From: Candidatus Lambdaproteobacteria bacterium RIFOXYD2_FULL_50_16
GTDB lineage: Bacteria > SAR324 > XYD2-FULL-50-16
DNA: 64,000 bases
Reading direction: 5' to 3'
Assembly: GCA_001783695.1 (NCBI GenBank)
Contig: MFNE01000030.1
Coordinates: 11,884-75,883, forward strand
In this document: piece by piece, positions 1 to 64,000 of the stretch
Position numbering within the stretch: position 1 is the stretch's first letter
How the letters are laid out: each line of letters opens with the position of its first letter
Translations under genes and position numbers: made by a program
The notes under the pieces: model-generated
The model's database searches: none
The model's input: the letters and a program-made list of their open reading frames with translations, nothing else
Told to the model about the DNA's origin: nothing

Positions 1-975
1 GCAGCGGCAGCTTGGGCCACTTCGGTTGCAGCGGCAGCGTCAGCCGCATCGCTGGCGGCGGTGGCCGCAGCCGCAGCCGAATCGGCTGCGTCACTAGCGG
101 CTTGGGCGGTTTGGGCAGCAGCGTCTGCCGCGGCAGACTGGGCGGCTTCGCTCGCGGCCGTCTCGGCGGCAGCATCAGCGGCAGCTTGGGCAACGTTGGC
201 TGCATCAGCGGCAGCCGAAGCTTGAGCCGCTTCGCTCGTAGCAGAAGCATCGGCCGCATCACTGGCAGCGGTGGCATCAGCGGCGGCGGCTTGAGCGGCA
301 GCAGATTCAGCTAAAGCGGCCGCTTCAGCCGCATCGGCTTGAGCAGCGGCCTGATCCGCTGCGTCACTAGCAGTAGAGGCTTGAGCAGCAGCAGCTTGTG
401 CCGCATCGGCAGCCGCTTGGGCGTCGGCGGCCTGGGCCGCTTCGGTAGCAGCAGTCTCGTCTGCCGCATCACTAGCAGCAGTGGCTTGAGCAGCAGCAGC
501 TTGGGCCGCATCGGCAGAGGCTTGGGCGTCGGTGGCCTGGGAAGCTTCAGCAGCGGCAGTCGCGTCCGCAGCATCACTGGCGGCGGTGGCTTGAGCCGCC
601 AGATCCGCAGCCGCTTGAGCGGCTTGGTCGGCAACAGCAGCGGCTTGATCGGCAGCGTCACTAGCAGCAGTCGCCTGGGCCTGAGCCTGGGCCGCAGCGG
701 CTTCGGCAGTGGCCGCATCGGCGGCAGCTTGATCAGCAGCATTGCTGGCAGCCGTGGCATCAGCTGCTTGAGCAGATTCGGTTTGGGCAGCGGTCTCAGC
801 AGCGGCAGCTTCCGCCTGGGCGTCAGCCAAGGCTTGATCGGCGGCGTCACTGGCGGCAGTGGCCGCTTGCGCCGCTTCGGCAGCAGAGGCAGCAGCGAGA
901 TCAGCAGCAGCACTCGCAGCAGCGGCTTCAGCAGCAGCTTGATCGGCCGCATTACTGGCGGCAGTGGCATCGGCT
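1..975 (-). repeat. Coding repeats with ATAAS[DN]AAD motif spaced at 35 or 28 residues (70 once)
   Basis: Motif recurs at spacings 35, 35, 28, 28, 35, 35, 35, 70 aa, all multiples of 7. Confidence 0.8.
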
Positions 976-2243
976 TGGGCGGATTCAGCTAGGGCCGCAT
1001 CAGCCGCCGCTTGTTCTGCTTGGCCTAATTCAGTTTGAGCAATCGCTTGAGCCGCTTGGGCGGCTTCTTGAGCTAATTCAGCAGCGGCTTGGGCATTTGC
1101 TGCGGCTTCAGCAGCAGCTTCGGCCTGTCCGGCCTCAATAGCGGCTGTTTCTTGAGCGGCAGCTAATTGAGCCTCAGCGGCGGCTTCGGCGGCTTGAGCG
1201 GCTTGACTAGCGGCAGCAGCAGCAGCGGCTTGCGCTGATTGGCTGGCGGCTTCGGCTTGGGCGGAGGCGGCAGAAGCTTGAGCAGCGGCGGCCTGAGCGG
1301 CTTCGGCTTGGGCAATCGCGTTGGCCTGTTCTACGTTGCCCGCAATGGCATCAGCCAACGCCTGGGCCCCATCTGCATTAGCCTGAGCAGCATCGGCAAT
1401 GGCTTGTGCCTCGGCGGCAGCATCAGCAGCTACTTGAGCAGCAGCAATGGCGTCTTGGGCGGCAGACTCTAACGCGGCTTGAGCTTCGGCTGCGGCCTGT
1501 GCAGCTTGCGCCGCATCGGCAGCCGCTTGAGCGGCAGCAGTGTCAGTCGTATCTGTCGTATCTGTAGCTGTCGTAGTTGTATCGGTGGTACTAGTTGTCG
1601 TCGTAGTTGTTGTATCAGAGGTAGTGTCCGTGGTGGTATCAGACGTGGCAGTTGTGTCCGTGGTCGTGGTGGTTGTAGTGACGGTGGCCGGGTCAAAGGT
1701 GGCGGTAGCGCCTGTAGTGGGTGTAGCGGGAGCTTGGTCTGCAGGTGCGGTAGAAGCCGCTTCAGCAGCGGGGGCGGCTTGGTTCTGGCTGACTAGAAAT
1801 TCTTCTGGGGCGGCGGACTGCTGGGCTTGAGTCGAGGGACCAACATCCATACCGAAACCGCCTTGTTCAGCCGCTTGCTCTTCTTGAACATCTTGGGTTT
1901 CTTGATCTGTGGCTTGAGGGGCAGCCTGAGCATTTTCAACCGCTTGATTCGCCTGGGTTGCTTGGGCATCTTCGCTTGCCTGGTCACCTAGGTCTAATTC
2001 AGAAGACTTCGCGCTAGAAAAGTTGGAGGATATAACCCCTTCTTGAGCTTCCTTTTCGAAGGTGGCTTCCGACTGTCCCACCACTACGGGAGCCGCATCA
2101 CCAGAGGCTTCTTCCCCTTCGATCTTGCCTTCCTCTTGGCCGCTGAAATTCTTCTTTTCAACGTCCGCAAGGTTAGTGAGTTCGTCAAACTCGATGGTTT
2201 CTTTGGATTGCTCTTTGCCTTTGCCTTTTTCTTGATCAGCCAT
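1..2243 (-). CDS. Large Ala-rich repetitive protein, probable type I secretion substrate/adhesin (N-terminal part; runs off left edge)
   Basis: Minus-strand frame open from ATG at 2243 (MADQEKGKGKEQSKETIEFDELTNL...) to position 1, checked by hand across most of the region; Thr/Asp linker (TTTTTTTDTTATSDTTTDTT...), then Ala-rich repeats (ATAASDAADQAAA...). No signal peptide. Directly downstream of HlyD/ABC genes. Missing from the ORF track, presumably because it has no stop in the window. Confidence 0.88.
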   Translation of the reverse strand, partial: MADQEKGKGKEQSKETIEFDELTNLADVEKKNFSGQEEGKIEGEEASGDAAPVVVGQSEATFEKEAQEGVISSNFSSAKSSELDLGDQASEDAQATQANQAVENAQAAPQATDQETQDVQEEQAAEQGGFGMDVGPSTQAQQSAAPEEFLVSQNQAAPAAEAASTAPADQAPATPTTGATATFDPATVTTTTTTTDTTATSDTTTDTTSDTTTTTTTSTTDTTTTATDTTDTTDTAAAQAAADAAQAAQAAAEAQAALESAAQDAIAAAQVAADAAAEAQAIADAAQANADGAQALADAIAGNVEQANAIAQAEAAQAAAAQASAASAQAEAASQSAQAAAAAAASQAAQAAEAAAEAQLAAAQETAAIEAGQAEAAAEAAANAQAAAELAQEAAQAAQAIAQTELGQAEQAAADAALAESAQADATAASNAADQAAAEAAAASAAADLAAASAAEAAQAATAASDAADQALADAQAEAAAAETAAQTESAQAADATAASNAADQAAADAATAEAAAAQAQAQATAASDAADQAAAVADQAAQAAADLAAQATAASDAADATAAAEASQATDAQASADAAQAAAAQATAASDAADETAATEAAQAADAQAAADAAQAAAAQASTASDAADQAAAQADAAEAAALAESAAAQAAAADATAASDAADASATSEAAQASAAADAANVAQAAADAAAETAASEAAQSAAADAAAQTAQAASDAADSAAAAATAASDAADAAAATEVAQAAA

Positions 2244-2399
2244 GTTCCCCTCAACCGATTATGGGCGCGTGCCCGTTATTTTTCTGACTTGAATATAGCA
2301 CAAAACAGGCAATTGACAATAAATCATTGCAGGTTCGCGCTGGCTAATGTTGGGTAATGCTCGTTTGTTGCCGGTTTAATGCCCTTTTATGGGAAAGTA

Positions 2400-2429
2400 C
2401 GCCCACTTTTTAAAAAATAAAAGTGGGCG
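2400..2429. other. Perfect 11-bp inverted repeat with 8-nt loop between hlyD and substrate gene (possible attenuator/terminator)
   Basis: CGCCCACTTTT-taaaaaat-AAAAGTGGGCG. Confidence 0.6.
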
Positions 2430-2440
2430 ATTTCCCTGAA

Positions 2441-3559
2441 TTATCGCTCAGTTAGAGCCCGCTGGGAGGAAGAATATACCGGCTTGAGCAGGTAATGGAA
2501 GATGGTTTTACTACCCGTTTTGATACTGGCGTCTAAGGTCATGCCCGGTAATATCGGGTTGGCGCCAGGGACCTCCCCTAAAAAGGGTTTTTCAAAATCG
2601 ACTACTGCTTTGTAATAAGGCTGCCCGGTCCGGTCCAAAAAGGTAGCCGCCGAAATCTCGCGCAGCACCCCAGCCATACCGCCATAGCGAGAATAGTCGT
2701 AGGCCGTGAACTTGAGTTTGACCGACTGTCCAGGTTGCACATGGCCAATATCTTTAGAAGAGATCTGCACCTGCGCGAAAAGCTTTCGATCAATGGGGAC
2801 AATCTCCATGATCACTGCCGCAGGGGGCAAGATCCCGCCTAAAGAGTGGGCCGAAAACCCGTGAACCGCCCCCGTTGTTGGGGCGCGGATGGTCAATAAA
2901 TCCAGTTTTTCTTGTACTAAGGCAAGTTCACTGCGAACCAAGGCCAAGTCTTCATTGTTTTTGGCCAATTCCTTAAGGGTCTTTGCATTTTCGGCAATCT
3001 CTTCCATCTTGGCCTTGTATTGCTCAACCTGATTTTGAAATGCGGCCCTGCGAATATCACGATACAAAACCAAAAGCTTTAAAATCTTGTCCTGATCTTT
3101 TCGAAACTGCGCTGATTGTGGGTCATCTTCAGGGACGGTTTCACTAAACTGAATGACCCCTTTTTCTTCTATATAGGATTCTAACCGCCGCTTTTCAGCG
3201 ACCAAATATCGCTCCTGGGCTCGAAGCTGTTTTTGTTGGGCACGAATTTCTGGGTTGTCTAAAACCAACATAGGTTGGCCCTTCTGAACGATCTGTCCTT
3301 CTTCAACAAAAATATCCAAAACAATCCCGCCAGAAATGTGCTGTACCGGCTGTATTTGCCCGGTGGGGATGATCTCACCTTTGGCCACGGCAATCTCGTC
3401 CACCTCGGTAATCATCGACCAAGCTAAAAACATCACAAATACCGCCAAGGAAAAGGCCACGATCAACCTCGTGATAAAGGCCCCACCTGACTCCTCTAAC
3501 AGAATCGACTTGGAAAGGTGTTGTGATTCGAGTCGTAGAAACTTTTTAAGTCGTTCCAT
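2441..3559 (-). CDS. HlyD-family type I secretion membrane fusion protein
   Basis: N-terminal TM, VAKGEIIPTGQIQPVQHISGGIVLDIFVEEGQIVQKGQPMLVLDNPE biotinyl-lipoyl-like motif, C-terminal APTTGAVHGF and PGMTLDASIKTGSKTIFHYLLKPV. Confidence 0.93.
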   Translation of the reverse strand: MERLKKFLRLESQHLSKSILLEESGGAFITRLIVAFSLAVFVMFLAWSMITEVDEIAVAKGEIIPTGQIQPVQHISGGIVLDIFVEEGQIVQKGQPMLVLDNPEIRAQQKQLRAQERYLVAEKRRLESYIEEKGVIQFSETVPEDDPQSAQFRKDQDKILKLLVLYRDIRRAAFQNQVEQYKAKMEEIAENAKTLKELAKNNEDLALVRSELALVQEKLDLLTIRAPTTGAVHGFSAHSLGGILPPAAVIMEIVPIDRKLFAQVQISSKDIGHVQPGQSVKLKFTAYDYSRYGGMAGVLREISAATFLDRTGQPYYKAVVDFEKPFLGEVPGANPILPGMTLDASIKTGSKTIFHYLLKPVYSSSQRALTER

Positions 3560-3566
3560 AGTTTTC

Positions 3567-5696
3567 CTAAGCGCCCAAAAATTTGGGCAATATTTCCTCT
3601 TTGCTGCCGTAGGCCCGCATGCGGCCCTTTTCGAGCCAGAGGATTTTGTCAGCTAGCTCGATAAAACTCAAATGGTGAGTGGCTATCAAGATGGTTGAGC
3701 GGCCTTTGATTTTTCTAATCTCGTTTATAAAGGCGGCTTCTTTTTCGGCGTCACCAGACAAACCAAACTCAGGGTCGTCAAATAAAACCAAGCTGGCCTC
3801 TTTTAAAAACACCCGTGCCAGACTGATTCCTTTGCCTAATTTTTCGGCTAACTCGCCCATAGTACGGCTGTTGGCAAAGGTATTAAACCCTTCAGGCAGT
3901 TCCATGATTTCGTCATAAATCGAGGCTTTACGGGCCGCCTCCCAGATCTGCTGACTAGTGGCGGCAGGATTGGCGAGGCGCATGTTTTGGGTTAAGGTGC
4001 CATGGAAGAGTTGGTTCGATTTGGGCACGTAACCGATTGATTTACGAAGTGTAATCGGGTCAATCTGGCGCAGGTTCATGTCGTCGATCAATACCCGCCC
4101 CGCTTGCGGGTGGTAGTAACCTAACACCAACTTGAGCACCGTCGATTTACCCGCCCCATCATGGCCAACAATCGCCAAGGTTTCTCCCTGTTTTAGGTCA
4201 AACTGAACCGCCAAAAGGGCGGGTGGAGCCTCGGGATTGTAACGGATGGAGACGTTGTTAAAGGCCAGTTTGCCGTGAATACTTTTGGTCAAAGACATGT
4301 TTGTGTCGATCCGGGTTTCGATATTCATCGACATTAGCCGGTCCAATTGGTTGACACTTTTGCCTAATTTTCCGACCTGAGTGATAATCCCCAATCCGGT
4401 CTTTACCGGCGCTAACACCCGCCCTAAAAGTAACATACAAGCCATCAAAGCCCCAACCGACATCCCCCCGCCAATCACCTGATACACCCCAACGGTCATG
4501 GTGGCCAAACTGGAAAAGGTCACCAGTGATTGGCTGGTTGTACCAATCAATGCGTTTAGGCGGGCGGCGTAAAAGCTGTTTAAGGAGGCCTTGGCCGAAA
4601 TTTCCCGGTATCTCTGGCAAAAAATACTGGCACTACCGGTAAACTTAATTGCCTGAAAATTCGAAAGCATATCGAGCAAAAACTCTTGCCGCTCGGACGC
4701 GGCTTTAGAGGCCTTGGCGTTGGTTTGTTTAACCAACGGGTTGATAGCAAAAGCGAAGGCAATAAAGATTAAAATGGAAATGGTCGGAATATAGGCGACC
4801 GGTCCGGCAATAACTACCATGCCCACGATCAGCATGATCACAAAGGGCAGTTCAACTAGGGCCGTAAAACCGGGGCCTGCGAAAAACTCGCGGATCGATT
4901 CAAAATCCTTAATGTGAGAGATTTGGCTGGCTAAGCTAGCCTCTTCGGTGAAGCCCGGTGGCAGATAGAGGATACGCCTCAGTACTTCAATCCCCACAAT
5001 ATTGCCCATACGCACACTTACAAAACCAAACAACCGACTGCGAAGCACACGAAAACCAAAATCGCCGATCACAAAGATAAAAATCCCCATAACCAAAAAC
5101 ACCAAGGAGTAGGTCGATTCGGCAACCAACAACTCGTTATAGATGGTCATAACAAACATCGGAGAAATAAAGGTAAAAACCGATAAAATAAAGGTAATGA
5201 TCAACCCTAACATAAAGGAGACTTTAAAACGCCCTAGAGCCTTGGCGAACCATTCTTTTTGGGGTTTTAAAAATTCAATTTTGTCTGATTGCAAGGACTC
5301 GAATAACAAGGCCAAACCTTTGATCGGCTCTGAGGAGATTTGTTTGTAGGTGGCCGACTTACCGTCAAATATTAGTAATTTTCCCTCGACCTGCTCCACC
5401 AATACCTGCGCCGTCCCCCCTTCGGGCACCCAAATACAGGGCAAAAGCCTGGGGTCTAGGTGATCAAGCTGGGTTGAAACCCCTTTGGATTCAAACTTTA
5501 GGATGGCCAAGGTGTTACGGAATTCGGCCAAGTCCATCTTCGAGGCCATGTAGCTATGAGCTTCGGCCAATTGAGATTGGGTCCCTAACCAACCCAAACT
5601 ATCAAGTAAGGGAACCAAGCAATTAGAAAAGGGGCTCCGCTTTTTAAAACGGGTTCTTAATTTAAATCGAATGGACGATTCGTCGGGCCGGTTCAT
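3567..5696 (-). CDS. Type I secretion ABC transporter (C39-like N-terminal domain, TMD, NBD; intact Walker A, degenerate signature)
   Basis: TMD plus Walker A GHDGAGKST, Walker B LVLFDD, H-loop IATHH; LSGGQ position reads LAEKL. Confidence 0.9.
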   Translation of the reverse strand: MNRPDESSIRFKLRTRFKKRSPFSNCLVPLLDSLGWLGTQSQLAEAHSYMASKMDLAEFRNTLAILKFESKGVSTQLDHLDPRLLPCIWVPEGGTAQVLVEQVEGKLLIFDGKSATYKQISSEPIKGLALLFESLQSDKIEFLKPQKEWFAKALGRFKVSFMLGLIITFILSVFTFISPMFVMTIYNELLVAESTYSLVFLVMGIFIFVIGDFGFRVLRSRLFGFVSVRMGNIVGIEVLRRILYLPPGFTEEASLASQISHIKDFESIREFFAGPGFTALVELPFVIMLIVGMVVIAGPVAYIPTISILIFIAFAFAINPLVKQTNAKASKAASERQEFLLDMLSNFQAIKFTGSASIFCQRYREISAKASLNSFYAARLNALIGTTSQSLVTFSSLATMTVGVYQVIGGGMSVGALMACMLLLGRVLAPVKTGLGIITQVGKLGKSVNQLDRLMSMNIETRIDTNMSLTKSIHGKLAFNNVSIRYNPEAPPALLAVQFDLKQGETLAIVGHDGAGKSTVLKLVLGYYHPQAGRVLIDDMNLRQIDPITLRKSIGYVPKSNQLFHGTLTQNMRLANPAATSQQIWEAARKASIYDEIMELPEGFNTFANSRTMGELAEKLGKGISLARVFLKEASLVLFDDPEFGLSGDAEKEAAFINEIRKIKGRSTILIATHHLSFIELADKILWLEKGRMRAYGSKEEILPKFLGA

Positions 5697-7073
5697 CTAG
5701 TAACTTATGTCAGGGTGACTATAAAGCTCGAAGTCCACATCGTTGATGTGGTTAATCCAGGGCCTTAAAACCATCGTTTTCACCTTGGGCGAAAAGGCTA
5801 AGTTTCCCACTTTAAGGTGGGAGCGTAAATCAGCTAAGTCTTGCAAAATTTCGTCGTGTTGCCTTTTGTGCTCGCGGTACCTAAAAGGGATCTCCAGCGC
5901 CAACCAAGCCTCTTCTTGAGCAAAAAACTGCCTACCTAGGTCGTGTATTTTTTGTAAGAGGTACACCGTTTCTTGGACCAAATCATCAAGGCGCGTCTCG
6001 CCGATTTCCCATGACTCAATAACCAACACCAAGTCTAAAATCTTATCGGTTAGTTTTCGGTGGGACTCATCCAGCCAGTCCATACCGGTGCTGCGCAGGA
6101 AATATTTGGCCTCGTTCCAGTTGCGCACCTGTTTTACTACGGTGGTTAAAATACTCGCCTCCGCGAAGGTCTCCGCATCCACTTCGTTTATATGGTCGAT
6201 CCAGACCAAGATCAAAGAATCTCTAATTTCTTTGACAATACCAGCCCGACAACGGACCAAGTCGTCTCGTAGCGACTCTAATTGTTTAATAATGCGGTAA
6301 TGTTCTTCAAGGTGGAACTCTTTATTGGGTAAATTGAATCGCTCAATGAGCACCCGCTCGCGAGCAAAATGTTCGGCCATTTTAGAGGCGATAATCTGGA
6401 AATGGTCTTGAAGCTGCGCCCCTAATTTATCCGGCAGGAATTGAAGTGCCTTGTTTAGCTTGATAATGGAAACCAAAATATCTTTGTGATCATGGTCCAC
6501 ATATTCAATCCCGAGGTTATGGATTAAAAGGGCCACATGGTCCCACTTTTCCGCGTGGTCCACGATGTTTTGGTGCCAGCGAGAAAGGGTGAAGGTTCGT
6601 CCGTCGGTTTTGTTGACATGGGCGATCATCCAGTCTTGTAAGAAAAGTTTTAAAAGCTGGCCGATCTTGAGTTTGCCTGCTTTAAAGTCCGAGATCATCC
6701 CTTGTAGGGTGTCGATAAAATATTGGTGTTCTTCTTTTTGCTGTGGGCCACCCTCTAAGAGGTATTGCTCTATCATCCACTCTTCGCGGTCAAACTGTTC
6801 GGTGACAAATTCCAAAACACCTTGGAGAAGTTTTCCTTGGGCTTGAATAAAATCCATGTCCCTGGGTTCGTCTTCAAGTAGGTCTTGCAACCGGTTGTTT
6901 TCAAGTACAAATAAAACCATTTGCTTGAAATATCGCTGCATAAAAAACACACCTGTACGAATAATAATTTTGCCAATATCAGGTTGCACCCTTGCAGTCT
7001 GCCAGACCCAACGCTCCCAAGACTGTTGCCGTCTTTCTTCTAGGGTCATGTCTTTTTCTTCGATCATCAGCAT
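5697..7073 (-). CDS. Three-domain hemerythrin-like protein
   Basis: Three repeats ending WMIAHVNKTD / WIDHINEVD / WINHINDVD; middle domain keeps the DHDHK, HFARE, HLEEH and HINEVD ligand pattern. Confidence 0.82.
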   Translation of the reverse strand: MLMIEEKDMTLEERRQQSWERWVWQTARVQPDIGKIIIRTGVFFMQRYFKQMVLFVLENNRLQDLLEDEPRDMDFIQAQGKLLQGVLEFVTEQFDREEWMIEQYLLEGGPQQKEEHQYFIDTLQGMISDFKAGKLKIGQLLKLFLQDWMIAHVNKTDGRTFTLSRWHQNIVDHAEKWDHVALLIHNLGIEYVDHDHKDILVSIIKLNKALQFLPDKLGAQLQDHFQIIASKMAEHFARERVLIERFNLPNKEFHLEEHYRIIKQLESLRDDLVRCRAGIVKEIRDSLILVWIDHINEVDAETFAEASILTTVVKQVRNWNEAKYFLRSTGMDWLDESHRKLTDKILDLVLVIESWEIGETRLDDLVQETVYLLQKIHDLGRQFFAQEEAWLALEIPFRYREHKRQHDEILQDLADLRSHLKVGNLAFSPKVKTMVLRPWINHINDVDFELYSHPDISY

Positions 7074-7075
7074 GG

Positions 7076-8839
7076 CTATTCCTTAGGAGAAAAGAGGTTG
7101 ATCTCGATATTGCGTGGCCGAGTCTGAGTAGAGGCCCCCATTTTGGTCAATCGGCCCTTTTTAAGGCTAAAGCGGCGGTCGGCCTCGGCTAAATATCGCT
7201 CATGTTCGCTAACCAGAATTATCGTGCAGTTGCCCTTTAATTTATCGAGTACAAACTTAAAGACCCTTTTTGAATCCACATCGGCCACATCCAAGACCCG
7301 GTTGATCAAAAAAATTCTTGGCCTGACTACCAACGCGCGAGCAATGGCAATTCGGTGCAACATCCCCGAGGGCAAGACGCTATTGGTATGACCCCCGACC
7401 AGGGTTTCGTATCCCTTGGGCAACTGGGCCACCATTTCGTCGAGTTCAATTAGGGAGGCGGCATCTAATGCGGAGGACTTTTTGCGGGTATCAAATAGGG
7501 TGATATTTTCTAAAATCGTACCCCGAAAAAGGTAACTGTTCCCCGAAAGATATTCCATCCGACCTTGCAGGTTAGTATGATCCCATTGGAAAATATCATA
7601 CTTATCAATCAACACCTGCCCGTGGCTTGGATTGAAAACGCCACACATAATCAAAAGCATATGGTTAGTGGCGATGGTATCGGTAGAAGAAATGCCAATC
7701 ATCTCGCCAGGATTGATGGTCAGGTTGATTGACTCTAAAATCGGCTCACCTGTGTTTAGATTGTGGTAAGAGACGTTTTTAAGTTCAATCTCCCCTTCAA
7801 TGGCAGATGGGAAAGGGGGGGCTCCAGGTTTGGTGTCAGGCTCGGTACGGGCGATTTTAGAGATTTTTTCTTGTAAAAGATCGGCTTCTGAAAGTTTTAG
7901 CCAAAAGGTCGCCGCTGCCTGCACCGGGCCCAAGGACCTTCCACCTAGCATGGTGCAAGCCGTCAGCCCACCTACCGTCAAAGTTCCTTCTAAGACCCGC
8001 CCTGCCCCAAAACCGATGGTGCCAAACATAATCGCTTGAGAAAACAAAAACCCGATGTTGCTAGGCATGGCGTTCCAAAAGTTCACCCGCATGTTCGAGG
8101 TAGCGGCGTTTGCCTGAAGCCGTTCATAACGGCGCAACATCTGCTCTTCCATGGTCAGGCTTTTGACCTGGCTAATGGCGTCTAAGATCTCAATAATAAA
8201 GTTATATCGTCGGTCGGTCTGGACGGATTGTTCATTTTGGGCGGTTTCCAGGCCCTGTTTGAAATATTTAATAACCCATAAATAAAGCAGAATCATAACA
8301 ATTGGGAACAACACCAACCATCCACCTACAAAGCCAATCGCCAGCAGGAATAAAACCAAAAAGGGCAGGTCTAAAAGCATTTGGAACGCTTGGCCGGCGT
8401 AAAAGCTTTTAAGCTGGCCCACGGTGTTCAGCCGGTCGAGATGAACCCCCACTTCTTCCGATTGGAACCGGGCCAATTGACCCGATAAGAGGCGATTGAC
8501 CGCAGAGCAGCTAAGTAAGTGTTCAAAACGGGCCGCCATCCAACTACTGATCCAGCTTCTGGCGTAGCGCAGCGCCCATTCTAAGCTAAAGGCGATGATA
8601 CAGCCAAAAACCAGCCAGATTAGGGTATCTGTGGTATGGTTGCGGATAACTCGGTCATAGACCTGCATCAAGGTTAGAGGCAGACCTAAAGAAAAAACGG
8701 TAATCAAGCCAGAAGCCACTGCAATCTGTTTAGAACCGACCCAAAGGTGTTTCATCGCCTTGAGTTGCTCAAGCAGGGTGCCCGGATTTTTAAAGTGGTC
8801 GATTAAATCGACCGGTGCTGTTTCTTCAGGATTGGTCAT
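7076..8839 (-). CDS. Type I secretion ABC transporter paralog with degenerate NBD
   Basis: ABC TMD; Walker A position reads ISSTDTIATNHML (no GK[ST]), signature LPSGMLHRIAIARAL, Walker B position IFLINRV. Confidence 0.88.
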   Translation of the reverse strand: MTNPEETAPVDLIDHFKNPGTLLEQLKAMKHLWVGSKQIAVASGLITVFSLGLPLTLMQVYDRVIRNHTTDTLIWLVFGCIIAFSLEWALRYARSWISSWMAARFEHLLSCSAVNRLLSGQLARFQSEEVGVHLDRLNTVGQLKSFYAGQAFQMLLDLPFLVLFLLAIGFVGGWLVLFPIVMILLYLWVIKYFKQGLETAQNEQSVQTDRRYNFIIEILDAISQVKSLTMEEQMLRRYERLQANAATSNMRVNFWNAMPSNIGFLFSQAIMFGTIGFGAGRVLEGTLTVGGLTACTMLGGRSLGPVQAAATFWLKLSEADLLQEKISKIARTEPDTKPGAPPFPSAIEGEIELKNVSYHNLNTGEPILESINLTINPGEMIGISSTDTIATNHMLLIMCGVFNPSHGQVLIDKYDIFQWDHTNLQGRMEYLSGNSYLFRGTILENITLFDTRKKSSALDAASLIELDEMVAQLPKGYETLVGGHTNSVLPSGMLHRIAIARALVVRPRIFLINRVLDVADVDSKRVFKFVLDKLKGNCTIILVSEHERYLAEADRRFSLKKGRLTKMGASTQTRPRNIEINLFSPKE

Positions 8840-9226
8840 CGGCCTTATAGAAACCTGGTTAAGGTGAAGGACTCCGATTATGCAAAAGACGGTCCTTTAT
8901 CCCTATAAAAACCCGCGAATTCAACCTGCCTATTAGTCGAGTTTTTAGATGTACCCTAAACCGCTCCCTTTTATAGGGCACTCTCCTTAGGTCAAAGTGC
9001 CTATTTTTTGCATAACCTTCACCCTATATCCAATTTTTGGCGCTTGGTCCTTGATCACTAAGGGTTCAGCGGCAATTTACCCATCAGCAAACCTTTGACC
9101 TTTTTCAAATCTTCCGCTAGGGTGAGGCCAATTAAATTGCTTGGCGAACAAAAAGGAACTTAGTTTATTTTTTGGGTATAAAAACCCAGGGAAAACTTCC
9201 TTGGTCTGCGACGGTACTCGGAACCT

Positions 9227-10636
9227 ATGAGGGGAATTGGCGTCTTTTTGCTCTTTTGCATTTGGTTTGCTCCTGAACTAAGGGCGGTAACCCTACAAGA
9301 GACCTTGCAAAACGGTATGGCCTCGGAAGAAGCGCAGTCTGAATTTTCCAGGAGTCACCAGGCGATTGATTATCGGGCAGAGGAGGTGGACGAACTGACC
9401 GTCAAAAGCAAACTGACATCAAAATTTGTCCGCTCTCGTAATGATTTGGCCGACACCCAAGACGTGGCGGTTACCGCTTCAGATAAATTTACTAGACAGG
9501 TCGCCTATACCCAGACCTTTGACATGGGCCTTGAGTGGAGCCTGACCCACTATGACCGAGATGAAAACCCACTTAATTCGGGTTCGTCCAAGTCTTTTTA
9601 TGGCAAGGATATTTTTGATATTTCGATGGCGATTTGGGGCTCAAGACTCGATAAAGAACGGCTGACCTCCCAAAAAAGGGAGATTGAGTTGGAAGGGGAA
9701 CAGGCTAAAACCAGCGGGGTCGAACGGCAGTATCAGGTTGAATTGGCAAAGGCCTATTTGGATTATTATCTGGCTCAACAAGAAGCCCAACGCAAAGCAA
9801 AATTAGCCAATCTGACCTTTCAAAAATTGCAGTTTATGGAATCCATGGCGCGGCGTGACGCTCCCATGGAATATCAAAACCTGCAAATGGAAGCCTTGCA
9901 GGCAAGGCATGAAGAGGCCCAAGCCCAGGTTAGGGCGGAGCATTTTAAACAACTTTTAGAACTCGCCCAAGGTTGGCCGGTTAAAGACGAGGCTCTACTA
10001 GAAGAAGCACGGCCCCGGATGTTAAAGGCAGAAGAATTGGCCAAACTTTACCAAAACGGGGATCAGGTAAAGGTGCTAGCCAGAAAAATTCGCACTGCCG
10101 AGCGGGACCTAGGGATCGAACGGGCAGGATATCAGCCCGAAGTGATTATTGGGGGATTTACGGGCCGCACCAACAACGGCTCCCAGGACGGTTTTAGCAA
10201 AGGAACCTATGTGGAGATCAACTACCGCTTCGGCGGCGGGGGCTGGGAAAAGGCCTCGCGGTTAGCTTTGGAGCTTGAAGAACTAAACCTTGATCTGGTT
10301 GACTTAAAAAATCAGCAGGTGCACCAAGCGGCTGCGGATTCGGCTGAACTCAAGATGGCGGCTGAGATGGTGGTTATCAAGACCAAACAATTAGAGATTG
10401 CCCGGGGGATTACCAAGCAATCGTTGCAATCCTTCGGGGTGGGGCAGCAGGGGCATTTAGAACTGGTTGGCTACCAAGAAAAGGAGATTAACACCGAGGC
10501 TGGATTAGACAAAGCCAAGGTGGATTTATGGAAAAAACTGGCCGATATCGCCCAAAAGGCGGAAGTCGATCTTTTAGAATTGGCCGGATGGCCTAGTTCG
10601 TCTAATCAGCCGGAAAACTTCCCGGCACAACCATGA
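9227..10636 (+). CDS. TolC-family outer membrane efflux protein
   Basis: Signal peptide and long helical repeats (QVELAKAYLDYYLAQQEAQRKAKLANLTFQKLQFME) typical of OEP; divergent from T1SS genes. Confidence 0.85.
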   Translation: MRGIGVFLLFCIWFAPELRAVTLQETLQNGMASEEAQSEFSRSHQAIDYRAEEVDELTVKSKLTSKFVRSRNDLADTQDVAVTASDKFTRQVAYTQTFDMGLEWSLTHYDRDENPLNSGSSKSFYGKDIFDISMAIWGSRLDKERLTSQKREIELEGEQAKTSGVERQYQVELAKAYLDYYLAQQEAQRKAKLANLTFQKLQFMESMARRDAPMEYQNLQMEALQARHEEAQAQVRAEHFKQLLELAQGWPVKDEALLEEARPRMLKAEELAKLYQNGDQVKVLARKIRTAERDLGIERAGYQPEVIIGGFTGRTNNGSQDGFSKGTYVEINYRFGGGGWEKASRLALELEELNLDLVDLKNQQVHQAAADSAELKMAAEMVVIKTKQLEIARGITKQSLQSFGVGQQGHLELVGYQEKEINTEAGLDKAKVDLWKKLADIAQKAEVDLLELAGWPSSSNQPENFPAQP

Positions 10637-10649
10637 TCGAGACTTAACA

Positions 10650-12890
10650 ATGAGATACTGGCTTTCTTTGATCTGCTTAATACTTTTCGCCTCTTCGGCG
10701 ATGGCCAAGGAACTGGTGATCACCCGCGACAATACCCCAGAGTGGAGTTTTGACCGCCCGATCTGGGCTGAACTGGTTTTAGGGGAGGTCGTAGCCCACA
10801 ACCGCGCGGTGGCCAACCTAATGGCTCACTATAAAACCCAACCCTTGCTAAAAGCCTTAAGCGACGAAGAGTCGGCCGCCTTAGGGCATGGCATGGTCTG
10901 GTGGGATTTTCGCGCCTTGCCTAAATACCCTTTAAACAACAGCCATGGCCTCTATTTCGAAGCTAATTTCCGCGCCACCGAAGACGACTTGACCCTCAAG
11001 TCGGGGATGATGCTAAACAAACGGCTTTCCTGGCTTTTAGAACTACGAGAACGTTTAAAAGAGCAACAAAAAGAATTAGAAGACGCCAAGGCTGGACAGT
11101 TTGTTAAAATGGCCCAAGCGACAGACCGGCTTTATAACCTTTTGGGCCAAATCAACGTCAACAGCCCCATGACACCTGCGCCTTTTAAAGACGGTTTAGA
11201 AGCCCTGCTTAACAAGCAGTCCGAAGCCCGCCAAGCGCAAATCCGTGCGATTGAAGACGAGGTTGACCCTTTAGCCCAGCTTAACAAACAAAGGGCCTTT
11301 TTTGAAGCCGAACTCAAACGCAGAGAAGAACTACTGGCACACAACACCCACCTGTTCCCAGTAAAAGACGACGAGGCCGGGCTTTTGGCCCAAGCCGAAC
11401 GGCTCAAAGCTGAATTTAACTTCTTTTTAGGTTCTATCCGCATCTATGAAGCCCAACTTAACCGAGAACGGGCTAGAGCGTTTGAGGAAGTCCGCAGGGA
11501 ACTAAAAGCCAAACAACCAGAACCGCCAGATCGTGAAAAATATCCGGCTCCCGAGGCTTATGCCAAGGCTCAAGAAGAGTTCCGCTCGGCGATTCGGGCT
11601 AGCTTAAAAGAGCTAGAGGTCACCAAAAGGCAAAACCAAGCCTTAGAGGCTTTAAAAGAAGCGGAAGCAAGAGTGTGGTTAGGCGAAATGGCTACCCAAG
11701 TTTTAAAACCACGGCTAGAAGCTTTAAGTAAGTTAAAAAACCAGCGGGTGACCGTAGAGGATAAAGACCTCCGTTTTGTGGTTAAAGGATTGGATAAGGA
11801 AGAGCTAGGGGTTCGTTTTGGTTATAAAGGAGCCAATTGGGACCAGACTTTCCCTTCACAAACGATGTTAAATAAGGACGATTTTACTGTAGCCGGGCTT
11901 TGGCGGCTGGCTAGTCCTGATGAAAAACGGATGTACTTCACCTTTGCCGGGGTAACCCTAACCCACAAGCCCGATTCAAAGACACGGTCCTATGAATTAA
12001 CCGACCCTCTGCCCTTTTCTGAAGAAGCGGTTTACGAAAAATATGCGATTGCCGACACAGATAAAGCCCGGATCGAGACTAAAAACCTCAACTACGCCCA
12101 CCGAATGCAAGACAAGCTCTGGGACAAAGAGCTAGGAATGGAGTTTGTTTTGGTGGACGGTGGCTGTTACCAGATGGGTTGTTCGCCCAAGCAACGTCGC
12201 GACGCCGATGGTAATCTTTATTCTGCCAATGAGTGTGAGGAAAACTCTCAACCTGCTCACGAGGTCTGTTTAGATTCGTTTTTATTAGCCAAGTTCGAGA
12301 TTACTCAAAAAATTTGGGAACAAGTGATGGGCTCCCAACCCTCCAAGTTTGCTAAGGGACCCGATTTCCCGGTCGAGTCGGTCACCTTGACCGACGTGCG
12401 TGCCTTTTTAAGTAAGCTCAAGTCCCAAGGCAAAAACTACCGCCTGCCGACCGAGGCCGAGTGGGAATTTAGCTGTCGAAGTGGCAAACAGATGGACTAT
12501 GGCACCTCTTCGGGCGCGGCTAACCACGATCAAGCCAACTTCGAATACACCGGAGGCCGAGACCGGTGGGGCGAAACCGCGCCCGTGGGCTCTTTCCCGC
12601 CCAACCTCTTGGGGCTTTACGACATGAGTGGCAACGTTTGGGAATGGGTTGAAGATGGCTATGACGCCAACTACTATGCCTCCAGCCCCAAAAACAACCC
12701 TCTCAATCAACAAAGTGGAGCCAACGTGCTTAGGGGGGGGTCTTGGCTAAGCCATAGCTCGAATCTTAGCTGTTACAAACGGGTGATCAACGCCCCCGAA
12801 TACACGAACTTTACCGTTGGTTTTCGGGTGGTCCGCGAGGACGCCGAGGGTAATAAACCTGAAGCGGCTCCGGCGGCCAAGTCCAAGTAA
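10650..12890 (+). CDS. Secreted coiled-coil protein with C-terminal formylglycine-generating-enzyme-like (SUMF1) domain
   Basis: Signal peptide MRYWLSLICLILFASSAMA; FVLVDGGCYQMG, YRLPTEAEWEFSCR, GLYDMSGNVWEWVEDGY, VLRGGSW, VGFRVVRE. Confidence 0.92.
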   Translation: MRYWLSLICLILFASSAMAKELVITRDNTPEWSFDRPIWAELVLGEVVAHNRAVANLMAHYKTQPLLKALSDEESAALGHGMVWWDFRALPKYPLNNSHGLYFEANFRATEDDLTLKSGMMLNKRLSWLLELRERLKEQQKELEDAKAGQFVKMAQATDRLYNLLGQINVNSPMTPAPFKDGLEALLNKQSEARQAQIRAIEDEVDPLAQLNKQRAFFEAELKRREELLAHNTHLFPVKDDEAGLLAQAERLKAEFNFFLGSIRIYEAQLNRERARAFEEVRRELKAKQPEPPDREKYPAPEAYAKAQEEFRSAIRASLKELEVTKRQNQALEALKEAEARVWLGEMATQVLKPRLEALSKLKNQRVTVEDKDLRFVVKGLDKEELGVRFGYKGANWDQTFPSQTMLNKDDFTVAGLWRLASPDEKRMYFTFAGVTLTHKPDSKTRSYELTDPLPFSEEAVYEKYAIADTDKARIETKNLNYAHRMQDKLWDKELGMEFVLVDGGCYQMGCSPKQRRDADGNLYSANECEENSQPAHEVCLDSFLLAKFEITQKIWEQVMGSQPSKFAKGPDFPVESVTLTDVRAFLSKLKSQGKNYRLPTEAEWEFSCRSGKQMDYGTSSGAANHDQANFEYTGGRDRWGETAPVGSFPPNLLGLYDMSGNVWEWVEDGYDANYYASSPKNNPLNQQSGANVLRGGSWLSHSSNLSCYKRVINAPEYTNFTVGFRVVREDAEGNKPEAAPAAKSK

Positions 12891-12895
12891 AAGCG

Positions 12896-13483
12896 ATGCA
12901 GTTACTCCGCCTTTTAGATAAAAACCTCGAGATTCGGGTCGCCTATTTAAGTATGGTGGCCCGAATGGCAAGTGCTGATGGCACCTTGGATGACGAAGAA
13001 TTAGCCTTTCTGCGTCATAAATTAGAGGTGTTTGCCATCCCAGAAGCCGAGCAAACCCAAATCTTAACCCCGGCTAAGCTAGACCCAACCGAGTTGCAAG
13101 CGGTTTTTCGAGAATTGGTCAAAGAAAACCTGCATTACAGCTTTTTGCTCGATCTGATTATTATGGCGGTCGCCGATGGGCACATCCAGAACCGGGAGCG
13201 CGAAATGTTGCAAAAGGTTAAGCAATACATTGGCATACCCAGTTCAGATTACCATAACCTTATCAACTTCGCTCAGGCTTCAGCCGGTCGCGACGACATC
13301 GAAAAGATCGATCCCGCTCACCTCAACGTTTTAGAAAGTTTCTACCGCTGGGCCAAAGAATTCTTGGTGCCCCTTTACGACCAAACCGGTTTTGCACTGA
13401 ACCCCAAGGTGGACCAAGACCTCAAGGAACTCTTTGAAGAACTCACCGCTGAAGATCAAGACGAAGACTCGGATTTGCTGTAG
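12896..13483 (+). CDS. TerB-like domain protein
   Basis: RVAYLSMVARMASADGTLDDEELAFLRHKLEVFAIPEAE and a second ADGHIQNREREML motif. Confidence 0.72.
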   Translation: MQLLRLLDKNLEIRVAYLSMVARMASADGTLDDEELAFLRHKLEVFAIPEAEQTQILTPAKLDPTELQAVFRELVKENLHYSFLLDLIIMAVADGHIQNREREMLQKVKQYIGIPSSDYHNLINFAQASAGRDDIEKIDPAHLNVLESFYRWAKEFLVPLYDQTGFALNPKVDQDLKELFEELTAEDQDEDSDLL

Positions 13484-13499
13484 AAAAAGTATTACCTAC

Positions 13500-14597
13500 T
13501 TGACCCAAGTCTTTATCTTAGGCTTGCTTAGCCTGACTTTAATTGGATGCAACCCCATGACCTCTTCGGAACAAACTAGAGAATCCAAGATTCAAACCTC
13601 CCCCCAATATCAGGGTAAAAAATTCGTCAATCCCAACGGCGCCCCCCATTATTCATTGGCCGACTTTTGGCTGATGGCTAAAAAATATACGGTTATCCCC
13701 AGGGTCGATCCCAAGCCCATCGGCGAGATTCCGGTGGTGTCGGTGGATCCCAAAGATTGGCTAAATCTGGACCCAAAAGAAGTCTTTTTTAGCTGGCTTG
13801 GGCATTCTAGCCTCCTGATTAGTCTGGAGGGGAAAACGATTTTGGTGGACCCGGTTTTAGAAGAGCGAGCGTCGCCTTTTAGTTGGATTGGGCCCAAACG
13901 CTTCCACCGGGCCCCGGTGAGTGTGGCCGGGTTACCCCCGATTGACGTGGTTTTAATCACCCATGATCACTACGACCACTTAGAAGAGCCCACCCTGCGG
14001 GCACTGGCCCAAAAGGTAGGCCTATTTGTGGTGCCCTTGGGGATTGGGGCACTACTCGAAGAATGGGGGGTAAGCCCTGAAAAATTAGTGGAACTCGACT
14101 GGTGGCAGGCCCATCCGTTTGGACCTCTGACGCTAACCGCGACCCCGGCGATCCATTATTCTAGCCGTAGTTTGTTCGACGCCAACCAGCGGCTTTGGTG
14201 TTCCTTTTCACTGGCAGGGCCGAACCGCAAAATCTTTATTAGTGGGGATTCGGGGTATTTTGCAGGGTTTAAAGAGGTCGGCGAACGACTGGGTCCCTTC
14301 GACTATACCTTCTTGAAGATCGGGGCCTACGACGAGACCTGGAAAGATGTTCATATGACCGCTGAAGAGGCGGTGGCGCAACATCTGGATTTAAGGGGCA
14401 ATCTAATGGTCCCCCTGCACTGGGCCAGCTTCGATATGGCGCTACACCCTTGGTACGAGCCGATTGAGCAGATGCGGGCGGCAGCGGATTTGGCAAGGGT
14501 GCGCTACCTAACCCCCCAAGTGGGACAATTTATTGGCCCCCAACCTCCGCCCCAAACCCTTTGGTGGCAGCCTTTAGCTCCGGGTCACTCCTTTTAG
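13500..14597 (+). CDS. Lipoprotein metallo-beta-lactamase-fold hydrolase (NAPE-PLD/UlaG-like)
   Basis: Proposed TTG start at 13500 (LTQVFILGLLSLTLIGC lipobox) instead of the track start 13434, which overlaps the upstream gene; LGHSSLLISLEGKTILVDPV, LITHDHYDHLE, ISGDSGY, PLHWASF. Confidence 0.85.
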   Translation: MTQVFILGLLSLTLIGCNPMTSSEQTRESKIQTSPQYQGKKFVNPNGAPHYSLADFWLMAKKYTVIPRVDPKPIGEIPVVSVDPKDWLNLDPKEVFFSWLGHSSLLISLEGKTILVDPVLEERASPFSWIGPKRFHRAPVSVAGLPPIDVVLITHDHYDHLEEPTLRALAQKVGLFVVPLGIGALLEEWGVSPEKLVELDWWQAHPFGPLTLTATPAIHYSSRSLFDANQRLWCSFSLAGPNRKIFISGDSGYFAGFKEVGERLGPFDYTFLKIGAYDETWKDVHMTAEEAVAQHLDLRGNLMVPLHWASFDMALHPWYEPIEQMRAAADLARVRYLTPQVGQFIGPQPPPQTLWWQPLAPGHSF

Positions 14598-14725
14598 GAG
14601 ATAGGTCGTTTGGCGGTTTTTAACTAGGCCAAGGCCGGCTACGGTTCTCGCACCTTGGCCCGTTCGCCTTGCGCCCAACTCTACCCCGCCCTAAACCCTT
14701 TGTTAACCTGGCTTTAGCCCCAAAC

Positions 14726-14747
14726 AGGCGGGCTTTTGAGCCCGCCT
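14726..14747. other. Perfect 8-bp stem-loop
   Basis: AGGCGGGC-ttttga-GCCCGCCT in intergenic DNA; no immediate U-tract. Confidence 0.5.
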
Positions 14748-14821
14748 CTGGGTAAATAACTTTTGCTTTTTGGGGGGCTCTAGGGATAGAGTGGGGGCAA
14801 CTTGAATTTTGGGAGGGGTTT

Positions 14822-16984
14822 ATGAAAGAGATTTTTGATCCGATGGTTTTATTAACTGCCTTAGGTGTACTGGTTGCTGCCATTGGGGTATTTGTAACCT
14901 ATCTCCAATATGATAAGACAGCCGCCAAGTCCCCAAAAATCGATCCCCAAATCATTCAACTCGATTACCAAAGCTCCATCACAAATTTAGCCCATCCAGG
15001 GATGGGTCTTACAGGGTCCCTTACTCAAATCGGCCAACAGATCAATCATAATTACGGCCTCACGGAATCACAACTACAGGATTTAATTAAAAACGTAATA
15101 AAGACTTTACCTAATGAAAATGAAGCCAGTCAGAAGTTGGAAAAATATATCCGTTTAGCGTCGGAATACAAAGAGTTGGCAGAAAAAAACTTGGCAGGGA
15201 ACAAACTAGCCCAAGAAGCGCAGGAAGCGGTGACTGGTGGGCGGCTCGACGAGGCCTTGGCCCTCTACGACCAATCCGAAGCCGCTTGGGCAGAATTAGG
15301 GGAGCAGGCCAAAGCCTTCCAGGCAGAGGAATACTTTGAGGCCGCCAAGATTTTAGAGTTCCAATGCAAATACCCGCCTGCCCTTCTAAAAATCCAAGCC
15401 GCCCTCCAACTAGCCCCCAACCGTTGGGAGTTTAATAACCTTTGGGGGGTTTTGTTAGTGGATACAGTGGACTATCAAGGAGCGATCCAGGCCTTCCAAA
15501 CCGCCCAAACCCAACTCCCCAACCCCCAAGGGGTGGAAGCGGCGAGCCTATTTAACAACCTGGGTAATGCTTGGAGTGAGCTAGGCGAATATGCCAAGGC
15601 CATCGAATTTTACGATCAAGCCTTGCCTATCTTTAAAAAGGCCCTAGGGCCAGAGCATGTTTCTGTGGCCCAAACCTATAACAACCTGGGTACTGCTTGG
15701 AGTGATCTAGGCGAATATGCCAAGGCCATCGAATTTTACGATCAAGCCTTGCCTATCTATAAAAAGGCCCTAGGGCCAGAGCATGTTTATGTAGCCTCAA
15801 CCTACAACAACCTGGGTTTGGCCTGGGCAGCGCGGGGCGAATATTCCAAGGCCATCGAATTTTACGATCAAGCCTTGCCTATCTATAAAAAGGCCCTGGG
15901 GCCAGAGCATGTTTATGTAGCCCAAACCTATAACAACCTGGGTACTGCTTGGAGTGATCTCGGCGAATATGCCAAGGCCATCGAATTTTACGATCAAGCC
16001 TTGTCTATCTTTAAAAAGGCCCTAGGGCCAGAGCATGTTTCTGTGGCTCAAACCTATAACAACCTGGGTAATGCTTGGAGAAATCTCGGCAAATATTCCA
16101 AGGCCATCGAATTTTACGATCAAGCCTTGCCTATCTATAAAAAGGCCCTAGGGCCAGATCATGTTTATATAGCCCAAACCTACAACAACCTGGGTATTGC
16201 CTGGAGAAATCTAGGCGAATATGCCAAGGCCATCGAATTTTACGAAAAGGATTTGAAAATTACTCTAAAGGCCCTAGGGACAGAGCATGTTTCTATGGCC
16301 CAAACCTATAACAACCTGGGTACTGCTTGGAGTGATCTCGGCGAATATTCCAAGGCCATCGAATTTTACGAAAAGGCCTTGTCTATCTTTAAAAAGGCCC
16401 TAGGGCCAGAGCACGACTATCTGGCTCAAACCTATAGCAACCTGGGTACTGCCTGGAGTGAGCTAGGCGAATATGCCAAGGCCATCGAATTTTATAATCA
16501 GGCCTTGCCTATCTTTAAAAAGGCCCTAGGGCCAGATCATGTATCAGTAGCCCAAACCTATAGCAACCTGGGTACTGCCTGGAGTGAGCTAGGCGAATAT
16601 TCCAAGGCCATCGAATTTTATAATCAGGCCTTGCCTATCTTTAAAAAGGCCCTAGGGCCAGAGCATGTTTATTTAGCCAAAACCTATAACAACCTGGGTT
16701 TGGCCTGGGAAGCGCGGGGCGAATATGCCAAGGCCATCGAATTTTACGATCAAGCCTTGTCTATCTATAAAAAGGCCCTAGGATTGGACCACCCTGATAT
16801 AGCGGGAACCTCCTTAAATCTTGCCCTGGCATACGAGGCTCAAAGTGAGCGGCAAAAGGCCTTAGTTTATGCCCAACAAGGGATGGCGATCTTTGAAAAA
16901 AACTTCGCCCAGCTTAACCCCAACCACCCCGATCTACTTAAAGCCCGCCGAGTCCTAGCCCACATTGAGGGCTCAACCCTCTAG
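14822..16984 (+). CDS. Membrane-anchored kinesin-light-chain-type TPR protein
   Basis: N-terminal TM (MVLLTALGVLVAAIGVFVTYL) and 42-aa TPR units NNLGxAWxxLGEYAKAIEFYDQALPIxKKALGPEHVxVAQTY; RBS gggaggggttt before ATG. Confidence 0.92.
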   Translation: MKEIFDPMVLLTALGVLVAAIGVFVTYLQYDKTAAKSPKIDPQIIQLDYQSSITNLAHPGMGLTGSLTQIGQQINHNYGLTESQLQDLIKNVIKTLPNENEASQKLEKYIRLASEYKELAEKNLAGNKLAQEAQEAVTGGRLDEALALYDQSEAAWAELGEQAKAFQAEEYFEAAKILEFQCKYPPALLKIQAALQLAPNRWEFNNLWGVLLVDTVDYQGAIQAFQTAQTQLPNPQGVEAASLFNNLGNAWSELGEYAKAIEFYDQALPIFKKALGPEHVSVAQTYNNLGTAWSDLGEYAKAIEFYDQALPIYKKALGPEHVYVASTYNNLGLAWAARGEYSKAIEFYDQALPIYKKALGPEHVYVAQTYNNLGTAWSDLGEYAKAIEFYDQALSIFKKALGPEHVSVAQTYNNLGNAWRNLGKYSKAIEFYDQALPIYKKALGPDHVYIAQTYNNLGIAWRNLGEYAKAIEFYEKDLKITLKALGTEHVSMAQTYNNLGTAWSDLGEYSKAIEFYEKALSIFKKALGPEHDYLAQTYSNLGTAWSELGEYAKAIEFYNQALPIFKKALGPDHVSVAQTYSNLGTAWSELGEYSKAIEFYNQALPIFKKALGPEHVYLAKTYNNLGLAWEARGEYAKAIEFYDQALSIYKKALGLDHPDIAGTSLNLALAYEAQSERQKALVYAQQGMAIFEKNFAQLNPNHPDLLKARRVLAHIEGSTL
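15554..16813 (+). repeat. Ten tandem 126-bp coding repeats (42-aa TPR)
   Basis: Read directly; very high nucleotide identity between units. Confidence 0.93.
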
Positions 16985-17078
16985 CCCCCCACTCCAAAAC
17001 CTTACGGAGCGTTCCCCCTTGCCAAAGCGGTCTGTACCTGTTGCAATCGGTCTCCGGTTTTTTAATTGGGGTTTTGCG

Positions 17079-17876
17079 ATGTTTCGGTATCTGTTTTGGC
17101 CTATTTTGCTGGTGCTTATTGCCACCCAACCCTTGCCCCTGTTGGCCCAGTCGCTGGCCGAGGTTGAGGGGTTGGCGAAGGACTTTTATTTGCGTGGTGA
17201 ATATTACCGCTCTGTTACCGAATATCAGCGGCTGGCTTTTTATTACCCCCAAAAGGCCGCCCAAGCCCAACTGATGGTGGCCCGCGCCTTGATGGCTGGC
17301 GGGCGGCAAGCCGAGGCGATTGCGCTTTTAGAAAAACGGGTACAGCTTAACCCCTCCGACTGGGAAGCGTTGATGCTTCTAGGTTTGGCGCAACTAGACC
17401 AAGACCAAGCCGCGCCTTTCGGCCTGAGACAAACCCAGGTAGAGGCAGCGATGGCGCATTTTTCGAGGCTGCCTAGCGGTGAGCCAATGCGAGAGCGGCT
17501 ATTTGATCTAAGCCAAGATTGGCGCGAACGCGCGCCAGTTGCCCGCCCCAATCCGGCCTTAGCAGGCGGGCTTTCGGCGGTGATTCCGGGCGCGGGCAGC
17601 GCGTACCTAGGCCGCTGGCGGGAGGGGTCCTACGCCTTTTTGATCACCGGGCTTTTTGCTTTGGGCTCAAGGGAAGCCTACCAAAGCGGCCAGCCCGCTC
17701 TGGGAGCGGTTTTAGGCGGATTTGGGCTGGTGTTTTACGGGGGCAATATTTATTTGGCCGTCAATTCGGCCCACAAGCTTGGCGACCAAAACGAAGCCCA
17801 ACAATTAGAACAGTATAGGCGAAAACAGGGGGCCTTTTTTATCCCTGAACAGCCCCAAAAACCAGGGCGCTACTAA
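17079..17876 (+). CDS. Tetratricopeptide-type exported protein
   Basis: ATG at 17079 gives signal peptide MFRYLFWPILLVLIATQPLPLLAQS; VARALMAGGRQAEAIALLEKRVQLNPSDWEALMLLGLAQ; C-terminal GGLSAVIPGAGSAYLGRWREG. Confidence 0.72.
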   Translation: MFRYLFWPILLVLIATQPLPLLAQSLAEVEGLAKDFYLRGEYYRSVTEYQRLAFYYPQKAAQAQLMVARALMAGGRQAEAIALLEKRVQLNPSDWEALMLLGLAQLDQDQAAPFGLRQTQVEAAMAHFSRLPSGEPMRERLFDLSQDWRERAPVARPNPALAGGLSAVIPGAGSAYLGRWREGSYAFLITGLFALGSREAYQSGQPALGAVLGGFGLVFYGGNIYLAVNSAHKLGDQNEAQQLEQYRRKQGAFFIPEQPQKPGRY

Positions 17877-17907
17877 CCTCTAACCTTGACCCAAGTCTAG
17901 GACCTCC

Positions 17908-20163
17908 ATGAGCGAACTGACCCCCCAAGAGCGGGCGATTATCAAAGAAGAAGAAAGCCGCTTGGCCAAACTCCAAGGGCTTAGCCGCTCCCAAAGTTAC
18001 GCAGGCAACCGCGAGGCGCTGCTTCGGCAAACCATCGAACTGCGCGAATCTTTAAACGATGCCAACGAAGACGATCTGCCCCATTTGACCGAACAGATCA
18101 ACCATTTGATGAACTTGGTCAACCAATCTGATCAGGCCGACGCAGTCGGGTTTAACCCGAAAAATCCCTACTTCGCCCGGCTGATTTTAGAAGAAGAAAA
18201 CCGGAAACTCGATCTTTATATCGGCACCCAAGTCTTTTCAGAGCGCGCCGCTGGGTTACAAATCGTGGACTGGAAGGCCTCGCCTATCGCCTCCTTATAC
18301 TTCCGATATCAACAAGGCGAAGAATACGAAGAAGAGATCGGCGGCAGGACCGCAGAGGGGGAGATTAAGCTCAAAAGGCACCTGAAGGTCGAGGAAGGCG
18401 AGTTGGTCTTGATCGAAGAAGAGGGCTTGGCCCTACACAAAGAACCAGACGGCACCTGGGGCCGAGGGCGGGCCGCACACTTCCGCCTTGGTGGCGGCTC
18501 TGGCCAAGCGAGCCGCGCCGAGCGCGCGGTCACCGAAGGCCGGGGGCATCGGCTTTTACCCGAAATCACCGCCCTAATAGACCCCGCCCAATTCGAACTA
18601 ATCACCCAACCGGATTCAGGAATCCTCGCCATTCAAGGCACCGCCGGGTCGGGAAAAACCACCGTAGCCCTACACCGGGCGGCCTGGCTCCACCAAAAAG
18701 ACCCGAAAAAATTCGCGCCTGAAAAAATCATGGTCATGGTTTTTAACCGCGCCTTAGCCCGCTATATCGGCCTGCTTTTGCCTAGTCTAGGCACGGACGG
18801 AGTGAACATTGAACATTTTGATCATTGGGCTGGCGAACATCGCCAAAAACTTTATTCGGGGCTTTTCCCTAAAGGTCACAGCCAAGAAACCCCGGTGGCA
18901 GTAATTCGCCTCAAGAAACATCCGCGGTTGTTAAAGTTAATCGAAGATTTTGCCAATAACAAAAAGGCAAACTTGGACCAAACCTTAGCCGAACTGGTTA
19001 AAGCAAAAAGTCTGGGCACCCTTATTCCTAACGCTTTGGCCTCACTCTCCTTTGTTGATCAAATCACAGCCCTGAGGGATTGGGTGCGCGGCCAAGGGCG
19101 GCTGGGTGGACAAACCTTTGCTTATTCAGGCGAGGTCAAAGCCCTGCTTAGTGAGCTATTAGAACAACAATCTTTAGAACTTGAAGGCAATAAAAAACAA
19201 ATAACTTTAGAATTGTACGATGAATTTTTCTCGGACTTCGAAGGGCTCCGTCAGGCTTTTAGTGGGCTTGAAGAACTAGGACCAGAGCGGCTAGAAGAGG
19301 CCATTAATTGGATAAAAAGGGGCTGGGTCGCTCGACAAGAAGGCAGCATCACCGAAGAAGACGCCGAGCCAGACACCTTACTTGACTACGAAGACGACCC
19401 GATTTTACTCTATTTTTGGGTGTTATTTGCTGGGCCTATTGAGAAACAGAAATACGCCCATTTATTAATTGATGAGGCGCAAGATTTAAGTTTGGTCGAA
19501 CACAAGCTGCTGCTTTCTTTAGCCAAAGACCCTAAGTGTGTCACCTACGCTGGTGACCACCACCAACAAATGATCCAGTATAATAACTTTCAAAGTTGGG
19601 ACTGGCTCTTTGATCAACTGGGCCTGCCAGGGCAAAAAATTAGCAATCTGAAGGTCAGTTACCGCGCCACCCAAGAGATTATGGAATTTGCGATGGGTAT
19701 CTTGGGCAAATTGGCCGAAGATGTAACCATCCGGGCCATTAAAAATGGCCCCGCCGTCGAACTACACCGCTTCGCCCACCAAGGCGAACTCGCCCGCGCC
19801 TTGGCCGAAAACCTCAAAGACTTGGTGTTAAATGAGCGCAATGCTTCGGTCGCTTTAATTACTTTGAATCAAAAAAAGGCGAAAGAATATTACGATATTT
19901 TGTACCAAATGGAGATCCCGGGGCTGCGTTTAATTGACGATCAAAACTTCAGTTTCACCGCCGGGATCGACATTACCGACGTCACCCAAGTCAAGGGCTT
20001 GGAGTTTGATTACGTAGTGCTTTTAGACGTGGACGCGGTGGATTACCCAGAAAATAGCTATCACCAATATCTGCTACACATCGGTGCCACCAGGGCTGCT
20101 TACCAGCTTTGGCTGATGAGTTACAAGGAGCCTTCGTTGCTTTTGCCAGCGTCGATGAGGTAG
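17908..20163 (+). CDS. HelD/UvrD-like superfamily 1 helicase
   Basis: IQGTAGSGKTTVALHRAAWL Walker A, LLIDEAQDLS, TYAGDHHQQM, VSYRATQEIMEFA, DITDVTQVKGLEFDYVVLLDVD. Confidence 0.88.
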   Translation: MSELTPQERAIIKEEESRLAKLQGLSRSQSYAGNREALLRQTIELRESLNDANEDDLPHLTEQINHLMNLVNQSDQADAVGFNPKNPYFARLILEEENRKLDLYIGTQVFSERAAGLQIVDWKASPIASLYFRYQQGEEYEEEIGGRTAEGEIKLKRHLKVEEGELVLIEEEGLALHKEPDGTWGRGRAAHFRLGGGSGQASRAERAVTEGRGHRLLPEITALIDPAQFELITQPDSGILAIQGTAGSGKTTVALHRAAWLHQKDPKKFAPEKIMVMVFNRALARYIGLLLPSLGTDGVNIEHFDHWAGEHRQKLYSGLFPKGHSQETPVAVIRLKKHPRLLKLIEDFANNKKANLDQTLAELVKAKSLGTLIPNALASLSFVDQITALRDWVRGQGRLGGQTFAYSGEVKALLSELLEQQSLELEGNKKQITLELYDEFFSDFEGLRQAFSGLEELGPERLEEAINWIKRGWVARQEGSITEEDAEPDTLLDYEDDPILLYFWVLFAGPIEKQKYAHLLIDEAQDLSLVEHKLLLSLAKDPKCVTYAGDHHQQMIQYNNFQSWDWLFDQLGLPGQKISNLKVSYRATQEIMEFAMGILGKLAEDVTIRAIKNGPAVELHRFAHQGELARALAENLKDLVLNERNASVALITLNQKKAKEYYDILYQMEIPGLRLIDDQNFSFTAGIDITDVTQVKGLEFDYVVLLDVDAVDYPENSYHQYLLHIGATRAAYQLWLMSYKEPSLLLPASMR

Positions 20164-20236
20164 TTTATTGTTACTTGACTTGGTAATAAAAAAGGTACAT
20201 CTTTAATCTATTAAAAATTTACATTAAAGGCCCCCA

Positions 20237-20476
20237 ATGCAAAACGAAAACATCACCGAATTCCGCAAGCATTTACCCGATTTTTTTAAAGCCCGCCAAC
20301 GGGTGACCATCAACCACAAATCAGGGGCGATGGTTTTGATCCCGGCGGAAGAGTTAGAAAAAATCGAATTTCAGGCGATTGCGTATGAGATGGACCATAT
20401 TCGGGCCACTCAAAAGCTTTACTCTGGCGAAGAAGTAGAGGCAATGCTTGCGGAAGTCCTCAATCGAAAAAAATAA
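20237..20476 (+). CDS. Putative Phd/YefM-type antitoxin
   Basis: ITEFRKHLPDFFKARQRVTINHKSGAMVLIPAEELEKIE pattern; followed by small toxin-like ORF. Confidence 0.6.
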   Translation: MQNENITEFRKHLPDFFKARQRVTINHKSGAMVLIPAEELEKIEFQAIAYEMDHIRATQKLYSGEEVEAMLAEVLNRKK

Positions 20477-20514
20477 AACGCGTTACAAAGGCGTTTTTAA
20501 TTGAAGGACACCCT

Positions 20515-20823
20515 ATGTCAAGATGGTTTGAAACGGCACTCCAGCATTACTTGGAATTGGCGAGTGCCCCCAAGGACAGCACTAAATATCAACTTTTTAT
20601 CAAGATGACCTCGGCAATACGGCAAATAGAGTCCCGGCCAAGTTTGGGCGAGCTTTTGCCCGAAAAGCCTGCAATTATAAATGGCATTCGCCCGACTAGC
20701 TACCGCCTATATAGCGACCCCCAAGGTTCCTTTCGTCTGGCATACGCAGTTTTGGAGCGACCTAACAAAGAAGTCGAAATCCAGATCGAAAATATCTATT
20801 TGGAACAATCCCCCCTCAATTAG
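20515..20823 (+). CDS. Putative RelE/ParE-like toxin
   Basis: 102 aa, basic N-terminal helix region, ...YRLYSDPQGSFRLAYAVLERPNKEVEIQIENIYLEQS beta strands; position after antitoxin candidate. Confidence 0.42.
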   Translation: MSRWFETALQHYLELASAPKDSTKYQLFIKMTSAIRQIESRPSLGELLPEKPAIINGIRPTSYRLYSDPQGSFRLAYAVLERPNKEVEIQIENIYLEQSPLN

Positions 20824-21739
20824 TGGGCACTAAATGAAAATTCTGGCGGATGTTGTGACCTACTCGGCGGATAGAGCCAGAAACCACCGCGTCTGGCGCG
20901 TGAATCAAGACCGGTTGGCGGGCTCGGATTGATTGCAAAGCGAGACTGTCGTATTCCACAAAACCCACGTAATCCAGGTTAATCCCGAAGTATTTCATAC
21001 TTGCCTGCTTCATCGAAAAGCCCACCCTTACATCGTTGGGGGTGCGGACCTGATTTAGCACCACCTTGGGTTTAAAGGCGGCAATTTCGTATTTTAAAGT
21101 TTCCCCTGCTTGGGCATTTATTTCACTAATTTTATAGATTAATTCTGCTGGAGTCTTAGGGTTGTCTTCGTGTTTGGATTCGGTGACCTGCTCTAAAAAG
21201 GCTCGGACCCCTGAGTGCACCATTACGTTTTTCAGCTTCCGATAAAAGGCCGATTTAATAAAACGGTAGGTGTTTTCAACGCTGGTAGGTTCAGGCGCGG
21301 TGATCAAAATCCCCGAATTGGCCATTAAAAACAAGTCTAACGTATGAGAGGCAATTCCTGCCCCTAAATCAATCAATACATAGTCCGCCTGAACCCCTTG
21401 GATCGCTTTAATCAACCGCGATTGCTGCATCTGTTTCGGGTTAGCCGAACCAATCACGTCGTGGGCTCCAGAAGCAAGCCTTAGCCCCGGGATTCCCGTT
21501 GGAATCATGATGTCTTCTAAAGCCAATTGGCTCGACTTTATAAAGTCGGATATGCTGACCCTAGAATAAGAAACCCCAAAAAAGGTATGTAAGTTAGCCC
21601 CGCCGAAATCAGCATCAATCAGAGCTACTTCGTTGCCTTTTTGCGCAAGATCAATGGCCAAGTTGGTGCTGAGGAAGCTTTTTCCCACACCACCCTTCCC
21701 CCCGGCAATCGCCCAAATTTTCTTTTTAGCTGTGTTCAT
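20816..21739 (-). CDS. MinD/ParA-family (FlhG-like) P-loop ATPase
   Basis: AIAGGKGGVGKSFLSTNLAIDLA, ALIDADFGGANLHTFFG, YVLIDLGAGIASHTLDLFLMANSGILITAPEPTSVENTYRFIKS. Confidence 0.9.
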   Translation of the reverse strand: MNTAKKKIWAIAGGKGGVGKSFLSTNLAIDLAQKGNEVALIDADFGGANLHTFFGVSYSRVSISDFIKSSQLALEDIMIPTGIPGLRLASGAHDVIGSANPKQMQQSRLIKAIQGVQADYVLIDLGAGIASHTLDLFLMANSGILITAPEPTSVENTYRFIKSAFYRKLKNVMVHSGVRAFLEQVTESKHEDNPKTPAELIYKISEINAQAGETLKYEIAAFKPKVVLNQVRTPNDVRVGFSMKQASMKYFGINLDYVGFVEYDSLALQSIRARQPVLIHAPDAVVSGSIRRVGHNIRQNFHLVPTN

Positions 21740-21979
21740 GATTCAAACAACTAGTGCCGATCTGCGGCGCCCCTCCTTGGGCGTAGGTCCGTTCCTTCCG
21801 TTTCGGGAGGGAGAGACCGGCTGGTCGGGCTTGGTTGTGCAATAGTCAATCCAAATTTGGCATGCTAGCTTATTAAATCTTTGGACTTAGCCCTTTTTGA
21901 CAAGCTTTTGGGTTCTAGTCTTGCCAATAGCAGCTAATGGATTTAGGATAAACGCCTTAGCTAACTCGAGAATAAGACC

Positions 21980-22495
21980 ATGGCCGTTCTAAAAGTACTG
22001 ACCTATCCCGATCCCTTTCTGAAAAAAAATGCCCAAGAGGTAACTGTTTTTAATCAGGAACTAAAGGAATTGGCGGCGGATATGGCCGATACTATGTATG
22101 ACCAAAGTGGCCTTGGACTGGCCGCACCGCAAGTGGGCCAAGGGCTTAGGCTTTTTGTGGCAGACCTCACCTACCGCCCCAATGACCCGGAACATCCGCG
22201 AAACTGGATCGCTTACGTTAACCCGATGATCAAAAAGGGTGAAGGCGAGCAATTTCTTGAAGAAGGTTGCCTTTCGGTTCCTGAATATCGGGCTGAAATC
22301 AAACGCTTTCAGAATATCACCATCGAGTATAACGACCTAGAGGGAAACCTAAAAAAGGTGACTGCTGAGGGTCTTTTTGCGGTTTGTATTCAACATGAGA
22401 TGGACCATTTGGCAGGCAAATTATTTATTGATTACCTGCCGCCGCTGAAGCGAAAAATGATCCAAAAACGCCTTAAAAAATTGGCCGAAGAATAA
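21980..22495 (+). CDS. def: Peptide deformylase
   Basis: GLGLAAPQVG, EEGCLSVPEYRAEI, QHEMDHLAGKLFIDYL. Confidence 0.96.
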   Translation: MAVLKVLTYPDPFLKKNAQEVTVFNQELKELAADMADTMYDQSGLGLAAPQVGQGLRLFVADLTYRPNDPEHPRNWIAYVNPMIKKGEGEQFLEEGCLSVPEYRAEIKRFQNITIEYNDLEGNLKKVTAEGLFAVCIQHEMDHLAGKLFIDYLPPLKRKMIQKRLKKLAEE

Positions 22496-22564
22496 GTGGC
22501 TTTTTCATAACATCGCCATTTTACCCGTTCGATATTAGTATATCATATTGTTTTAAAAGGATTA

Positions 22565-23176
22565 ATGGATCTACTCCTGGGGATTGACGAGGCCGGGCGG
22601 GGGCCGGTGTTGGGGCCTTTGGTCCTGGCTGGGGTTGTGGTGAAAAATTCTCAACTAACCCTTTTACAAAAATGGGGAGTAGCCGACTCGAAAACCTTTG
22701 GGGCTGGTGCCAAGGCCATAGCCCGACGGGCCGAGCTAGCCGAACAAATCAAAGCCCAATTTCCCTACCAGATCGAAACCGCCTCGGCAGAAAAGGTGGA
22801 CACCTATGTGAGACGAGGGGGCCTAAACGAACTAGAGCGCGAAATGGCCAGTCGGATTATTAGGGCCTTCCCCAATTCCCAAGTGATGCTAGACGGGGCG
22901 GGGCTCTTTGGGCCTCTGTGTGGGCCCAAGGTTAGGGCCCAAAACAAAGCCGACCTTAATCACCCTCAAGTGGCTGCCGCCTCAATCCTGGCCAAGGACC
23001 ACCGCGACCGATTGCTAGAGCAACTCTTAAGCCCATTCGAGCCCCAATTCGGCCCGATCAAGGGAGGTGGCTACGCCAACCCGGGCACCTTGGCCTTTGT
23101 CTTGTGGCACCACACCCAAACCGGCCACCTTCCCCCCTTTTACCGCCAAAGCTATAACTGGAAGGCTTTGAACTAG
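22565..23176 (+). CDS. rnhB: Ribonuclease HII
   Basis: LLGIDEAGRGPVLGPLVLAGVV, MLDGAGLFG, NKADLNHPQVAAASILAKDHRD. Confidence 0.94.
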   Translation: MDLLLGIDEAGRGPVLGPLVLAGVVVKNSQLTLLQKWGVADSKTFGAGAKAIARRAELAEQIKAQFPYQIETASAEKVDTYVRRGGLNELEREMASRIIRAFPNSQVMLDGAGLFGPLCGPKVRAQNKADLNHPQVAAASILAKDHRDRLLEQLLSPFEPQFGPIKGGGYANPGTLAFVLWHHTQTGHLPPFYRQSYNWKALN

Positions 23177-23331
23177 ACGAGCTTTTGCCCTTTTATGGCC
23201 CAAAATTATAATTGCCTTGAGTCCCCCTTAGCGCCCCCCAAAGAATAGCCGGCCATCCAAATCGGTTGATAAACAAGGTCTGTGGCTAAGTTTAAGTAGA
23301 AAAATTACCGGAATTCGCGGAAAAGAATGGG

Positions 23332-23556
23332 CTAATTCTTAAAAAAAAGGACGTTTTTTTTAGGCGAATCTTTGGGTTCGTCTTGATCAGAAAGATCTTC
23401 GGGGGCTGGGTCTTGGCGGAGTTCTTTATTGTTTTTACTAAGGTTTTGCAGGAATAAAAAACCTTGTAACAAAAAAATAGCACTAGCCACGGTGCCTAAA
23501 AGTCTTAGAAAAAGACGAAAGGCTTTTGAGGAAAAAAAGCGAATAAAAAGGTCCAT
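23332..23556 (-). CDS. Small single-TM hypothetical protein
   Basis: Internal ATG at 23556: MDLFIRFFSSKAFRLFLRLLGTVASAIFLLQGFLFLQNLSKNNKELRQDPAPEDL... Confidence 0.4.
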   Translation of the reverse strand: MDLFIRFFSSKAFRLFLRLLGTVASAIFLLQGFLFLQNLSKNNKELRQDPAPEDLSDQDEPKDSPKKNVLFFKN

Positions 23557-23993
23557 AGGGCTCCTGACTGTGGTTTCATATCCTAGCCTCCATCTGGGAG
23601 TAAGTAAAGACCTTCGCGCAAATCCCGACTTCTTTGACTGTTTAATACGCAAAAAAGTGCCCCCCTTTGTCCTGACAAACGGTCAGCTTTTTAAGATAGA
23701 GCCACTGGTTTAAGCACCCACGCCCAAAAAGGAAGCTTGGCCAAAGGTTTATTTCTCCGGTCAAGGCCGCAGAAATGAGTCAGTCGAGTTAAACCAGCGG
23801 ATTGGAAAAAAAAGTGATCGAACGCAACCATACCCTGGTTGGTGACCAAGACGGCAGGATTCACATCCTACCAACTTGTCAGAAGGTTGCGACCCCGAGA
23901 CAGGTAAACACCCCAAATAAACCCAATTTTTTGTTGAGATTGGGGTGCGGTTTTGGGTAAAAAAATCAGTACCGCTACGCTCAAGGTGAGGAC

Positions 23994-24104
23994 TTATTCG
24001 AGAGACTTTGGCCGCTCTGCTACAAGTCGAAAGCCCAAGTTGTTTCGTCGCCGTTGAGTTTGCCGGGGGACAAAAAATAGGGTGGTAGAGGTTATCCTAG
24101 GGGA
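23994..24104 (-). pseudogene. C-terminal remnant resembling FGE-sulfatase / DGR variable-protein tail
   Basis: Open 36 codons then stop: SPRITSTTLFFVPRQTQRRRNNLGFRLVAERPKSLE*; no upstream domain in frame. Confidence 0.45.
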
Positions 24105-24322
24105 CTAAAAGGGGAATAAATGCTCCTATGCGCCGATGCAGGGCAGTTGCCGATGTTTATGGCGTATTTATAATAAAACGGGCTCACAAAGAAGCTAGGT
24201 CTCACAGCTTGGCCAAAGAGATTTTGTTAGCCGGACAAAAGAGCCACTTTGACCTGGAGTGGATTGATATTTTTTTTTTGCCCAAGAGTCCGACTTTGTC
24301 CCTAGGCCAACAAATCCGCCAA

Positions 24323-24787
24323 TTAGCCCAATTTTTGCACTTTGAGCCAACCTAGGGCTTTGTCTTCATTGGCAAAATAACCCTCCTGGGCATGTCCGTA
24401 GCGCTTTTGAAAAAATCCCATTTTTATTTCATCATGGTGCAGCAGCGCCATCGCTAGACAGCAGGTCGTTTGCAGTTGGCGGCGGGTCCTTAGTTCGCGG
24501 GTTTCTTCAGGGGTCAAGTAACTGACCCAAAAGCCGTGATCCGATAAAAACTGCGGGATCGATTGACGAAAGAAGCGGTTCGATTCAATGTTTTCAAACC
24601 CAGCACCACGAAGATCGAATAAAGCTTTAAATGGGTGACCTTGGGGTATTTTGGCGGCTTCCATCGTCAGCCCCACTAGCCAGCGCTCCACTGCCACTTG
24701 GTCTAAGACCCCAGAAAGCCGGGTAACCAAAAGTTGTTCTGGCGCCACCCATAAACTTAGGATCGGGACTTCAGTGGTAAGATGCAT
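24323..24787 (-). CDS. Hypothetical protein, possibly STAS/SpoIIAA-like
   Basis: 154-aa ORF with alternating strand/helix pattern, LTRLSGVLDQVAVERWLVGL...ALFDLRGAGFENI... ...ALGWLKVQ. Confidence 0.5.
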   Translation of the reverse strand: MHLTTEVPILSLWVAPEQLLVTRLSGVLDQVAVERWLVGLTMEAAKIPQGHPFKALFDLRGAGFENIESNRFFRQSIPQFLSDHGFWVSYLTPEETRELRTRRQLQTTCCLAMALLHHDEIKMGFFQKRYGHAQEGYFANEDKALGWLKVQKLG

Positions 24788-24833
24788 AAACGCTCCTCAA
24801 GCGTAAGTTAGCAGGGACTATCTGGAACTGCCC

Positions 24834-26975
24834 CTAAGATTGGGCGGGTGTTTCGGGTTCAAAGAGCCTTCTGGCGGTAACTTGATTGAGGCCGTTAAGT
24901 CTCTTTAAAATCTTAGCAAACTGATCGAGGCTCGCAACCTCGATATTGATTTCTTCAGTCGATTTATTTTCGACCAGCCGGTGGTGACATTCCAGAATTC
25001 GTACCTTTGCCGAAACCAAGATTTTCATGATCTGAAAATGGGTTTTAATATCCTGGTCAAAATGCAGTAAGAGCCGCACTTGGGTCCGTTCCTCTTTGCC
25101 AAAGTCCCAGCTCGCGTCCACCAGTCGTTTAGGGTCGATCCCCCTTAAATTTTTACAGTCGGTCTGATGGATCGAAACCCCTTCACCTTGTATCATCACC
25201 CCTAAAATGTCGTCCCCTTTAAGCGGATTACAACATTTAGCCAGCTTAAATTGTTGATCCTCAAGCCCAAGAATCACCACCCCTTCCGCTTTTCGGCCAA
25301 AGGTTTGCATGATTTTTTTAGAAAAGGTCCAACTCTTCGAGTCAGCCTGCCCGATCAAAAAAACCTTAAGTTCGTTTACCGAACAATTGCCAAAACCTAG
25401 GTCAATCAGAAAGGCTTCGTCACTTTTATATTTTTTATATTTTAGGAACTTACCAAACTCAACAGAGCTTAAATAGTCCTCGCCTTTAAGCCCGATGCGA
25501 GCCATTTGCTCACTAAAGATGTCTTTTCCTAATTTTAAGGCCTCTTGGTTTTCGGTTTTGCGCAATTCGCTACGAATCGAGGAAAGGGCTCGGTTAGTGT
25601 TGGCATAACCTAACCAGGCGGGGGTTGGATGTTCAGAGTCTTCGGTTAGGATCATCACTTGGTCGCCATGCTTGATCCGGTGGTGGATCGGCACCACTTG
25701 CCCGTCAATTTTAGCCCCCCGACAATGGTGCCCCAGCTGGGTGTGTACGGCGTAAGCAAAATCGAGAACAGTCGCCCCCAGTGGCAAGCGGTGAATCCGG
25801 CCTTTTGGTGAAAAGGCGTAAACTAAGTCTGAATATAATTCGCGTGTGAAAATTTCTAAAGATTCTTTGGGGTCTGAAGTGATGGTTAAACTTTTAGAAA
25901 GTTCGTCCAACCATGGCATAGACCGTTTTTTTTCTGCCGCTCGGTTTGTCCCGGCTAGTTTATAAGACCAATGCGCCGCCACCCCGATCTCGGCGATGTG
26001 GTGCATCTCGGCAGTGCGAATCTGAATCTCAAATCCCTGGCCTTCGTCGTTGACCACAGCGGTGTGGATGGATTGATAGCCGTTGGCTTTAGGGAAGGCG
26101 ATATAGTCTTTAAAGCGCCCTTGCACCGGGGTAAAACGCCCATGCACCAACCCCAAGGCGTGATACGCGAGTTCGGTTTCATCGACAATAACTCTAAGAC
26201 CAAGTAAGTCGTGTACATCTTCGTAACTCACCTGATATTTTTGGGCTTTTGTATAAATCGAAAAACAATGTTTAATTCGGTGGTAAAACCTAGCGTTGAT
26301 CCCGTGGGCTTGTAAAATCTTTTCAATGATCCGTTGAGTCCGCTCCAGGGCTGACTGATGATCTAACTGTTTTGATACCAAAAACCGACTGATTGACGCA
26401 AATTCCTCTGGGTAAAGTATGGCAAAACTTAGGTCTTCTAGCTCGATTTTTTGATGATTTAATCCTAAGCGTTCAGCCAAAGGAGCGAAAAGTTCCAAGG
26501 TCTCGGCGGCAAAGTTTTTTACTTTTTTATTAGTCAGCCCAGACCAACTTCGTAACCGTACCAGCCGAATCGCCAAAATCACAAATATAACCCGTGGATC
26601 TTTGGCCGCTGCGTCCACCATCGCCCGCATTGACAAAGCCAAAGCGTCTCTGGATTCAACCCCTAGTCCGGCTGGCTGAAAATGGTCTAGTGAGTCCACC
26701 AACTTGGCTGTGGGCTCGCCAATCTGAGAGGCCAGTTCGCCATAATTTGCGCGGTTATTTTTAATGGTTGAATAAAGCATGCCAGCGACCACCGACTCTA
26801 GGTCGAGCTTGAGCTCGATCAAGACTCGGGCCACCTCCAGATGCTCCTGAATAGCCACCGGACCATCCCCGCCCAAGAGCCGCCCAGCTAAGATGTAGGC
26901 CTTTTGCAAAGGTACAATATCAGCGTCGGGAACATAAGCTTTATAAGAGGAGATGATTTGCTCAATCCGAATCAT
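24834..26975 (-). CDS. RelA/SpoT-family (p)ppGpp synthetase with degenerate HD domain
   Basis: GRFKDYIAFPKANGYQSIHTAV, EIQIRTAEMHHIAEIGVAAHWSYK; TGS (YAFSPKGRIHRLPLGATVLDFAYAVHTQLGHHCRGAKIDG), LAKCCNPLKGDDI, C-terminal ACT-like region. Confidence 0.93.
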   Translation of the reverse strand: MIRIEQIISSYKAYVPDADIVPLQKAYILAGRLLGGDGPVAIQEHLEVARVLIELKLDLESVVAGMLYSTIKNNRANYGELASQIGEPTAKLVDSLDHFQPAGLGVESRDALALSMRAMVDAAAKDPRVIFVILAIRLVRLRSWSGLTNKKVKNFAAETLELFAPLAERLGLNHQKIELEDLSFAILYPEEFASISRFLVSKQLDHQSALERTQRIIEKILQAHGINARFYHRIKHCFSIYTKAQKYQVSYEDVHDLLGLRVIVDETELAYHALGLVHGRFTPVQGRFKDYIAFPKANGYQSIHTAVVNDEGQGFEIQIRTAEMHHIAEIGVAAHWSYKLAGTNRAAEKKRSMPWLDELSKSLTITSDPKESLEIFTRELYSDLVYAFSPKGRIHRLPLGATVLDFAYAVHTQLGHHCRGAKIDGQVVPIHHRIKHGDQVMILTEDSEHPTPAWLGYANTNRALSSIRSELRKTENQEALKLGKDIFSEQMARIGLKGEDYLSSVEFGKFLKYKKYKSDEAFLIDLGFGNCSVNELKVFLIGQADSKSWTFSKKIMQTFGRKAEGVVILGLEDQQFKLAKCCNPLKGDDILGVMIQGEGVSIHQTDCKNLRGIDPKRLVDASWDFGKEERTQVRLLLHFDQDIKTHFQIMKILVSAKVRILECHHRLVENKSTEEINIEVASLDQFAKILKRLNGLNQVTARRLFEPETPAQS

Positions 26976-27664
26976 AAAACCAGACCACCTGATAGCTGGA
27001 TTTCATGAAGCAAACGTTTGATTCTTGGGTGTTCTCGGTGCCCGGTTATTCGAAGAATCACTTCAGCTAAGGGGAGTTCGCGAATTTTGTCCCGGTCCAA
27101 GACATGGTATAGAAAGACTTTTAAAAGCCGATCTTTGCCCAGTTCTAGGTTATCGTTTAAAATTACGTGATCATATTGGTCTTGAAAGGCCAATTCATGT
27201 TTGGCGTTACCCAAGCGGCGGGCTAGGCTGGCCTCAGTCTCGGTGCCGCGATTTATTAATCGAGATTTTAACTCTTCAAGGCTGGGCGGGGTAATAAAGA
27301 TATAAACAGCTTTAAAATCAATCGCTTTAAGCTGCATTGCCCCCTGTACATCTACATCCAAAACTACGGTATAACCCGAATTCTCTTGCTCTTGGATTTT
27401 AAGCTTGGAGGTCCCGTAATAGTTGCCATATACCTGGGCCCACTCTAAAAACTCACTTTTTTCGATGCTTTTTTTGAAATCTTCTGGGTCGGTGAAGTGA
27501 TAATCAACCCCTTCGACTTCGCCAGGGCGCTGGGCTCTGGTAGTGGTGGAGACGGAAAGTTGCAGGAAATTGAGGGAAGCGAGAGCCTCTTTAACCAAAG
27601 AGGTCTTACCCGTGCCGCTCGGTGCGGAGACCACGAAAAGGGCAGGCCGGATCAGACCCATCAC
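26972..27664 (-). CDS. gmk: Guanylate kinase
   Basis: VVSAPSGTGKTSLVKEAL, VSTTTRAQRPGEVEGVDYHF, EWAQVYGNYYGTSK, VVLDVDVQGAMQLK. Confidence 0.94.
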   Translation of the reverse strand: MMGLIRPALFVVSAPSGTGKTSLVKEALASLNFLQLSVSTTTRAQRPGEVEGVDYHFTDPEDFKKSIEKSEFLEWAQVYGNYYGTSKLKIQEQENSGYTVVLDVDVQGAMQLKAIDFKAVYIFITPPSLEELKSRLINRGTETEASLARRLGNAKHELAFQDQYDHVILNDNLELGKDRLLKVFLYHVLDRDKIRELPLAEVILRITGHREHPRIKRLLHEIQLSGGLVL

Positions 27665-27696
27665 ACCCTGAGTTGGCGGCGATTCCGGCTAGCCGA

Positions 27697-28296
27697 TCAA
27701 ACCGGGATCACCTCGATTGCATGATTCAACGAGATTCTAAGCTGGCTTTGGATAAACTTGAGGGTGCCTGTTGTAGAACTGGCGCAACCAGAACAGGAAC
27801 CTTGATAGTTTACATAAACCTTATCGCCATCGATCTTGTTAAGGACCAACCCCCCGCCGTCAGAAGCCAGGGCAGGCCGGACTTTTTGGTCTAAAACCAA
27901 CTCAATCTTGGCGCTCCACTCTTCTTTGGGCAGATCGTCCAGAAAGATTTGGTTTTTATCCATCCTCAACGCCTGATTCAAAGCGGCATAACCACCTTCA
28001 ACCCAGCGGACCTCGTCAAACCCATTTTGATCAAGCAACTTGGCCGCATCAATGGCTTCTTGGTCTTGGTCCGCATAAACAAAGACCGGCGCAAATGGCG
28101 GCAACTGCATGAGGTTTGCTTCTAAAAACTCGGCAGGAAGATTGTTAGCTCCGGCCAGATGCCCCTGATTATACACCTCAGGACTCCTTAGATCAACAAT
28201 GATCGGCGCAGGAACCGTAAGACGTTCTTCCAGACACCGCTGGGCGGAGATCTGAAAGTCTTGGGCATTAAAATTGTTTTTGTTGGTAAACTTCAT
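27697..28296 (-). CDS. Rhodanese-domain / NifU-like C-terminal domain fusion protein
   Basis: Start placed at internal ATG 28296 (MKFTNKNNFN); IIVDLRSPEVYNQGHLAGANNLP (rhodanese-like) then KVRPALASDGGGLVLNKIDGDKVYVNYQGSCSGCASSTTGTLKFIQSQL (NifU C-terminal CxxC). Track start 28494 overlaps rpmB out of frame. Confidence 0.85.
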   Translation of the reverse strand: MKFTNKNNFNAQDFQISAQRCLEERLTVPAPIIVDLRSPEVYNQGHLAGANNLPAEFLEANLMQLPPFAPVFVYADQDQEAIDAAKLLDQNGFDEVRWVEGGYAALNQALRMDKNQIFLDDLPKEEWSAKIELVLDQKVRPALASDGGGLVLNKIDGDKVYVNYQGSCSGCASSTTGTLKFIQSQLRISLNHAIEVIPV

Positions 28297-28318
28297 TAGC
28301 GGCTCCTTTCCTAATGGA

Positions 28319-28507
28319 TTAGGCCCGCACCTTTCCGCCTCGGATGCAACTGGTGCAGACGCGCATCTTCTTGGTATTACCGTTACTTTTTTTGACCCTA
28401 ACGGTCTGTAAGTTGGGTAACCATCGCTTTTTGGTCTTGTTATGGGCGTGGCTAACGTTGTTTCCGGTAGCGGGTGCTTTCCCGCAAACTTCACACTGCA
28501 TAGACAT
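28319..28507 (-). CDS. rpmB: 50S ribosomal protein L28
   Basis: [60 protein letters not shown]. Confidence 0.95.
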
Positions 28508-28964
28508 AGGTAACTATCGGCTAAAGTTCGTTAAAACTGGAATCAAGATTTATAACCCTTCCCCGCCAAACAGGCAAGCCAAAATTTAGTTCTCTTGGTT
28601 TGCCGGGCGTTGATACCAAAAGCCCCTTTGTTCCTGGTGCCACACCGCGCCGGGATAATACGGCTAAAAGGAGCTGTCGGGCTAGAACCTGCCAACTTAA
28701 AAACCAAAGGGCCTTGCGGTTGAATTGGTTTAGGGCTTTTAACCTGGCCCCCAACCCAGACCTTAAGCTGGCGATTAAGACCCAAATCCTTGCAAGCAAA
28801 CACTTCAAGCGAAAAACCACCTACCCCAACAAATGTGTCTTGGCGAACCCAAAAAATTGCCCGCAGCCCAATGCCATGGCCGTTAATAGGGAGGACCAGG
28901 TGCTAGCGAGCAAGGTTTTTTTGGTAATAAGCGGGGACCTAAAAAGAGGCTATATCTTCTGGGC

Positions 28965-28989
28965 AAAAAAAAAGCCCCGTTTCCGGGGC
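28965..28989 (-). terminator. Rho-independent terminator of MCP-hemerythrin gene
   Basis: Minus strand GCCCCG-gaaa-CGGGGC followed by nine T, just past the 29001 stop. Confidence 0.8.
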
Positions 28990-29000
28990 ATTGGCGAGAC

Positions 29001-31325
29001 TTAACTCCGTCCCCCAATAAAGGGGGCGTAGCCTAGGTCCACAATCATGATATGGTTTTGCAACCACTCTTTTAAGAACTGCAACAATGGATCGCCGATC
29101 TGCTCTTGGCCAGATTCGATCGCCTTCACATGCTCCGTGAGTTGACCGATAATCTTTTTATGGCGCGCTAAGTGGGCAGTTTTGTCGGTGTAGTTCGAAG
29201 ACATAAAGATTCCTTCTTCCTCACTGAAGTGATTAACCGCCACCTTAGCCAGCCTTTGAATGGCGTCAATTTGCTCGGGCTGTTTGGCCTTGGCCATCTT
29301 CAGTTTATATAGCTCATTGATACCGTCCACAATCAGCTTGTGTTGGGTATCAATAGTATTGTTGCCGATTAATAAGGCATCGGTCCAGAAAAAGAAGGTG
29401 TCACTGTTTTTAGAGAAGACCCCAATCGAGTCTTTAAGCGAGTTAGAAAGGGTCGAAAGCCGACCCAGGTTTTGGATGTTTTTCTCATTAAGCACCCCGT
29501 TATCCCCGATAGAGCGATTCATCTGGGCAATGCTGGTAGTGATTTCTTTTAACCCTTGAGAAATTTCCGAAGAGGTACGAGCGATTTCTTTAACCCCTAA
29601 AGCTGCTTCTGAAACGTTGCGGGCGGCAGACCTGGACGCGGCTGAAGCTTCGGAGGTGCTGCGAGTAATTTCTTTGATACCCGAGGCTGCTTCTTCGACG
29701 TTAATCGACGAATCCTTAACCGCCTTGGCCACCCCTTCAATCACATCTGCCAATTGTTTGGCATTTTTGGTTTGTTCTTCGACTAACGAACTGATTCCTT
29801 GGTTGATTTCTGAAACCTGCAAAATCACCTTGGAGACCCCTTGGGTCCGCACTGAACAACGCCCTACCAGTTCCTGAACCTGATCGATCTGTTGGGCAAT
29901 TTCGTTGTTGGCATCGGTAGTTTGCTTGGCTAGTTCTTTAACCTCACCGGCCACAACCGCAAACCCCTTGCCCGCTTGGCCTGCACTGGCGGCTTCAATC
30001 GTGGCGTTTAGGGCTAGCATGTTGGTCTGGCTAGCGATGTTGTTCACAAGCTGCAAAATCTGTCCAATCTGCTGGGTTACATCGCCCAACTCATTCATTG
30101 CCTTAGAGTTTTCCTCGGCCCCTTTGTTGGCTTCCAGCGAAATATGGCTTGCCCTTGAAGTACTCGCGTTAATGTTTTGTAAGGAGCTAGAAAGACTGTT
30201 GACCGCCTTGATAATCACCGTCTCGACGTCGTGGCTGATTTTGCCCACGTTGTCGCTAATCCCTGACATATTAACTGAGGCTTCTTCTGCGGCTGCCGCG
30301 ATGGTGTTCATGTTGGCGCTTAATTCTTCTACCACGGTAGTAATACTAGAAACGTTGGCGCTGGCTTCCTCAGAGGAACTAGCCATGGAGGCCATATTGG
30401 CGTTGATCTCTTCGGTCGCAGAACTAATCGAACCAGACATACCCGTCATTTCGGAGGAGGCTGCTTTGATTGAGTTACTGTTTTTATTAAGGTTTACCAC
30501 CAGGGAAGCGGTGGTATCACTGGCGCCGATAATCTCGCTGATGGTACCTTCGAGCTTGCCAATAAACTGGTTAAACCACTTGGCTAATTCGGCTATTTCA
30601 TCGTGGGATTTAACATGAATCCGCCGAGACAAATTGGCATCCCCCGAAGCGATATCCTTTAACATCGCAATAACATGATTCAGCGGGCCAGATATTTGCG
30701 CCGAAAGTACAAAGGAAGCGCCAATGGCTATGATTAGGCCCAAAATCAAACAAATCGTCAACAAGGTCTTTGCTTGGGCGGTGGCTTCTAAATCCTCGGT
30801 TTTGGCCTGATCCACTTCCACAGAAATTTCGGCGATAATTTGCCCCAAAAGGGCGGTATTTTCGGCCTTTACCTCGTCAAAGTAGTCATCTAAGTCAGAC
30901 AAAAGCTTGGTATCTTTGGCCCCGCGATTAATTTCAGGGATCAATTTGTTAAAGCCTACCTTTAATACTCGGTCAAAATTTTCAAAAATCTTTTTGAAAT
31001 TTTTCTGTTTGAGCTCGGTATCGGCAAAAGTCACGTAATGGGCTCGGTCTTCTTTGACTTCCTTAACAAAATCATTCAGGAAGGCAATTCGTTCGGCCTC
31101 AACCTTACCTGTCTCTTTGTCCGCCAGGATATCCATAAAATTCAGGACAAGCTGAATGGACATCAGGTTTAGATCTGCCACTGCTTCCGTAGCTTCGTGC
31201 TTTTTATTCAGCCGGTTAGCTGCTTCATGGCTCGAATTTAGCGCCCAGAATGCGACCATGTTGGCCGTAAAAAACACTAAGATGACGACGGCGAATCCCG
31301 CCCTCAGTTTGGCTCCGATTTTCAT
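29001..31325 (-). CDS. Methyl-accepting chemotaxis protein with C-terminal hemerythrin domain
   Basis: TMs, HAMP, MCP core [42 protein letters not shown]-terminal [29 protein letters not shown]. Confidence 0.94.
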
Positions 31326-31502
31326 ACTAAGAAACTGGTTTTTAAGGTTTCAAAGATTGTAGGATCAACCGTAACTGGCGAATCGACTAGGTGCTATTGG
31401 CGTTTAAGCCTCTTGCCGAAAATTTAACGTAACCATACGAATAGGGGAAGCTAATTTTTTTTTAACTCGGGGCCAAAGCTAATCGTTAGCAGGGAAAACC
31501 GC

Positions 31503-32720
31503 TCAAAGCTCTTCTGGATTAATCCCTTGGGCCCTCAAAGTGGCCTTTTTTTTGTTAAGCCCTATAAAACAGACCCCAATCGAAATGATATATAAAACGA
31601 TCAAGGGACCGGCCATCAAAAACATAGTAAAAGGGTCGGGCGGGGTCAAGACGGCGGAAACAATCATTACCACCACCAAGGCCACTCTGGAGTTTTGAAC
31701 CATCATCATTGGGGTGATAATTCCTAGGCGTGCCAAAATAAAAACCGCCACCGGTAGCTCAAAGATCAGACCAAAAGCCAAGAAAAGTTTAATCGTAAAA
31801 TCCAGGTACTCCCCAATCGCCAGACTGGGCATGATCTCTCCAGGCTGACTTAATGACAAAAAGAAATCAAAGCCGTAAGGAAAAACCACAAAATACCCAA
31901 AAAGCGCTCCACCTGTAAAAAAGACAAAGGTGCTAAGCCCAAAACCCCAAAACACCAACTTTTCATCTTTATACAACGCCGGTCCTGCAAACCCCCAAAT
32001 CTCAATCATTAAAAAGGGGAAACTTAAAAACAGCGCCGCATACATGGACACTTTCATCTGGGCAAAAAAGAGTTCGGGTAGCCCAATATAGACCATGTGT
32101 GCTGTCTTGGCTTGGGCGTTGTCGCGCACACAGCGACAGCTAAGCTCTAATACCTGGCCTTGGTCGTCTTGATAATAGGTTTGCTCGGGCGGGGGGCCCT
32201 GGTTTTCTTTGCCTTGATAGATAGTTGCCGCTTTTTTATCATCGCCCATGGCCGAATAATAAATCGCCCGAAAATCGCGAATCGCCTGATCCCCCAAGGC
32301 GGTCCAATCGATCTGGTGCCCTTCCCTGATTTGATCGAGCAAACCCTCTACCTTAGGGGGCTCGGCTAAGGGAAAATCAGGGGTCACCTCCACGGGGGCC
32401 GTTTGCACCGTTTGCGGAAGGGAAAGCTCGTGCGTTTTTAAGCTCCTTGAACAATTGCAATCGTATTGGTCTAGGTCTTTAAAAACCGCTTGGTCTGGGG
32501 ATTCAGGTAGCGGATCTTTGATTGATTGCGAATAACGCTCCAGTGGTCCTTCCACGGGCATCCGAATCAGATCTAAAATTTCCTTTCGAAACCCGTAACA
32601 ACCTAGCACTAAGATCATTAAAATGACCACATATCGAATCAGCCGGACTCGTAGTTCGTCCAGATGATCGATCAGGCTCATGGTGCCGTCAGGCCGAGGT
32701 TGGGGATTTGGTCCTTGCAT
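31503..32720 (-). CDS. tatC: Sec-independent protein translocase TatC with large first-periplasmic-loop insertion
   Basis: LIDHLDELRVRLIRY, ELFFAQMKVSMYAALFLSFPFLMIEIWGFAGPALYKDEK, LGIITPMMMVQNSRVALVVVMIVSAVLTPPDPFTM. Confidence 0.93.
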   Translation of the reverse strand: MQGPNPQPRPDGTMSLIDHLDELRVRLIRYVVILMILVLGCYGFRKEILDLIRMPVEGPLERYSQSIKDPLPESPDQAVFKDLDQYDCNCSRSLKTHELSLPQTVQTAPVEVTPDFPLAEPPKVEGLLDQIREGHQIDWTALGDQAIRDFRAIYYSAMGDDKKAATIYQGKENQGPPPEQTYYQDDQGQVLELSCRCVRDNAQAKTAHMVYIGLPELFFAQMKVSMYAALFLSFPFLMIEIWGFAGPALYKDEKLVFWGFGLSTFVFFTGGALFGYFVVFPYGFDFFLSLSQPGEIMPSLAIGEYLDFTIKLFLAFGLIFELPVAVFILARLGIITPMMMVQNSRVALVVVMIVSAVLTPPDPFTMFLMAGPLIVLYIISIGVCFIGLNKKKATLRAQGINPEEL

Positions 32721-32793
32721 TGTTAGTGGGTCGTATCCGATAATCGGGGATTGGTCACCCCTTTTTATCTACCTTAGCCCCTATTAAAAAGCA

Positions 32794-33834
32794 ATGAGGC
32801 CTTCGATCTCAAAAGAGATGTTGGAAGCATTAGAGCATTTCGCTTATGCTTCGAGCTTCGCCCAGCGGCGGTTTTTGTGTGTATTTGAAAGCCCCCAGGA
32901 TCTGGTCGAGATGATTACGGACTTAAGGCTTTTGCAACAAGCCCGCCTCGATGTTTTGCTCCTCTCCCCCGAGGCACAAGGTTTGCCACATGGGTTTCCA
33001 ATTGATTTGGTGAAAAACCAAGCCAGACTAAAGGCCGCTTTAAAAGCCCACCGGCTTCCCCTTTTAGCCCCCCCCAAGAAAGGCGACTTGGCCCAAGCAG
33101 CCTGGGATTTAGCCCTAAAATACCAGGCTGAGCGTATCTGCTGGCTAGGAAGAGCCCCAGGTATAATAAAAAATGGCGAATTAATCAGCCACTTAGATTT
33201 AGCTGAACTGGCCCAGTTAGTTTTGCAACAGAGCGTTAGTGGGGTGCCCTTGGCGACCTTAGAGCGGGTTTTAGCTTGGTCTAAGCAAAGTGAACTCGAA
33301 TGGGTTTTTGTTGGGGCCCAGTCGGGCAACCTGTTTTTAGAGATATTCACCCACCAAGGGGCGGGTACACTGATCGGGCCAAGCTACCAAAAAGAGATTG
33401 GCCCAGCCAACGCAGCAGACCTGCTAGACCTGCTTTTATTGATGCGGCCCCATTTTGAAGACGGCACCCTATTGCCTATTGATGAGGCCCAGTTGTCTCA
33501 AGATTTAGAGCAATACCGAGTCTTTCGGCTCGATGGCGCGTTAGTGGTCACTGCTCGGCTTAAACGTTATGGGGATCAATATGAATTAGGTAAATTTTGC
33601 AGTCTGCCAAGGTATCAAGGGCGGGGTAGGGCGATGGAGTTGGTCAAGGCGATGGCCGAGGAAGCGCGCGCAGCCGGCGGCAAAAGGCTTTTTGCCTTAA
33701 CCATTGAGCCCAAAATTGGCAAATTTTTCGAGCGCCTTGGTTTTGTCCCGGTGGAGCGCGAAAGCCTTCCTGAGCAATGGGCTCAAGGCTATGACTTCAG
33801 CCGCCCATCAAAGGCGTACGCCCTCGAATTTTAA
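32794..33834 (+). CDS. ArgA-like N-acetylglutamate synthase (degenerate amino-acid-kinase-like domain plus GNAT)
   Basis: GAGTLIGPSYQKEIGPANAADLLDLLLLMRPHFEDGTLLPI; ELGKFCSLPRYQGRGRAMELVKAMAEEARAAGGKRLFALTIEPKIGKFFERLGFVPV. Confidence 0.8.
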   Translation: MRPSISKEMLEALEHFAYASSFAQRRFLCVFESPQDLVEMITDLRLLQQARLDVLLLSPEAQGLPHGFPIDLVKNQARLKAALKAHRLPLLAPPKKGDLAQAAWDLALKYQAERICWLGRAPGIIKNGELISHLDLAELAQLVLQQSVSGVPLATLERVLAWSKQSELEWVFVGAQSGNLFLEIFTHQGAGTLIGPSYQKEIGPANAADLLDLLLLMRPHFEDGTLLPIDEAQLSQDLEQYRVFRLDGALVVTARLKRYGDQYELGKFCSLPRYQGRGRAMELVKAMAEEARAAGGKRLFALTIEPKIGKFFERLGFVPVERESLPEQWAQGYDFSRPSKAYALEF

Positions 33835-34085
33835 TCAATATAAAATTCCCTTTGCTCTAAGCAGGCTTGCAGCTCATCTAGATTGGCGAAATAAGCCTTA
33901 CCTGCCCGCAGATGATCTTCAGGCAATTGGCGCAGGTAGGTGCCGGTTGAGCTTACCAGCCAAAAGCCTTCAATTCCTTGCGGAGCGGCCAGCCCCTGGC
34001 AAAGCTCAAATTGAGCGGTCTGACCACCAGCCCGAAGGGATAGGGTCATGCCTGGAGCCAGTTTCTGGGTTTGTTTAGGATTCAT
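33831..34085 (-). CDS. Hypothetical small protein
   Basis: 84-aa ORF, convergent with the upstream gene (4-nt overlap). Confidence 0.5.
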   Translation of the reverse strand: MNPKQTQKLAPGMTLSLRAGGQTAQFELCQGLAAPQGIEGFWLVSSTGTYLRQLPEDHLRAGKAYFANLDELQACLEQREFYID

Positions 34086-34169
34086 AGCTTCTCCTGAAAG
34101 GTCTTTACTAAAACCGTTGCAGGTACAATGCCTAAATCCCAGCTAGTCGCTGGTGGAGCTTAGATAAAC

Positions 34170-34592
34170 CTATTTAACCCCAGCCTTGAGCAAGTGGGGG
34201 CTGTATTTCATATCTACCTCTAATATATGGCTAATCAACCAATCAAGAAGGTAGGCAAGCATGTCGGCGATGGCGTCGTTTAGTTCGGAGTCGGCCTTGG
34301 CTTGTTCCCGGTGGATCTTAATTTCTGAAAAAAAATCTTGGTGTTGGGTGCGGTGGTTGGCTAGATCGGCGTACTTGGTTTGGTAAAGCAGTTTTTCTTC
34401 ATGCTCGAAGTGGATACGGGCGTAGGCCTCTAACGCGTCAAACAACCTTTCGGCTTGAGGACGGTCGGTGGAGGGATCAAATTGGCGGTGCAAGACATTG
34501 ATTGCCATCAGCAGCTTTTGGTGCTGCTGATCAATCGAATCAATTCCGGTGTTCCAATCCGTTTTCCAAACTAACTTTTCGAATTGGACCAT
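34170..34592 (-). CDS. Bacteriohemerythrin
   Basis: DQQHQKLL, HFEHEEKLL, HRTQHQDFF, WLISHILEVDMKYSPHL - complete ligand set. Confidence 0.94.
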   Translation of the reverse strand: MVQFEKLVWKTDWNTGIDSIDQQHQKLLMAINVLHRQFDPSTDRPQAERLFDALEAYARIHFEHEEKLLYQTKYADLANHRTQHQDFFSEIKIHREQAKADSELNDAIADMLAYLLDWLISHILEVDMKYSPHLLKAGVK

Positions 34593-34599
34593 TTTTTAC

Positions 34600-36150
34600 C
34601 TAAGGGTTTTTGGGCCTAGGGGGAAAGGCCGAATCAGGTAACGGCACCGTCGATGCCGGGTACGCAGTCACCGACTTAAACGCTTTTGCCGACTGGCCGG
34701 AAACATACTTGGCGGTATCGGTTAAACTGATATTGTCGATCATCCCCACCGAAGTCAAGGAGGCATCGGCCACGTCGCTAATCAAAAAGGTGATGGTCAT
34801 AGGTCTGCCCACTTGGCTGATATCCAACGAGCCCTGGAGTAATGCTGACTGCTCCGCACCAGAGAGCCCCGAATAGGACCCTGGCGTACTAGCGGCGGCG
34901 CCGATCCCGTTGACCGAAGCCATTTCGGCCACTACCGCCCCCTTAGGCCCGGAAACCACGACTAACAAAAAGTCGTCAAACGAACTACCCACGTACTCGT
35001 CGAACTCCTCGCTAATAAACATATACTCCCCGTTAAGGAAGTTGCCCGGCTCGGAGATATTGCCAATGGACAAGATACTCACCCGCTTATTTTGAGCCTC
35101 ACCCGTTAAGGAAGCGACCTGGCTCCCAGTACTTAAAAAGGCCGCACTTTTTCCTTCAGAAGCTTTGACCGTGCCAAAGTTGGAGAGGACCCCACAATCA
35201 CCGACACAGGTGAACCCTTCGGCCAATCCATATTCGAAGCCAAAGTCCTTGATATTAGGGACCTTAGCGTTTTTGGTGCCCGTATAAAAATGAAGAGCGA
35301 CCCCTTCAGACAACCCGTTGCCCCCTTTGTCTTTGAGGCCGTTAAGGGGCATTGAGATGTTGATTGTTGCGTTTTCAGCCAAAGACTTAAAGGGGTTCAT
35401 AACTAAAATCGAAGCCCCTTTGGAAGTGTAGAGGTTGCTGATCCGCCCGCAAACGTCGCTGCTGGTGTCGGCTCCTTTGGCGGTCGATTTCACTAAAAAG
35501 TTATTTTTGGTCAAGGTGATCGGCTGGATCGCGTCATCGAAGAAAAAAAACATCGGCGTCCCTGGGTCCACTTCGGTAGCACCTGCAACGGGGTATTGGG
35601 TCTTTAGGCTCATCGTGGTGGTGTCCGCAACGTCAGCAGAGGGGTTGATAGATTCCACCAGGGTGGAACAACCATCTTTAAGGGCAATGTAAACACTCTG
35701 CTGGGTTGTCCCGGTAGTGACCGTTAGAGGGTCAGAGATGCCGATGTTTAAAGCGTCTGGGTTGTCGGTCTCGATCTGACTTTTGGAGTAGCTTGTGGCA
35801 AAGGTAGCCTCAACCAACCGGATGGAGGTCTCAAGGGGCACCGAGAGGGTTACCTGTTTATTCGAATCGACCATGGCCACGTCAAAAGCGGTGGTGAGGT
35901 GGTCGTAAAAATAAGAAGTCACGTCTTGAGAAGCGTCGATTACTGCAACCGCCGAAGCCGAAACCAAGTCCGCACTTGAATCGACGGTGGCATCCGTAGT
36001 GGCGTTGGCCGTCGCCATCGCTTTGCCCCCGTCTAGGCTTAGGGTAACGGTCACCATTACCTTCTGGTCGCCATTGTTATCAGGCTCCCGGCAAGCGGCT
36101 AAGCCTAGTAACAAAAGGGTCATCAACAACAAAAGCAATCGGGTTTTCAT
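34600..36150 (-). CDS. Lipoprotein with SbsA/Ig-like domain
   Basis: Lipobox LLGLAAC; YPVAGATEVDPGTPMFFFFDDAIQPIT... Ig-like pattern. Confidence 0.72.
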   Translation of the reverse strand: MKTRLLLLLMTLLLLGLAACREPDNNGDQKVMVTVTLSLDGGKAMATANATTDATVDSSADLVSASAVAVIDASQDVTSYFYDHLTTAFDVAMVDSNKQVTLSVPLETSIRLVEATFATSYSKSQIETDNPDALNIGISDPLTVTTGTTQQSVYIALKDGCSTLVESINPSADVADTTTMSLKTQYPVAGATEVDPGTPMFFFFDDAIQPITLTKNNFLVKSTAKGADTSSDVCGRISNLYTSKGASILVMNPFKSLAENATINISMPLNGLKDKGGNGLSEGVALHFYTGTKNAKVPNIKDFGFEYGLAEGFTCVGDCGVLSNFGTVKASEGKSAAFLSTGSQVASLTGEAQNKRVSILSIGNISEPGNFLNGEYMFISEEFDEYVGSSFDDFLLVVVSGPKGAVVAEMASVNGIGAAASTPGSYSGLSGAEQSALLQGSLDISQVGRPMTITFLISDVADASLTSVGMIDNISLTDTAKYVSGQSAKAFKSVTAYPASTVPLPDSAFPPRPKNP

Positions 36151-36155
36151 GGAAC

Positions 36156-36893
36156 TCAGTTGGTGATGGTGAACTTAATCTTGTTGGAATTATTAGAGCT
36201 AGGCGCAAACTGGTTTAGCTCAACCGGCATTTTGGCGCTGTCTGACAGGTTTAAAACCTTGGCTGCGTCCAAGGCGCCAAGGTCCACAGCAGTCGCCCCG
36301 TCCTTTTTTAAGAGTGAGTCTTTGGTAGTTTGATTGACCTTAACCGGCGGGGTCGGAGCTGCGCTTTTATTAACCGAGGAGATCAGGTCCTTGGTTAATT
36401 CTACTACCTTGCCCGGTTCGGACAAGCTGCTTAAAGCAACGGTCCCATCTAGGGTCAAAACCAAGGTATTGGCCCCTTGCGACTGGACCATAAAATCGGT
36501 CCCCTTTACTCCAATTAAGGCATTAGCCGTGCGGACCTGGAACCTTGCTGGCCCTTTTTTGGGTGCGACCACAAAGCGCCCTTTGCCCACTGGCATATCA
36601 AGCCCGGTTTGGGCGGCTGAATAATCTGCTAGTTTAACTAGGGTCGCCGCATAAACCTCAATCATTTCTGACTCGCCCCGCAAATAGATACGGCCACGGG
36701 CATTATTGCTCGAATGGACCTCATCTTTGGCATTAAGCGGAATTTTGACATTGGGCTCTAAGTACAGTTTGGACTTATTGCCGCTGGTCACCTTAACACT
36801 GCCCCAATCGAGTAACAGGTATCCCACCTCTTGGGCGAAGCTCACCCCACTTAAACAAAACAGAAAGAATAGTAAAAGGCTGGTCCGTTTCAT
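36156..36893 (-). CDS. FecR-domain periplasmic protein
   Basis: Signal peptide; RARGRIYLRGESE-type region, PARFQVRTANALIGVKGTDFMVQSQGANTLVLTLDGTVAL. Confidence 0.88.
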   Translation of the reverse strand: MKRTSLLLFFLFCLSGVSFAQEVGYLLLDWGSVKVTSGNKSKLYLEPNVKIPLNAKDEVHSSNNARGRIYLRGESEMIEVYAATLVKLADYSAAQTGLDMPVGKGRFVVAPKKGPARFQVRTANALIGVKGTDFMVQSQGANTLVLTLDGTVALSSLSEPGKVVELTKDLISSVNKSAAPTPPVKVNQTTKDSLLKKDGATAVDLGALDAAKVLNLSDSAKMPVELNQFAPSSNNSNKIKFTITN

Positions 36894-36896
36894 CGC

Positions 36897-38096
36897 TTAA
36901 AATTGATAGATCGCCGAAGCGGCCAAGAGGTTAGCACTATACGCCTTGTAAGAAACGTTTGAACCCATACGCTCCAAAGTGAACTCGCCCAAGAGTGAAA
37001 GTTGGGAACGAAGCTTGTAGGTCCCTTTGAGATTAACACTAATTAGGCTACTGTTTTCCTTAGCGCCTTTTAAAGGATCCGAGGTTTTATAGGTGTACAT
37101 CTTGTCTTTTAGACCCAAGGTAAATTGCGAGCGCTCGTCGTAGGGATAAGTGGCGTTGCCCCCTAAGGTAATAGCATTATAAAAAGCATATTTACCCTTG
37201 GCCTGGTTGATCTCGTAGGCTCCTAAAAACTTCGACTCTAGCCCCATAACCACCGTAGGCCACTCGCCTTGGGCTTTGAGTAACCACGCGTCCTGGTTAT
37301 AATCGCCACTGACCGAGTTAACCGCCCGCTGGGTAAAGGAAAACTCTGAATCAATCTGGTAGGTATCAGCCAGGGTGAAGGACTTAAGTCCGACAAAAAA
37401 GATATCTGATTCTAATTGGGTTTTAGGCAAAATCAAGGTGGGCACCTCGGTACCAATTTGGTTGTAACCACCGCCTACCACCCAACCGCCCCAATCGGCG
37501 TTTTCATAAAGCCCTTTTACTTGAGTAAACCCAATCTCTAAAGTTTTGGCATCGCGGTTAATATAGCGTTCGCGATACCATACCCCTGAAAGGGCCACTT
37601 GCCCGTCTGCTAATGGCAGCTTATACCCAGGTACCAGTGTATAACGCCCCACTAAACTTTTAACCTTTGAGTCAGAACTAGGAGCCAAAAGGGCGTTGTC
37701 TTTGTAACCAAGCCCACCCATCGCCAGTAAGGTCCAAGGCCGGTTGGCCCGCTCTTCGATTTCGGCCGGGGTGCTCAAGCAAATCACCACCTCTTTGGAG
37801 GCCCGCCCAGATTTACTTTCCACCTCAATTTTAAAACTGTTTTCCCCTAAGCTAAGCTCGTAGGGGATCTCAAACCGCCCACGAGTGGGCTCGGCAAGTT
37901 TGTATTCATTCCCGTTAACCCAAACTCTGCTGACCTCATCAAAGCTAGAAACCTCGACAGACAACTTGCCTTTGGCTTTATCGGTCAGGCTATAGTCCGA
38001 ATGGCTAGTAGAGTAAATCAGGATATCCGCAGCCCAAACCTTTGGGACTAATGCGAAAAAGAGGGACAACAGTAGAATTAGGTGGCTAAACTTCAC
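36897..38096 (-). CDS. Outer-membrane beta-barrel protein with N-terminal Ig/cadherin-like domain
   Basis: Signal peptide; WVNGNEYKLAEPTRGRFEIPYELSLGENSFKIEVESKSG; alternating amphipathic strands ending in ...AIYQF. Confidence 0.72.
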   Translation of the reverse strand: MKFSHLILLLSLFFALVPKVWAADILIYSTSHSDYSLTDKAKGKLSVEVSSFDEVSRVWVNGNEYKLAEPTRGRFEIPYELSLGENSFKIEVESKSGRASKEVVICLSTPAEIEERANRPWTLLAMGGLGYKDNALLAPSSDSKVKSLVGRYTLVPGYKLPLADGQVALSGVWYRERYINRDAKTLEIGFTQVKGLYENADWGGWVVGGGYNQIGTEVPTLILPKTQLESDIFFVGLKSFTLADTYQIDSEFSFTQRAVNSVSGDYNQDAWLLKAQGEWPTVVMGLESKFLGAYEINQAKGKYAFYNAITLGGNATYPYDERSQFTLGLKDKMYTYKTSDPLKGAKENSSLISVNLKGTYKLRSQLSLLGEFTLERMGSNVSYKAYSANLLAASAIYQF

Positions 38097-38263
38097 GGCC
38101 CGATCAGGTAAGGGTTTGGCTTTCTATGGCCAGCCTGCCAAAAAAAAGGCCATTTGTTAAGATATTTTTTTAACCCTTCGGCAAAGTCCGCCGAACGGGC
38201 CTTTGGCGAAAATTTAGAGCGGGTTAAAAGGGCAGTTTTACCAGTCCTAAAAAAAAACAAGGT

Positions 38264-39910
38264 CTATTCTTCAGGTTTTTTGGGATCCGGGTTTTGCCCG
38301 TCATATCCTCGCCAAAGGTTCGTCCCTGCCCCGGTGTCGCCCGGTGAGCTGACCGGGGCCTCATCGCCGATATTGAGGTCCAAAGGGGCGCTCCTTAAGG
38401 TTTCCTCAAGCATATCTGGCACCATCGACTCAAAGCCCCCTTTGAAGTCGGCCTTAAGCTCGGTCAGTCGCTCGCGGGACTCGGAAACTCCCTTTTCGGC
38501 GGGGAGATCTACAATCGAAAAGATTTCTTCGTTTTCCGAAAGGCTTCTTGATTTCAGCCCTTTGGCCTGTTGCTGGCCAAAGCCGACGCTGGCGCGTTCT
38601 AAGGTGCTAGCCGTGACTAAAACCGCTTCCCTTTCGGCGCAACTGCACAAATATTCAGCAACCGCCGCCGAGGCCCCCACAAACGTATAAGCGCCTACCT
38701 GTGGCCCTAAGGTGCCTGCCAGACCTAAGGTAGAGTGTACCCCAATTCCATAATCCAGTTGTTTTTGGCCTAACACCTTGCGTTGGTGGTTAAGCTCGAT
38801 CCAACCGCGGTTGATGCTAACCGCTGCACGCAAGGCGTTGTTCACGCCGTTCATCCCTTCAAACAAGGTGAAGATTTTATCACCAATCACTTTAACTACC
38901 TGCCCACCTAAATCCTTGACCTGTCGCTCAAAAGGAACCAGGTGTTCTTGGAGTAGGTTAGCAATTTTATCGGGGTTTTCTCTGCCGATCCAATCTTGAA
39001 TCCCGGGCACACGAGCGCAAAGGCAAGTAAGGTCGGCCTTTCTAAGCGAAAAGTCGAGACCCTGGTTTACGGTTTCGGGGGCCTTGGTAGTTTTTATGGG
39101 TTGGCGGTTTTGTTCGGCCTGTAACGTTTTAAGGTTATAGGTCATCTGGTTGAAAGCTTGGAACAACTTGCCCACTTCGTCTTGGTAAGGGCTGTCTAAT
39201 TCTTGGTCATATTTTCGGCTTCCCACCTGGGCCATGGCCAGGGTCAGGCGGTTGTGGGCCGAGGCAAAGGGCAGATGAAAAAACCACAATAACAAGAGGC
39301 CTAAAGCAGTAATCCATAATCCGTGGATCACAATTGACGCCCCACTTTGCGCTAAAATACTGTTATATCCAATCACCACCTGCACATAACCGACCTTGAT
39401 CACTTGATCGTCTTTGGTGACGGTTATCGCCTTTAAAAACTGGTAAACCGGCAAAACCTGCCCTTCTGAAGAATAAGGGATCTGGGTAACCTGCACCCCT
39501 TCTTCGCCAGCCGCCTCTAATTGTTCCATCAAACTCGGATGCGCGGTCGCCCCCACCAGGTCCGAACGGGTGCTGGCGTAATAACCACCTGAAGGTAATA
39601 AAATAACCGAGATCTGAACTAGGTCTTTCGCCTTTACAACCAATTCTTTGCCCAGCACCTCTAGCGAGTCTGCCAGTTGTTTAGGTTGGCGATTGTCCAA
39701 GCTGGCCAAAGCCATCTGTTCAGTCATCACCGTATAGGCCTTGCCTTGATGAATCAGGTCTTCAAACCGACTGCTGGCTAATTCGGGTCTAAAAAACAGA
39801 AACATAACCAGGGTCAAACAGCCCGCAAGCAGGACAAGGGCCAACATCTGCTTAAATACAATCGGCAGATTGTTTAACGATGGGGCAGAGGAATGGATCG
39901 GTTCGCTCAT
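38264..39910 (-). CDS. Membrane HAMP / class III nucleotide cyclase-like protein, catalytic residues degenerate
   Basis: Two TMs flanking a sensor region; VVKVIGDKIFTLFEG; YGIGVHSTLGLAGTLGPQVGAYTFVGASAAVAEYL. Confidence 0.8.
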   Translation of the reverse strand: MSEPIHSSAPSLNNLPIVFKQMLALVLLAGCLTLVMFLFFRPELASSRFEDLIHQGKAYTVMTEQMALASLDNRQPKQLADSLEVLGKELVVKAKDLVQISVILLPSGGYYASTRSDLVGATAHPSLMEQLEAAGEEGVQVTQIPYSSEGQVLPVYQFLKAITVTKDDQVIKVGYVQVVIGYNSILAQSGASIVIHGLWITALGLLLLWFFHLPFASAHNRLTLAMAQVGSRKYDQELDSPYQDEVGKLFQAFNQMTYNLKTLQAEQNRQPIKTTKAPETVNQGLDFSLRKADLTCLCARVPGIQDWIGRENPDKIANLLQEHLVPFERQVKDLGGQVVKVIGDKIFTLFEGMNGVNNALRAAVSINRGWIELNHQRKVLGQKQLDYGIGVHSTLGLAGTLGPQVGAYTFVGASAAVAEYLCSCAEREAVLVTASTLERASVGFGQQQAKGLKSRSLSENEEIFSIVDLPAEKGVSESRERLTELKADFKGGFESMVPDMLEETLRSAPLDLNIGDEAPVSSPGDTGAGTNLWRGYDGQNPDPKKPEE

Positions 39911-39923
39911 GTTTGTTTGACGG

Positions 39924-41669
39924 TTAGGCGTTTAGTTTGCCACTGGCACTGATTCGCAAAAACTCTTCTAAACTGGTCAGACCGGCTAAGGCCTTTTCGG
40001 CGCAATCTTGGGATAATTCCAGCATACCGCCTTCAATAGCGATTTGCCTAATCACGCTGGCATCGGCCCCCTTTGCGATAGCTTTACGTAAAGGGTCGGT
40101 TACCATAAGCAATTCATATACCCCGCTGCGACCTTGATAGCCCGATTGCAAACAAATTTCACAACCTCGCCCCCGCCAGAGGTGCCCGACATAACCTTGA
40201 AGCCACTGCGGCAAAAATCCGGCCTGTTGGAGTTCCTCTTTATCTAAAGGGTGTTCCTCTTTGCAATGGGGGCAAATCAAGCGCACCAATCTTTGGGCTA
40301 CGGCAGCGGTCAAGGTGCTTGAAACTAAAAAGGGCTCGATCCCCATGTCGATCAAGCGAACAACCGAACTGGGGGCGTCGTTGGTATGCAAGGTGGAGAG
40401 CACCAAGTGGCCGGTTAGACTGGCCTGGATAGCGATTTGGGCGGTCTCTGCGTCACGCATCTCGCCGACCATAATCACGTCCGGGTCTTGGCGCAGCATC
40501 GCCCGAAGCCCCTTGGCAAAGGTCAGCCCGGTCTTTTCATTAACCTGCATCTGCCCATAATCCCCGATTTGATATTCGACCGGGTCTTCGATGGTGACAA
40601 TATTTTTTTTCTTAGAGTCGATCTCGGCCAGCGCGGCATAAAGGGTGGTGGTTTTACCAGAGCCTGTGGGGCCTGTGACCAAAACAATCCCGTGAGGCTG
40701 GGTCATCAGGGCCCTCATGCGATTAGCCAGTGCCGGGTTAAACCCTAAACCGGCCAAACTGCCAATCCCTTTAGCCTGATTCAAAAGCCGCAAAACCGCT
40801 TGTTCCCCGTGGATGGTTGGGATGATACTCACCCGTATGTCGATTTTTTTGCCTGCTAGAAGGATCATGGTCCGCCCGTCTTGGGGCTTGGACTTAGACG
40901 AAATGTCGAGCCCGGCCATCACTTTAACCCGGTTGACCAACGGGATGTGCCCCCTTTTTTTAACCTTGGTCACCGGCCTAAGTACCCCATCGACCCGGTA
41001 ACGCACTTGGGTCTCTCCGAAGCCTGGGTCAATATGGATATCTGAACTATTGTCTTTAACCGCCTGGAACAAAATAGAGTTCATCAACCGTTTGATCGGC
41101 TCTTCGTTTTGTGCGTCTAAAAGATCTTCCGTTTCTTCAGAGGACCAATGAGCCAGATAGTCAGTGTCTTGATCTCCCTCTAAAACCTCGGCGGCCTCTT
41201 CGGCGCTAGATTGGTTGGTGTCAAAACTACGGTTGATCGTGGCGGCTAATTCTTCTGGTGAGGTCAAAACTAAGTCCAGACGCTCGGCTCCTAAGGCGCG
41301 CGCCACCTCTAAATAAGGGGCCCGAGGCCAGGGCTCGACAACCGCTAGTCGCAGTTCTTGGTCTTCTAAATGGAGCGGAAAACAGGCTCTGGCCTTGGCA
41401 AAACGGATACCAACCAATTCAAAAAACTGATCTCTTAAGGCTAGGCCAGGGTCGGGCAGGTGGGGGAGCCATTCTAGGCCCAGATACACTGCTAAGGCCG
41501 GTCCGTATTGGGCAGGGTCAATCAGGCGGGATTTGGCCAGCGCCTCCCGCAGGGCGGGCCCTTTGAACTCGTTAATAAGCGCCACTATAGCCGCTTCATT
41601 TTGGGGGGCGGCTCTAGCTATAAGCTTGGCCAGCACTTGGGCCCCAACCTCACTAGAGGTCTGGTTCAT
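39924..41669 (-). CDS. GspE/PilB-family secretion/pilus assembly ATPase
   Basis: GIVLVTGPTGSGKTTTLYAAL, IEDPVEYQI, LRQDPDVIMVGEMRDAETAQIAIQASLTGHLVLSTLHTNDA, CPHC...CEIC. Confidence 0.94.
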   Translation of the reverse strand: MNQTSSEVGAQVLAKLIARAAPQNEAAIVALINEFKGPALREALAKSRLIDPAQYGPALAVYLGLEWLPHLPDPGLALRDQFFELVGIRFAKARACFPLHLEDQELRLAVVEPWPRAPYLEVARALGAERLDLVLTSPEELAATINRSFDTNQSSAEEAAEVLEGDQDTDYLAHWSSEETEDLLDAQNEEPIKRLMNSILFQAVKDNSSDIHIDPGFGETQVRYRVDGVLRPVTKVKKRGHIPLVNRVKVMAGLDISSKSKPQDGRTMILLAGKKIDIRVSIIPTIHGEQAVLRLLNQAKGIGSLAGLGFNPALANRMRALMTQPHGIVLVTGPTGSGKTTTLYAALAEIDSKKKNIVTIEDPVEYQIGDYGQMQVNEKTGLTFAKGLRAMLRQDPDVIMVGEMRDAETAQIAIQASLTGHLVLSTLHTNDAPSSVVRLIDMGIEPFLVSSTLTAAVAQRLVRLICPHCKEEHPLDKEELQQAGFLPQWLQGYVGHLWRGRGCEICLQSGYQGRSGVYELLMVTDPLRKAIAKGADASVIRQIAIEGGMLELSQDCAEKALAGLTSLEEFLRISASGKLNA

Positions 41670-42724
41670 GCACTACTCCGAGAGCGGGGGTGCCGTTTAC
41701 CTTTTAGCTCTTGTCGTTTAATGCGTTTTTGAATCTGGTCGCGAGTCAGCCGATCCTTTTGAAACTGGATCAAACCAAACAGGCTAACAACCCCTTGGGC
41801 CTGTAAGTCTTCAATAAACCGGTTTAGAAAAAATTTGGTCGCCACTACATCGGGCATCGCCCGGTGGCGATCGTCCATGGTTAGGTTAAAGTGCCGACTG
41901 AGGCCGGTCACCCCGCAAGCATGAAGCTGGGGAAGCAGTTTTTTAGCAATCGCAAAGGTGCAAACCGGAACGGGTGCAGAGGAAGGGGTCAAACCTAAAC
42001 GATTAATCTCGGCGTTTACAAAATAGAAATCAAAAGGGGCATTGTGGGCGACAAACACCGCATCCTTGGCAAACTCGACAAATTTGGGCATTACCTCTTC
42101 AATCAAGGGGGCGCCTTCAACGTCTTTGTTGCTAATACCCGTTAGTTCGGCAATGTGGCGACTAATGTGCTTTTGTGGGTTTACCAGTTGGTCAAACTCC
42201 CCTAGCACTTTCCCCCCTTTAACCCGAATCGCCGCCAAATCAATAATCCGGTCCACCCCTTTGATTGAGCCGGTGGTTTCGATATCGGTAATCACAAACT
42301 CCACCTCGGATAAAGCCGAATCCTTCATCAGTTTTGGTAGGGGTGTTGCCGCCCAAAACTGGGGCTCGGCCTGAACAAATCGGCGGTCCTTTGCCAAGAG
42401 GGCAAAATCCGGTTCCCCGTGTTTTAGCCCCAAAAATTTGCCAATTTGGGTTTCCGATAACGGTTGATCGTATCGGAAAAGAAGTTGAAAGATCGAATCG
42501 ATCAAGGTAAGTCCTGTAACAGCGGGAGTCTCCCACTTTGGTTGGAGATGTTTATCTTCGAACGCTAACAACAACAAGGCAAACTGCCTAGCCCCTTTTT
42601 CACCGGGCTTCGACCCAGAGACCGGGCCAATTCGGGCACAGGAAAATGCAATATTCGTGTCTAAAATCAAAAAACAAATGGCTTTATGAAAAAACTCCCT
42701 CACCTTAAAGGGCTTTTCGCCCAA
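41666..42724 (-). CDS. DnaQ-like 3'-5' exonuclease domain protein (start uncertain)
   Basis: EFVITDIETTGS, VFVAHNAPFDFYFV, HRAMPDVVATKFFL; annotated start overlaps divergent gene at 42686. Confidence 0.85.
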   Translation of the reverse strand: MGEKPFKVREFFHKAICFLILDTNIAFSCARIGPVSGSKPGEKGARQFALLLLAFEDKHLQPKWETPAVTGLTLIDSIFQLLFRYDQPLSETQIGKFLGLKHGEPDFALLAKDRRFVQAEPQFWAATPLPKLMKDSALSEVEFVITDIETTGSIKGVDRIIDLAAIRVKGGKVLGEFDQLVNPQKHISRHIAELTGISNKDVEGAPLIEEVMPKFVEFAKDAVFVAHNAPFDFYFVNAEINRLGLTPSSAPVPVCTFAIAKKLLPQLHACGVTGLSRHFNLTMDDRHRAMPDVVATKFFLNRFIEDLQAQGVVSLFGLIQFQKDRLTRDQIQKRIKRQELKGKRHPRSRSSA

Positions 42725-45046
42725 CCTGTGTGGGTTATTGGCCTGCTGTTTTTAGGTTTTAATAGCTTTTACAGCTATGCTTTTTATCAGGTAAATAGCT
42801 TTAAACTAGGCTTAGCACTTATATTTGGCCTTTTGATTTTAGGGCACTTTATAACCCATACCAAATCTTGGGTGCCCAAGGGGGCTAATAGTCTGTTTCT
42901 ATGCCTCTTTATGCCAATTTTAGTAACCCTGCCGGGAGCCCTGTTTGGCGGGTTTAAAACCAACTACAACCTGCCTTATGAATTGGGTGGATGGCTCTTG
43001 CTCTGGGTTTGGGCCTATTATCTATTCCAAGCCTTAAACAAACCCGAATCCTTTGAAACTTGGCTCGATTGGCTAGGAATCAGTTTGGTCTTGGTCACCC
43101 TTTGGGCGACCTTAGAAAAAGCCGGAGTCCTGGGACCAGGCAGTATTCTAGCAGGCGAAGTTAAAGCAAGCTTTGGCCACCGCAACTATTTTAGCAGTTA
43201 TTTAACCCTCATGGTGCCCCTGTTTTTTGCCCTGTTTATGCCCGTTTTAGAGTCTGGGGGCAAGTTTATCCGTTGGGTTTGGCCCAAAAAGGCAAATTGG
43301 TATTTGGCCCTGTTTATTTTAAGTGCCTTCTCCCTCTGGTTTGCCGAAACCCGCGCCGCGATTGCGGGCACCGTGGTTGCCTTGTTTATTTTAGGGATGT
43401 TCCAGGTAGGGTTATTTTACCCGGACAAATACAAAAAAAAGCTAATTATCCTGGTCTTGATCCTGGCCGGGGGGTTGGTAGCCGGGCTTTTGGTTTACGG
43501 GCTAAATTCAGACAATTTGTTTGGCTCTAGGCTTGCCCAACTCTTTGGCAAACGGGCCTGGATCGGGCGGATTATCCCTTGGCAGGCGGCCCTAGCCGCC
43601 TTGAGTGATTCCCCAGTCTTGGGTCATGGCTTAGGTTCTAGTTATAACCTCTTTTTTTCCTTCGTTGACCCGGCCAGCCGCCTCTATCATCACGAACGCA
43701 GCTATAACCACACCCACTCCGAAGTACTCGAATTTTTAGCCGAAGGAGGCATGTTGGCCGCCTTTAGTCTGCTTTTGACCTGGGCTTTGGTCTTTAGAGC
43801 CTTGTGGCGAGTATTAAAGGAGTCCAAGGACCCCAACCATTGGCGATTGGCGCTAGGACTCGGGGGTGCGGTCTTGGCTTTTTGGATTCACGCTAGTTTT
43901 TCGGTCGCCCCAAGGATGATGGTAGCCCGCCTCCCTTGGGCGCTCACCTTAGCCCTCGTGTTTGCCCTAGAGGCCCAACTCAAGGCCCAACCCAAACTAA
44001 GCGTTAAGGAAATTCGCGGTTTTGGATTACTTAATGGGCTGTCTTGGATAGCCGCTGCGTCCTTATTAATCCCTTGGTTGGTGGGACAGTACCAGTTTAT
44101 GTTATTCCAAAGCCTGCCTTCAAATAGAGCCAATCTGGAGCGTTTTGAACCTATCGCCTACCAGAGTGGAGACATGTATGCCCTCGATTTTTTGGTTCAT
44201 GCGCAGGCGGAAAAACAGATGTTGCCCCAAATGCAAAAAACCATAAAAATAATCGAGTCTAAGATTCCTCATTACCGGAACCTAGATTACCAAAAGGCCG
44301 TTTTGGCTCTTTATTTAGGCAAGCCTGAACTAGCACGAAAGCAGGCGCAAGAGGCGCAGCGCTTTGACCGATACGACACCCCCACTATTAGGCTACTCCT
44401 TAGTCTAGCCATTGAGGAGAACGACCTGGAGGCCTTTACCTATCAGTTTGGCCTTTTGACCAAGCGCCTTTTATATCGCAACTTTGTGGTGGTCGCTTTT
44501 GACGAAGATAAGGTGATTTTTGAGCGCGGGGCTACCTCGGAAGGGATTAGCTTTAAGCCCTTGGGCGAAGGACTTCGGGTGAACGTGGATCTGTTTTGGC
44601 TCAATCAGCTCTTAAGTAAAGCCAGAGCATTACGACAAGAGCAGCCCAGCGAAGCGGAAAAAGGAAAAACCTTAAACGAGTTGGCCCAATGGTTGGCCCA
44701 AAATTCCTTTTTCCGCCTGGAAATCAAGCCGGAACAGATGGCCCATGAAGCTGAGGTTTACGCCATGCTGGATCAATACCGCCAATTAAGCGCCCAGTTC
44801 CAAAGGGAAAAGGAATTTATCGATTTTTCTTTGTCTGAAGAGCTGCGGAGTTATGGTCAGGCTGGGGCCAAGGGTTCGCAGGCGCGGCATCAAGAAAAAC
44901 TGGCCCAGGCCCAAGCCAAGTTCGAGTCGGAAAAAAGCCGTTTAGAAACCCAGCTTAATGAATATAGCGAATTCCGTCATTTCCTAGACAAACATAAGTT
45001 TGCCGGAGAATGGCTATCTGAAATTGGGCATCTTTATTTCCCTTAA
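42686..45046 (+). CDS. O-antigen ligase/polymerase family membrane protein with C-terminal helical region
   Basis: Multiple TMs; SFGHRNYFSSYLTLMVPLF; YNHTHSEVLEFLAEGGMLAAFSLLLTW. Confidence 0.85.
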   Translation: MKKLPHLKGLFAQPVWVIGLLFLGFNSFYSYAFYQVNSFKLGLALIFGLLILGHFITHTKSWVPKGANSLFLCLFMPILVTLPGALFGGFKTNYNLPYELGGWLLLWVWAYYLFQALNKPESFETWLDWLGISLVLVTLWATLEKAGVLGPGSILAGEVKASFGHRNYFSSYLTLMVPLFFALFMPVLESGGKFIRWVWPKKANWYLALFILSAFSLWFAETRAAIAGTVVALFILGMFQVGLFYPDKYKKKLIILVLILAGGLVAGLLVYGLNSDNLFGSRLAQLFGKRAWIGRIIPWQAALAALSDSPVLGHGLGSSYNLFFSFVDPASRLYHHERSYNHTHSEVLEFLAEGGMLAAFSLLLTWALVFRALWRVLKESKDPNHWRLALGLGGAVLAFWIHASFSVAPRMMVARLPWALTLALVFALEAQLKAQPKLSVKEIRGFGLLNGLSWIAAASLLIPWLVGQYQFMLFQSLPSNRANLERFEPIAYQSGDMYALDFLVHAQAEKQMLPQMQKTIKIIESKIPHYRNLDYQKAVLALYLGKPELARKQAQEAQRFDRYDTPTIRLLLSLAIEENDLEAFTYQFGLLTKRLLYRNFVVVAFDEDKVIFERGATSEGISFKPLGEGLRVNVDLFWLNQLLSKARALRQEQPSEAEKGKTLNELAQWLAQNSFFRLEIKPEQMAHEAEVYAMLDQYRQLSAQFQREKEFIDFSLSEELRSYGQAGAKGSQARHQEKLAQAQAKFESEKSRLETQLNEYSEFRHFLDKHKFAGEWLSEIGHLYFP

Positions 45047-45134
45047 AGGGACCTAGCGGACAAAAGTAAATTCTTGCTGTACGAACCGCCTAGCCCTTAT
45101 CCATAATGGGGCAAAAAAACTTTGGAGTGATCTT

Positions 45135-45953
45135 TTGTCGCATCTGATTATATACACCGATTTAGACGCAACCCTAATCGAGCACACAACGCAGGACTTT
45201 ACCCCGGCGTTGCCGATGCTGAAGGAGCTTAACAGAAAAGCTATCCCTCTGATTCTTAATTCCTCAAGGACCGTCCCCGAGCTACTTCACCTTCGCAAAG
45301 AGATGGATAACCGCCACCCCTTTGGGGCCGAGAATGGCGGCGCAGTCTGCACTCCGGTAGCCTATTTTTCCGGCCCCCAAGTAGCTTTAGATCACGAAAT
45401 TAAGATTGATTATTTGGGGCTCAACTATAAAGCGATTTTAGAGGCGCTTCAGGAACTCAAGGACCTGCACGACTTCAGCTACATTGGCACCAACGACTTT
45501 TCGGTCCCCAATCTGGCCGAAGAGACCAATATGTCGTTGGAGATGGCCATAAAAGCGAAATCTAGGGTTTGTTCAGAGGCGCTATTGTGGCTCGATTCCA
45601 AAGAATCGATGATCCACTTTGAAGGGCAACTCGCCGAGCGCAACCTTAGGTTAATCAAGGGGGGCCGGTTTTATTATGTGATTTCTAAACGCGCCGATAA
45701 GGGCGGGGCGGTTTCTTGGATCAATTTTAACTTCGCCGAAGCCCACCCTTCTGATTCTTTTTTTACGGTCGGCATTGGTGATTCCTTAAACGACCTTCCC
45801 CTGCTCAAATCGGTCGATCTGCCCGTGGTGGTCAAGCCCCCCAGAGGCGAAGCCCTAAACCTAGCGCACCCTAAAGCCATTTACACCGAACAGAGCGGCC
45901 CCTTGGGTTGGGTCGAAGGGGTGGAAAAAGTTTTAGAACGGCTCAAGTTATAA
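45135..45953 (+). CDS. HAD-IIB mannosyl-3-phosphoglycerate phosphatase-like (TTG start)
   Basis: IIYTDLDATLIE, PLILNSSRTVPEL, PFGAENGGAV, VGIGDSLNDLPLL. Confidence 0.85.
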   Translation: MSHLIIYTDLDATLIEHTTQDFTPALPMLKELNRKAIPLILNSSRTVPELLHLRKEMDNRHPFGAENGGAVCTPVAYFSGPQVALDHEIKIDYLGLNYKAILEALQELKDLHDFSYIGTNDFSVPNLAEETNMSLEMAIKAKSRVCSEALLWLDSKESMIHFEGQLAERNLRLIKGGRFYYVISKRADKGGAVSWINFNFAEAHPSDSFFTVGIGDSLNDLPLLKSVDLPVVVKPPRGEALNLAHPKAIYTEQSGPLGWVEGVEKVLERLKL

Positions 45954-46039
45954 TTTAGATTTTTTAAGTCACTTGAAACTTCTTGTTTTTTTAATGCCCA
46001 GCCTGCTAAGCTCTAGGCAGGGGATTTTTTGGAGCAAAA

Positions 46040-46429
46040 ATGGAAAAAATCGATCTGGAAGCCCTCATCCCTGAGGGTTGGCTTGAAGAGCACTGGACCG
46101 AATACCTTTCAATAAACGAGCGGATTACCCTGACCGTGATACGGGTCAAAGCATCCCAACGGCGATGGCCGGTTCCACTGGTACGGCCCCAAGATTTTGA
46201 GGATTTTTTTAAGGCAGAGGCCGACAAATTTGGAACCACAGTCGGTGATATCAAGGGCTTTATCGGAGAAATCGCCCAAACCAAAGCGAAGGAACAGGTT
46301 TTTCAGAAGTATTATGGAGCCCTGATCCCCAAGGACAGCCAAGGCAAACCCCTGATCACCCGCAAAGATCTAGACCCTTACCTAGGCCCTGCGGTTACCC
46401 TGCGAATGCCAGCGGCTAAACCGACCTAG
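46040..46429 (+). CDS. Hypothetical protein
   Basis: 129-aa ORF between well-defined genes; no recognised motif. Confidence 0.55.
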   Translation: MEKIDLEALIPEGWLEEHWTEYLSINERITLTVIRVKASQRRWPVPLVRPQDFEDFFKAEADKFGTTVGDIKGFIGEIAQTKAKEQVFQKYYGALIPKDSQGKPLITRKDLDPYLGPAVTLRMPAAKPT

Positions 46430-49400
46430 TGGAAGCCCGCTTCCTGGTGGAAGCTAACTACCGCTGCGGTACTGCCTAAAGGTGAAAACTCGTCACCCTC
46501 GGTCAGTGAAACCCCCACCCTCTCACCTGCCCCCAGCAAGTCAAATATCACTCGGTTGTTCTCTAAGTCTTTTAGTGCTGGATACCCTGGCGAATAGCGG
46601 CAGCTTGGCCCTGATTGAGGGCCATAAACCGCCAGATTCAAGGTTTGGTTTAGATAGGCCCCCATGTCTTCGGCTACTCGGTCGGCCAGACCTTGGATAA
46701 TCCAGGCCGACTCACTATCGGCCCCTTTTAGGGAAGCCACCGCTCGATCCGCCTCTGGACCGGCGGTGCTAAGCTGAAGCCCTATATAACTGTGGCCGGC
46801 TTCCCCAAAATACTGAGCCACTGAAAACTGGTCCTTCTTCCCTTGGCCGATCACCGGGTTAAAGGCCACCTGCCCGAGGGTTTGTTTTTGGGCATTATAC
46901 AAGGTCACTCGGTCCCCTTGGGCTTGGGCGGCAAAAAGCCCGTAAACCCCTTGGGGAACAATCCAACCTTCGGCTTCGGCGCGGCTAGCCCATTGATTAA
47001 GCTGCTCATCTAGCTGTGCTTGGGTAACCCCTTTTTGGGCCCAGCTCCCCTTCCCGCCATACTTCCAGTTGAGGGTGTAAAGCAGGGTTTTATTAATTTT
47101 GGGCAAAAACTCGGTGAGTTTAATCTCCACCCGCTTGGGCGCAAATAGTTTGTTCCAATCGACAGCAGGTGCGGCCACGATGACCCGGCGAGGCAATTCG
47201 TTTAACAAGCTGGCCTCCTGAGAGGCCAGATTTTGCCCGGCCCGATAGGCCTGTTCCAAAGCCTCCCGGTTTTTAGCCAGCACTTGGTCCCTACGACCAG
47301 GATCGGCCAGCTGTCCCAAAATATTCACCCCGTCCATCGCCGACCGACAGTAAAAGACGTTGGCCCGCATCTGGGCGAGGTCGTCAGACCCAGCCAGCCC
47401 AACATAGGCGGCGTGCCGCCGGTTGACAGGGGCCCCACCAATCAAAAGGTCGATCTTTTTCTCTAAGCCTTGTTCAACCAGCATTTTTGAAAGAGTAATC
47501 ATATGATTGCTAGTCTGCACCAAGAGCGCAGAAAGCCCAATATAACCGGCCCCCGACTCTTTCGCTTGATCGATAAAGGTTTGCAGCGGTACCTGCACCC
47601 CCAAATCAATCACCTTATAACCGTAGTTTTCCATCAAGGTTTTGGTCAGGTCTTTGCCAATCGAATGGACGTCTTGATAGACGGTTCCCAGCACAATAGT
47701 CCCTTTGTTGGGGATTTCGGCCCCTTTGGTTTTAGACTTCATGTAGGCCTCTAAAAAGCCCATCACCTGTTTCATCACATCGGCTGCTTTAAGCAGATGG
47801 GGCAAAGAAACTTGGCCCTCAGCAAAGCCCTGGCCCAACTCCTCCATAGCCACCATCAAATGGTCGTTGATCAAAACCAAAGGCTCGATCCCACCTCTAA
47901 CCACCTCGGCCAAGGTTTCAACTATGTTATCTTGATAGGTAAAAGAAAACTCACCCACTTGGACCCGGCCTTCCACACGAGCCTTGAAACCGTCTTTAAT
48001 TTTTTGGCAGACCTGGGCAACTGGCTCTAGGTCTTCATAAGCCGTCTTCTGCACCACGGGCCCACCCTTCTTGGCTAGCGCAATCTCCTCTAGCTGGGCA
48101 AAGGCTTCCATGTCTTTGTGATGGATCACCTTAAGCCCCAAGGCGTAGTCATTAGGGTCTAAGGACTGGGCGGGAACATAGTGGTTCGGGTTGACGATGG
48201 CCGCGTCGAGCCCTACTTTTCGCCCTTCATCTAAAAAGACCGAGGTCAGAACCTTGCGCATATAAGGCTTTTGGGCCAACCCGTTGGTCAGGTTGCCCAC
48301 ACCGATGGTGGTTTTAACCCCTGGATAAAGCGCCTTGATCCGAGGAATCGAGTTTAAGGATTCTTGGGCAAAGTTTAAAGCCGGATCTGATTCCGAGCCA
48401 ATAGGGAAAGCGTTGACATCGACCAAAAACTGCTGGGGCAAAAGGCCGTGTTTCTCGATTGCCTTCTTTAAAATCTGGCTGGCCAAATCTACCTTTTCAT
48501 CAGCAGTCACCGCCGGGCCTTTGGGGCCTGTGGTCAGGGCAATGTAAACTGGGCCGTGGGCTTTGGTTGCCTCAAGCACCGCGTCCACCTTATCCACCCC
48601 TTCGCTATATTCTTCTAGCGAGATGCTGTTAACAATCGGGCGGCCTGGATAGACTTCGATAGCGGCCTTGAGCGCGTCCACATCAAAACTATCTAAACAA
48701 AAGGCTCCCGAAAAATCGACACATTGGTGTTGCAAGACGGCGACTAACGTATCCGCCGTATTAACTTGGTTGCTGTCCATACATATGTCCAACACCTCTA
48801 ACCCAAGGTCCCTGGTCTGCTCGGTGACCACCTCTTCTAACACATCCTGATCAATACTTCCTGGGCGCTCGACCGCGTCTCGAACCTGTTTACTGCCCCG
48901 CACGTTAAGCCGCTCACCAATCCGAATCAGGGCCTCTGCACTATTCAAGGCCACCGCCTTTTGCGGGCCAGATATATAGACCTCGGTTGGTAAAACGCGG
49001 GCCTTTGGTTTTTTGCCTTGGAGCAAAGCGGCCAAGGCCTTGATATGGGCTGGGCTGGTGCCGCAACAACCACCCACCACGTTAACCCCGTATTTCTCCA
49101 CATACTCAGCGATTGGCTTGGCAAACTGTTCAGGGCTTAGCTTAAAAACAGTTTGCCCATTTTCCGATTCAGGCATCCCGGCGTTGGGGATCACACAAAT
49201 AGGAATCCTGGAATATTGAGCTAACTTGGCCACCGTAGGCCCCATTAGGTCAGGGCCAATCGAGCAGTTAATACCGAAGGCGTCGATCCCGGTGTACTCC
49301 AAGGTGGTTAAGGCTGCGTGGATATCTGAGGCAAAGATCTGCATCTTCGAAAATTGGTCCACCGTCACCTGCGCCTGGATAGGCAGGATTACCCCAGTCT

Positions 49401-50031
49401 CTAAAAAGGCCTTTTGGGCCCCCATTACTGCCGCCTTAAGCTCTAACATGTCTTGTTGAGTCTCAAAGAGGATCACGTCCGCCCCGCCCTCGATTAGACC
49501 AGTCACCTGAAGTCGGAAATTTTCAATAATACCGGCAAAGCTACCCCGTTTAAGATCCGCATGGGTCGGGCTTAAAACCTTGTTGCTCGGACCGATACTG
49601 CCTAAAACCAAGAGTGGGCGACCATCGTAGTCAGGGTCTAATTTATAAGTTTCAAGGGCGGCCCTGGCCAGTTGGGCGGCCTCGCGGTTGAGTCTTAAGG
49701 TTAGCTCTTCGATTGACAAGCGGTTAAGGTCTTGCGCCGCTTTCGGAAAGGAGGTTAAATCAAGCCTAGAGAAATCAAACTCTTCTAACCGGTAAGGACT
49801 CGCCCCAAAGGTGTCGGTCTCGACCGCCATCGCCCCGGCGCGAAAATATTCTAAGTGAATCCCTTTTACCGCTTCGGGCCTAGAAAACACCAAAATATCC
49901 CCTAACATCTGAAACTCTTCACCGCCGTACGCATCGGGTCCAAGGCCTAGGCGCTGCACCATCGTGCCCATAGCCCCATCGATAATTAAAACACGTTCCG
50001 ATAAAAGTTGGCGGTAGGCTTGTGGGGTCAT
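46426..50031 (-). CDS. metH: Cobalamin-dependent methionine synthase
   Basis: LIIDGAMGTMVQ, VVGGCCGTSPAHIKAL, pterin domain IRIGERLNVRGSK, cobalamin DVHSIGK, activation-domain RYSPGYPALKD and LTEGDEFSPLGS. Confidence 0.96.
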   Translation of the reverse strand: MTPQAYRQLLSERVLIIDGAMGTMVQRLGLGPDAYGGEEFQMLGDILVFSRPEAVKGIHLEYFRAGAMAVETDTFGASPYRLEEFDFSRLDLTSFPKAAQDLNRLSIEELTLRLNREAAQLARAALETYKLDPDYDGRPLLVLGSIGPSNKVLSPTHADLKRGSFAGIIENFRLQVTGLIEGGADVILFETQQDMLELKAAVMGAQKAFLETGVILPIQAQVTVDQFSKMQIFASDIHAALTTLEYTGIDAFGINCSIGPDLMGPTVAKLAQYSRIPICVIPNAGMPESENGQTVFKLSPEQFAKPIAEYVEKYGVNVVGGCCGTSPAHIKALAALLQGKKPKARVLPTEVYISGPQKAVALNSAEALIRIGERLNVRGSKQVRDAVERPGSIDQDVLEEVVTEQTRDLGLEVLDICMDSNQVNTADTLVAVLQHQCVDFSGAFCLDSFDVDALKAAIEVYPGRPIVNSISLEEYSEGVDKVDAVLEATKAHGPVYIALTTGPKGPAVTADEKVDLASQILKKAIEKHGLLPQQFLVDVNAFPIGSESDPALNFAQESLNSIPRIKALYPGVKTTIGVGNLTNGLAQKPYMRKVLTSVFLDEGRKVGLDAAIVNPNHYVPAQSLDPNDYALGLKVIHHKDMEAFAQLEEIALAKKGGPVVQKTAYEDLEPVAQVCQKIKDGFKARVEGRVQVGEFSFTYQDNIVETLAEVVRGGIEPLVLINDHLMVAMEELGQGFAEGQVSLPHLLKAADVMKQVMGFLEAYMKSKTKGAEIPNKGTIVLGTVYQDVHSIGKDLTKTLMENYGYKVIDLGVQVPLQTFIDQAKESGAGYIGLSALLVQTSNHMITLSKMLVEQGLEKKIDLLIGGAPVNRRHAAYVGLAGSDDLAQMRANVFYCRSAMDGVNILGQLADPGRRDQVLAKNREALEQAYRAGQNLASQEASLLNELPRRVIVAAPAVDWNKLFAPKRVEIKLTEFLPKINKTLLYTLNWKYGGKGSWAQKGVTQAQLDEQLNQWASRAEAEGWIVPQGVYGLFAAQAQGDRVTLYNAQKQTLGQVAFNPVIGQGKKDQFSVAQYFGEAGHSYIGLQLSTAGPEADRAVASLKGADSESAWIIQGLADRVAEDMGAYLNQTLNLAVYGPQSGPSCRYSPGYPALKDLENNRVIFDLLGAGERVGVSLTEGDEFSPLGSTAAVVSFHQEAGFH

Positions 50032-50051
50032 GGATTTTTCCGAATGGGGCG

Positions 50052-51263
50052 TTAAATTTCGTCTGCCCTTGGTTTAAAGTAAATCGTCAAAAACCTCAAG
50101 GCCCAGGGCAAAAGCGCCAAGAGCCAAAAGGCCACCGGCACCCAAAGGAGGGGCAGGGCCGGGTCGTATTGGGTCAAAGCCAATTCGAGCCCCACCCGAG
50201 AAAGGGCGGCCAGCTGGACCAGTTGAAACCCCAGCACCAGCCACCAAGAGGCTTGGACCGGTCGGCCTGAGTGGCCATAACTGACCCTCGGCACCAAGCC
50301 AAAAAGTAGGCTGGCCATCAAGCCCAAGGTCAAAGCATGGAGCCCAGCCATCTCTAAATGGGCCTCTACCTCACCCATAAAACGGCCCCAGGCGTAGGCC
50401 AGATGAAGGCCCAAAGCCAGCGGGAACCAGAGAATTGCTTGGTATAAAAATCCTAAGATCCACCCGCCTGACTTGGGGCGCCAAACCTGCCACTGGTAAA
50501 ATTGAAACAGGGTCACACAAAGCAGCAGGCTATCAGAAATCAACCAATATTCTTGGACCTCAAAGACGTAAGCCCAAGTTTTAAGAAACAGCCCCAACGC
50601 CCACAGAGGCAAGGCCGGAGGCCAAGAGGACAGCGCCCATCCAGGGTTTCGCGAATTGGTAAAAAAGGGCAGGAGTCGCCAAAATAGGCTTAGGATCAAC
50701 CCTGGCCAAAAGAAATACAGCCCTACCCCCAGGCCCATTCGGTAAAAAATCGGTAGCTGGTAGAGTTGATACAAAAAGGCCGCCAACGAGCCCAAGACCC
50801 CGCCACCTAAGGCGATCAAGATAAAGGTCGGTTGACGGCGCTCCTCGCTGGTCCCCAGTTTAAAGAGCCGCAAGAGATGCGCCCAGGCCCAGAGGTGCCC
50901 GGCAAACAACATAAAGGCCCCAATCCGCCCCCAGGGCTCCCCGGTCCAGAGTTGGGTAAAATACAAGATCCACCCCGGTGCTAAACACCAAAAAGGCCCC
51001 CAATAGGCCTTAGCAAGATGCTCAACTGAACCCATCCAGCGGGGGAAGGCGGTAAACAAAAAACCCAAAGCAAACAGGCTAAACCCGCCATACATCAACC
51101 CAAACCCATGGATTGGCAGGGGGCCGGTTTTGTAATCAAAGGCCCACTTAAACCGCAAGCTTAGATAATGCCCCCACCAGAGCATCGCTGCAATCAAGCT
51201 TAAAGCAGCAGCGCTGAAATAAAGCCGGTGAGGTTCAGAAAACAGCCGGGTTATTGGGTTCAT
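50052..51263 (-). CDS. NnrS family protein
   Basis: 12-TM-like; FKWAFDYKTGPLPIHGFGLMYGGFSLFALGFLFTAFPRWM, HALTLGLMASLLFGLVPRVSYGHSGRP. Confidence 0.9.
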   Translation of the reverse strand: MNPITRLFSEPHRLYFSAAALSLIAAMLWWGHYLSLRFKWAFDYKTGPLPIHGFGLMYGGFSLFALGFLFTAFPRWMGSVEHLAKAYWGPFWCLAPGWILYFTQLWTGEPWGRIGAFMLFAGHLWAWAHLLRLFKLGTSEERRQPTFILIALGGGVLGSLAAFLYQLYQLPIFYRMGLGVGLYFFWPGLILSLFWRLLPFFTNSRNPGWALSSWPPALPLWALGLFLKTWAYVFEVQEYWLISDSLLLCVTLFQFYQWQVWRPKSGGWILGFLYQAILWFPLALGLHLAYAWGRFMGEVEAHLEMAGLHALTLGLMASLLFGLVPRVSYGHSGRPVQASWWLVLGFQLVQLAALSRVGLELALTQYDPALPLLWVPVAFWLLALLPWALRFLTIYFKPRADEI

Positions 51264-51265
51264 CC

Positions 51266-51889
51266 CTACCAGGGCTCGGGGAGGTGTTTGGAAAGCTCGG
51301 CTTTGAAGGCCTGGTAGTCCTGGACCACTGGGTATTGGGGAAACTGAGCAGCAATGGCCGCTGGTGGCCTAAAAAAAATCCCATGGTCCGCTTCTTCGAG
51401 CATACTAACGTCGTTAAAGCTGTCCCCGGCGGCGATGGTTTTAAAGTTGAGGTCTTTAAAGGCCTTGACCGCCTTGCGCTTTGGGTCCTCGATACGCAAG
51501 TGATAATCTAAAATCTTTCCCAAACCAGGCTCGACCGTTAAATTGTGGCAAAAGAGGGTAGGCATACCCAGTTTTTCCATCAAGGGCTTAGCAAACTCGG
51601 CAAAGGTGTCCGAGAGGATTACCACTTGGCTACGCTGTTTAAGCCAGATTAAAAATTCCAAGGCCCCCTCAAAGGGCTGGAGTTGTCCGATGACCTCTTG
51701 GATGGCTTTAAGGGTCAAACCGTGTTCCTCCACAATCTTAAGACGCAACCGCATCAATTCGTGGTAATCAGGGATATCACGGGTGGTTAACTTCAGTTTT
51801 TCGATGCCCGTTTTTTGAGCAACATTGATCCAAACTTCGGGGACAAGGACCCCTTCGAGGTCCAGGCAAGTGATGTATAGCTGTTTCAT
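51266..51889 (-). CDS. thrH: ThrH phosphoserine phosphatase/homoserine phosphotransferase
   Basis: CLDLEGVLVPEVWINVAQKTGI, QVVILSDTFAEFAKPLMEKLG, AAGDSFNDVSMLEEADHGIFFRPP. Confidence 0.94.
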   Translation of the reverse strand: MKQLYITCLDLEGVLVPEVWINVAQKTGIEKLKLTTRDIPDYHELMRLRLKIVEEHGLTLKAIQEVIGQLQPFEGALEFLIWLKQRSQVVILSDTFAEFAKPLMEKLGMPTLFCHNLTVEPGLGKILDYHLRIEDPKRKAVKAFKDLNFKTIAAGDSFNDVSMLEEADHGIFFRPPAAIAAQFPQYPVVQDYQAFKAELSKHLPEPW

Positions 51890-52007
51890 CGGTAAAGGCA
51901 GTCCTTGAGCTTTGCCGGGGGTTGCGGTAGTTTATGGATAATTTTACAGCTAGGGTAACAATCGGTAAGACTAACCGCCCCAACTAAACCGGGCAACCCC
52001 AAAAGCC

Positions 52008-54284
52008 ATGAATCTGTCCAAAACCCTTAAAGAAAAAATCGAACTCCTACCCGGCGAGCCAGGGGTCTATCGTTTTTTCGATCAAAAGGGGCGGCTAATT
52101 TATGTGGGCAAGGCGAAAAACCTTAAAAATCGGGCGCGTAGCTACTTCACCGCCGCCGCCAAAAAAGACCCCCGGATTTGGGCTTGGGTGGACCAAATCA
52201 AGGACCTCGCTTGGATTGTTACGGGTAATGAGATTGAGGCCTTGATTTTAGAGGACCATTTAATTAAGACCAATCGGCCTCGCTACAACATTGAACTAAA
52301 AGACGATAAGTCTTACCCCTATTTTAGGCTATCCGTTGGGGAACTTTACCCCCGGCTCTCGCTGGTACGTAACCCCAAAAAGGACCGGGCGCTTTATTTT
52401 GGCCCTTTTGTGGCGGTCAAAACCGCCCGCGCCGCCTTAACCAGCATCCGTAAAGCCTTTCCCCTGCGCCAATCCAAGTTTGAACTAGACGGCACCAAAA
52501 CCCACCGCCCCTGCCTTAATTACCAAATGAAACGTTGCCTCGCCCCCTGCGCCGGGCTGGTCAGCCCTGAAGAATACGGGAAATTGGTCGAACGGGTGGT
52601 TTGGTTGTTAAAGGGTAATTACGAAGGCCTGATACTCGAATTAAAACAGGATATGTTAGCCCGCTCTGAAGAAATGCGTTTTGAAGAGGCCGCCTTGCTT
52701 AGAGACCAGATGCGGGCCTTAGAGCGCACCTTCGCTAGGCAGCGGGTCTTGACTAAAGAACGGATCGACCGGGATATTTTGGCCTTGGTGCGCCAGGGCG
52801 GGTTCGCCGGGGTGCAGGTGCTGTTTGTGCGTGGTGGAATTTTACTGAGCGACGACTTTTTATATTTCGCCAAGGGCGGGGATTATTCGGATCAGGAACT
52901 AATTCGTTCGGCCCTCTCGAAGCTATATTTTGCCGGGGAAAAGCCCTTGCCCAAGGAAATCTGGTTGCCTACGGTTAACGACGATATTTTGATTTTAGGG
53001 GAATATTTCTCCCAGCGTCGCGGCACCAAGGTGGCCCTGCTTAACCCGCAGCGCGGCGACAAGATGGGCCTAATGGCTATGGCTAAACAAAATGGCGAAG
53101 AGAATCTGCGTTTAAGGCTAAATGTGGAACAAGCGGAGGAGCAAATTTTGAGCGAGACCATGAGGGTGCTCAAATTAACCAAGTTACCTCAGCGGATGGA
53201 ATGTTTTGATATCTCCAACACCATGGGCAAACATTCGGTCGCCAGCATGGCCGTTTTTGAAGGGGGCAAGGCCCAAAGTAGCCAGTACCGCATCTATAAA
53301 ATCAGAACCGTAGAAGGCCCCAATGACTTCGCTAGCTTGGCCGAAGTGATGTCCCGCCGATACAAAAAAGAGGCCGACCAACCCTGGCCCGACCTGATCG
53401 TCATCGACGGCGGCTTGGGCCAATTACGCGCCGCCCAACACATCTTAGAAGGCCTCGGCTGGGACCCTGCCCAAACCGACCTCATCGGCCTTGCCAAAGG
53501 TAGAAGCCTCAAACGCGCCCACCTCAAAGCCCAGGATTTGGGCCAGTCTGGCCAAGGCGGGCCCACCGCCAATTTGGAAGAAGGGGTAGAGGTAGGGGAT
53601 TTGGCTGGATCGGACGAGGTGAGGGATTCTGCCCGGCTTATCTTTGGCCGAGATGCTTCTTTGCTCCCCTCCAACAAGGATGATTCCTCCCTCCCCTCTG
53701 GCAGTGAATCCTCCCCCCGCACCAAAGGGAACGGACACCCCCTTCCCTCTACCCCAGGTGGGGGTTTGGAAGAATTGGATGAGGCCGGGGAGGATACGGC
53801 AGACGATTTGCCCACCAGCGGCGAGGAGGAATATTTGGGTGGGAACGAGCCCCTTGAAGAGGGGGATTTAGACGAATTTGAGGGCGATAGCGAATTTGGG
53901 GGAATCGAGGGAAAAGGGGTGAAGACCCTTAAAAATAAAGGGGCAGACGAGGAAGAGGACTTTGAATATGTAGTCAAGCCGGGCCGTAAGAACCCGGTTC
54001 ACCTCAAAAAAAACAGTAGCACCCTCTTTTTATTGCAACGCTTAAGAGACGAAGCCCACCGCTTCGCCATCACCCACCACCGCAAACTCAGAGCCAAGGC
54101 CGCTACCCACTCGGGCCTCGAAGACATCGAGGGCATCGGCCCCAAAAAACGCGCGATCCTCCTCAAACATTTCAAATCCTTGAGCGCCATCAAAACCGCC
54201 ACCCCCGAAGAACTAGTCGCCACCCCCGGCCTCACCCCCAAAGACGCCCAAGCAGTCTGGGATTTTTTTGGTTCCGAAAGTTAG
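52008..54284 (+). CDS. uvrC: Excinuclease ABC subunit C with ~145-aa acidic insertion
   Basis: GEPGVYRFFDQKGRLIYVGKAKNLKNRARSYF, ECFDISNTMG, DLIVIDGGLGQL, LQRLRDEAHRFAITHHRK, tandem HhH IEGIGPKKRAILLKHF. Confidence 0.96.
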   Translation: MNLSKTLKEKIELLPGEPGVYRFFDQKGRLIYVGKAKNLKNRARSYFTAAAKKDPRIWAWVDQIKDLAWIVTGNEIEALILEDHLIKTNRPRYNIELKDDKSYPYFRLSVGELYPRLSLVRNPKKDRALYFGPFVAVKTARAALTSIRKAFPLRQSKFELDGTKTHRPCLNYQMKRCLAPCAGLVSPEEYGKLVERVVWLLKGNYEGLILELKQDMLARSEEMRFEEAALLRDQMRALERTFARQRVLTKERIDRDILALVRQGGFAGVQVLFVRGGILLSDDFLYFAKGGDYSDQELIRSALSKLYFAGEKPLPKEIWLPTVNDDILILGEYFSQRRGTKVALLNPQRGDKMGLMAMAKQNGEENLRLRLNVEQAEEQILSETMRVLKLTKLPQRMECFDISNTMGKHSVASMAVFEGGKAQSSQYRIYKIRTVEGPNDFASLAEVMSRRYKKEADQPWPDLIVIDGGLGQLRAAQHILEGLGWDPAQTDLIGLAKGRSLKRAHLKAQDLGQSGQGGPTANLEEGVEVGDLAGSDEVRDSARLIFGRDASLLPSNKDDSSLPSGSESSPRTKGNGHPLPSTPGGGLEELDEAGEDTADDLPTSGEEEYLGGNEPLEEGDLDEFEGDSEFGGIEGKGVKTLKNKGADEEEDFEYVVKPGRKNPVHLKKNSSTLFLLQRLRDEAHRFAITHHRKLRAKAATHSGLEDIEGIGPKKRAILLKHFKSLSAIKTATPEELVATPGLTPKDAQAVWDFFGSES

Positions 54285-54419
54285 GTCCACTGCTTTTGGT
54301 CGGGTTAAGCAAATAGGGCAACCCAATACAAACAAAAAAAGATTGTTTTACAGATCGAATTAATTTAAGCTAAATACAGATATTTAGCTAATTTAGTAAA
54401 TAATAAAGCAAACCAGAAT

Positions 54420-55643
54420 ATGGAAAACCCCTTTCGTCCCGGCGCCGGTCACCGCCCGCCCTTTCTGGCCGGACGCCAAGAATCCACGGACCAATTCAAA
54501 GAATTCCTAGAACAAAAGGAAATCTTGTCGAACTGTATTTTGACGGGCCTGCGCGGCGTCGGCAAAACGGTTTTACTGAATACTTGGCGGCCCTTGGCAA
54601 TTGAGCGAGGTTGGCTTTGGTGTGGCAATGAGCTTTCTGAGTCAGCGGCAGCCTCTGAAAAAAAAATGGCCGTGCGCTTGCTTGCGGACCTTTCCCTGCT
54701 TACCTCAGAATGTAAACTGGACCCCCAAAAAATTCACCACCAGGTCGCAGCGGCTAAGGTGAAAGGGGTAAAGCTTGATTACGATGGGCTTTGGGCGCTT
54801 TATGAAGCTGTCCCTGGATTGGTTTCGGACAAACTGAAAGTGATTTTAGAAACTGCCTGGAGCCATCTATCGCCCAACCCTTCCTTCAAAGGGGTGATCT
54901 TCGCTTATGACGAGGCCCAAACTGCGGCAGACAGCGACAAAAACCGCGAATATCCTTTGGCGTTGATTCTGGATGTATTTCAATCGATTCAAAGCCGTGG
55001 GATCCCGATGATGTTAGTTTTGGCAGGTTTGCCGATGCTTTTTCCAATGTTAGTCGAGTCCAGAACCTTTGCGGAGCGGATGTTTAAGGTTTTATCTTTA
55101 GACAAATTAGACGAAGAGGCCAGCGAGCAAGCTATTGTTCGGCCTATCGAAATGGCTAAACTACAAGACCCTAAAACACCAAATTTTTTACCTAAAACCG
55201 TCAAAACAATTGTCGAAAAATCAGGGGGCTATCCCTATTTTATTCAGTTTATTTGCAAGGAAGCGTTTGATGCTTTTATCCAACAAGGCATTGGGGGAGC
55301 GAAAGAATATTCAGCACCGATTGATTCGATTGCCCGAAAATTGGATTTAGATTTTTTTGCTGCCCGCTGGAGCCGATTGACCAATCCCCAACGGAGCCTG
55401 TTGACTTTGGCATCTGAAGCATTGTCTAGCACTGAAGACTTCACCACTGCCGGGATCAAAAAGGCTTCGGCCAAACATTTTAACAAACCGCTGACCAGTA
55501 GCGCCATCACCCAGATGTTGGCGACCTTAATCAATAAAGGGATGGTGTACAAAAACCGTCATGGAAAATATTCCTTTGCCGTCCCCATGTTTGGGCAATT
55601 TATTGCGCGGCAAATCCAAAACGAGTCGAAGAAGGTGCAGTGA
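54420..55643 (+). CDS. Stand-alone ORC/AAA-type ATPase
   Basis: LAGRQESTDQFKEFLEQ, ILTGLRGVGKTVLL Walker A, VIFAYDEAQ Walker B, C-terminal winged-helix-like region. Confidence 0.82.
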   Translation: MENPFRPGAGHRPPFLAGRQESTDQFKEFLEQKEILSNCILTGLRGVGKTVLLNTWRPLAIERGWLWCGNELSESAAASEKKMAVRLLADLSLLTSECKLDPQKIHHQVAAAKVKGVKLDYDGLWALYEAVPGLVSDKLKVILETAWSHLSPNPSFKGVIFAYDEAQTAADSDKNREYPLALILDVFQSIQSRGIPMMLVLAGLPMLFPMLVESRTFAERMFKVLSLDKLDEEASEQAIVRPIEMAKLQDPKTPNFLPKTVKTIVEKSGGYPYFIQFICKEAFDAFIQQGIGGAKEYSAPIDSIARKLDLDFFAARWSRLTNPQRSLLTLASEALSSTEDFTTAGIKKASAKHFNKPLTSSAITQMLATLINKGMVYKNRHGKYSFAVPMFGQFIARQIQNESKKVQ

Positions 55644-56606
55644 TTACCCTTCCATATCAAAGGACCTATGGCGTTGGGCTTTGATTTGGGTGTCTAGGTA
55701 CATAAATTTGACGGTCGCGAAGAAGGGGCTGTTGTCGAAGTCGCAAGGGACGATTTGGCTGTAGTTTTTGGTGCGGTGCAACGCTAGTTTGAAATAGTCT
55801 TCCACCGTTTCCAGGCGGGCCTTTTTTCGGCGTTCTTTTTGGTGGCGGAAGCGTAGGGAAGGGGCGATGGGGTAGCCCGCTTCTTGGAAGGCGCGGGCGA
55901 TCATCCCAGAACAAATATAGAGTCGCTCAAAATCGGTGGAGCCCCCTATATAAACCTTGGTGTCGGGGCGAAACTTCGAATAGGCGTATTTAAACAGCAG
56001 TTTCTCGATATTAACCACATCGTATTTGGGCTGCTCGACTAGCATTCGTTCCATAAAGGCGTTGACCTTGGCCAACCCTTCTTTATCAAGCAGGCTGGGG
56101 CGGCAGATACGTAAGTCCAGATTGATGTATTTAGAAATGGGGCTGATGACCACCCCCTCGGGCTCGGCCTCGATTAATTCCCCTTGGCCAAGGTAGTAGG
56201 CCGAGTGGCTGTAAGGGCTGGTGGTCAAGGTTTGGATGATCCGGCTGATTCGTTGGTTGCCTCGTACTAAAATCACATCGCCGGGAAGCGCGGCCTCTAA
56301 AAACCGCCGGGTTTTGTAGGTAAAAAAGATCTCTTGGTCTTCCTCGCTGCCCAAGAGGGGTTGGGCGGAATCGTAGCTGGGCATGGTTTCGAGTAACCGC
56401 TCCATCAGCTTTTGGTAGGCTAGCGCTTTGACAACCTCGGGCGAAAGCGATTTGCCCAGTTCGGTTAAATGCTCAAACCCACCAAAAATCAAACCGTCCA
56501 GGAGTTTATTATGCCCGACCAACAGCCCAGAGGCGGCGGCAGTATCAACGATCTTTTTTTGGATTTTGTCTTTAAATCCCCGCAACCGGGATAACAACTC
56601 GCTCAT
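55644..56606 (-). CDS. YiiX/YebB-like permuted NlpC/P60 (papain-like) hydrolase
   Basis: LPGDVILVRGNQRISRIIQTLTTSPYSHSAYYLGQGELIEAEPEGVVISPISKY; YICSGMIARAFQEAGYPI. Confidence 0.8.
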   Translation of the reverse strand: MSELLSRLRGFKDKIQKKIVDTAAASGLLVGHNKLLDGLIFGGFEHLTELGKSLSPEVVKALAYQKLMERLLETMPSYDSAQPLLGSEEDQEIFFTYKTRRFLEAALPGDVILVRGNQRISRIIQTLTTSPYSHSAYYLGQGELIEAEPEGVVISPISKYINLDLRICRPSLLDKEGLAKVNAFMERMLVEQPKYDVVNIEKLLFKYAYSKFRPDTKVYIGGSTDFERLYICSGMIARAFQEAGYPIAPSLRFRHQKERRKKARLETVEDYFKLALHRTKNYSQIVPCDFDNSPFFATVKFMYLDTQIKAQRHRSFDMEG

Positions 56607-56631
56607 CGTTGCCTAAAGGGAGGGAGCGAAT

Positions 56632-57384
56632 TTAGGTCGCTTCTGGGGTCTTGGGCGGCTCACCCATTAGGCTTCTTAGTTGAGCAATGGCCTTGGTGCG
56701 CATTTGGCTGACCCTGGATTCGGTGATATTTAAAACCGCCCCAATCTCTTTTAGATTCATATCTTCGTTGTAATAAAGAGCCAGCACCATTCGCTCCTTT
56801 TCAGGGAGCTTTTCAATCGCAACCGCCAGCAAGCTTACTGCCTCACTCCCCAAAAGCTGTTCCATCGGGCTTTGGGCTTCGGCACTAGCTAGGGTGTCTA
56901 AAATATTCATCTCATCTTCATCGAAGTCATGGGAGATCAAGCCTTCTAGGGACAACAGCGGGATGGGGCGGGCTTTATCGATAAAGTCGGGTAGTTCTTT
57001 GGGGGAAATTTCTAGGGCCTCGGCCAATTGATTATCACTAGGATGATCCACCTCTTTGGCTCGCAAACTGCGGTAGGCTTTGTCTAACTTATTGCCATTG
57101 TCCCTAACCGAACGGGGAATCCAGTCTTTAGCGCGCAGGTCATCAAGCATCGCCCCCTTAACCCTATGTTCGGCGTAGGTCTTAAACAGGTGCCCTTGAC
57201 TAGGGTCGTATTTCTCAGCCGCCTCTAAAAGCCCAATCATCCCCACTTGGACCAAGTCATCACGCAAAAAGCCGTCTGGAAGGCGGGCCGAAAGGCGGTT
57301 GGCAATATGCTTGACCATGGGTGCATATTCCATCACTACCTCCTCTTTCGAGGCTTTAGCTTGTTTGGCGTAGGGGTTATACAT
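56632..57384 (-). CDS. fliA: FliA/WhiG-family RNA polymerase sigma factor
   Basis: Start at ATG 57384 (MYNPYAKQ); DDLVQVGMIGLLEAAEKYDP, FKTYAEHRVKGAMLDDLRAKDWIPRSVR, LKEIGAVLNITESRVSQMRTKAI. Confidence 0.92.
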   Translation of the reverse strand: MYNPYAKQAKASKEEVVMEYAPMVKHIANRLSARLPDGFLRDDLVQVGMIGLLEAAEKYDPSQGHLFKTYAEHRVKGAMLDDLRAKDWIPRSVRDNGNKLDKAYRSLRAKEVDHPSDNQLAEALEISPKELPDFIDKARPIPLLSLEGLISHDFDEDEMNILDTLASAEAQSPMEQLLGSEAVSLLAVAIEKLPEKERMVLALYYNEDMNLKEIGAVLNITESRVSQMRTKAIAQLRSLMGEPPKTPEAT

Positions 57385-57438
57385 GGGCTCCCAAGGTTGA
57401 AGACGCCCTTTAAAAAGCAAGGGTTATGCCTTCTTACG

Positions 57439-57463
57439 CCCGCCCCTAGAATTTAGGGGTGGG
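57439..57463. other. 10-bp stem-loop between mltD-like and fliA genes
   Basis: CCCGCCCCTA-gaatt-TAGGGGTGGG (one G:U). Confidence 0.5.
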
Positions 57464-57470
57464 ATGGGTT

Positions 57471-58904
57471 TTAAAGGGTGTTGGTTTCTTTTTGAGGCAA
57501 CTTAACCGCCACTTGCTCGCCAGGCCGAAGGTGGCGCCAGCGCTGCTCAGCACGGTAGTTCCAAGCCTTTATTTGGTGGATCGTCACCTTATAGGCTTGG
57601 CTGATACTCCAAAGCGAATCTCCCCGCTGGACCGTATGGTAAATAAACCCATCCCGGTTTGCCGGTGCCGAGATTTGGGCCGAAACACGAGAATATTGCG
57701 GCAAAACGTAACTATTGGACACCGGCAGCATTATCCGCTGGTTCAACCGCAATAGTTTGCCTCGGGAGATTTGATTAAACGAAATGATCTGGGCGATAGG
57801 CACGCCATATTCGCGGCTAATCGACCACAGGTTATCCCCTTTTTGCACCTGATGATACTTCCAAAAACGGGTTCGGTTTTGTTCTAACTGGTTCAGCTTT
57901 TCCTGGTCCGGTTCAATGGGCCTAGGCACCATAATCACATAGGTTGGATGATGCGCCGGGGTCAGCCCTTTGGGGATCGAAGGGTTTAGTGATTGTAACT
58001 CTGCCTCGTCAATTCCAATCACCTCCGAAATCTGCGCCAAGGTCACCCCACCGGGCACTTCTAAGGGGTAGCGAGGTTTTTCTTCCAACATCTCGGGCAG
58101 ATCGTTAAATCCGTAGGCCTCCAGGTTGGCGAATAAAATATTTACTGCGTAAAAGGCGGGCACATATCCCCTAGTTTCCCGAGGAAGTTTTAAGGCCCAA
58201 AAATCTTGATCTTTGCCTAAACGAACGGCCCGTTTAATCGCGCCTCGAACCCGGCCAGAGCCGGAGTTATAAGCAGCCAAGGCCAATTCCCAATCCCCAA
58301 ACTCGCGGTAGAGATTTTTTAGGTATTTAGCGGCGGCGCGGGTTGATTTTTCGGGATCGTAGCGTTCGTCGTGCCACCAACTATTAGAAAGCCCATACAT
58401 CCGCCCAGTGTAGGACATAAACTGCCAAAGCCCAAGGGCTGAGGCGCGGCTGCGGGCTTGGGGGTTAAAGTTAGATTCGACGACCGAAAGGAAGGCAAGG
58501 TTGGGGGGCAAACCCTCTTCGGCGAAGATCCGCCGGATCATGGGTAAATACGTGGCGCTGCGCTCAACCGCTTGTTCAAAAACATCGCGCTTGCGGCCAG
58601 TGTACATGGCCACAAAGGCCTCAATCTTTTTATTAGAATAAATCGGAATCTCATCGACCGAAACCGGGGCCGCCAATTCATCCGCTTCCGCCAAGGAGGG
58701 GGGCATTTGGCCGTCCATCTCTGCGGAAACCGCTTCGTCCTTGTCTTTGATCTCAAGGTCTTCAGCTTCTTCAGGGCTTAGCTGGGTCTTGCCTACAACC
58801 TGAGGGTCTGCCAACTCGTCTAGACTTAAATCTTGGTCCTGATCCTGTGCGTACAGGTTTAAGCAGAACAAGAGGGCGAGCATCAACAACAGGTAGCGTT
58901 TCAT
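57471..58904 (-). CDS. mltD: MltD-like lytic murein transglycosylase with LysM repeats
   Basis: LAFLSVVESNFNPQARSRASALGLWQFM, ALAAYNSGSGRV; LysM YHQVQKGDNLWSISREYGV and YHTVQRGDSLWSISQAYKV. Confidence 0.92.
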   Translation of the reverse strand: MKRYLLLMLALLFCLNLYAQDQDQDLSLDELADPQVVGKTQLSPEEAEDLEIKDKDEAVSAEMDGQMPPSLAEADELAAPVSVDEIPIYSNKKIEAFVAMYTGRKRDVFEQAVERSATYLPMIRRIFAEEGLPPNLAFLSVVESNFNPQARSRASALGLWQFMSYTGRMYGLSNSWWHDERYDPEKSTRAAAKYLKNLYREFGDWELALAAYNSGSGRVRGAIKRAVRLGKDQDFWALKLPRETRGYVPAFYAVNILFANLEAYGFNDLPEMLEEKPRYPLEVPGGVTLAQISEVIGIDEAELQSLNPSIPKGLTPAHHPTYVIMVPRPIEPDQEKLNQLEQNRTRFWKYHQVQKGDNLWSISREYGVPIAQIISFNQISRGKLLRLNQRIMLPVSNSYVLPQYSRVSAQISAPANRDGFIYHTVQRGDSLWSISQAYKVTIHQIKAWNYRAEQRWRHLRPGEQVAVKLPQKETNTL

Positions 58905-59165
58905 AGGCTTCGAATTCCACAGGGTTTTTCCCCTAAGGTCTATTAGAGGTTTATTGCAGATCCTCCATGAAATATCAAGGAAAACCGCGCCCAGCGTTGA
59001 TGCAGGATTGGTGCCTATAATGGGGCATTTGAGCCCCGTTTTTGGCTCCGCCGAGGGAAAACCGTACGGATCGGTATATTAATTAAGGGTCTCCGCCTAA
59101 ATATAAATTCCTGCTAAAGTTTTTTTCAGCCCCTAGAAATCCCACTTTTTACCCAGAATGCAGCC

Positions 59166-60119
59166 CTAGGCCGCTGGATCAGCCCAACGTTCTAAGACCA
59201 TCACTAATAAAAAGCCTAATACGGCCAAACCAATAGCCAACCCTAGTTCGGTTCCTATTTCGGGCCAAATGTTTTGGTCGCGAAGTACATGTAGTTTGCC
59301 CCGAATCTCCACCTGTTCTAACACCTCTTTAAAGGGCCAAACCTTGCGTAAGCTACCGGCCATTAGGCCCGTTAAAAGGGCTAAGGTGAGCTTTTCATAG
59401 TGATGCAAAAGATAACTTAACACCCTAGAAAAACTAGTGATTCCCACAAACGCGCCTAGACAAAAACAGGCGATAATCACCAAGGACTGGGCTTCGAAAG
59501 GGTGCTTGAGGGCTCCGGTGACATATTCATATTTGCCCATGATCAAAAGCAAAAAAGCCCCCGAAATCCCAGGCAGAATCATCGCGCAAATAGCGATCAT
59601 TCCCGCTAAAATAATAAACCACCAAGTCTCGGGGGTTGAGACCGGAATCAGACCCACAATCACAAAGCCTACCAAGCCTCCCACCCCAAAGGCGGCCAGG
59701 GTTTTAGGGCTCCAATGAACCTTTTTGCCTAAGATCCAGATGGAGGCCAAAATCAACCCCAAAAAGGCGGACCAAGTCAACACCGGTTGTTCGTCTAGGA
59801 GGTAATTCATCAGCCGGGCGATGGAAATAATCGCCGTGCTAATCCCGGCTAACAAGACCACCAAAAACCGGAGATGTACATGAGCCAAAAACCCGGCCAA
59901 ATCGAGGCGCAAGAGTTTTTTAACCGCATCCCCATCAATTGATTTAATGGCGTCAATCAATTGGGTGTAAATCCCGGCAATAAGGGCGATGGTGCCACCA
60001 GAGACACCAGGGATGATGTCGGCAGTGCCCATAGAAACCCCTTTGAGATATAAGACCAGGGCCTCTTTGAGGTTATTAGGACCAGGGCTTTTTTTAAAGG
60101 CGTCGATTAAATTAGGCAT
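59166..60119 (-). CDS. DUF368-family membrane protein (polyprenyl-phosphate transporter-like)
   Basis: Start at ATG 60119 (MPNLIDAF...); LKGVSMGTADIIPGVSGGTIALIAGIYTQLI, ICAMILPGISGAFLLLIMGKYE. Track start 60272 overlaps hpt. Confidence 0.9.
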   Translation of the reverse strand: MPNLIDAFKKSPGPNNLKEALVLYLKGVSMGTADIIPGVSGGTIALIAGIYTQLIDAIKSIDGDAVKKLLRLDLAGFLAHVHLRFLVVLLAGISTAIISIARLMNYLLDEQPVLTWSAFLGLILASIWILGKKVHWSPKTLAAFGVGGLVGFVIVGLIPVSTPETWWFIILAGMIAICAMILPGISGAFLLLIMGKYEYVTGALKHPFEAQSLVIIACFCLGAFVGITSFSRVLSYLLHHYEKLTLALLTGLMAGSLRKVWPFKEVLEQVEIRGKLHVLRDQNIWPEIGTELGLAIGLAVLGFLLVMVLERWADPAA

Positions 60120-60171
60120 GTCAAATTGGGAGTAAGGTTTAAGGCTGGCTGATGATTCAAGAAGGAGGCCC

Positions 60172-60684
60172 TTAGCGTAGTTCTGGTGGCAATTCAGCAA
60201 TAAAGGGGAGGTTGCGGTATTTGCCGTTGTAATCCATCCCGTAGCCCACCACCCAGGCGTCTGGGCAAGCAAAGGCGCAGAAATCGGGGGTGAAGGCTGC
60301 CATTTTTTTATCTAACAAAACACAGGTTTTCACCTCTTCGGCCCCGGCCTTTTTAAAGGTGGAGCAGACCAAACGCAAGGTCTGGCCACTGTCTAAGATG
60401 TCGTCGATCACCAGTATTTTTTTGCCCTGGACCGAAAATTTAAGCTCTATCTCTGGGGCCTTGGCTTGGGTGCCTTGGTAACTTTGGACCCGCATGGTTT
60501 GCACTGGGCATTCGAGGTCCAGATGTCTTATTAAATCGGCCATAAATACGATACTCCCATTCATCAAACCCACCAATTCGGGCCCCGGGCCGCCTTTATA
60601 ATGATAGGTAATTAGCCGGGCAAGGTGGCGGATTTGCGCCTGAATCTGTTCTGGGCTAAATAAGATATGTTCGAATCGGCTCAT
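60172..60684 (-). CDS. hpt: Hypoxanthine phosphoribosyltransferase
   Basis: LVGLMNGSIVFMADLIRHL, KILVIDDILDSGQTL, CPDAWVVGYGMDYNGKYRNLPFIAEL. Confidence 0.92.
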   Translation of the reverse strand: MSRFEHILFSPEQIQAQIRHLARLITYHYKGGPGPELVGLMNGSIVFMADLIRHLDLECPVQTMRVQSYQGTQAKAPEIELKFSVQGKKILVIDDILDSGQTLRLVCSTFKKAGAEEVKTCVLLDKKMAAFTPDFCAFACPDAWVVGYGMDYNGKYRNLPFIAELPPELR

Positions 60685-60773
60685 AATAGTCCCTAATCTT
60701 GACGATATCTTTCCCCAGTGCCAGGATAACTGTCAATCAACGTTTCGCCTGATAACTTTACCCGACTCGTGCA

Positions 60774-62219
60774 ATGCAATTTGAACCGGTGATCGGGCTG
60801 GAGGTTCACGCCCAGCTCTCTACAGAAGCCAAGATGTTTTGCTCCTGCCCTAATCAATATGGAGCAGAGCCCAACCAAAACACCTGCCCTGTTTGTTTAG
60901 GTCTCCCCGGCGCTTTGCCCACGATCAATCAAAAGGCGGTTCAGTTTGCCATCCAGTTGGGGTTGGCCACTAATTGCAAGATTCGCCTAGACAGCCAGTT
61001 TGCCCGAAAAAACTATTTCTACCCAGACCTGCCCAAGGCGTATCAGATCAGCCAATTTGATCGGCCCATCTGCGAAGGTGGCTGGATCGAGATTGAAACC
61101 AAGGCGGGCACCAAACGGATTGGAATCACTCGTATCCATATGGAAGAGGATGCGGGCAAACTGGTCCACGAAGGCCAAGACCCCAACGCTTCTTATGTCG
61201 ATTTAAACCGCGCCGGAGTGCCTTTGGTTGAGATCGTCAGCGAGCCTGATATTCGCAACTCAGAAGAGGCCAAAGCCTATATGGAGAAGATCCATAGCTA
61301 TGTCACCTATCTGGGAGTCTGCAATGGGGATATGGAAAAAGGGAATTTACGTTGCGACGCCAACGTCTCGATTCGGCCTAGGGGTCAAGCCCAGTTTGGC
61401 ACTCGCACCGAGACTAAAAACATCAATAGTTTTAGAAACGTTGCTGCGGCGATTGAGTTTGAAATCGCTAGGCAAACCGATGCGGTTTTAGACGGGGAAA
61501 CCATCATCCAAGAAACCCGACTTTGGGACGGCGCGCTGAACCAGTCGCGCTCGCTACGGGTCAAAGAAGACAGTCACGATTACCGCTACTTCCCCTGCCC
61601 AGACCTGCCCGTGGTTAAAATCGAGCAAGAAGAGGTGGACCGGACCCATGCGAGTCTGCCCGAGTTGCCCGACCAAAAAAGGGACCGATTTGTTTTAGAA
61701 CATGGCTTGAGCCACTACGACGCCTCTGTCTTGGTAGCCTCGCAAGAGGTGGCCTTTTATTTTGAGCAATGCCTCAAAGCAGGGGCCAGTCCTAAACCAG
61801 CTACCAACTGGATCTTAGGTGATATGCTCCGACTACTCAACGAAACCAAAACCGAAGCCACTCAATGTAAGGTAGGGCCTAAAAGCTTGGCGCAAATGAT
61901 CGCCTTGATCGAGGACGGTACGATCAGCGGCAAAATCGCCAAAACCGTTTACCAAGAGATGTTTGAGACCGGCAAATATCCGGCGCAAGTGGTTGAAGAA
62001 AAAGGGCTTAAGCAGGTAAGTGATGAAGTTGCCCTGTTGGTAATTTGCCAAAAAATTGTAGCCGACAGCCCCGAACAGACCGCCGCCTACCAAGGGGGCA
62101 AGGACCGGCTGTTTGGTTATTTTGTGGGCCAAGCGATGCAAGCGACCAAGGGCAAAGCCAACCCTGGTGTGATCAATAAAATTTTTAAAGAACTCCTCGG
62201 CGAACCTAGCCAAGGTTAA
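60774..62219 (+). CDS. gatB: Asp-tRNA(Asn)/Glu-tRNA(Gln) amidotransferase subunit B
   Basis: FEPVIGLEVHAQLSTEAKMFCSCPN, CPVCLGLPGALPTIN, RKNYFYPDLPKAYQISQ, C-terminal GatB/YqeY tail. Confidence 0.97.
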   Translation: MQFEPVIGLEVHAQLSTEAKMFCSCPNQYGAEPNQNTCPVCLGLPGALPTINQKAVQFAIQLGLATNCKIRLDSQFARKNYFYPDLPKAYQISQFDRPICEGGWIEIETKAGTKRIGITRIHMEEDAGKLVHEGQDPNASYVDLNRAGVPLVEIVSEPDIRNSEEAKAYMEKIHSYVTYLGVCNGDMEKGNLRCDANVSIRPRGQAQFGTRTETKNINSFRNVAAAIEFEIARQTDAVLDGETIIQETRLWDGALNQSRSLRVKEDSHDYRYFPCPDLPVVKIEQEEVDRTHASLPELPDQKRDRFVLEHGLSHYDASVLVASQEVAFYFEQCLKAGASPKPATNWILGDMLRLLNETKTEATQCKVGPKSLAQMIALIEDGTISGKIAKTVYQEMFETGKYPAQVVEEKGLKQVSDEVALLVICQKIVADSPEQTAAYQGGKDRLFGYFVGQAMQATKGKANPGVINKIFKELLGEPSQG

Positions 62220-62259
62220 GAAACTGGGGGCAAGTCCCCCCTTTTCCAACTCCCCTAGA

Positions 62260-64000
62260 ATGAACAATTCCCCAAAAACCGTTAAATTGGCCGATTACCG
62301 GCCCTTTAGCCACGACCTTTTAGAAGTATCTTTGGCTTTTGACCTCTACGAAACCCATGTTTTGGTTACGGCTCGCTGCCATTATAAGGCCAAAAAAACG
62401 GCCAAAGAGATGTGGCTAGATGGGGAAAAGCTTGAACTCCAGTCGATCTTGATCAACGGGGCTCCCTGGAGCGACTATCAAATTGACGCAGAGGGCATGA
62501 AACTAACCGGTCTGCCCAAGGCCTTCGAGCTCACCTTGGTCACCCAGATTTACCCCAAGGAAAATAAAGCCTTAGAAGGGCTTTATCAGTCGGGCAGTCT
62601 CTTTTGCACCCAATGCGAAGCCCAAGGGTTTCGCAAAATCACCTACTTCCCTGACCGTCCAGATGTGATGACCCTTTTTAGAACCCACATCACCGCTGAC
62701 CTCGCCCAATACCCCGTTTTGCTTTCAAACGGCAACCGAATTGGCCAAGGCTCCCTAGAAGGAGGCCGCCACTGGGCCCTGTGGGAAGATCCTTTTAAAA
62801 AACCCTGTTATCTTTTTGCCCTAGTGGCCGGCGACCTAGTGGCCCGTCAGGACCGTTTTATCACAAAAAGTGGCCGTGTAATCGCATTAGAACTCTGGAC
62901 CGAGCCCGAAACCGCCCACAAAACCGCCCACGGCATGGAGAGTCTTAAAAAAGCCATGGCTTGGGATGAGCGGGTCTATGGTTTGGAATATGATCTCGAT
63001 ATCTTTATGATTGTCGCGGTCAAGGATTTCAATATGGGCGCTATGGAAAACAAGGGGTTGAATATTTTTAACTCCTCTTGTGTTCTGGCTAACCAAAAAA
63101 CCAGCACAGACGGGGAATTTGAGTGGATCATGGGGGTCATTGGCCATGAGTATTTCCACAATTGGTCAGGCAACCGGATCACCTGCCGCGATTGGTTTCA
63201 GTTAAGCCTCAAAGAGGGTTTAACCATCTTTAGGGATCAACATTTCTCCGCCGACATGACCTCTAAAGCAGTAAAACGGATCGAAGAGGTTAAGCTGATT
63301 AAAACCAGCCAATTTGCCGAAGACGGCGGCCCTATGGCCCATCCGGTACGGCCCGAATCTTATGTAGAAATAAACAATTTTTACACCTTGACCGTTTACC
63401 ACAAAGGTTCCGAATTGATTCGGATGGCCAGCCTAATCCTGGGCAAGTCGGGGTATTTTAAAGGGGCCAAGCTCTACTTTGAGCGCCACGATGGTCAAGC
63501 TTGCACCATCGAGGATTGGCTTAAAGCCTTAGAGGATGGATCGGGAGCCGATTTAAGCCGCTTTAAGGATTGGTATTTCCAGGCAGGCACCCCCGAACTA
63601 AGTTTAAAAGTGGACTGGGACGAAACCAAAGGGGAGGCTCGGCTGCATTGGCAACAAACCAACCCACCCACCCCAGACAGCAAAAAGAAGCAACCCTTAT
63701 TGATCCCGATCCTGCTCAAAGCCTTTGGTCAAAAGGGGCAAGCCCTTATCTACCAAGCTTTGGGCGAAAAAAGGCAAGGCGAGTGGCTCTACCTGATGGA
63801 CGGCAAAAAAACCGAGTTGGTTTTAGAAGGATTAAGCGAACGCCCCCTGCTATCGGTACTACGCGGTTTTTCGGCCCCTGTGCGGTTGCAGTATGAGCCT
63901 ACCCAAGCGGACCGCTTGGTTTTAATGGCCCATGATGACGATGGGGTCGGGGCTTTCGAAGCCGCCCAAGGACTCTTGACTACTGAAATTTTAGCGGGAA
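62260..64000 (+). CDS. pepN: Aminopeptidase N (M1 family), 3' end beyond window
   Basis: ATG at 62260 (MNNSPKTVKLADYRPFSHDLLEVSLAFDLYET); GAMENKGLNIFNS; GHEYFHNWSGNRITCRDWFQLSLKEGLTIFRDQHFSAD. Not in ORF track, presumably because it is truncated by the window edge. Confidence 0.94.
   Translation, partial: MNNSPKTVKLADYRPFSHDLLEVSLAFDLYETHVLVTARCHYKAKKTAKEMWLDGEKLELQSILINGAPWSDYQIDAEGMKLTGLPKAFELTLVTQIYPKENKALEGLYQSGSLFCTQCEAQGFRKITYFPDRPDVMTLFRTHITADLAQYPVLLSNGNRIGQGSLEGGRHWALWEDPFKKPCYLFALVAGDLVARQDRFITKSGRVIALELWTEPETAHKTAHGMESLKKAMAWDERVYGLEYDLDIFMIVAVKDFNMGAMENKGLNIFNSSCVLANQKTSTDGEFEWIMGVIGHEYFHNWSGNRITCRDWFQLSLKEGLTIFRDQHFSADMTSKAVKRIEEVKLIKTSQFAEDGGPMAHPVRPESYVEINNFYTLTVYHKGSELIRMASLILGKSGYFKGAKLYFERHDGQACTIEDWLKALEDGSGADLSRFKDWYFQAGTPELSLKVDWDETKGEARLHWQQTNPPTPDSKKKQPLLIPILLKAFGQKGQALIYQALGEKRQGEWLYLMDGKKTELVLEGLSERPLLSVLRGFSAPVRLQYEPTQADRLVLMAHDDDGVGAFEAAQGLLTTEILAG

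What the first reader, a model, noticed from the sequence alone, without database searches (positions are those of the whole stretch)
1..13483. Candidate undescribed type I secretion system: two degenerate ABC exporters, triple hemerythrin, HlyD, Ala-rich repeat substrate, divergent TolC/FGE-like/TerB-like
Seen: the minus-strand genes 8839->1 are tightly packed (7076/7073, 5697/5696, 3567/3559), consistent with one operon: ABC, hemerythrin x3, ABC, HlyD, giant repeat protein. The divergent plus-strand set encodes TolC, an exported FGE-like protein and a TerB-like protein. Known: LapB-type T1SS normally use one ABC, one MFP and one OMP plus the substrate. A cytosolic hemerythrin embedded between two ABC genes is not part of any standard T1SS I know. 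Inference: an oxygen- or redox-gated secretion or surface-attachment machine.
Basis: partly seen in the sequence, partly recalled or inferred. Interest (0 to 1): 0.85.

Follow-up and report, generated by a model that had tools for sequence, protein, structure and literature searches.

The report
Hemerythrin built into a secretion machine
A bacterial protein-export machine with two paired motor proteins has gained an oxygen-binding protein gene between its motor genes and lost one of its two ATP sites; nearly all known copies sit in magnetic (magnetotactic) bacteria, which suggests that export of a giant surface protein is controlled by oxygen or redox.

Summary
Window 8839->1 (minus) encodes ABC-A, a triple hemerythrin, ABC-B (LssB type with a C39-like domain), HlyD and a giant Ala-rich protein, with gaps of 0-7 bp between the first four genes. 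The hemerythrin gene lies between the same two ABC genes in all 12 distinct loci found (SAR324, Magnetococcia, Magnetospirillum SS-4), and the four proteins co-evolve. All other carriers tested have magnetochrome genes; the window's genome has none.

The two-ABC exporter itself is not new: hemerythrin-free ABC-A|ABC-B operons or fusions are common in Alphaproteobacteria and Magnetococcia, and MARTX exporters use two ABCs. The hemerythrin-linked exporters form one clade. In it ABC-A has lost the Walker A lysine and the catalytic glutamate (12/12), while hemerythrin-free relatives keep both (33/33), leaving one composite ATP site. The giant substrates differ in composition but share an N-terminal motif. 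The FGE-like and TerB-like genes are not part of the system.

Oxygen gating is inference. The window's copy is divergent: only hemerythrin domain 2 keeps all iron ligands.

Verdict: new variant of a known kind.

The parts
7076..8839 (-). ABC-A: T1SS-type ABC half-exporter without C39-like domain; its own ATP site is ablated (no Walker A Lys, Glu to Arg, no H-loop His), signature kept as LPSG
5697..7073 (-). Triple-hemerythrin protein, cytosolic, between the two ABC genes; only domain 2 keeps all seven iron ligands
3567..5696 (-). ABC-B: LssB-type half-exporter with C39-like N-terminal domain; Walker A intact, signature lost, catalytic Glu is Asp in this copy
2441..3559 (-). HlyD-type membrane fusion protein (TIGR01843, above its cut-off)
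1..2243 (-). N-terminal part of the giant Ala-rich acidic protein, probable substrate; carries the shared N-terminal motif; continues about 4.8 kb beyond the window
9227..10636 (+). TolC-like outer membrane channel, divergent; homologue next to the system in G013 (E 4e-30)

Best explanation
This is a dedicated, asymmetric type I secretion system. ABC-A and ABC-B form a heterodimer; with HlyD and a TolC channel they export a giant, acidic, low-complexity surface protein encoded beside them. Only one composite ATP site can work: Walker A/B of ABC-B with the LPxG signature of ABC-A; the other site has lost its nucleotide-binding and catalytic residues. The multi-domain hemerythrin is a cytosolic subunit that docks on the ATPase pair. 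By binding O2 or a related oxidant at its ligand-complete di-iron domain it switches export on or off, so that the surface protein is released only in the right part of an oxygen gradient. Shown: gene content, order, conservation, co-evolution, motif loss, ligand pattern, shared substrate N-terminus. Inferred: heterodimer, complex formation, substrate identity, oxygen gating and its direction.
For: Hemerythrin between ABC-A and ABC-B on one strand in 12 of 12 distinct loci, mostly with short gaps or overlaps. Pairwise identities of Hr, ABC-A, ABC-B and HlyD correlate at 0.91-0.97. ABC-A Walker A Lys and catalytic Glu lost 12/12 with Hr, intact 33/33 without; Hr-linked ABC-As are one clade, 100/100. 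ABC-B keeps Walker A 11/11 and lacks the signature in all 10 readable copies. The last hemerythrin domain keeps HxxxH in 11/12 while domain 1 has Gln at the first His in 12/12. The substrates share an N-terminal motif across phyla. Other carriers tested have magnetochrome genes, and magnetotactic bacteria live by oxygen gradients; hemerythrin chemoreceptors bind O2 directly (PMC12442639).
Against: No biochemical data. The loss of the ABC-A site and the gain of hemerythrin are one event on one branch, so the link may be coincidence. In the window's copy two of three hemerythrin domains lack ligands and ABC-B has Asp for Glu. The window's genome has no magnetochrome or MamK. The C-terminal secretion signal of the giant protein was not demonstrated.
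Confidence: 0.5

Rival explanations
1. The hemerythrin does not gate export. It holds or scavenges O2, NO, peroxide or iron next to the exporter and so protects or supplies the machine or its unfolded cargo.
For: Hemerythrins are also known as oxygen carriers and in redox defence (abstracts). Up to four domains per protein would suit a buffer.
Against: Most domains have a replaced iron ligand, which suits a buffer poorly. Such a role does not need strict placement between two ABC genes or co-evolution with them, nor does it explain the loss of the ABC-A site.
Confidence: 0.22
2. The hemerythrin is a structural clamp that replaced the nucleotide glue of the dead ATP site; iron and oxygen matter little.
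For: In known exporters the degenerate site is proposed to hold ATP as a glue (PMC7756269); here it has lost the Walker A Lys. The window's copy keeps the fold of all three domains although domain 1 lost its ligands.
Against: At least one domain with HxxxH is kept in every copy but the degree of ligand conservation elsewhere (first His, HF..E, HIN..D) is high across phyla.
Confidence: 0.15
3. The window's copy is a drifting remnant in a non-magnetotactic descendant and no longer works, although the family does.
For: Very long hemerythrin branch (5.6) and long ABC-A branch; ligand losses in domains 1 and 3; Glu to Asp in ABC-B; Asp to Asn in the ABC-A Walker B; no magnetochrome or MamK in the genome.
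Against: All genes are open, tightly packed and full length; the cargo keeps its N-terminal motif (score 14 bits from a model made without it); one hemerythrin domain keeps every ligand.
Confidence: 0.15
4. The hemerythrin gene is an unrelated gene that happens to lie in the operon.
For: The window's genome has 16 hemerythrin matches, so neighbourhood by chance is possible at one locus.
Against: 12 distinct loci in three lineages, always at the same junction, with matching distances.
Confidence: 0.03

Closest known systems
MARTX type I secretion (RtxB, RtxD, RtxE plus TolC)
   Same: Two ABC proteins of T1SS type, both reported as needed, one HlyD-like protein, a giant substrate (PMC3034196).
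   Different: No hemerythrin reported; substrate is an RTX toxin, here a non-RTX low-complexity protein. Motifs of RtxB/RtxE were not compared here.
Hemerythrin-free ABC-A|ABC-B(|HlyD) tandems of Alphaproteobacteria and Magnetococcia, fused in Azospirillum
   Same: Orthologous halves in the same order, ABC-B signature also lost; the Azospirillum giant Ig-like protein begins with a similar motif.
   Different: ABC-A keeps Walker A Lys and catalytic Glu (33/33); no hemerythrin; often no substrate gene beside it.
LapB/LssB-type T1SS with LapA-type adhesins
   Same: ABC-B is closest to TIGR03375 (LssB) and has a C39-like domain; giant substrate.
   Different: Second ABC, hemerythrin, no LapG in the window's genome, no retention module, scores below the family cut-off.
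Heterodimeric ABC exporters with one degenerate site (TM287/288, TmrAB, TAP)
   Same: One consensus-like and one degenerate composite ATP site (PMC7756269).
   Different: Here the degenerate site has also lost the Walker A lysine, and a hemerythrin is linked to it.
Bacteriohemerythrin and DcrH-Hr
   Same: Four-helix fold and ligand motifs.
   Different: Three or four domains in tandem, Gln at the first His of HxxxH in most, own N-terminal WxRWxxQTAR motif, genetic link to an exporter.

Membership tests
Type I secretion system | T1SS-type ABC exporter and HlyD-type fusion protein encoded together | tested here: met
   TIGR01843 above its cut-off for HlyD; TIGR03375 E 1e-136 and 4e-99 for the two ABCs, below that family's cut-off
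Type I secretion system | TolC-type outer membrane channel | tested here: met
   PF02321 weak but above cut-off; adjacent in window, G013 and G083 only
Type I secretion system | Secreted substrate with C-terminal signal | not testable with these tools
   Only two complete substrates (window genome, G083); C-termini acidic, no firm shared motif
MARTX-type two-ABC T1SS | Two ABC half-exporters, both required | tested here: inconclusive
   Two ABCs present and conserved; requirement not testable
MARTX-type two-ABC T1SS | RTX toxin substrate with RTX repeats | tested here: not met
   No Pfam or NCBIfam RTX match in the substrate parts tested
LapA/LapG surface adhesion system | LapG protease (PF06035) in the genome | tested here: not met
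   Absent from G000, G013, G023, G063, G059, G088; present in G061, G071, G083, G084
LapA/LapG surface adhesion system | N-terminal retention module in the substrate | tested here: not met
   No match in Pfam or NCBIfam
Heterodimeric ABC exporter with degenerate site | Paired half-exporters with one composite site degenerate | tested here: met
   Motif tables of 12 ABC-A and 11 ABC-B; physical dimer not testable
Bacteriohemerythrin | Four-helix bundle with five His, Glu and Asp iron ligands | tested here: met
   Complete set in domain 2 of the window protein and domain 4 of the 4-domain proteins; other domains lack one or more
Magnetosome gene set | Carried by magnetotactic genomes, within the magnetosome cluster | tested here: not met
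   8 of 9 carrier bins tested have magnetochrome (two of them share one contig), the window's genome has not; in G013 and G023 the system is on another contig than the cluster

The most novel reading that the evidence does not exclude
A new regulatory class of type I secretion: an O2-binding multi-hemerythrin has become an obligate subunit of a heterodimeric exporter, taking over the role of the ablated second ATP site, and the module has spread horizontally among magnetotactic bacteria to release a giant surface protein at a set point in the oxygen gradient.
Probability: 0.3. Interest if true: 0.88.

Novelty: new variant of a known kind. Interest (0 to 1): 0.7.

Why it matters
If the hemerythrin gates the exporter, oxygen would control protein secretion directly at the machine rather than at transcription. 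The family is also a natural experiment on what a degenerate ATP site does, because the site is ablated exactly in the hemerythrin-bearing clade. It gives magnetotactic bacteria an accessory system with a giant surface protein that none of the papers found here describes, and one carrier (Magnetospirillum sp. SS-4) belongs to a genus with laboratory strains.

Tried and rejected
LapA-type adhesin: rejected for this genome on absence of LapG and of a retention module. FGE-like and TerB-like genes as parts: rejected, no homologue at other loci. The two-ABC architecture as the novelty: rejected, Hr-less tandems are common and MARTX has two ABCs. Plasmid-borne copies of the hemerythrin: none. A role in the magnetosome itself: not supported; different contigs in G013 and G023, absent from 40 of 48 Magnetococcia and present in a genome without magnetochrome. 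Antifreeze-like reading of the Ala/Thr/Asp repeats: set aside, because the other substrates are EP-, T/D/E- or APV-rich with the same N-terminus. Sigma-70 promoter scan: no more sites than in shuffles. Literature: no paper found that joins hemerythrin with T1SS in magnetotactic bacteria; only open-access full text was searched.

Full report
Observation. Gaps are 2, 0 and 7 bp. The window starts at position 11884 of a 117.6-kb contig; the giant ORF runs on for about 4.8 kb, interrupted by two N-runs in its repeats, and its last frame ends in an acidic stretch ...DDLFGV. The genome is a 3.14-Mb, 98% complete assembly. Its class, of about 52 genomes held, includes SAR324 cluster bin nPCRbin7, which is G023.

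Conservation. A search of 58 relatives with the hemerythrin found only G013 and G023 besides the window, both with ABC-A/Hr/ABC-B/HlyD and a giant ORF nearby. A scan of 85,462 named genomes found seven loci: SAR324 nPCRbin7 again, Magnetococcales bins, Magnetospirillum sp. SS-4 and one alphaproteobacterial bin; the scan used two short peptide patterns, so it is not exhaustive. Magnetococcia gave 8 carriers of 48, four of them new: G071, G083, G084, G088. Samples of 386 Alphaproteobacteria and 297 genomes of the Magnetospirillum order gave no carrier beyond SS-4. L019 and L021 are identical over 2685 bp in bins with different labels, so they count once. In all 12 distinct loci the hemerythrin lies between ABC-A and ABC-B on the same strand. 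The exact five-gene order recurs in G023, G059, G061, G084 and G088. In G062 and G063 HlyD is divergent upstream of ABC-A and the giant ORF follows ABC-B; in G083 the giant ORF is divergent from ABC-A; in G013 it lies about 3 kb further on, behind a second HlyD-like gene, a TolC and two opposite-strand genes; in G060 and G071 the contig ends too early.

Association with magnetotaxis. Magnetochrome (PF18509) is present in all eight other carrier bins tested (G013, G023, G059-G064) and absent from the window's genome. Within the class, 2 of 3 magnetochrome-positive genomes carry the system against 1 of 49 negative ones (Fisher p = 0.007). The window's genome also has no MamK: its best match has 33.6 bits, against 410 or more for the true ones. 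nPCR_bin7 is a published magnetotactic genome (PMC7602337). G071, G083, G084 and G088 were not tested for magnetochrome. The system is therefore associated with magnetotactic bacteria but is not a magnetosome component; in G013 and G023 it is on another contig than the magnetosome genes.

The exporter. In Hr-linked ABC-A the Walker A lysine and the catalytic glutamate (now Lys or Arg) are lost in 12/12, and the H-loop His nearly always; the signature survives as [LM]PxG. ABC-B keeps Walker A in 11/11 and the catalytic Glu in 9 of 10 readable copies (Asp in the window), and lacks LSGGQ in all 10. Hr-less relatives of ABC-A are common: 42 of 48 Magnetococcia and 128 of 297 genomes in the Magnetospirillum order have a match at E <= 1e-110 (these tallies include the Hr carriers), at up to 697 bits, against 888 or more for complete Hr-linked ones. 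They are followed directly by ABC-B or fused to it, as in Azospirillum, and then by HlyD. All 33 Hr-less ABC-As aligned keep both residues. All Hr-linked ABC-As form one clade with 100/100 support, next to three Magnetococcia tandems; some branches are long, so the sister group is less sure. A and B paralogues form two parallel clades. A Magnetococcia copy (G083) groups with Magnetospirillum, which suggests horizontal transfer. Hemerythrin gain and loss of the ABC-A site thus fall on the same branch: suggestive, but a single event.

The hemerythrin. The profile matches DcrH-Hr and bacteriohemerythrin, and the model has three four-helix bundles (the Foldseek E-values are weak because only one third of the chain aligns, but probability is 1.00 with target TM-scores of 0.72-0.78). 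Family features are an N-terminal WxRWxxQTAR motif and Gln in place of the first His of HxxxH in domain 1 (12/12) and domain 2 (10/12), while the last domain keeps HxxxH in 11/12. Six Magnetococcia copies have four domains. The window's protein keeps a full ligand set only in domain 2. Its branch in the Hr tree is very long. Pairwise identities of Hr, ABC-A, ABC-B and HlyD correlate at 0.91-0.97.

The substrate. The giant proteins are almost Cys-free and low in complexity but differ in composition: Ala-rich in the window, EP-rich in G059 and G061, T/D/E-rich in the other SAR324 genomes, A/P/V-rich in SS-4. They share an N-terminal motif of about 30 residues, roughly [ED][FL]DxxTVLxNVExxDxSAxE. 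A model from Magnetococcia and SS-4 finds the G023 substrate at 2.6e-12 and the window's at 0.0035; one from SAR324 finds G061 at 9.8e-9. No unrelated ORF among 2712 scored, and the Azospirillum giants come next at 0.5, which is not significant alone. That the giant ORF is the cargo is inferred from position and this motif.

Mechanism. The anatomy fits an asymmetric ABC heterodimer with one composite ATP site and a hemerythrin subunit that co-evolves with it. One ligand-complete domain among ligand-poor ones argues for sensing rather than storage; hemerythrin oxygen sensors are known in chemoreceptors (PMC12442639). In known exporters the degenerate site is thought to hold ATP as a glue (PMC7756269); here that role may have passed to the hemerythrin. 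Docking, gating and its direction are inferred.

Comparison and verdict. Two-ABC T1SS are known from MARTX (PMC3034196), and Hr-less tandems are widespread, so the machine is a new variant of a known kind. The new parts are the conserved hemerythrin, the linked loss of one ATP site, and the distribution among magnetotactic bacteria. No paper found here describes it, within an open-access library.

Noticed in passing
window 29001-31325 (-) and 34170-34592 (-): A chemoreceptor with a C-terminal hemerythrin domain and a stand-alone hemerythrin; the genome has 16 hemerythrin matches in all.
   Followed up: partly
L018:7669-8259 (+): An extra single-domain hemerythrin lies 2 bp upstream of ABC-A in this Magnetococcales locus.
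   Followed up: partly
L013:9444-12263 (-) and L038:309-2738 (+): Homologous Cache-domain hybrid histidine kinases (462 bits) beside the system in SAR324 and in a Magnetococcia genome; a possible regulator.
   Followed up: partly
L018:411-7242: Three TPR proteins, one with a sulfotransferase and one with a family 41 glycosyltransferase domain, beside the system; they may modify the giant protein.
   Followed up: partly
L019:10407-13091 and L021:1-2685: Identical DNA in bins labelled Magnetococcales and Alphaproteobacteria: one bin label or assignment is wrong.
   Followed up: partly
window 14822-16984 (+): TPR protein with about ten near-identical 42-residue kinesin-light-chain-like repeats.
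   Followed up: no
window 31503-32720 (-): TatC of 405 aa: the 208-position model spans residues 18-372, so it seems to carry long insertions.
   Followed up: no

Follow-up and report, generated by a model that had tools for sequence, protein, structure and literature searches.

Two ABC half exporters with complementary defects are predicted to form an asymmetric heterodimer of type I secretion descent

Two ABC half exporters encoded close together in the genome of Candidatus Lambdaproteobacteria bacterium RIFOXYD2_FULL_50_16 (SAR324) are defective in different parts of their ATP sites. Do they work together as one exporter, or is one of them a gene in decay beside a functional partner? The question was raised by a preliminary description of the stretch of DNA analyzed here (hereafter the window: 64,000 nucleotides of contig MFNE01000030.1, positions 11,884 to 75,883; all coordinates below are those of the window). 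ABC-B, of 709 aa, occupies 3567–5696 and ABC-A, of 587 aa, 7076–8839, both on the minus strand. Both open reading frames are intact and match the Pfam families ABC_membrane and ABC_tran. ABC-A consists of a TMD and an NBD without a C39-like domain; in its AlphaFold2 model (mean pLDDT 81.6) it is a complete exporter half with an intact fold and a confident NBD. The model of ABC-B (mean pLDDT 79.8) has an extra N-terminal domain that ABC-A lacks, which type I secretion system (T1SS) profiles align to the C39-like region.

The motif slots of both proteins were set by alignment, in which the Walker A, LSGGQ, DE and H of canonical exporters fall in the same columns. In ABC-B the ATP pocket is kept and the signature is lost: Walker A (GHDGAGKST, 4140–4166) is intact, the H-loop (ATHH, 3672–3683) retains its His, and Walker B (LVLFDDP, 3771–3791) retains its Asp with the catalytic Glu replaced by Asp, while the signature slot reads LAEKL (3837–3851) in place of LSGGQ. 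The preliminary description had read Walker A, LAEKL and the Glu-to-Asp change in just this way. The Q-loop of ABC-B (VPKSNQLF, 4005–4028), on which it was silent, has Lys for Gln. In ABC-A the pocket is lost and the signature is partly kept. Its Walker A slot (ISSTDTIATNHML, 7655–7693) has Thr for Lys, and its Walker B slot (IFLINRV, 7295–7315) has Asn for Asp and Arg for the catalytic Glu; alignment with canonical exporters thus bears out the earlier claim that Walker A is missing and Walker B altered (FLINRV). The signature region (LPSGMLHRIAIARAL, 7331–7375) includes LPSGM (7361–7375), which reads LPSG rather than LSGGQ and keeps the second Gly, so that ABC-A does preserve more of the signature, as had been proposed. 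Two further substitutions in ABC-A had gone unremarked, namely Gln to Gly in the Q-loop slot (LSGNSYLF, 7526–7549) and His to Glu in the H-loop slot (VSEHE, 7199–7213). All of these slots lie on the minus strand. A composite site is built from the Walker A and B motifs and the Q- and H-loops of one NBD and the signature of the other (PMC7756269). The paired defects, in the pocket of one NBD and the signature of the other, leave one conserved composite site.

Is this arrangement peculiar to one genome? A scan of one genome per species across 84,980 species gave 67 loci, from Rhodospirillales, Magnetococcales, Thalassospira, Desulfamplus, SAR324 and others. ABC-A lay upstream of ABC-B on one strand, or was fused to it, at all 70 loci holding both, and at 22 of the 70 the two form a single polypeptide of about 1,300–1,450 aa. 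On Azospirillum plasmids, for instance, A-B is a single protein adjoining HlyD and a giant Ig-like gene. The four loci with ABC-A alone (L054, L057, L105 and L112) are short contigs or partial matches. ABC-A and ABC-B each form one clade (SH-aLRT 100), and their divergence is mirrored (mirror-tree r = 0.978, to which the shared ancestry of the genomes contributes). The window falls in a seven-member subclade that has a support of 100 in the A, B and joined trees and comprises, besides the window, G013, the SAR324 MAG nPCRbin7, two Magnetococcales MAGs, Magnetospirillum sp. SS-4 and a Desulfamplus MAG. In all seven members a hemerythrin gene stands between ABC-A and ABC-B. The orthologs in the window's own class (G023 and G013) share the order ABC-A, triple hemerythrin, ABC-B, HlyD.

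We consider it very likely that ABC-A and ABC-B constitute one asymmetric, obligately heterodimeric exporter descended from a T1SS, which would act with HlyD to secrete a giant repeat protein. The obligate heterodimer had been predicted from the window's motifs; judged from sequence comparison across the family, the prediction gains from the gene order at 70 of 70 loci, the 22 fusions, the two separate clades, their mirrored divergence and dN/dS values far below 1.

The conservation of the motifs across the family follows the same asymmetry. The residues that would make up the better site are nearly invariant: Gly4 of the ABC-A signature is kept at 69 of 70 loci, and ABC-B keeps its Walker A Lys and Walker B Asp at 68 of 68 each and its catalytic Glu at 67 of 68. 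The residues of the opposite site erode, with Gly4 of the ABC-B signature kept at only 10 of 68 loci and the ABC-A H-loop His at only 21 of 70. In the hemerythrin subclade the ABC-A pocket is gone, the Walker A Lys being absent from all seven members and the catalytic Glu and H-loop His from all six scored. Parsimony counts on 56 non-redundant loci give about 3 changes at the conserved site (none for ABC-A Gly4 or ABC-B Lys, 1 for ABC-B Glu, 2 for ABC-B His) and about 16 at the other (2 for ABC-A Lys, 2 for ABC-A Glu, 7 for ABC-A His, 5 for ABC-B Gly4). These patterns agree with the earlier proposals that the better-preserved site pairs Walker A of the 709-aa protein with the signature of the 587-aa protein, and that the opposite site is doubly dead. 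By the preliminary description, orthologs with both genes intact in their motifs would have refuted its proposal; LSGGQ is not intact in both members of any ortholog pair. L048 retains the second Gly in its ABC-B signature (LPMGL).

The two halves of the dead site were not lost together, however, since most ABC-A proteins outside the hemerythrin subclade keep the Walker A Lys (62 of 64) and the catalytic Glu (63 of 64), with the H-loop His kept in only 21 of 64. Signature change in ABC-B is family-wide, whereas total loss of the ABC-A pocket is a later step of one lineage. It is most likely, on the distribution of the motifs, that the degenerate site arose first through the ABC-B signature, often together with the ABC-A H-loop, and that loss of the ABC-A pocket came later. 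Simultaneous loss of both halves was rejected, the losses being staged across the family. The suggestion that co-evolution rather than random decay explains the pattern holds, with one qualification: the conserved pairing and low dN/dS speak for selection, but the loss of opposite halves was not one joint event.

In the mechanism that we propose, the two NBDs would meet head to tail. The live site would be formed by Walker A, Walker B and the H-loop of ABC-B and closed by the LPSG signature helix of ABC-A; the dead site, made of the ABC-A pocket and the ABC-B signature, would not hydrolyze ATP, and in the hemerythrin subclade binding of ATP in the usual mode would probably be lost too. The cycle would be powered by the single site as it binds and hydrolyzes ATP, with the dead side serving as a hinge, and the neighbouring HlyD, probably together with the divergent TolC-like protein, would work with the A/B pair. 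The claim of one usable ATP site stands as far as the conservation of one composite site is concerned; in the window the surviving site is weakened, and its usability is a prediction. Given Asp for Glu at the catalytic position and Lys for Gln in the Q-loop, a slow ATPase is expected in the window.

What would such a machine transport? The top NCBIfam T1SS model for both ABC proteins is TIGR03375, with scores of 332.8 and 456.8 bits; since neither reaches its curated cut-off of 693.1, the pair is classed as a divergent relative and not as a member. The nearest PDB structure to ABC-A by Foldseek is HlyB (8dck_A), from the HlyB/HlyD complex. A HlyD-type periplasmic adaptor of 372 aa (2441–3559, minus strand) is encoded in the operon and exceeds the TIGR01843 type_I_hlyD cut-off (278.9 against 208.65 bits); HlyD-like ORFs also occur at L042, L043 and L049, and HlyD is annotated in Azospirillum. 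After HlyD comes a putative cargo gene for an acidic, Ala-rich repeat protein (1–2243, minus strand; ATG at 2243, 44% Ala), which is open past the window edge and appears to extend, across assembly gaps, as far as about C30:7111 of the contig. Its N terminus contains EFDELTNL, which resembles DELTVLQN of putative cargos in sister loci. A DELTVLQN-like N-terminal motif is found in repeat-rich ORFs adjoining the transporter in the window, L046, L047, L048 and L109, and is present also in L066, L078 and L088; the sister contigs end inside the putative cargo ORF. Position and this short motif make the giant repeat protein a likely cargo. A TolC-like outer membrane efflux protein (9227–10636, plus strand; PF02321 OEP, 28.4 bits), divergent from ABC-A, is by its position a possible outer-membrane partner. 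These genes of the window, taken together, resemble those of a type I secretion locus. The hemerythrin gene, HlyD and the probable cargo gene had all been absent from the preliminary description.

Three other readings of the pair deserve consideration. The first question is whether the substrate is a protein at all. TmrAB, TM287/288 and BmrCD share a fold with the ABC-A/ABC-B pair in structure comparison, as would be expected if the pair were a TmrAB/LmrCD-type exporter of multiple drugs or of lipids; however, the top profile and Foldseek matches are to T1SS proteins, ABC-B carries a C39-like region at its N terminus, the operon includes HlyD, and in several lineages A/B loci adjoin giant repeat proteins, all of which makes this reading highly improbable. 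It is just as improbable that ABC-A is a pseudogene in decay beside a working ABC-B homodimer, its lost motifs reflecting relaxed selection. It is true that the window's ABC-A has lost many of its motifs, that within the subclade its branch in the A tree is the longest, and that it keeps 77% of the NBD invariants. Nevertheless, this proportion is close to that in L043 and L109 (79%), and the ABC-A frame is open in six of the seven subclade members, which span several phyla, the frameshift in the L049 MAG being possibly an assembly error. The ABC-A signature Gly is kept at all 55 scorable non-redundant loci. Furthermore, a homodimer of ABC-B would lack a normal site, as ABC-B has no usable signature. 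All close pairs tested, ABC-A NBD included, are under purifying selection with dN/dS far below 1: values for whole genes range from 0.02 to 0.30, and the ABC-A NBD of L047/L048, the closest pair in the hemerythrin subclade, gives 0.16, whereas the window and its sisters are saturated at synonymous sites, so that dN/dS for the window has no exact value. Decay of ABC-A was rejected because of its low dN/dS, the invariants it retains and the conserved pairing; the preliminary description had named such decay as one finding that would overturn its proposal, and the open frame and low dN/dS indicate the opposite.

A third reading accepts the heterodimer but not the motor. In the hemerythrin subclade the pair might lack efficient hydrolysis at either site and form a gate or channel that opens when ATP binds and draws its energy from another source. 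The substitutions of the catalytic Glu and the Q-loop Gln in the window's ABC-B, and the loss of the ABC-B H-loop His in L047, L048 and L109, fit this idea, and mean that efficient hydrolysis is not assured. However, the invariant Walker A Lys and Walker B Asp of ABC-B and the presence of the catalytic Glu in six of the seven subclade members argue for a hydrolytic site, and an Asp at the catalytic position seems still compatible with ATP hydrolysis (PMC7756269). We regard the gate or channel as unlikely, and prefer the ATP-driven heterodimer.

Asymmetric exporters as such are known. TmrAB, TM287/288, BmrCD, TAP and Pdr5 export small molecules or peptides, and in each, one composite site is of consensus type and the other degenerate, as would be the case in the A/B pair. 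Nearest to it in the extent of degeneration is Pdr5, in whose NBD1 the Walker A Lys is replaced by Cys, the Walker B Glu by Asn and the H-loop His by Tyr, and in whose NBD2 the signature reads LNVEQ (PMC7756269). Because Pdr5 works with one site so degenerate, exporter function is compatible with such a loss. Unlike this group, the A/B family is T1SS-descended; it comes with HlyD and a giant putative cargo, and one of its subclades also with hemerythrin. The T1SS ABC proteins of HlyB type and LssB/LapB type are homodimers with two canonical sites. They (TIGR03375, TIGR01846; PDB 7sgr, 8dck) share the fold of the A/B proteins and are their top profile and structure matches, and further T1SS features in common with the A/B loci are the C39-like region (in ABC-B), the HlyD partner and the giant putative cargo nearby; they differ in that the A/B system has two diverged genes for one predicted heterodimer, in which a single site would be competent and a single subunit has a C39-like domain. 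Two ABC proteins in one T1SS are also found in Vibrio MARTX loci, where RtxB and RtxE, both of which are needed, belong to a four-component system according to part of one account (PMC3034196); the likeness is one of description only, and that part mentions neither hemerythrin nor fusion. In the literature searched, we found no asymmetric ABC pair with a single working site that is dedicated to type I secretion and, mostly from titles and abstracts on hemerythrin with T1SS or T1SS with degenerate NBDs, nothing matching the A/B system. Asymmetric exporters and two-ABC T1SSs are known, whereas the combination of T1SS ancestry, a predicted one-site heterodimer, fusions and an embedded hemerythrin gene did not turn up in the literature searched. 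The family offers natural stages, which range from mild alteration of the ABC-B signature to an exporter with one ATP site wholly lost, and these stages, together with the single-chain fusions, make the need of a secretion motor for two ATP sites directly testable.

The gene between the two halves in the window encodes a protein of 458 aa that contains three hemerythrin domains (5697–7073, minus strand; Pfam, and NCBIfam hemeryth_dom in three stretches). Among the sister genomes, magnetochrome domains are present in 6 of 6, and MamK and MamB exceed their cut-offs in 5 of 6 each; among 58 genomes of the window's relatives, 3 carry magnetosome markers, two of which are subclade sisters. The window's genome (97.9% complete) has no magnetosome genes by the MCR, MamK and MamB models. 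Its MamK and MamB matches were rejected as candidates, being far below the cut-offs and at the level of the actin-like and CDF proteins of control genomes. The link to magnetotaxis is thus limited to the sister genomes and is not absolute, and the literature searched yielded no paper joining "magnetotactic", "hemerythrin" and "type I secretion". A hemerythrin gene between the halves in magnetosome-bearing lineages raises the possibility that protein secretion is controlled through oxygen or redox state, although to connect this hemerythrin with oxygen or iron is guesswork. It would be tempting to see the ATP-dead half as a regulatory subunit tied to a multi-domain hemerythrin, through which export of a giant surface protein might be gated by oxygen or by iron/redox state, in a module that spread among magnetotactic bacteria from several phyla and persists in the window's genome. 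This idea is speculative, and we think it rather doubtful. The hemerythrin proteins of the other subclade members are 25–30% identical to the window's copy, in which, from the alignment, the usual ligand pattern is intact in domain 2 and domains 1 and 3 lack some His.

In the hemerythrin subclade, the arrangement of which spans several phyla, the two ABC exporter halves are always separated by a triple hemerythrin gene (5697-7073 in the window; also present at the related loci L042, L043, L046-L049 and L109), the L109 version being apparently quadruple. Magnetosome genes occur in all six sister genomes of this subclade (G013, G023 and the genomes carrying L047, L048, L049 and L109), and a search of the window's own genome with MCR, MamK and MamB models found none. 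At L049 (2436-4176), in a Desulfamplus MAG, ABC-A is broken across two frames, owing either to a frameshift or to an assembly error.

A putative cargo protein, repetitive and rich in Ala, may be about 2,300 aa long; its coding sequence, interrupted by assembly gaps, covers 1-2243 on the minus strand of the window and 7111-11999 of locus L044. The Ser/Gly-rich ORFs called on the plus strand of this region mirror that coding sequence. Close to the fused ABC genes of L066, L078 and L088, on the other strand, are putative cargo ORFs that all carry the same N-terminal LTVLQ motif, which suggests that this motif is a family-wide N-terminal tag. Directly after the TolC-like gene comes a gene (10650-12890 in the window) for a protein of 746 aa that ends in an FGE-sulfatase/GldK-like domain.

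The window's genome also harbors another adjacent exporter pair (L045 3761-7265, on G000:C36), with asymmetry of the textbook type: one half has LSGGQ but reads LLILDN, the catalytic Glu being replaced by Asn, and the other combines an intact DE with the signature LSAGQ.
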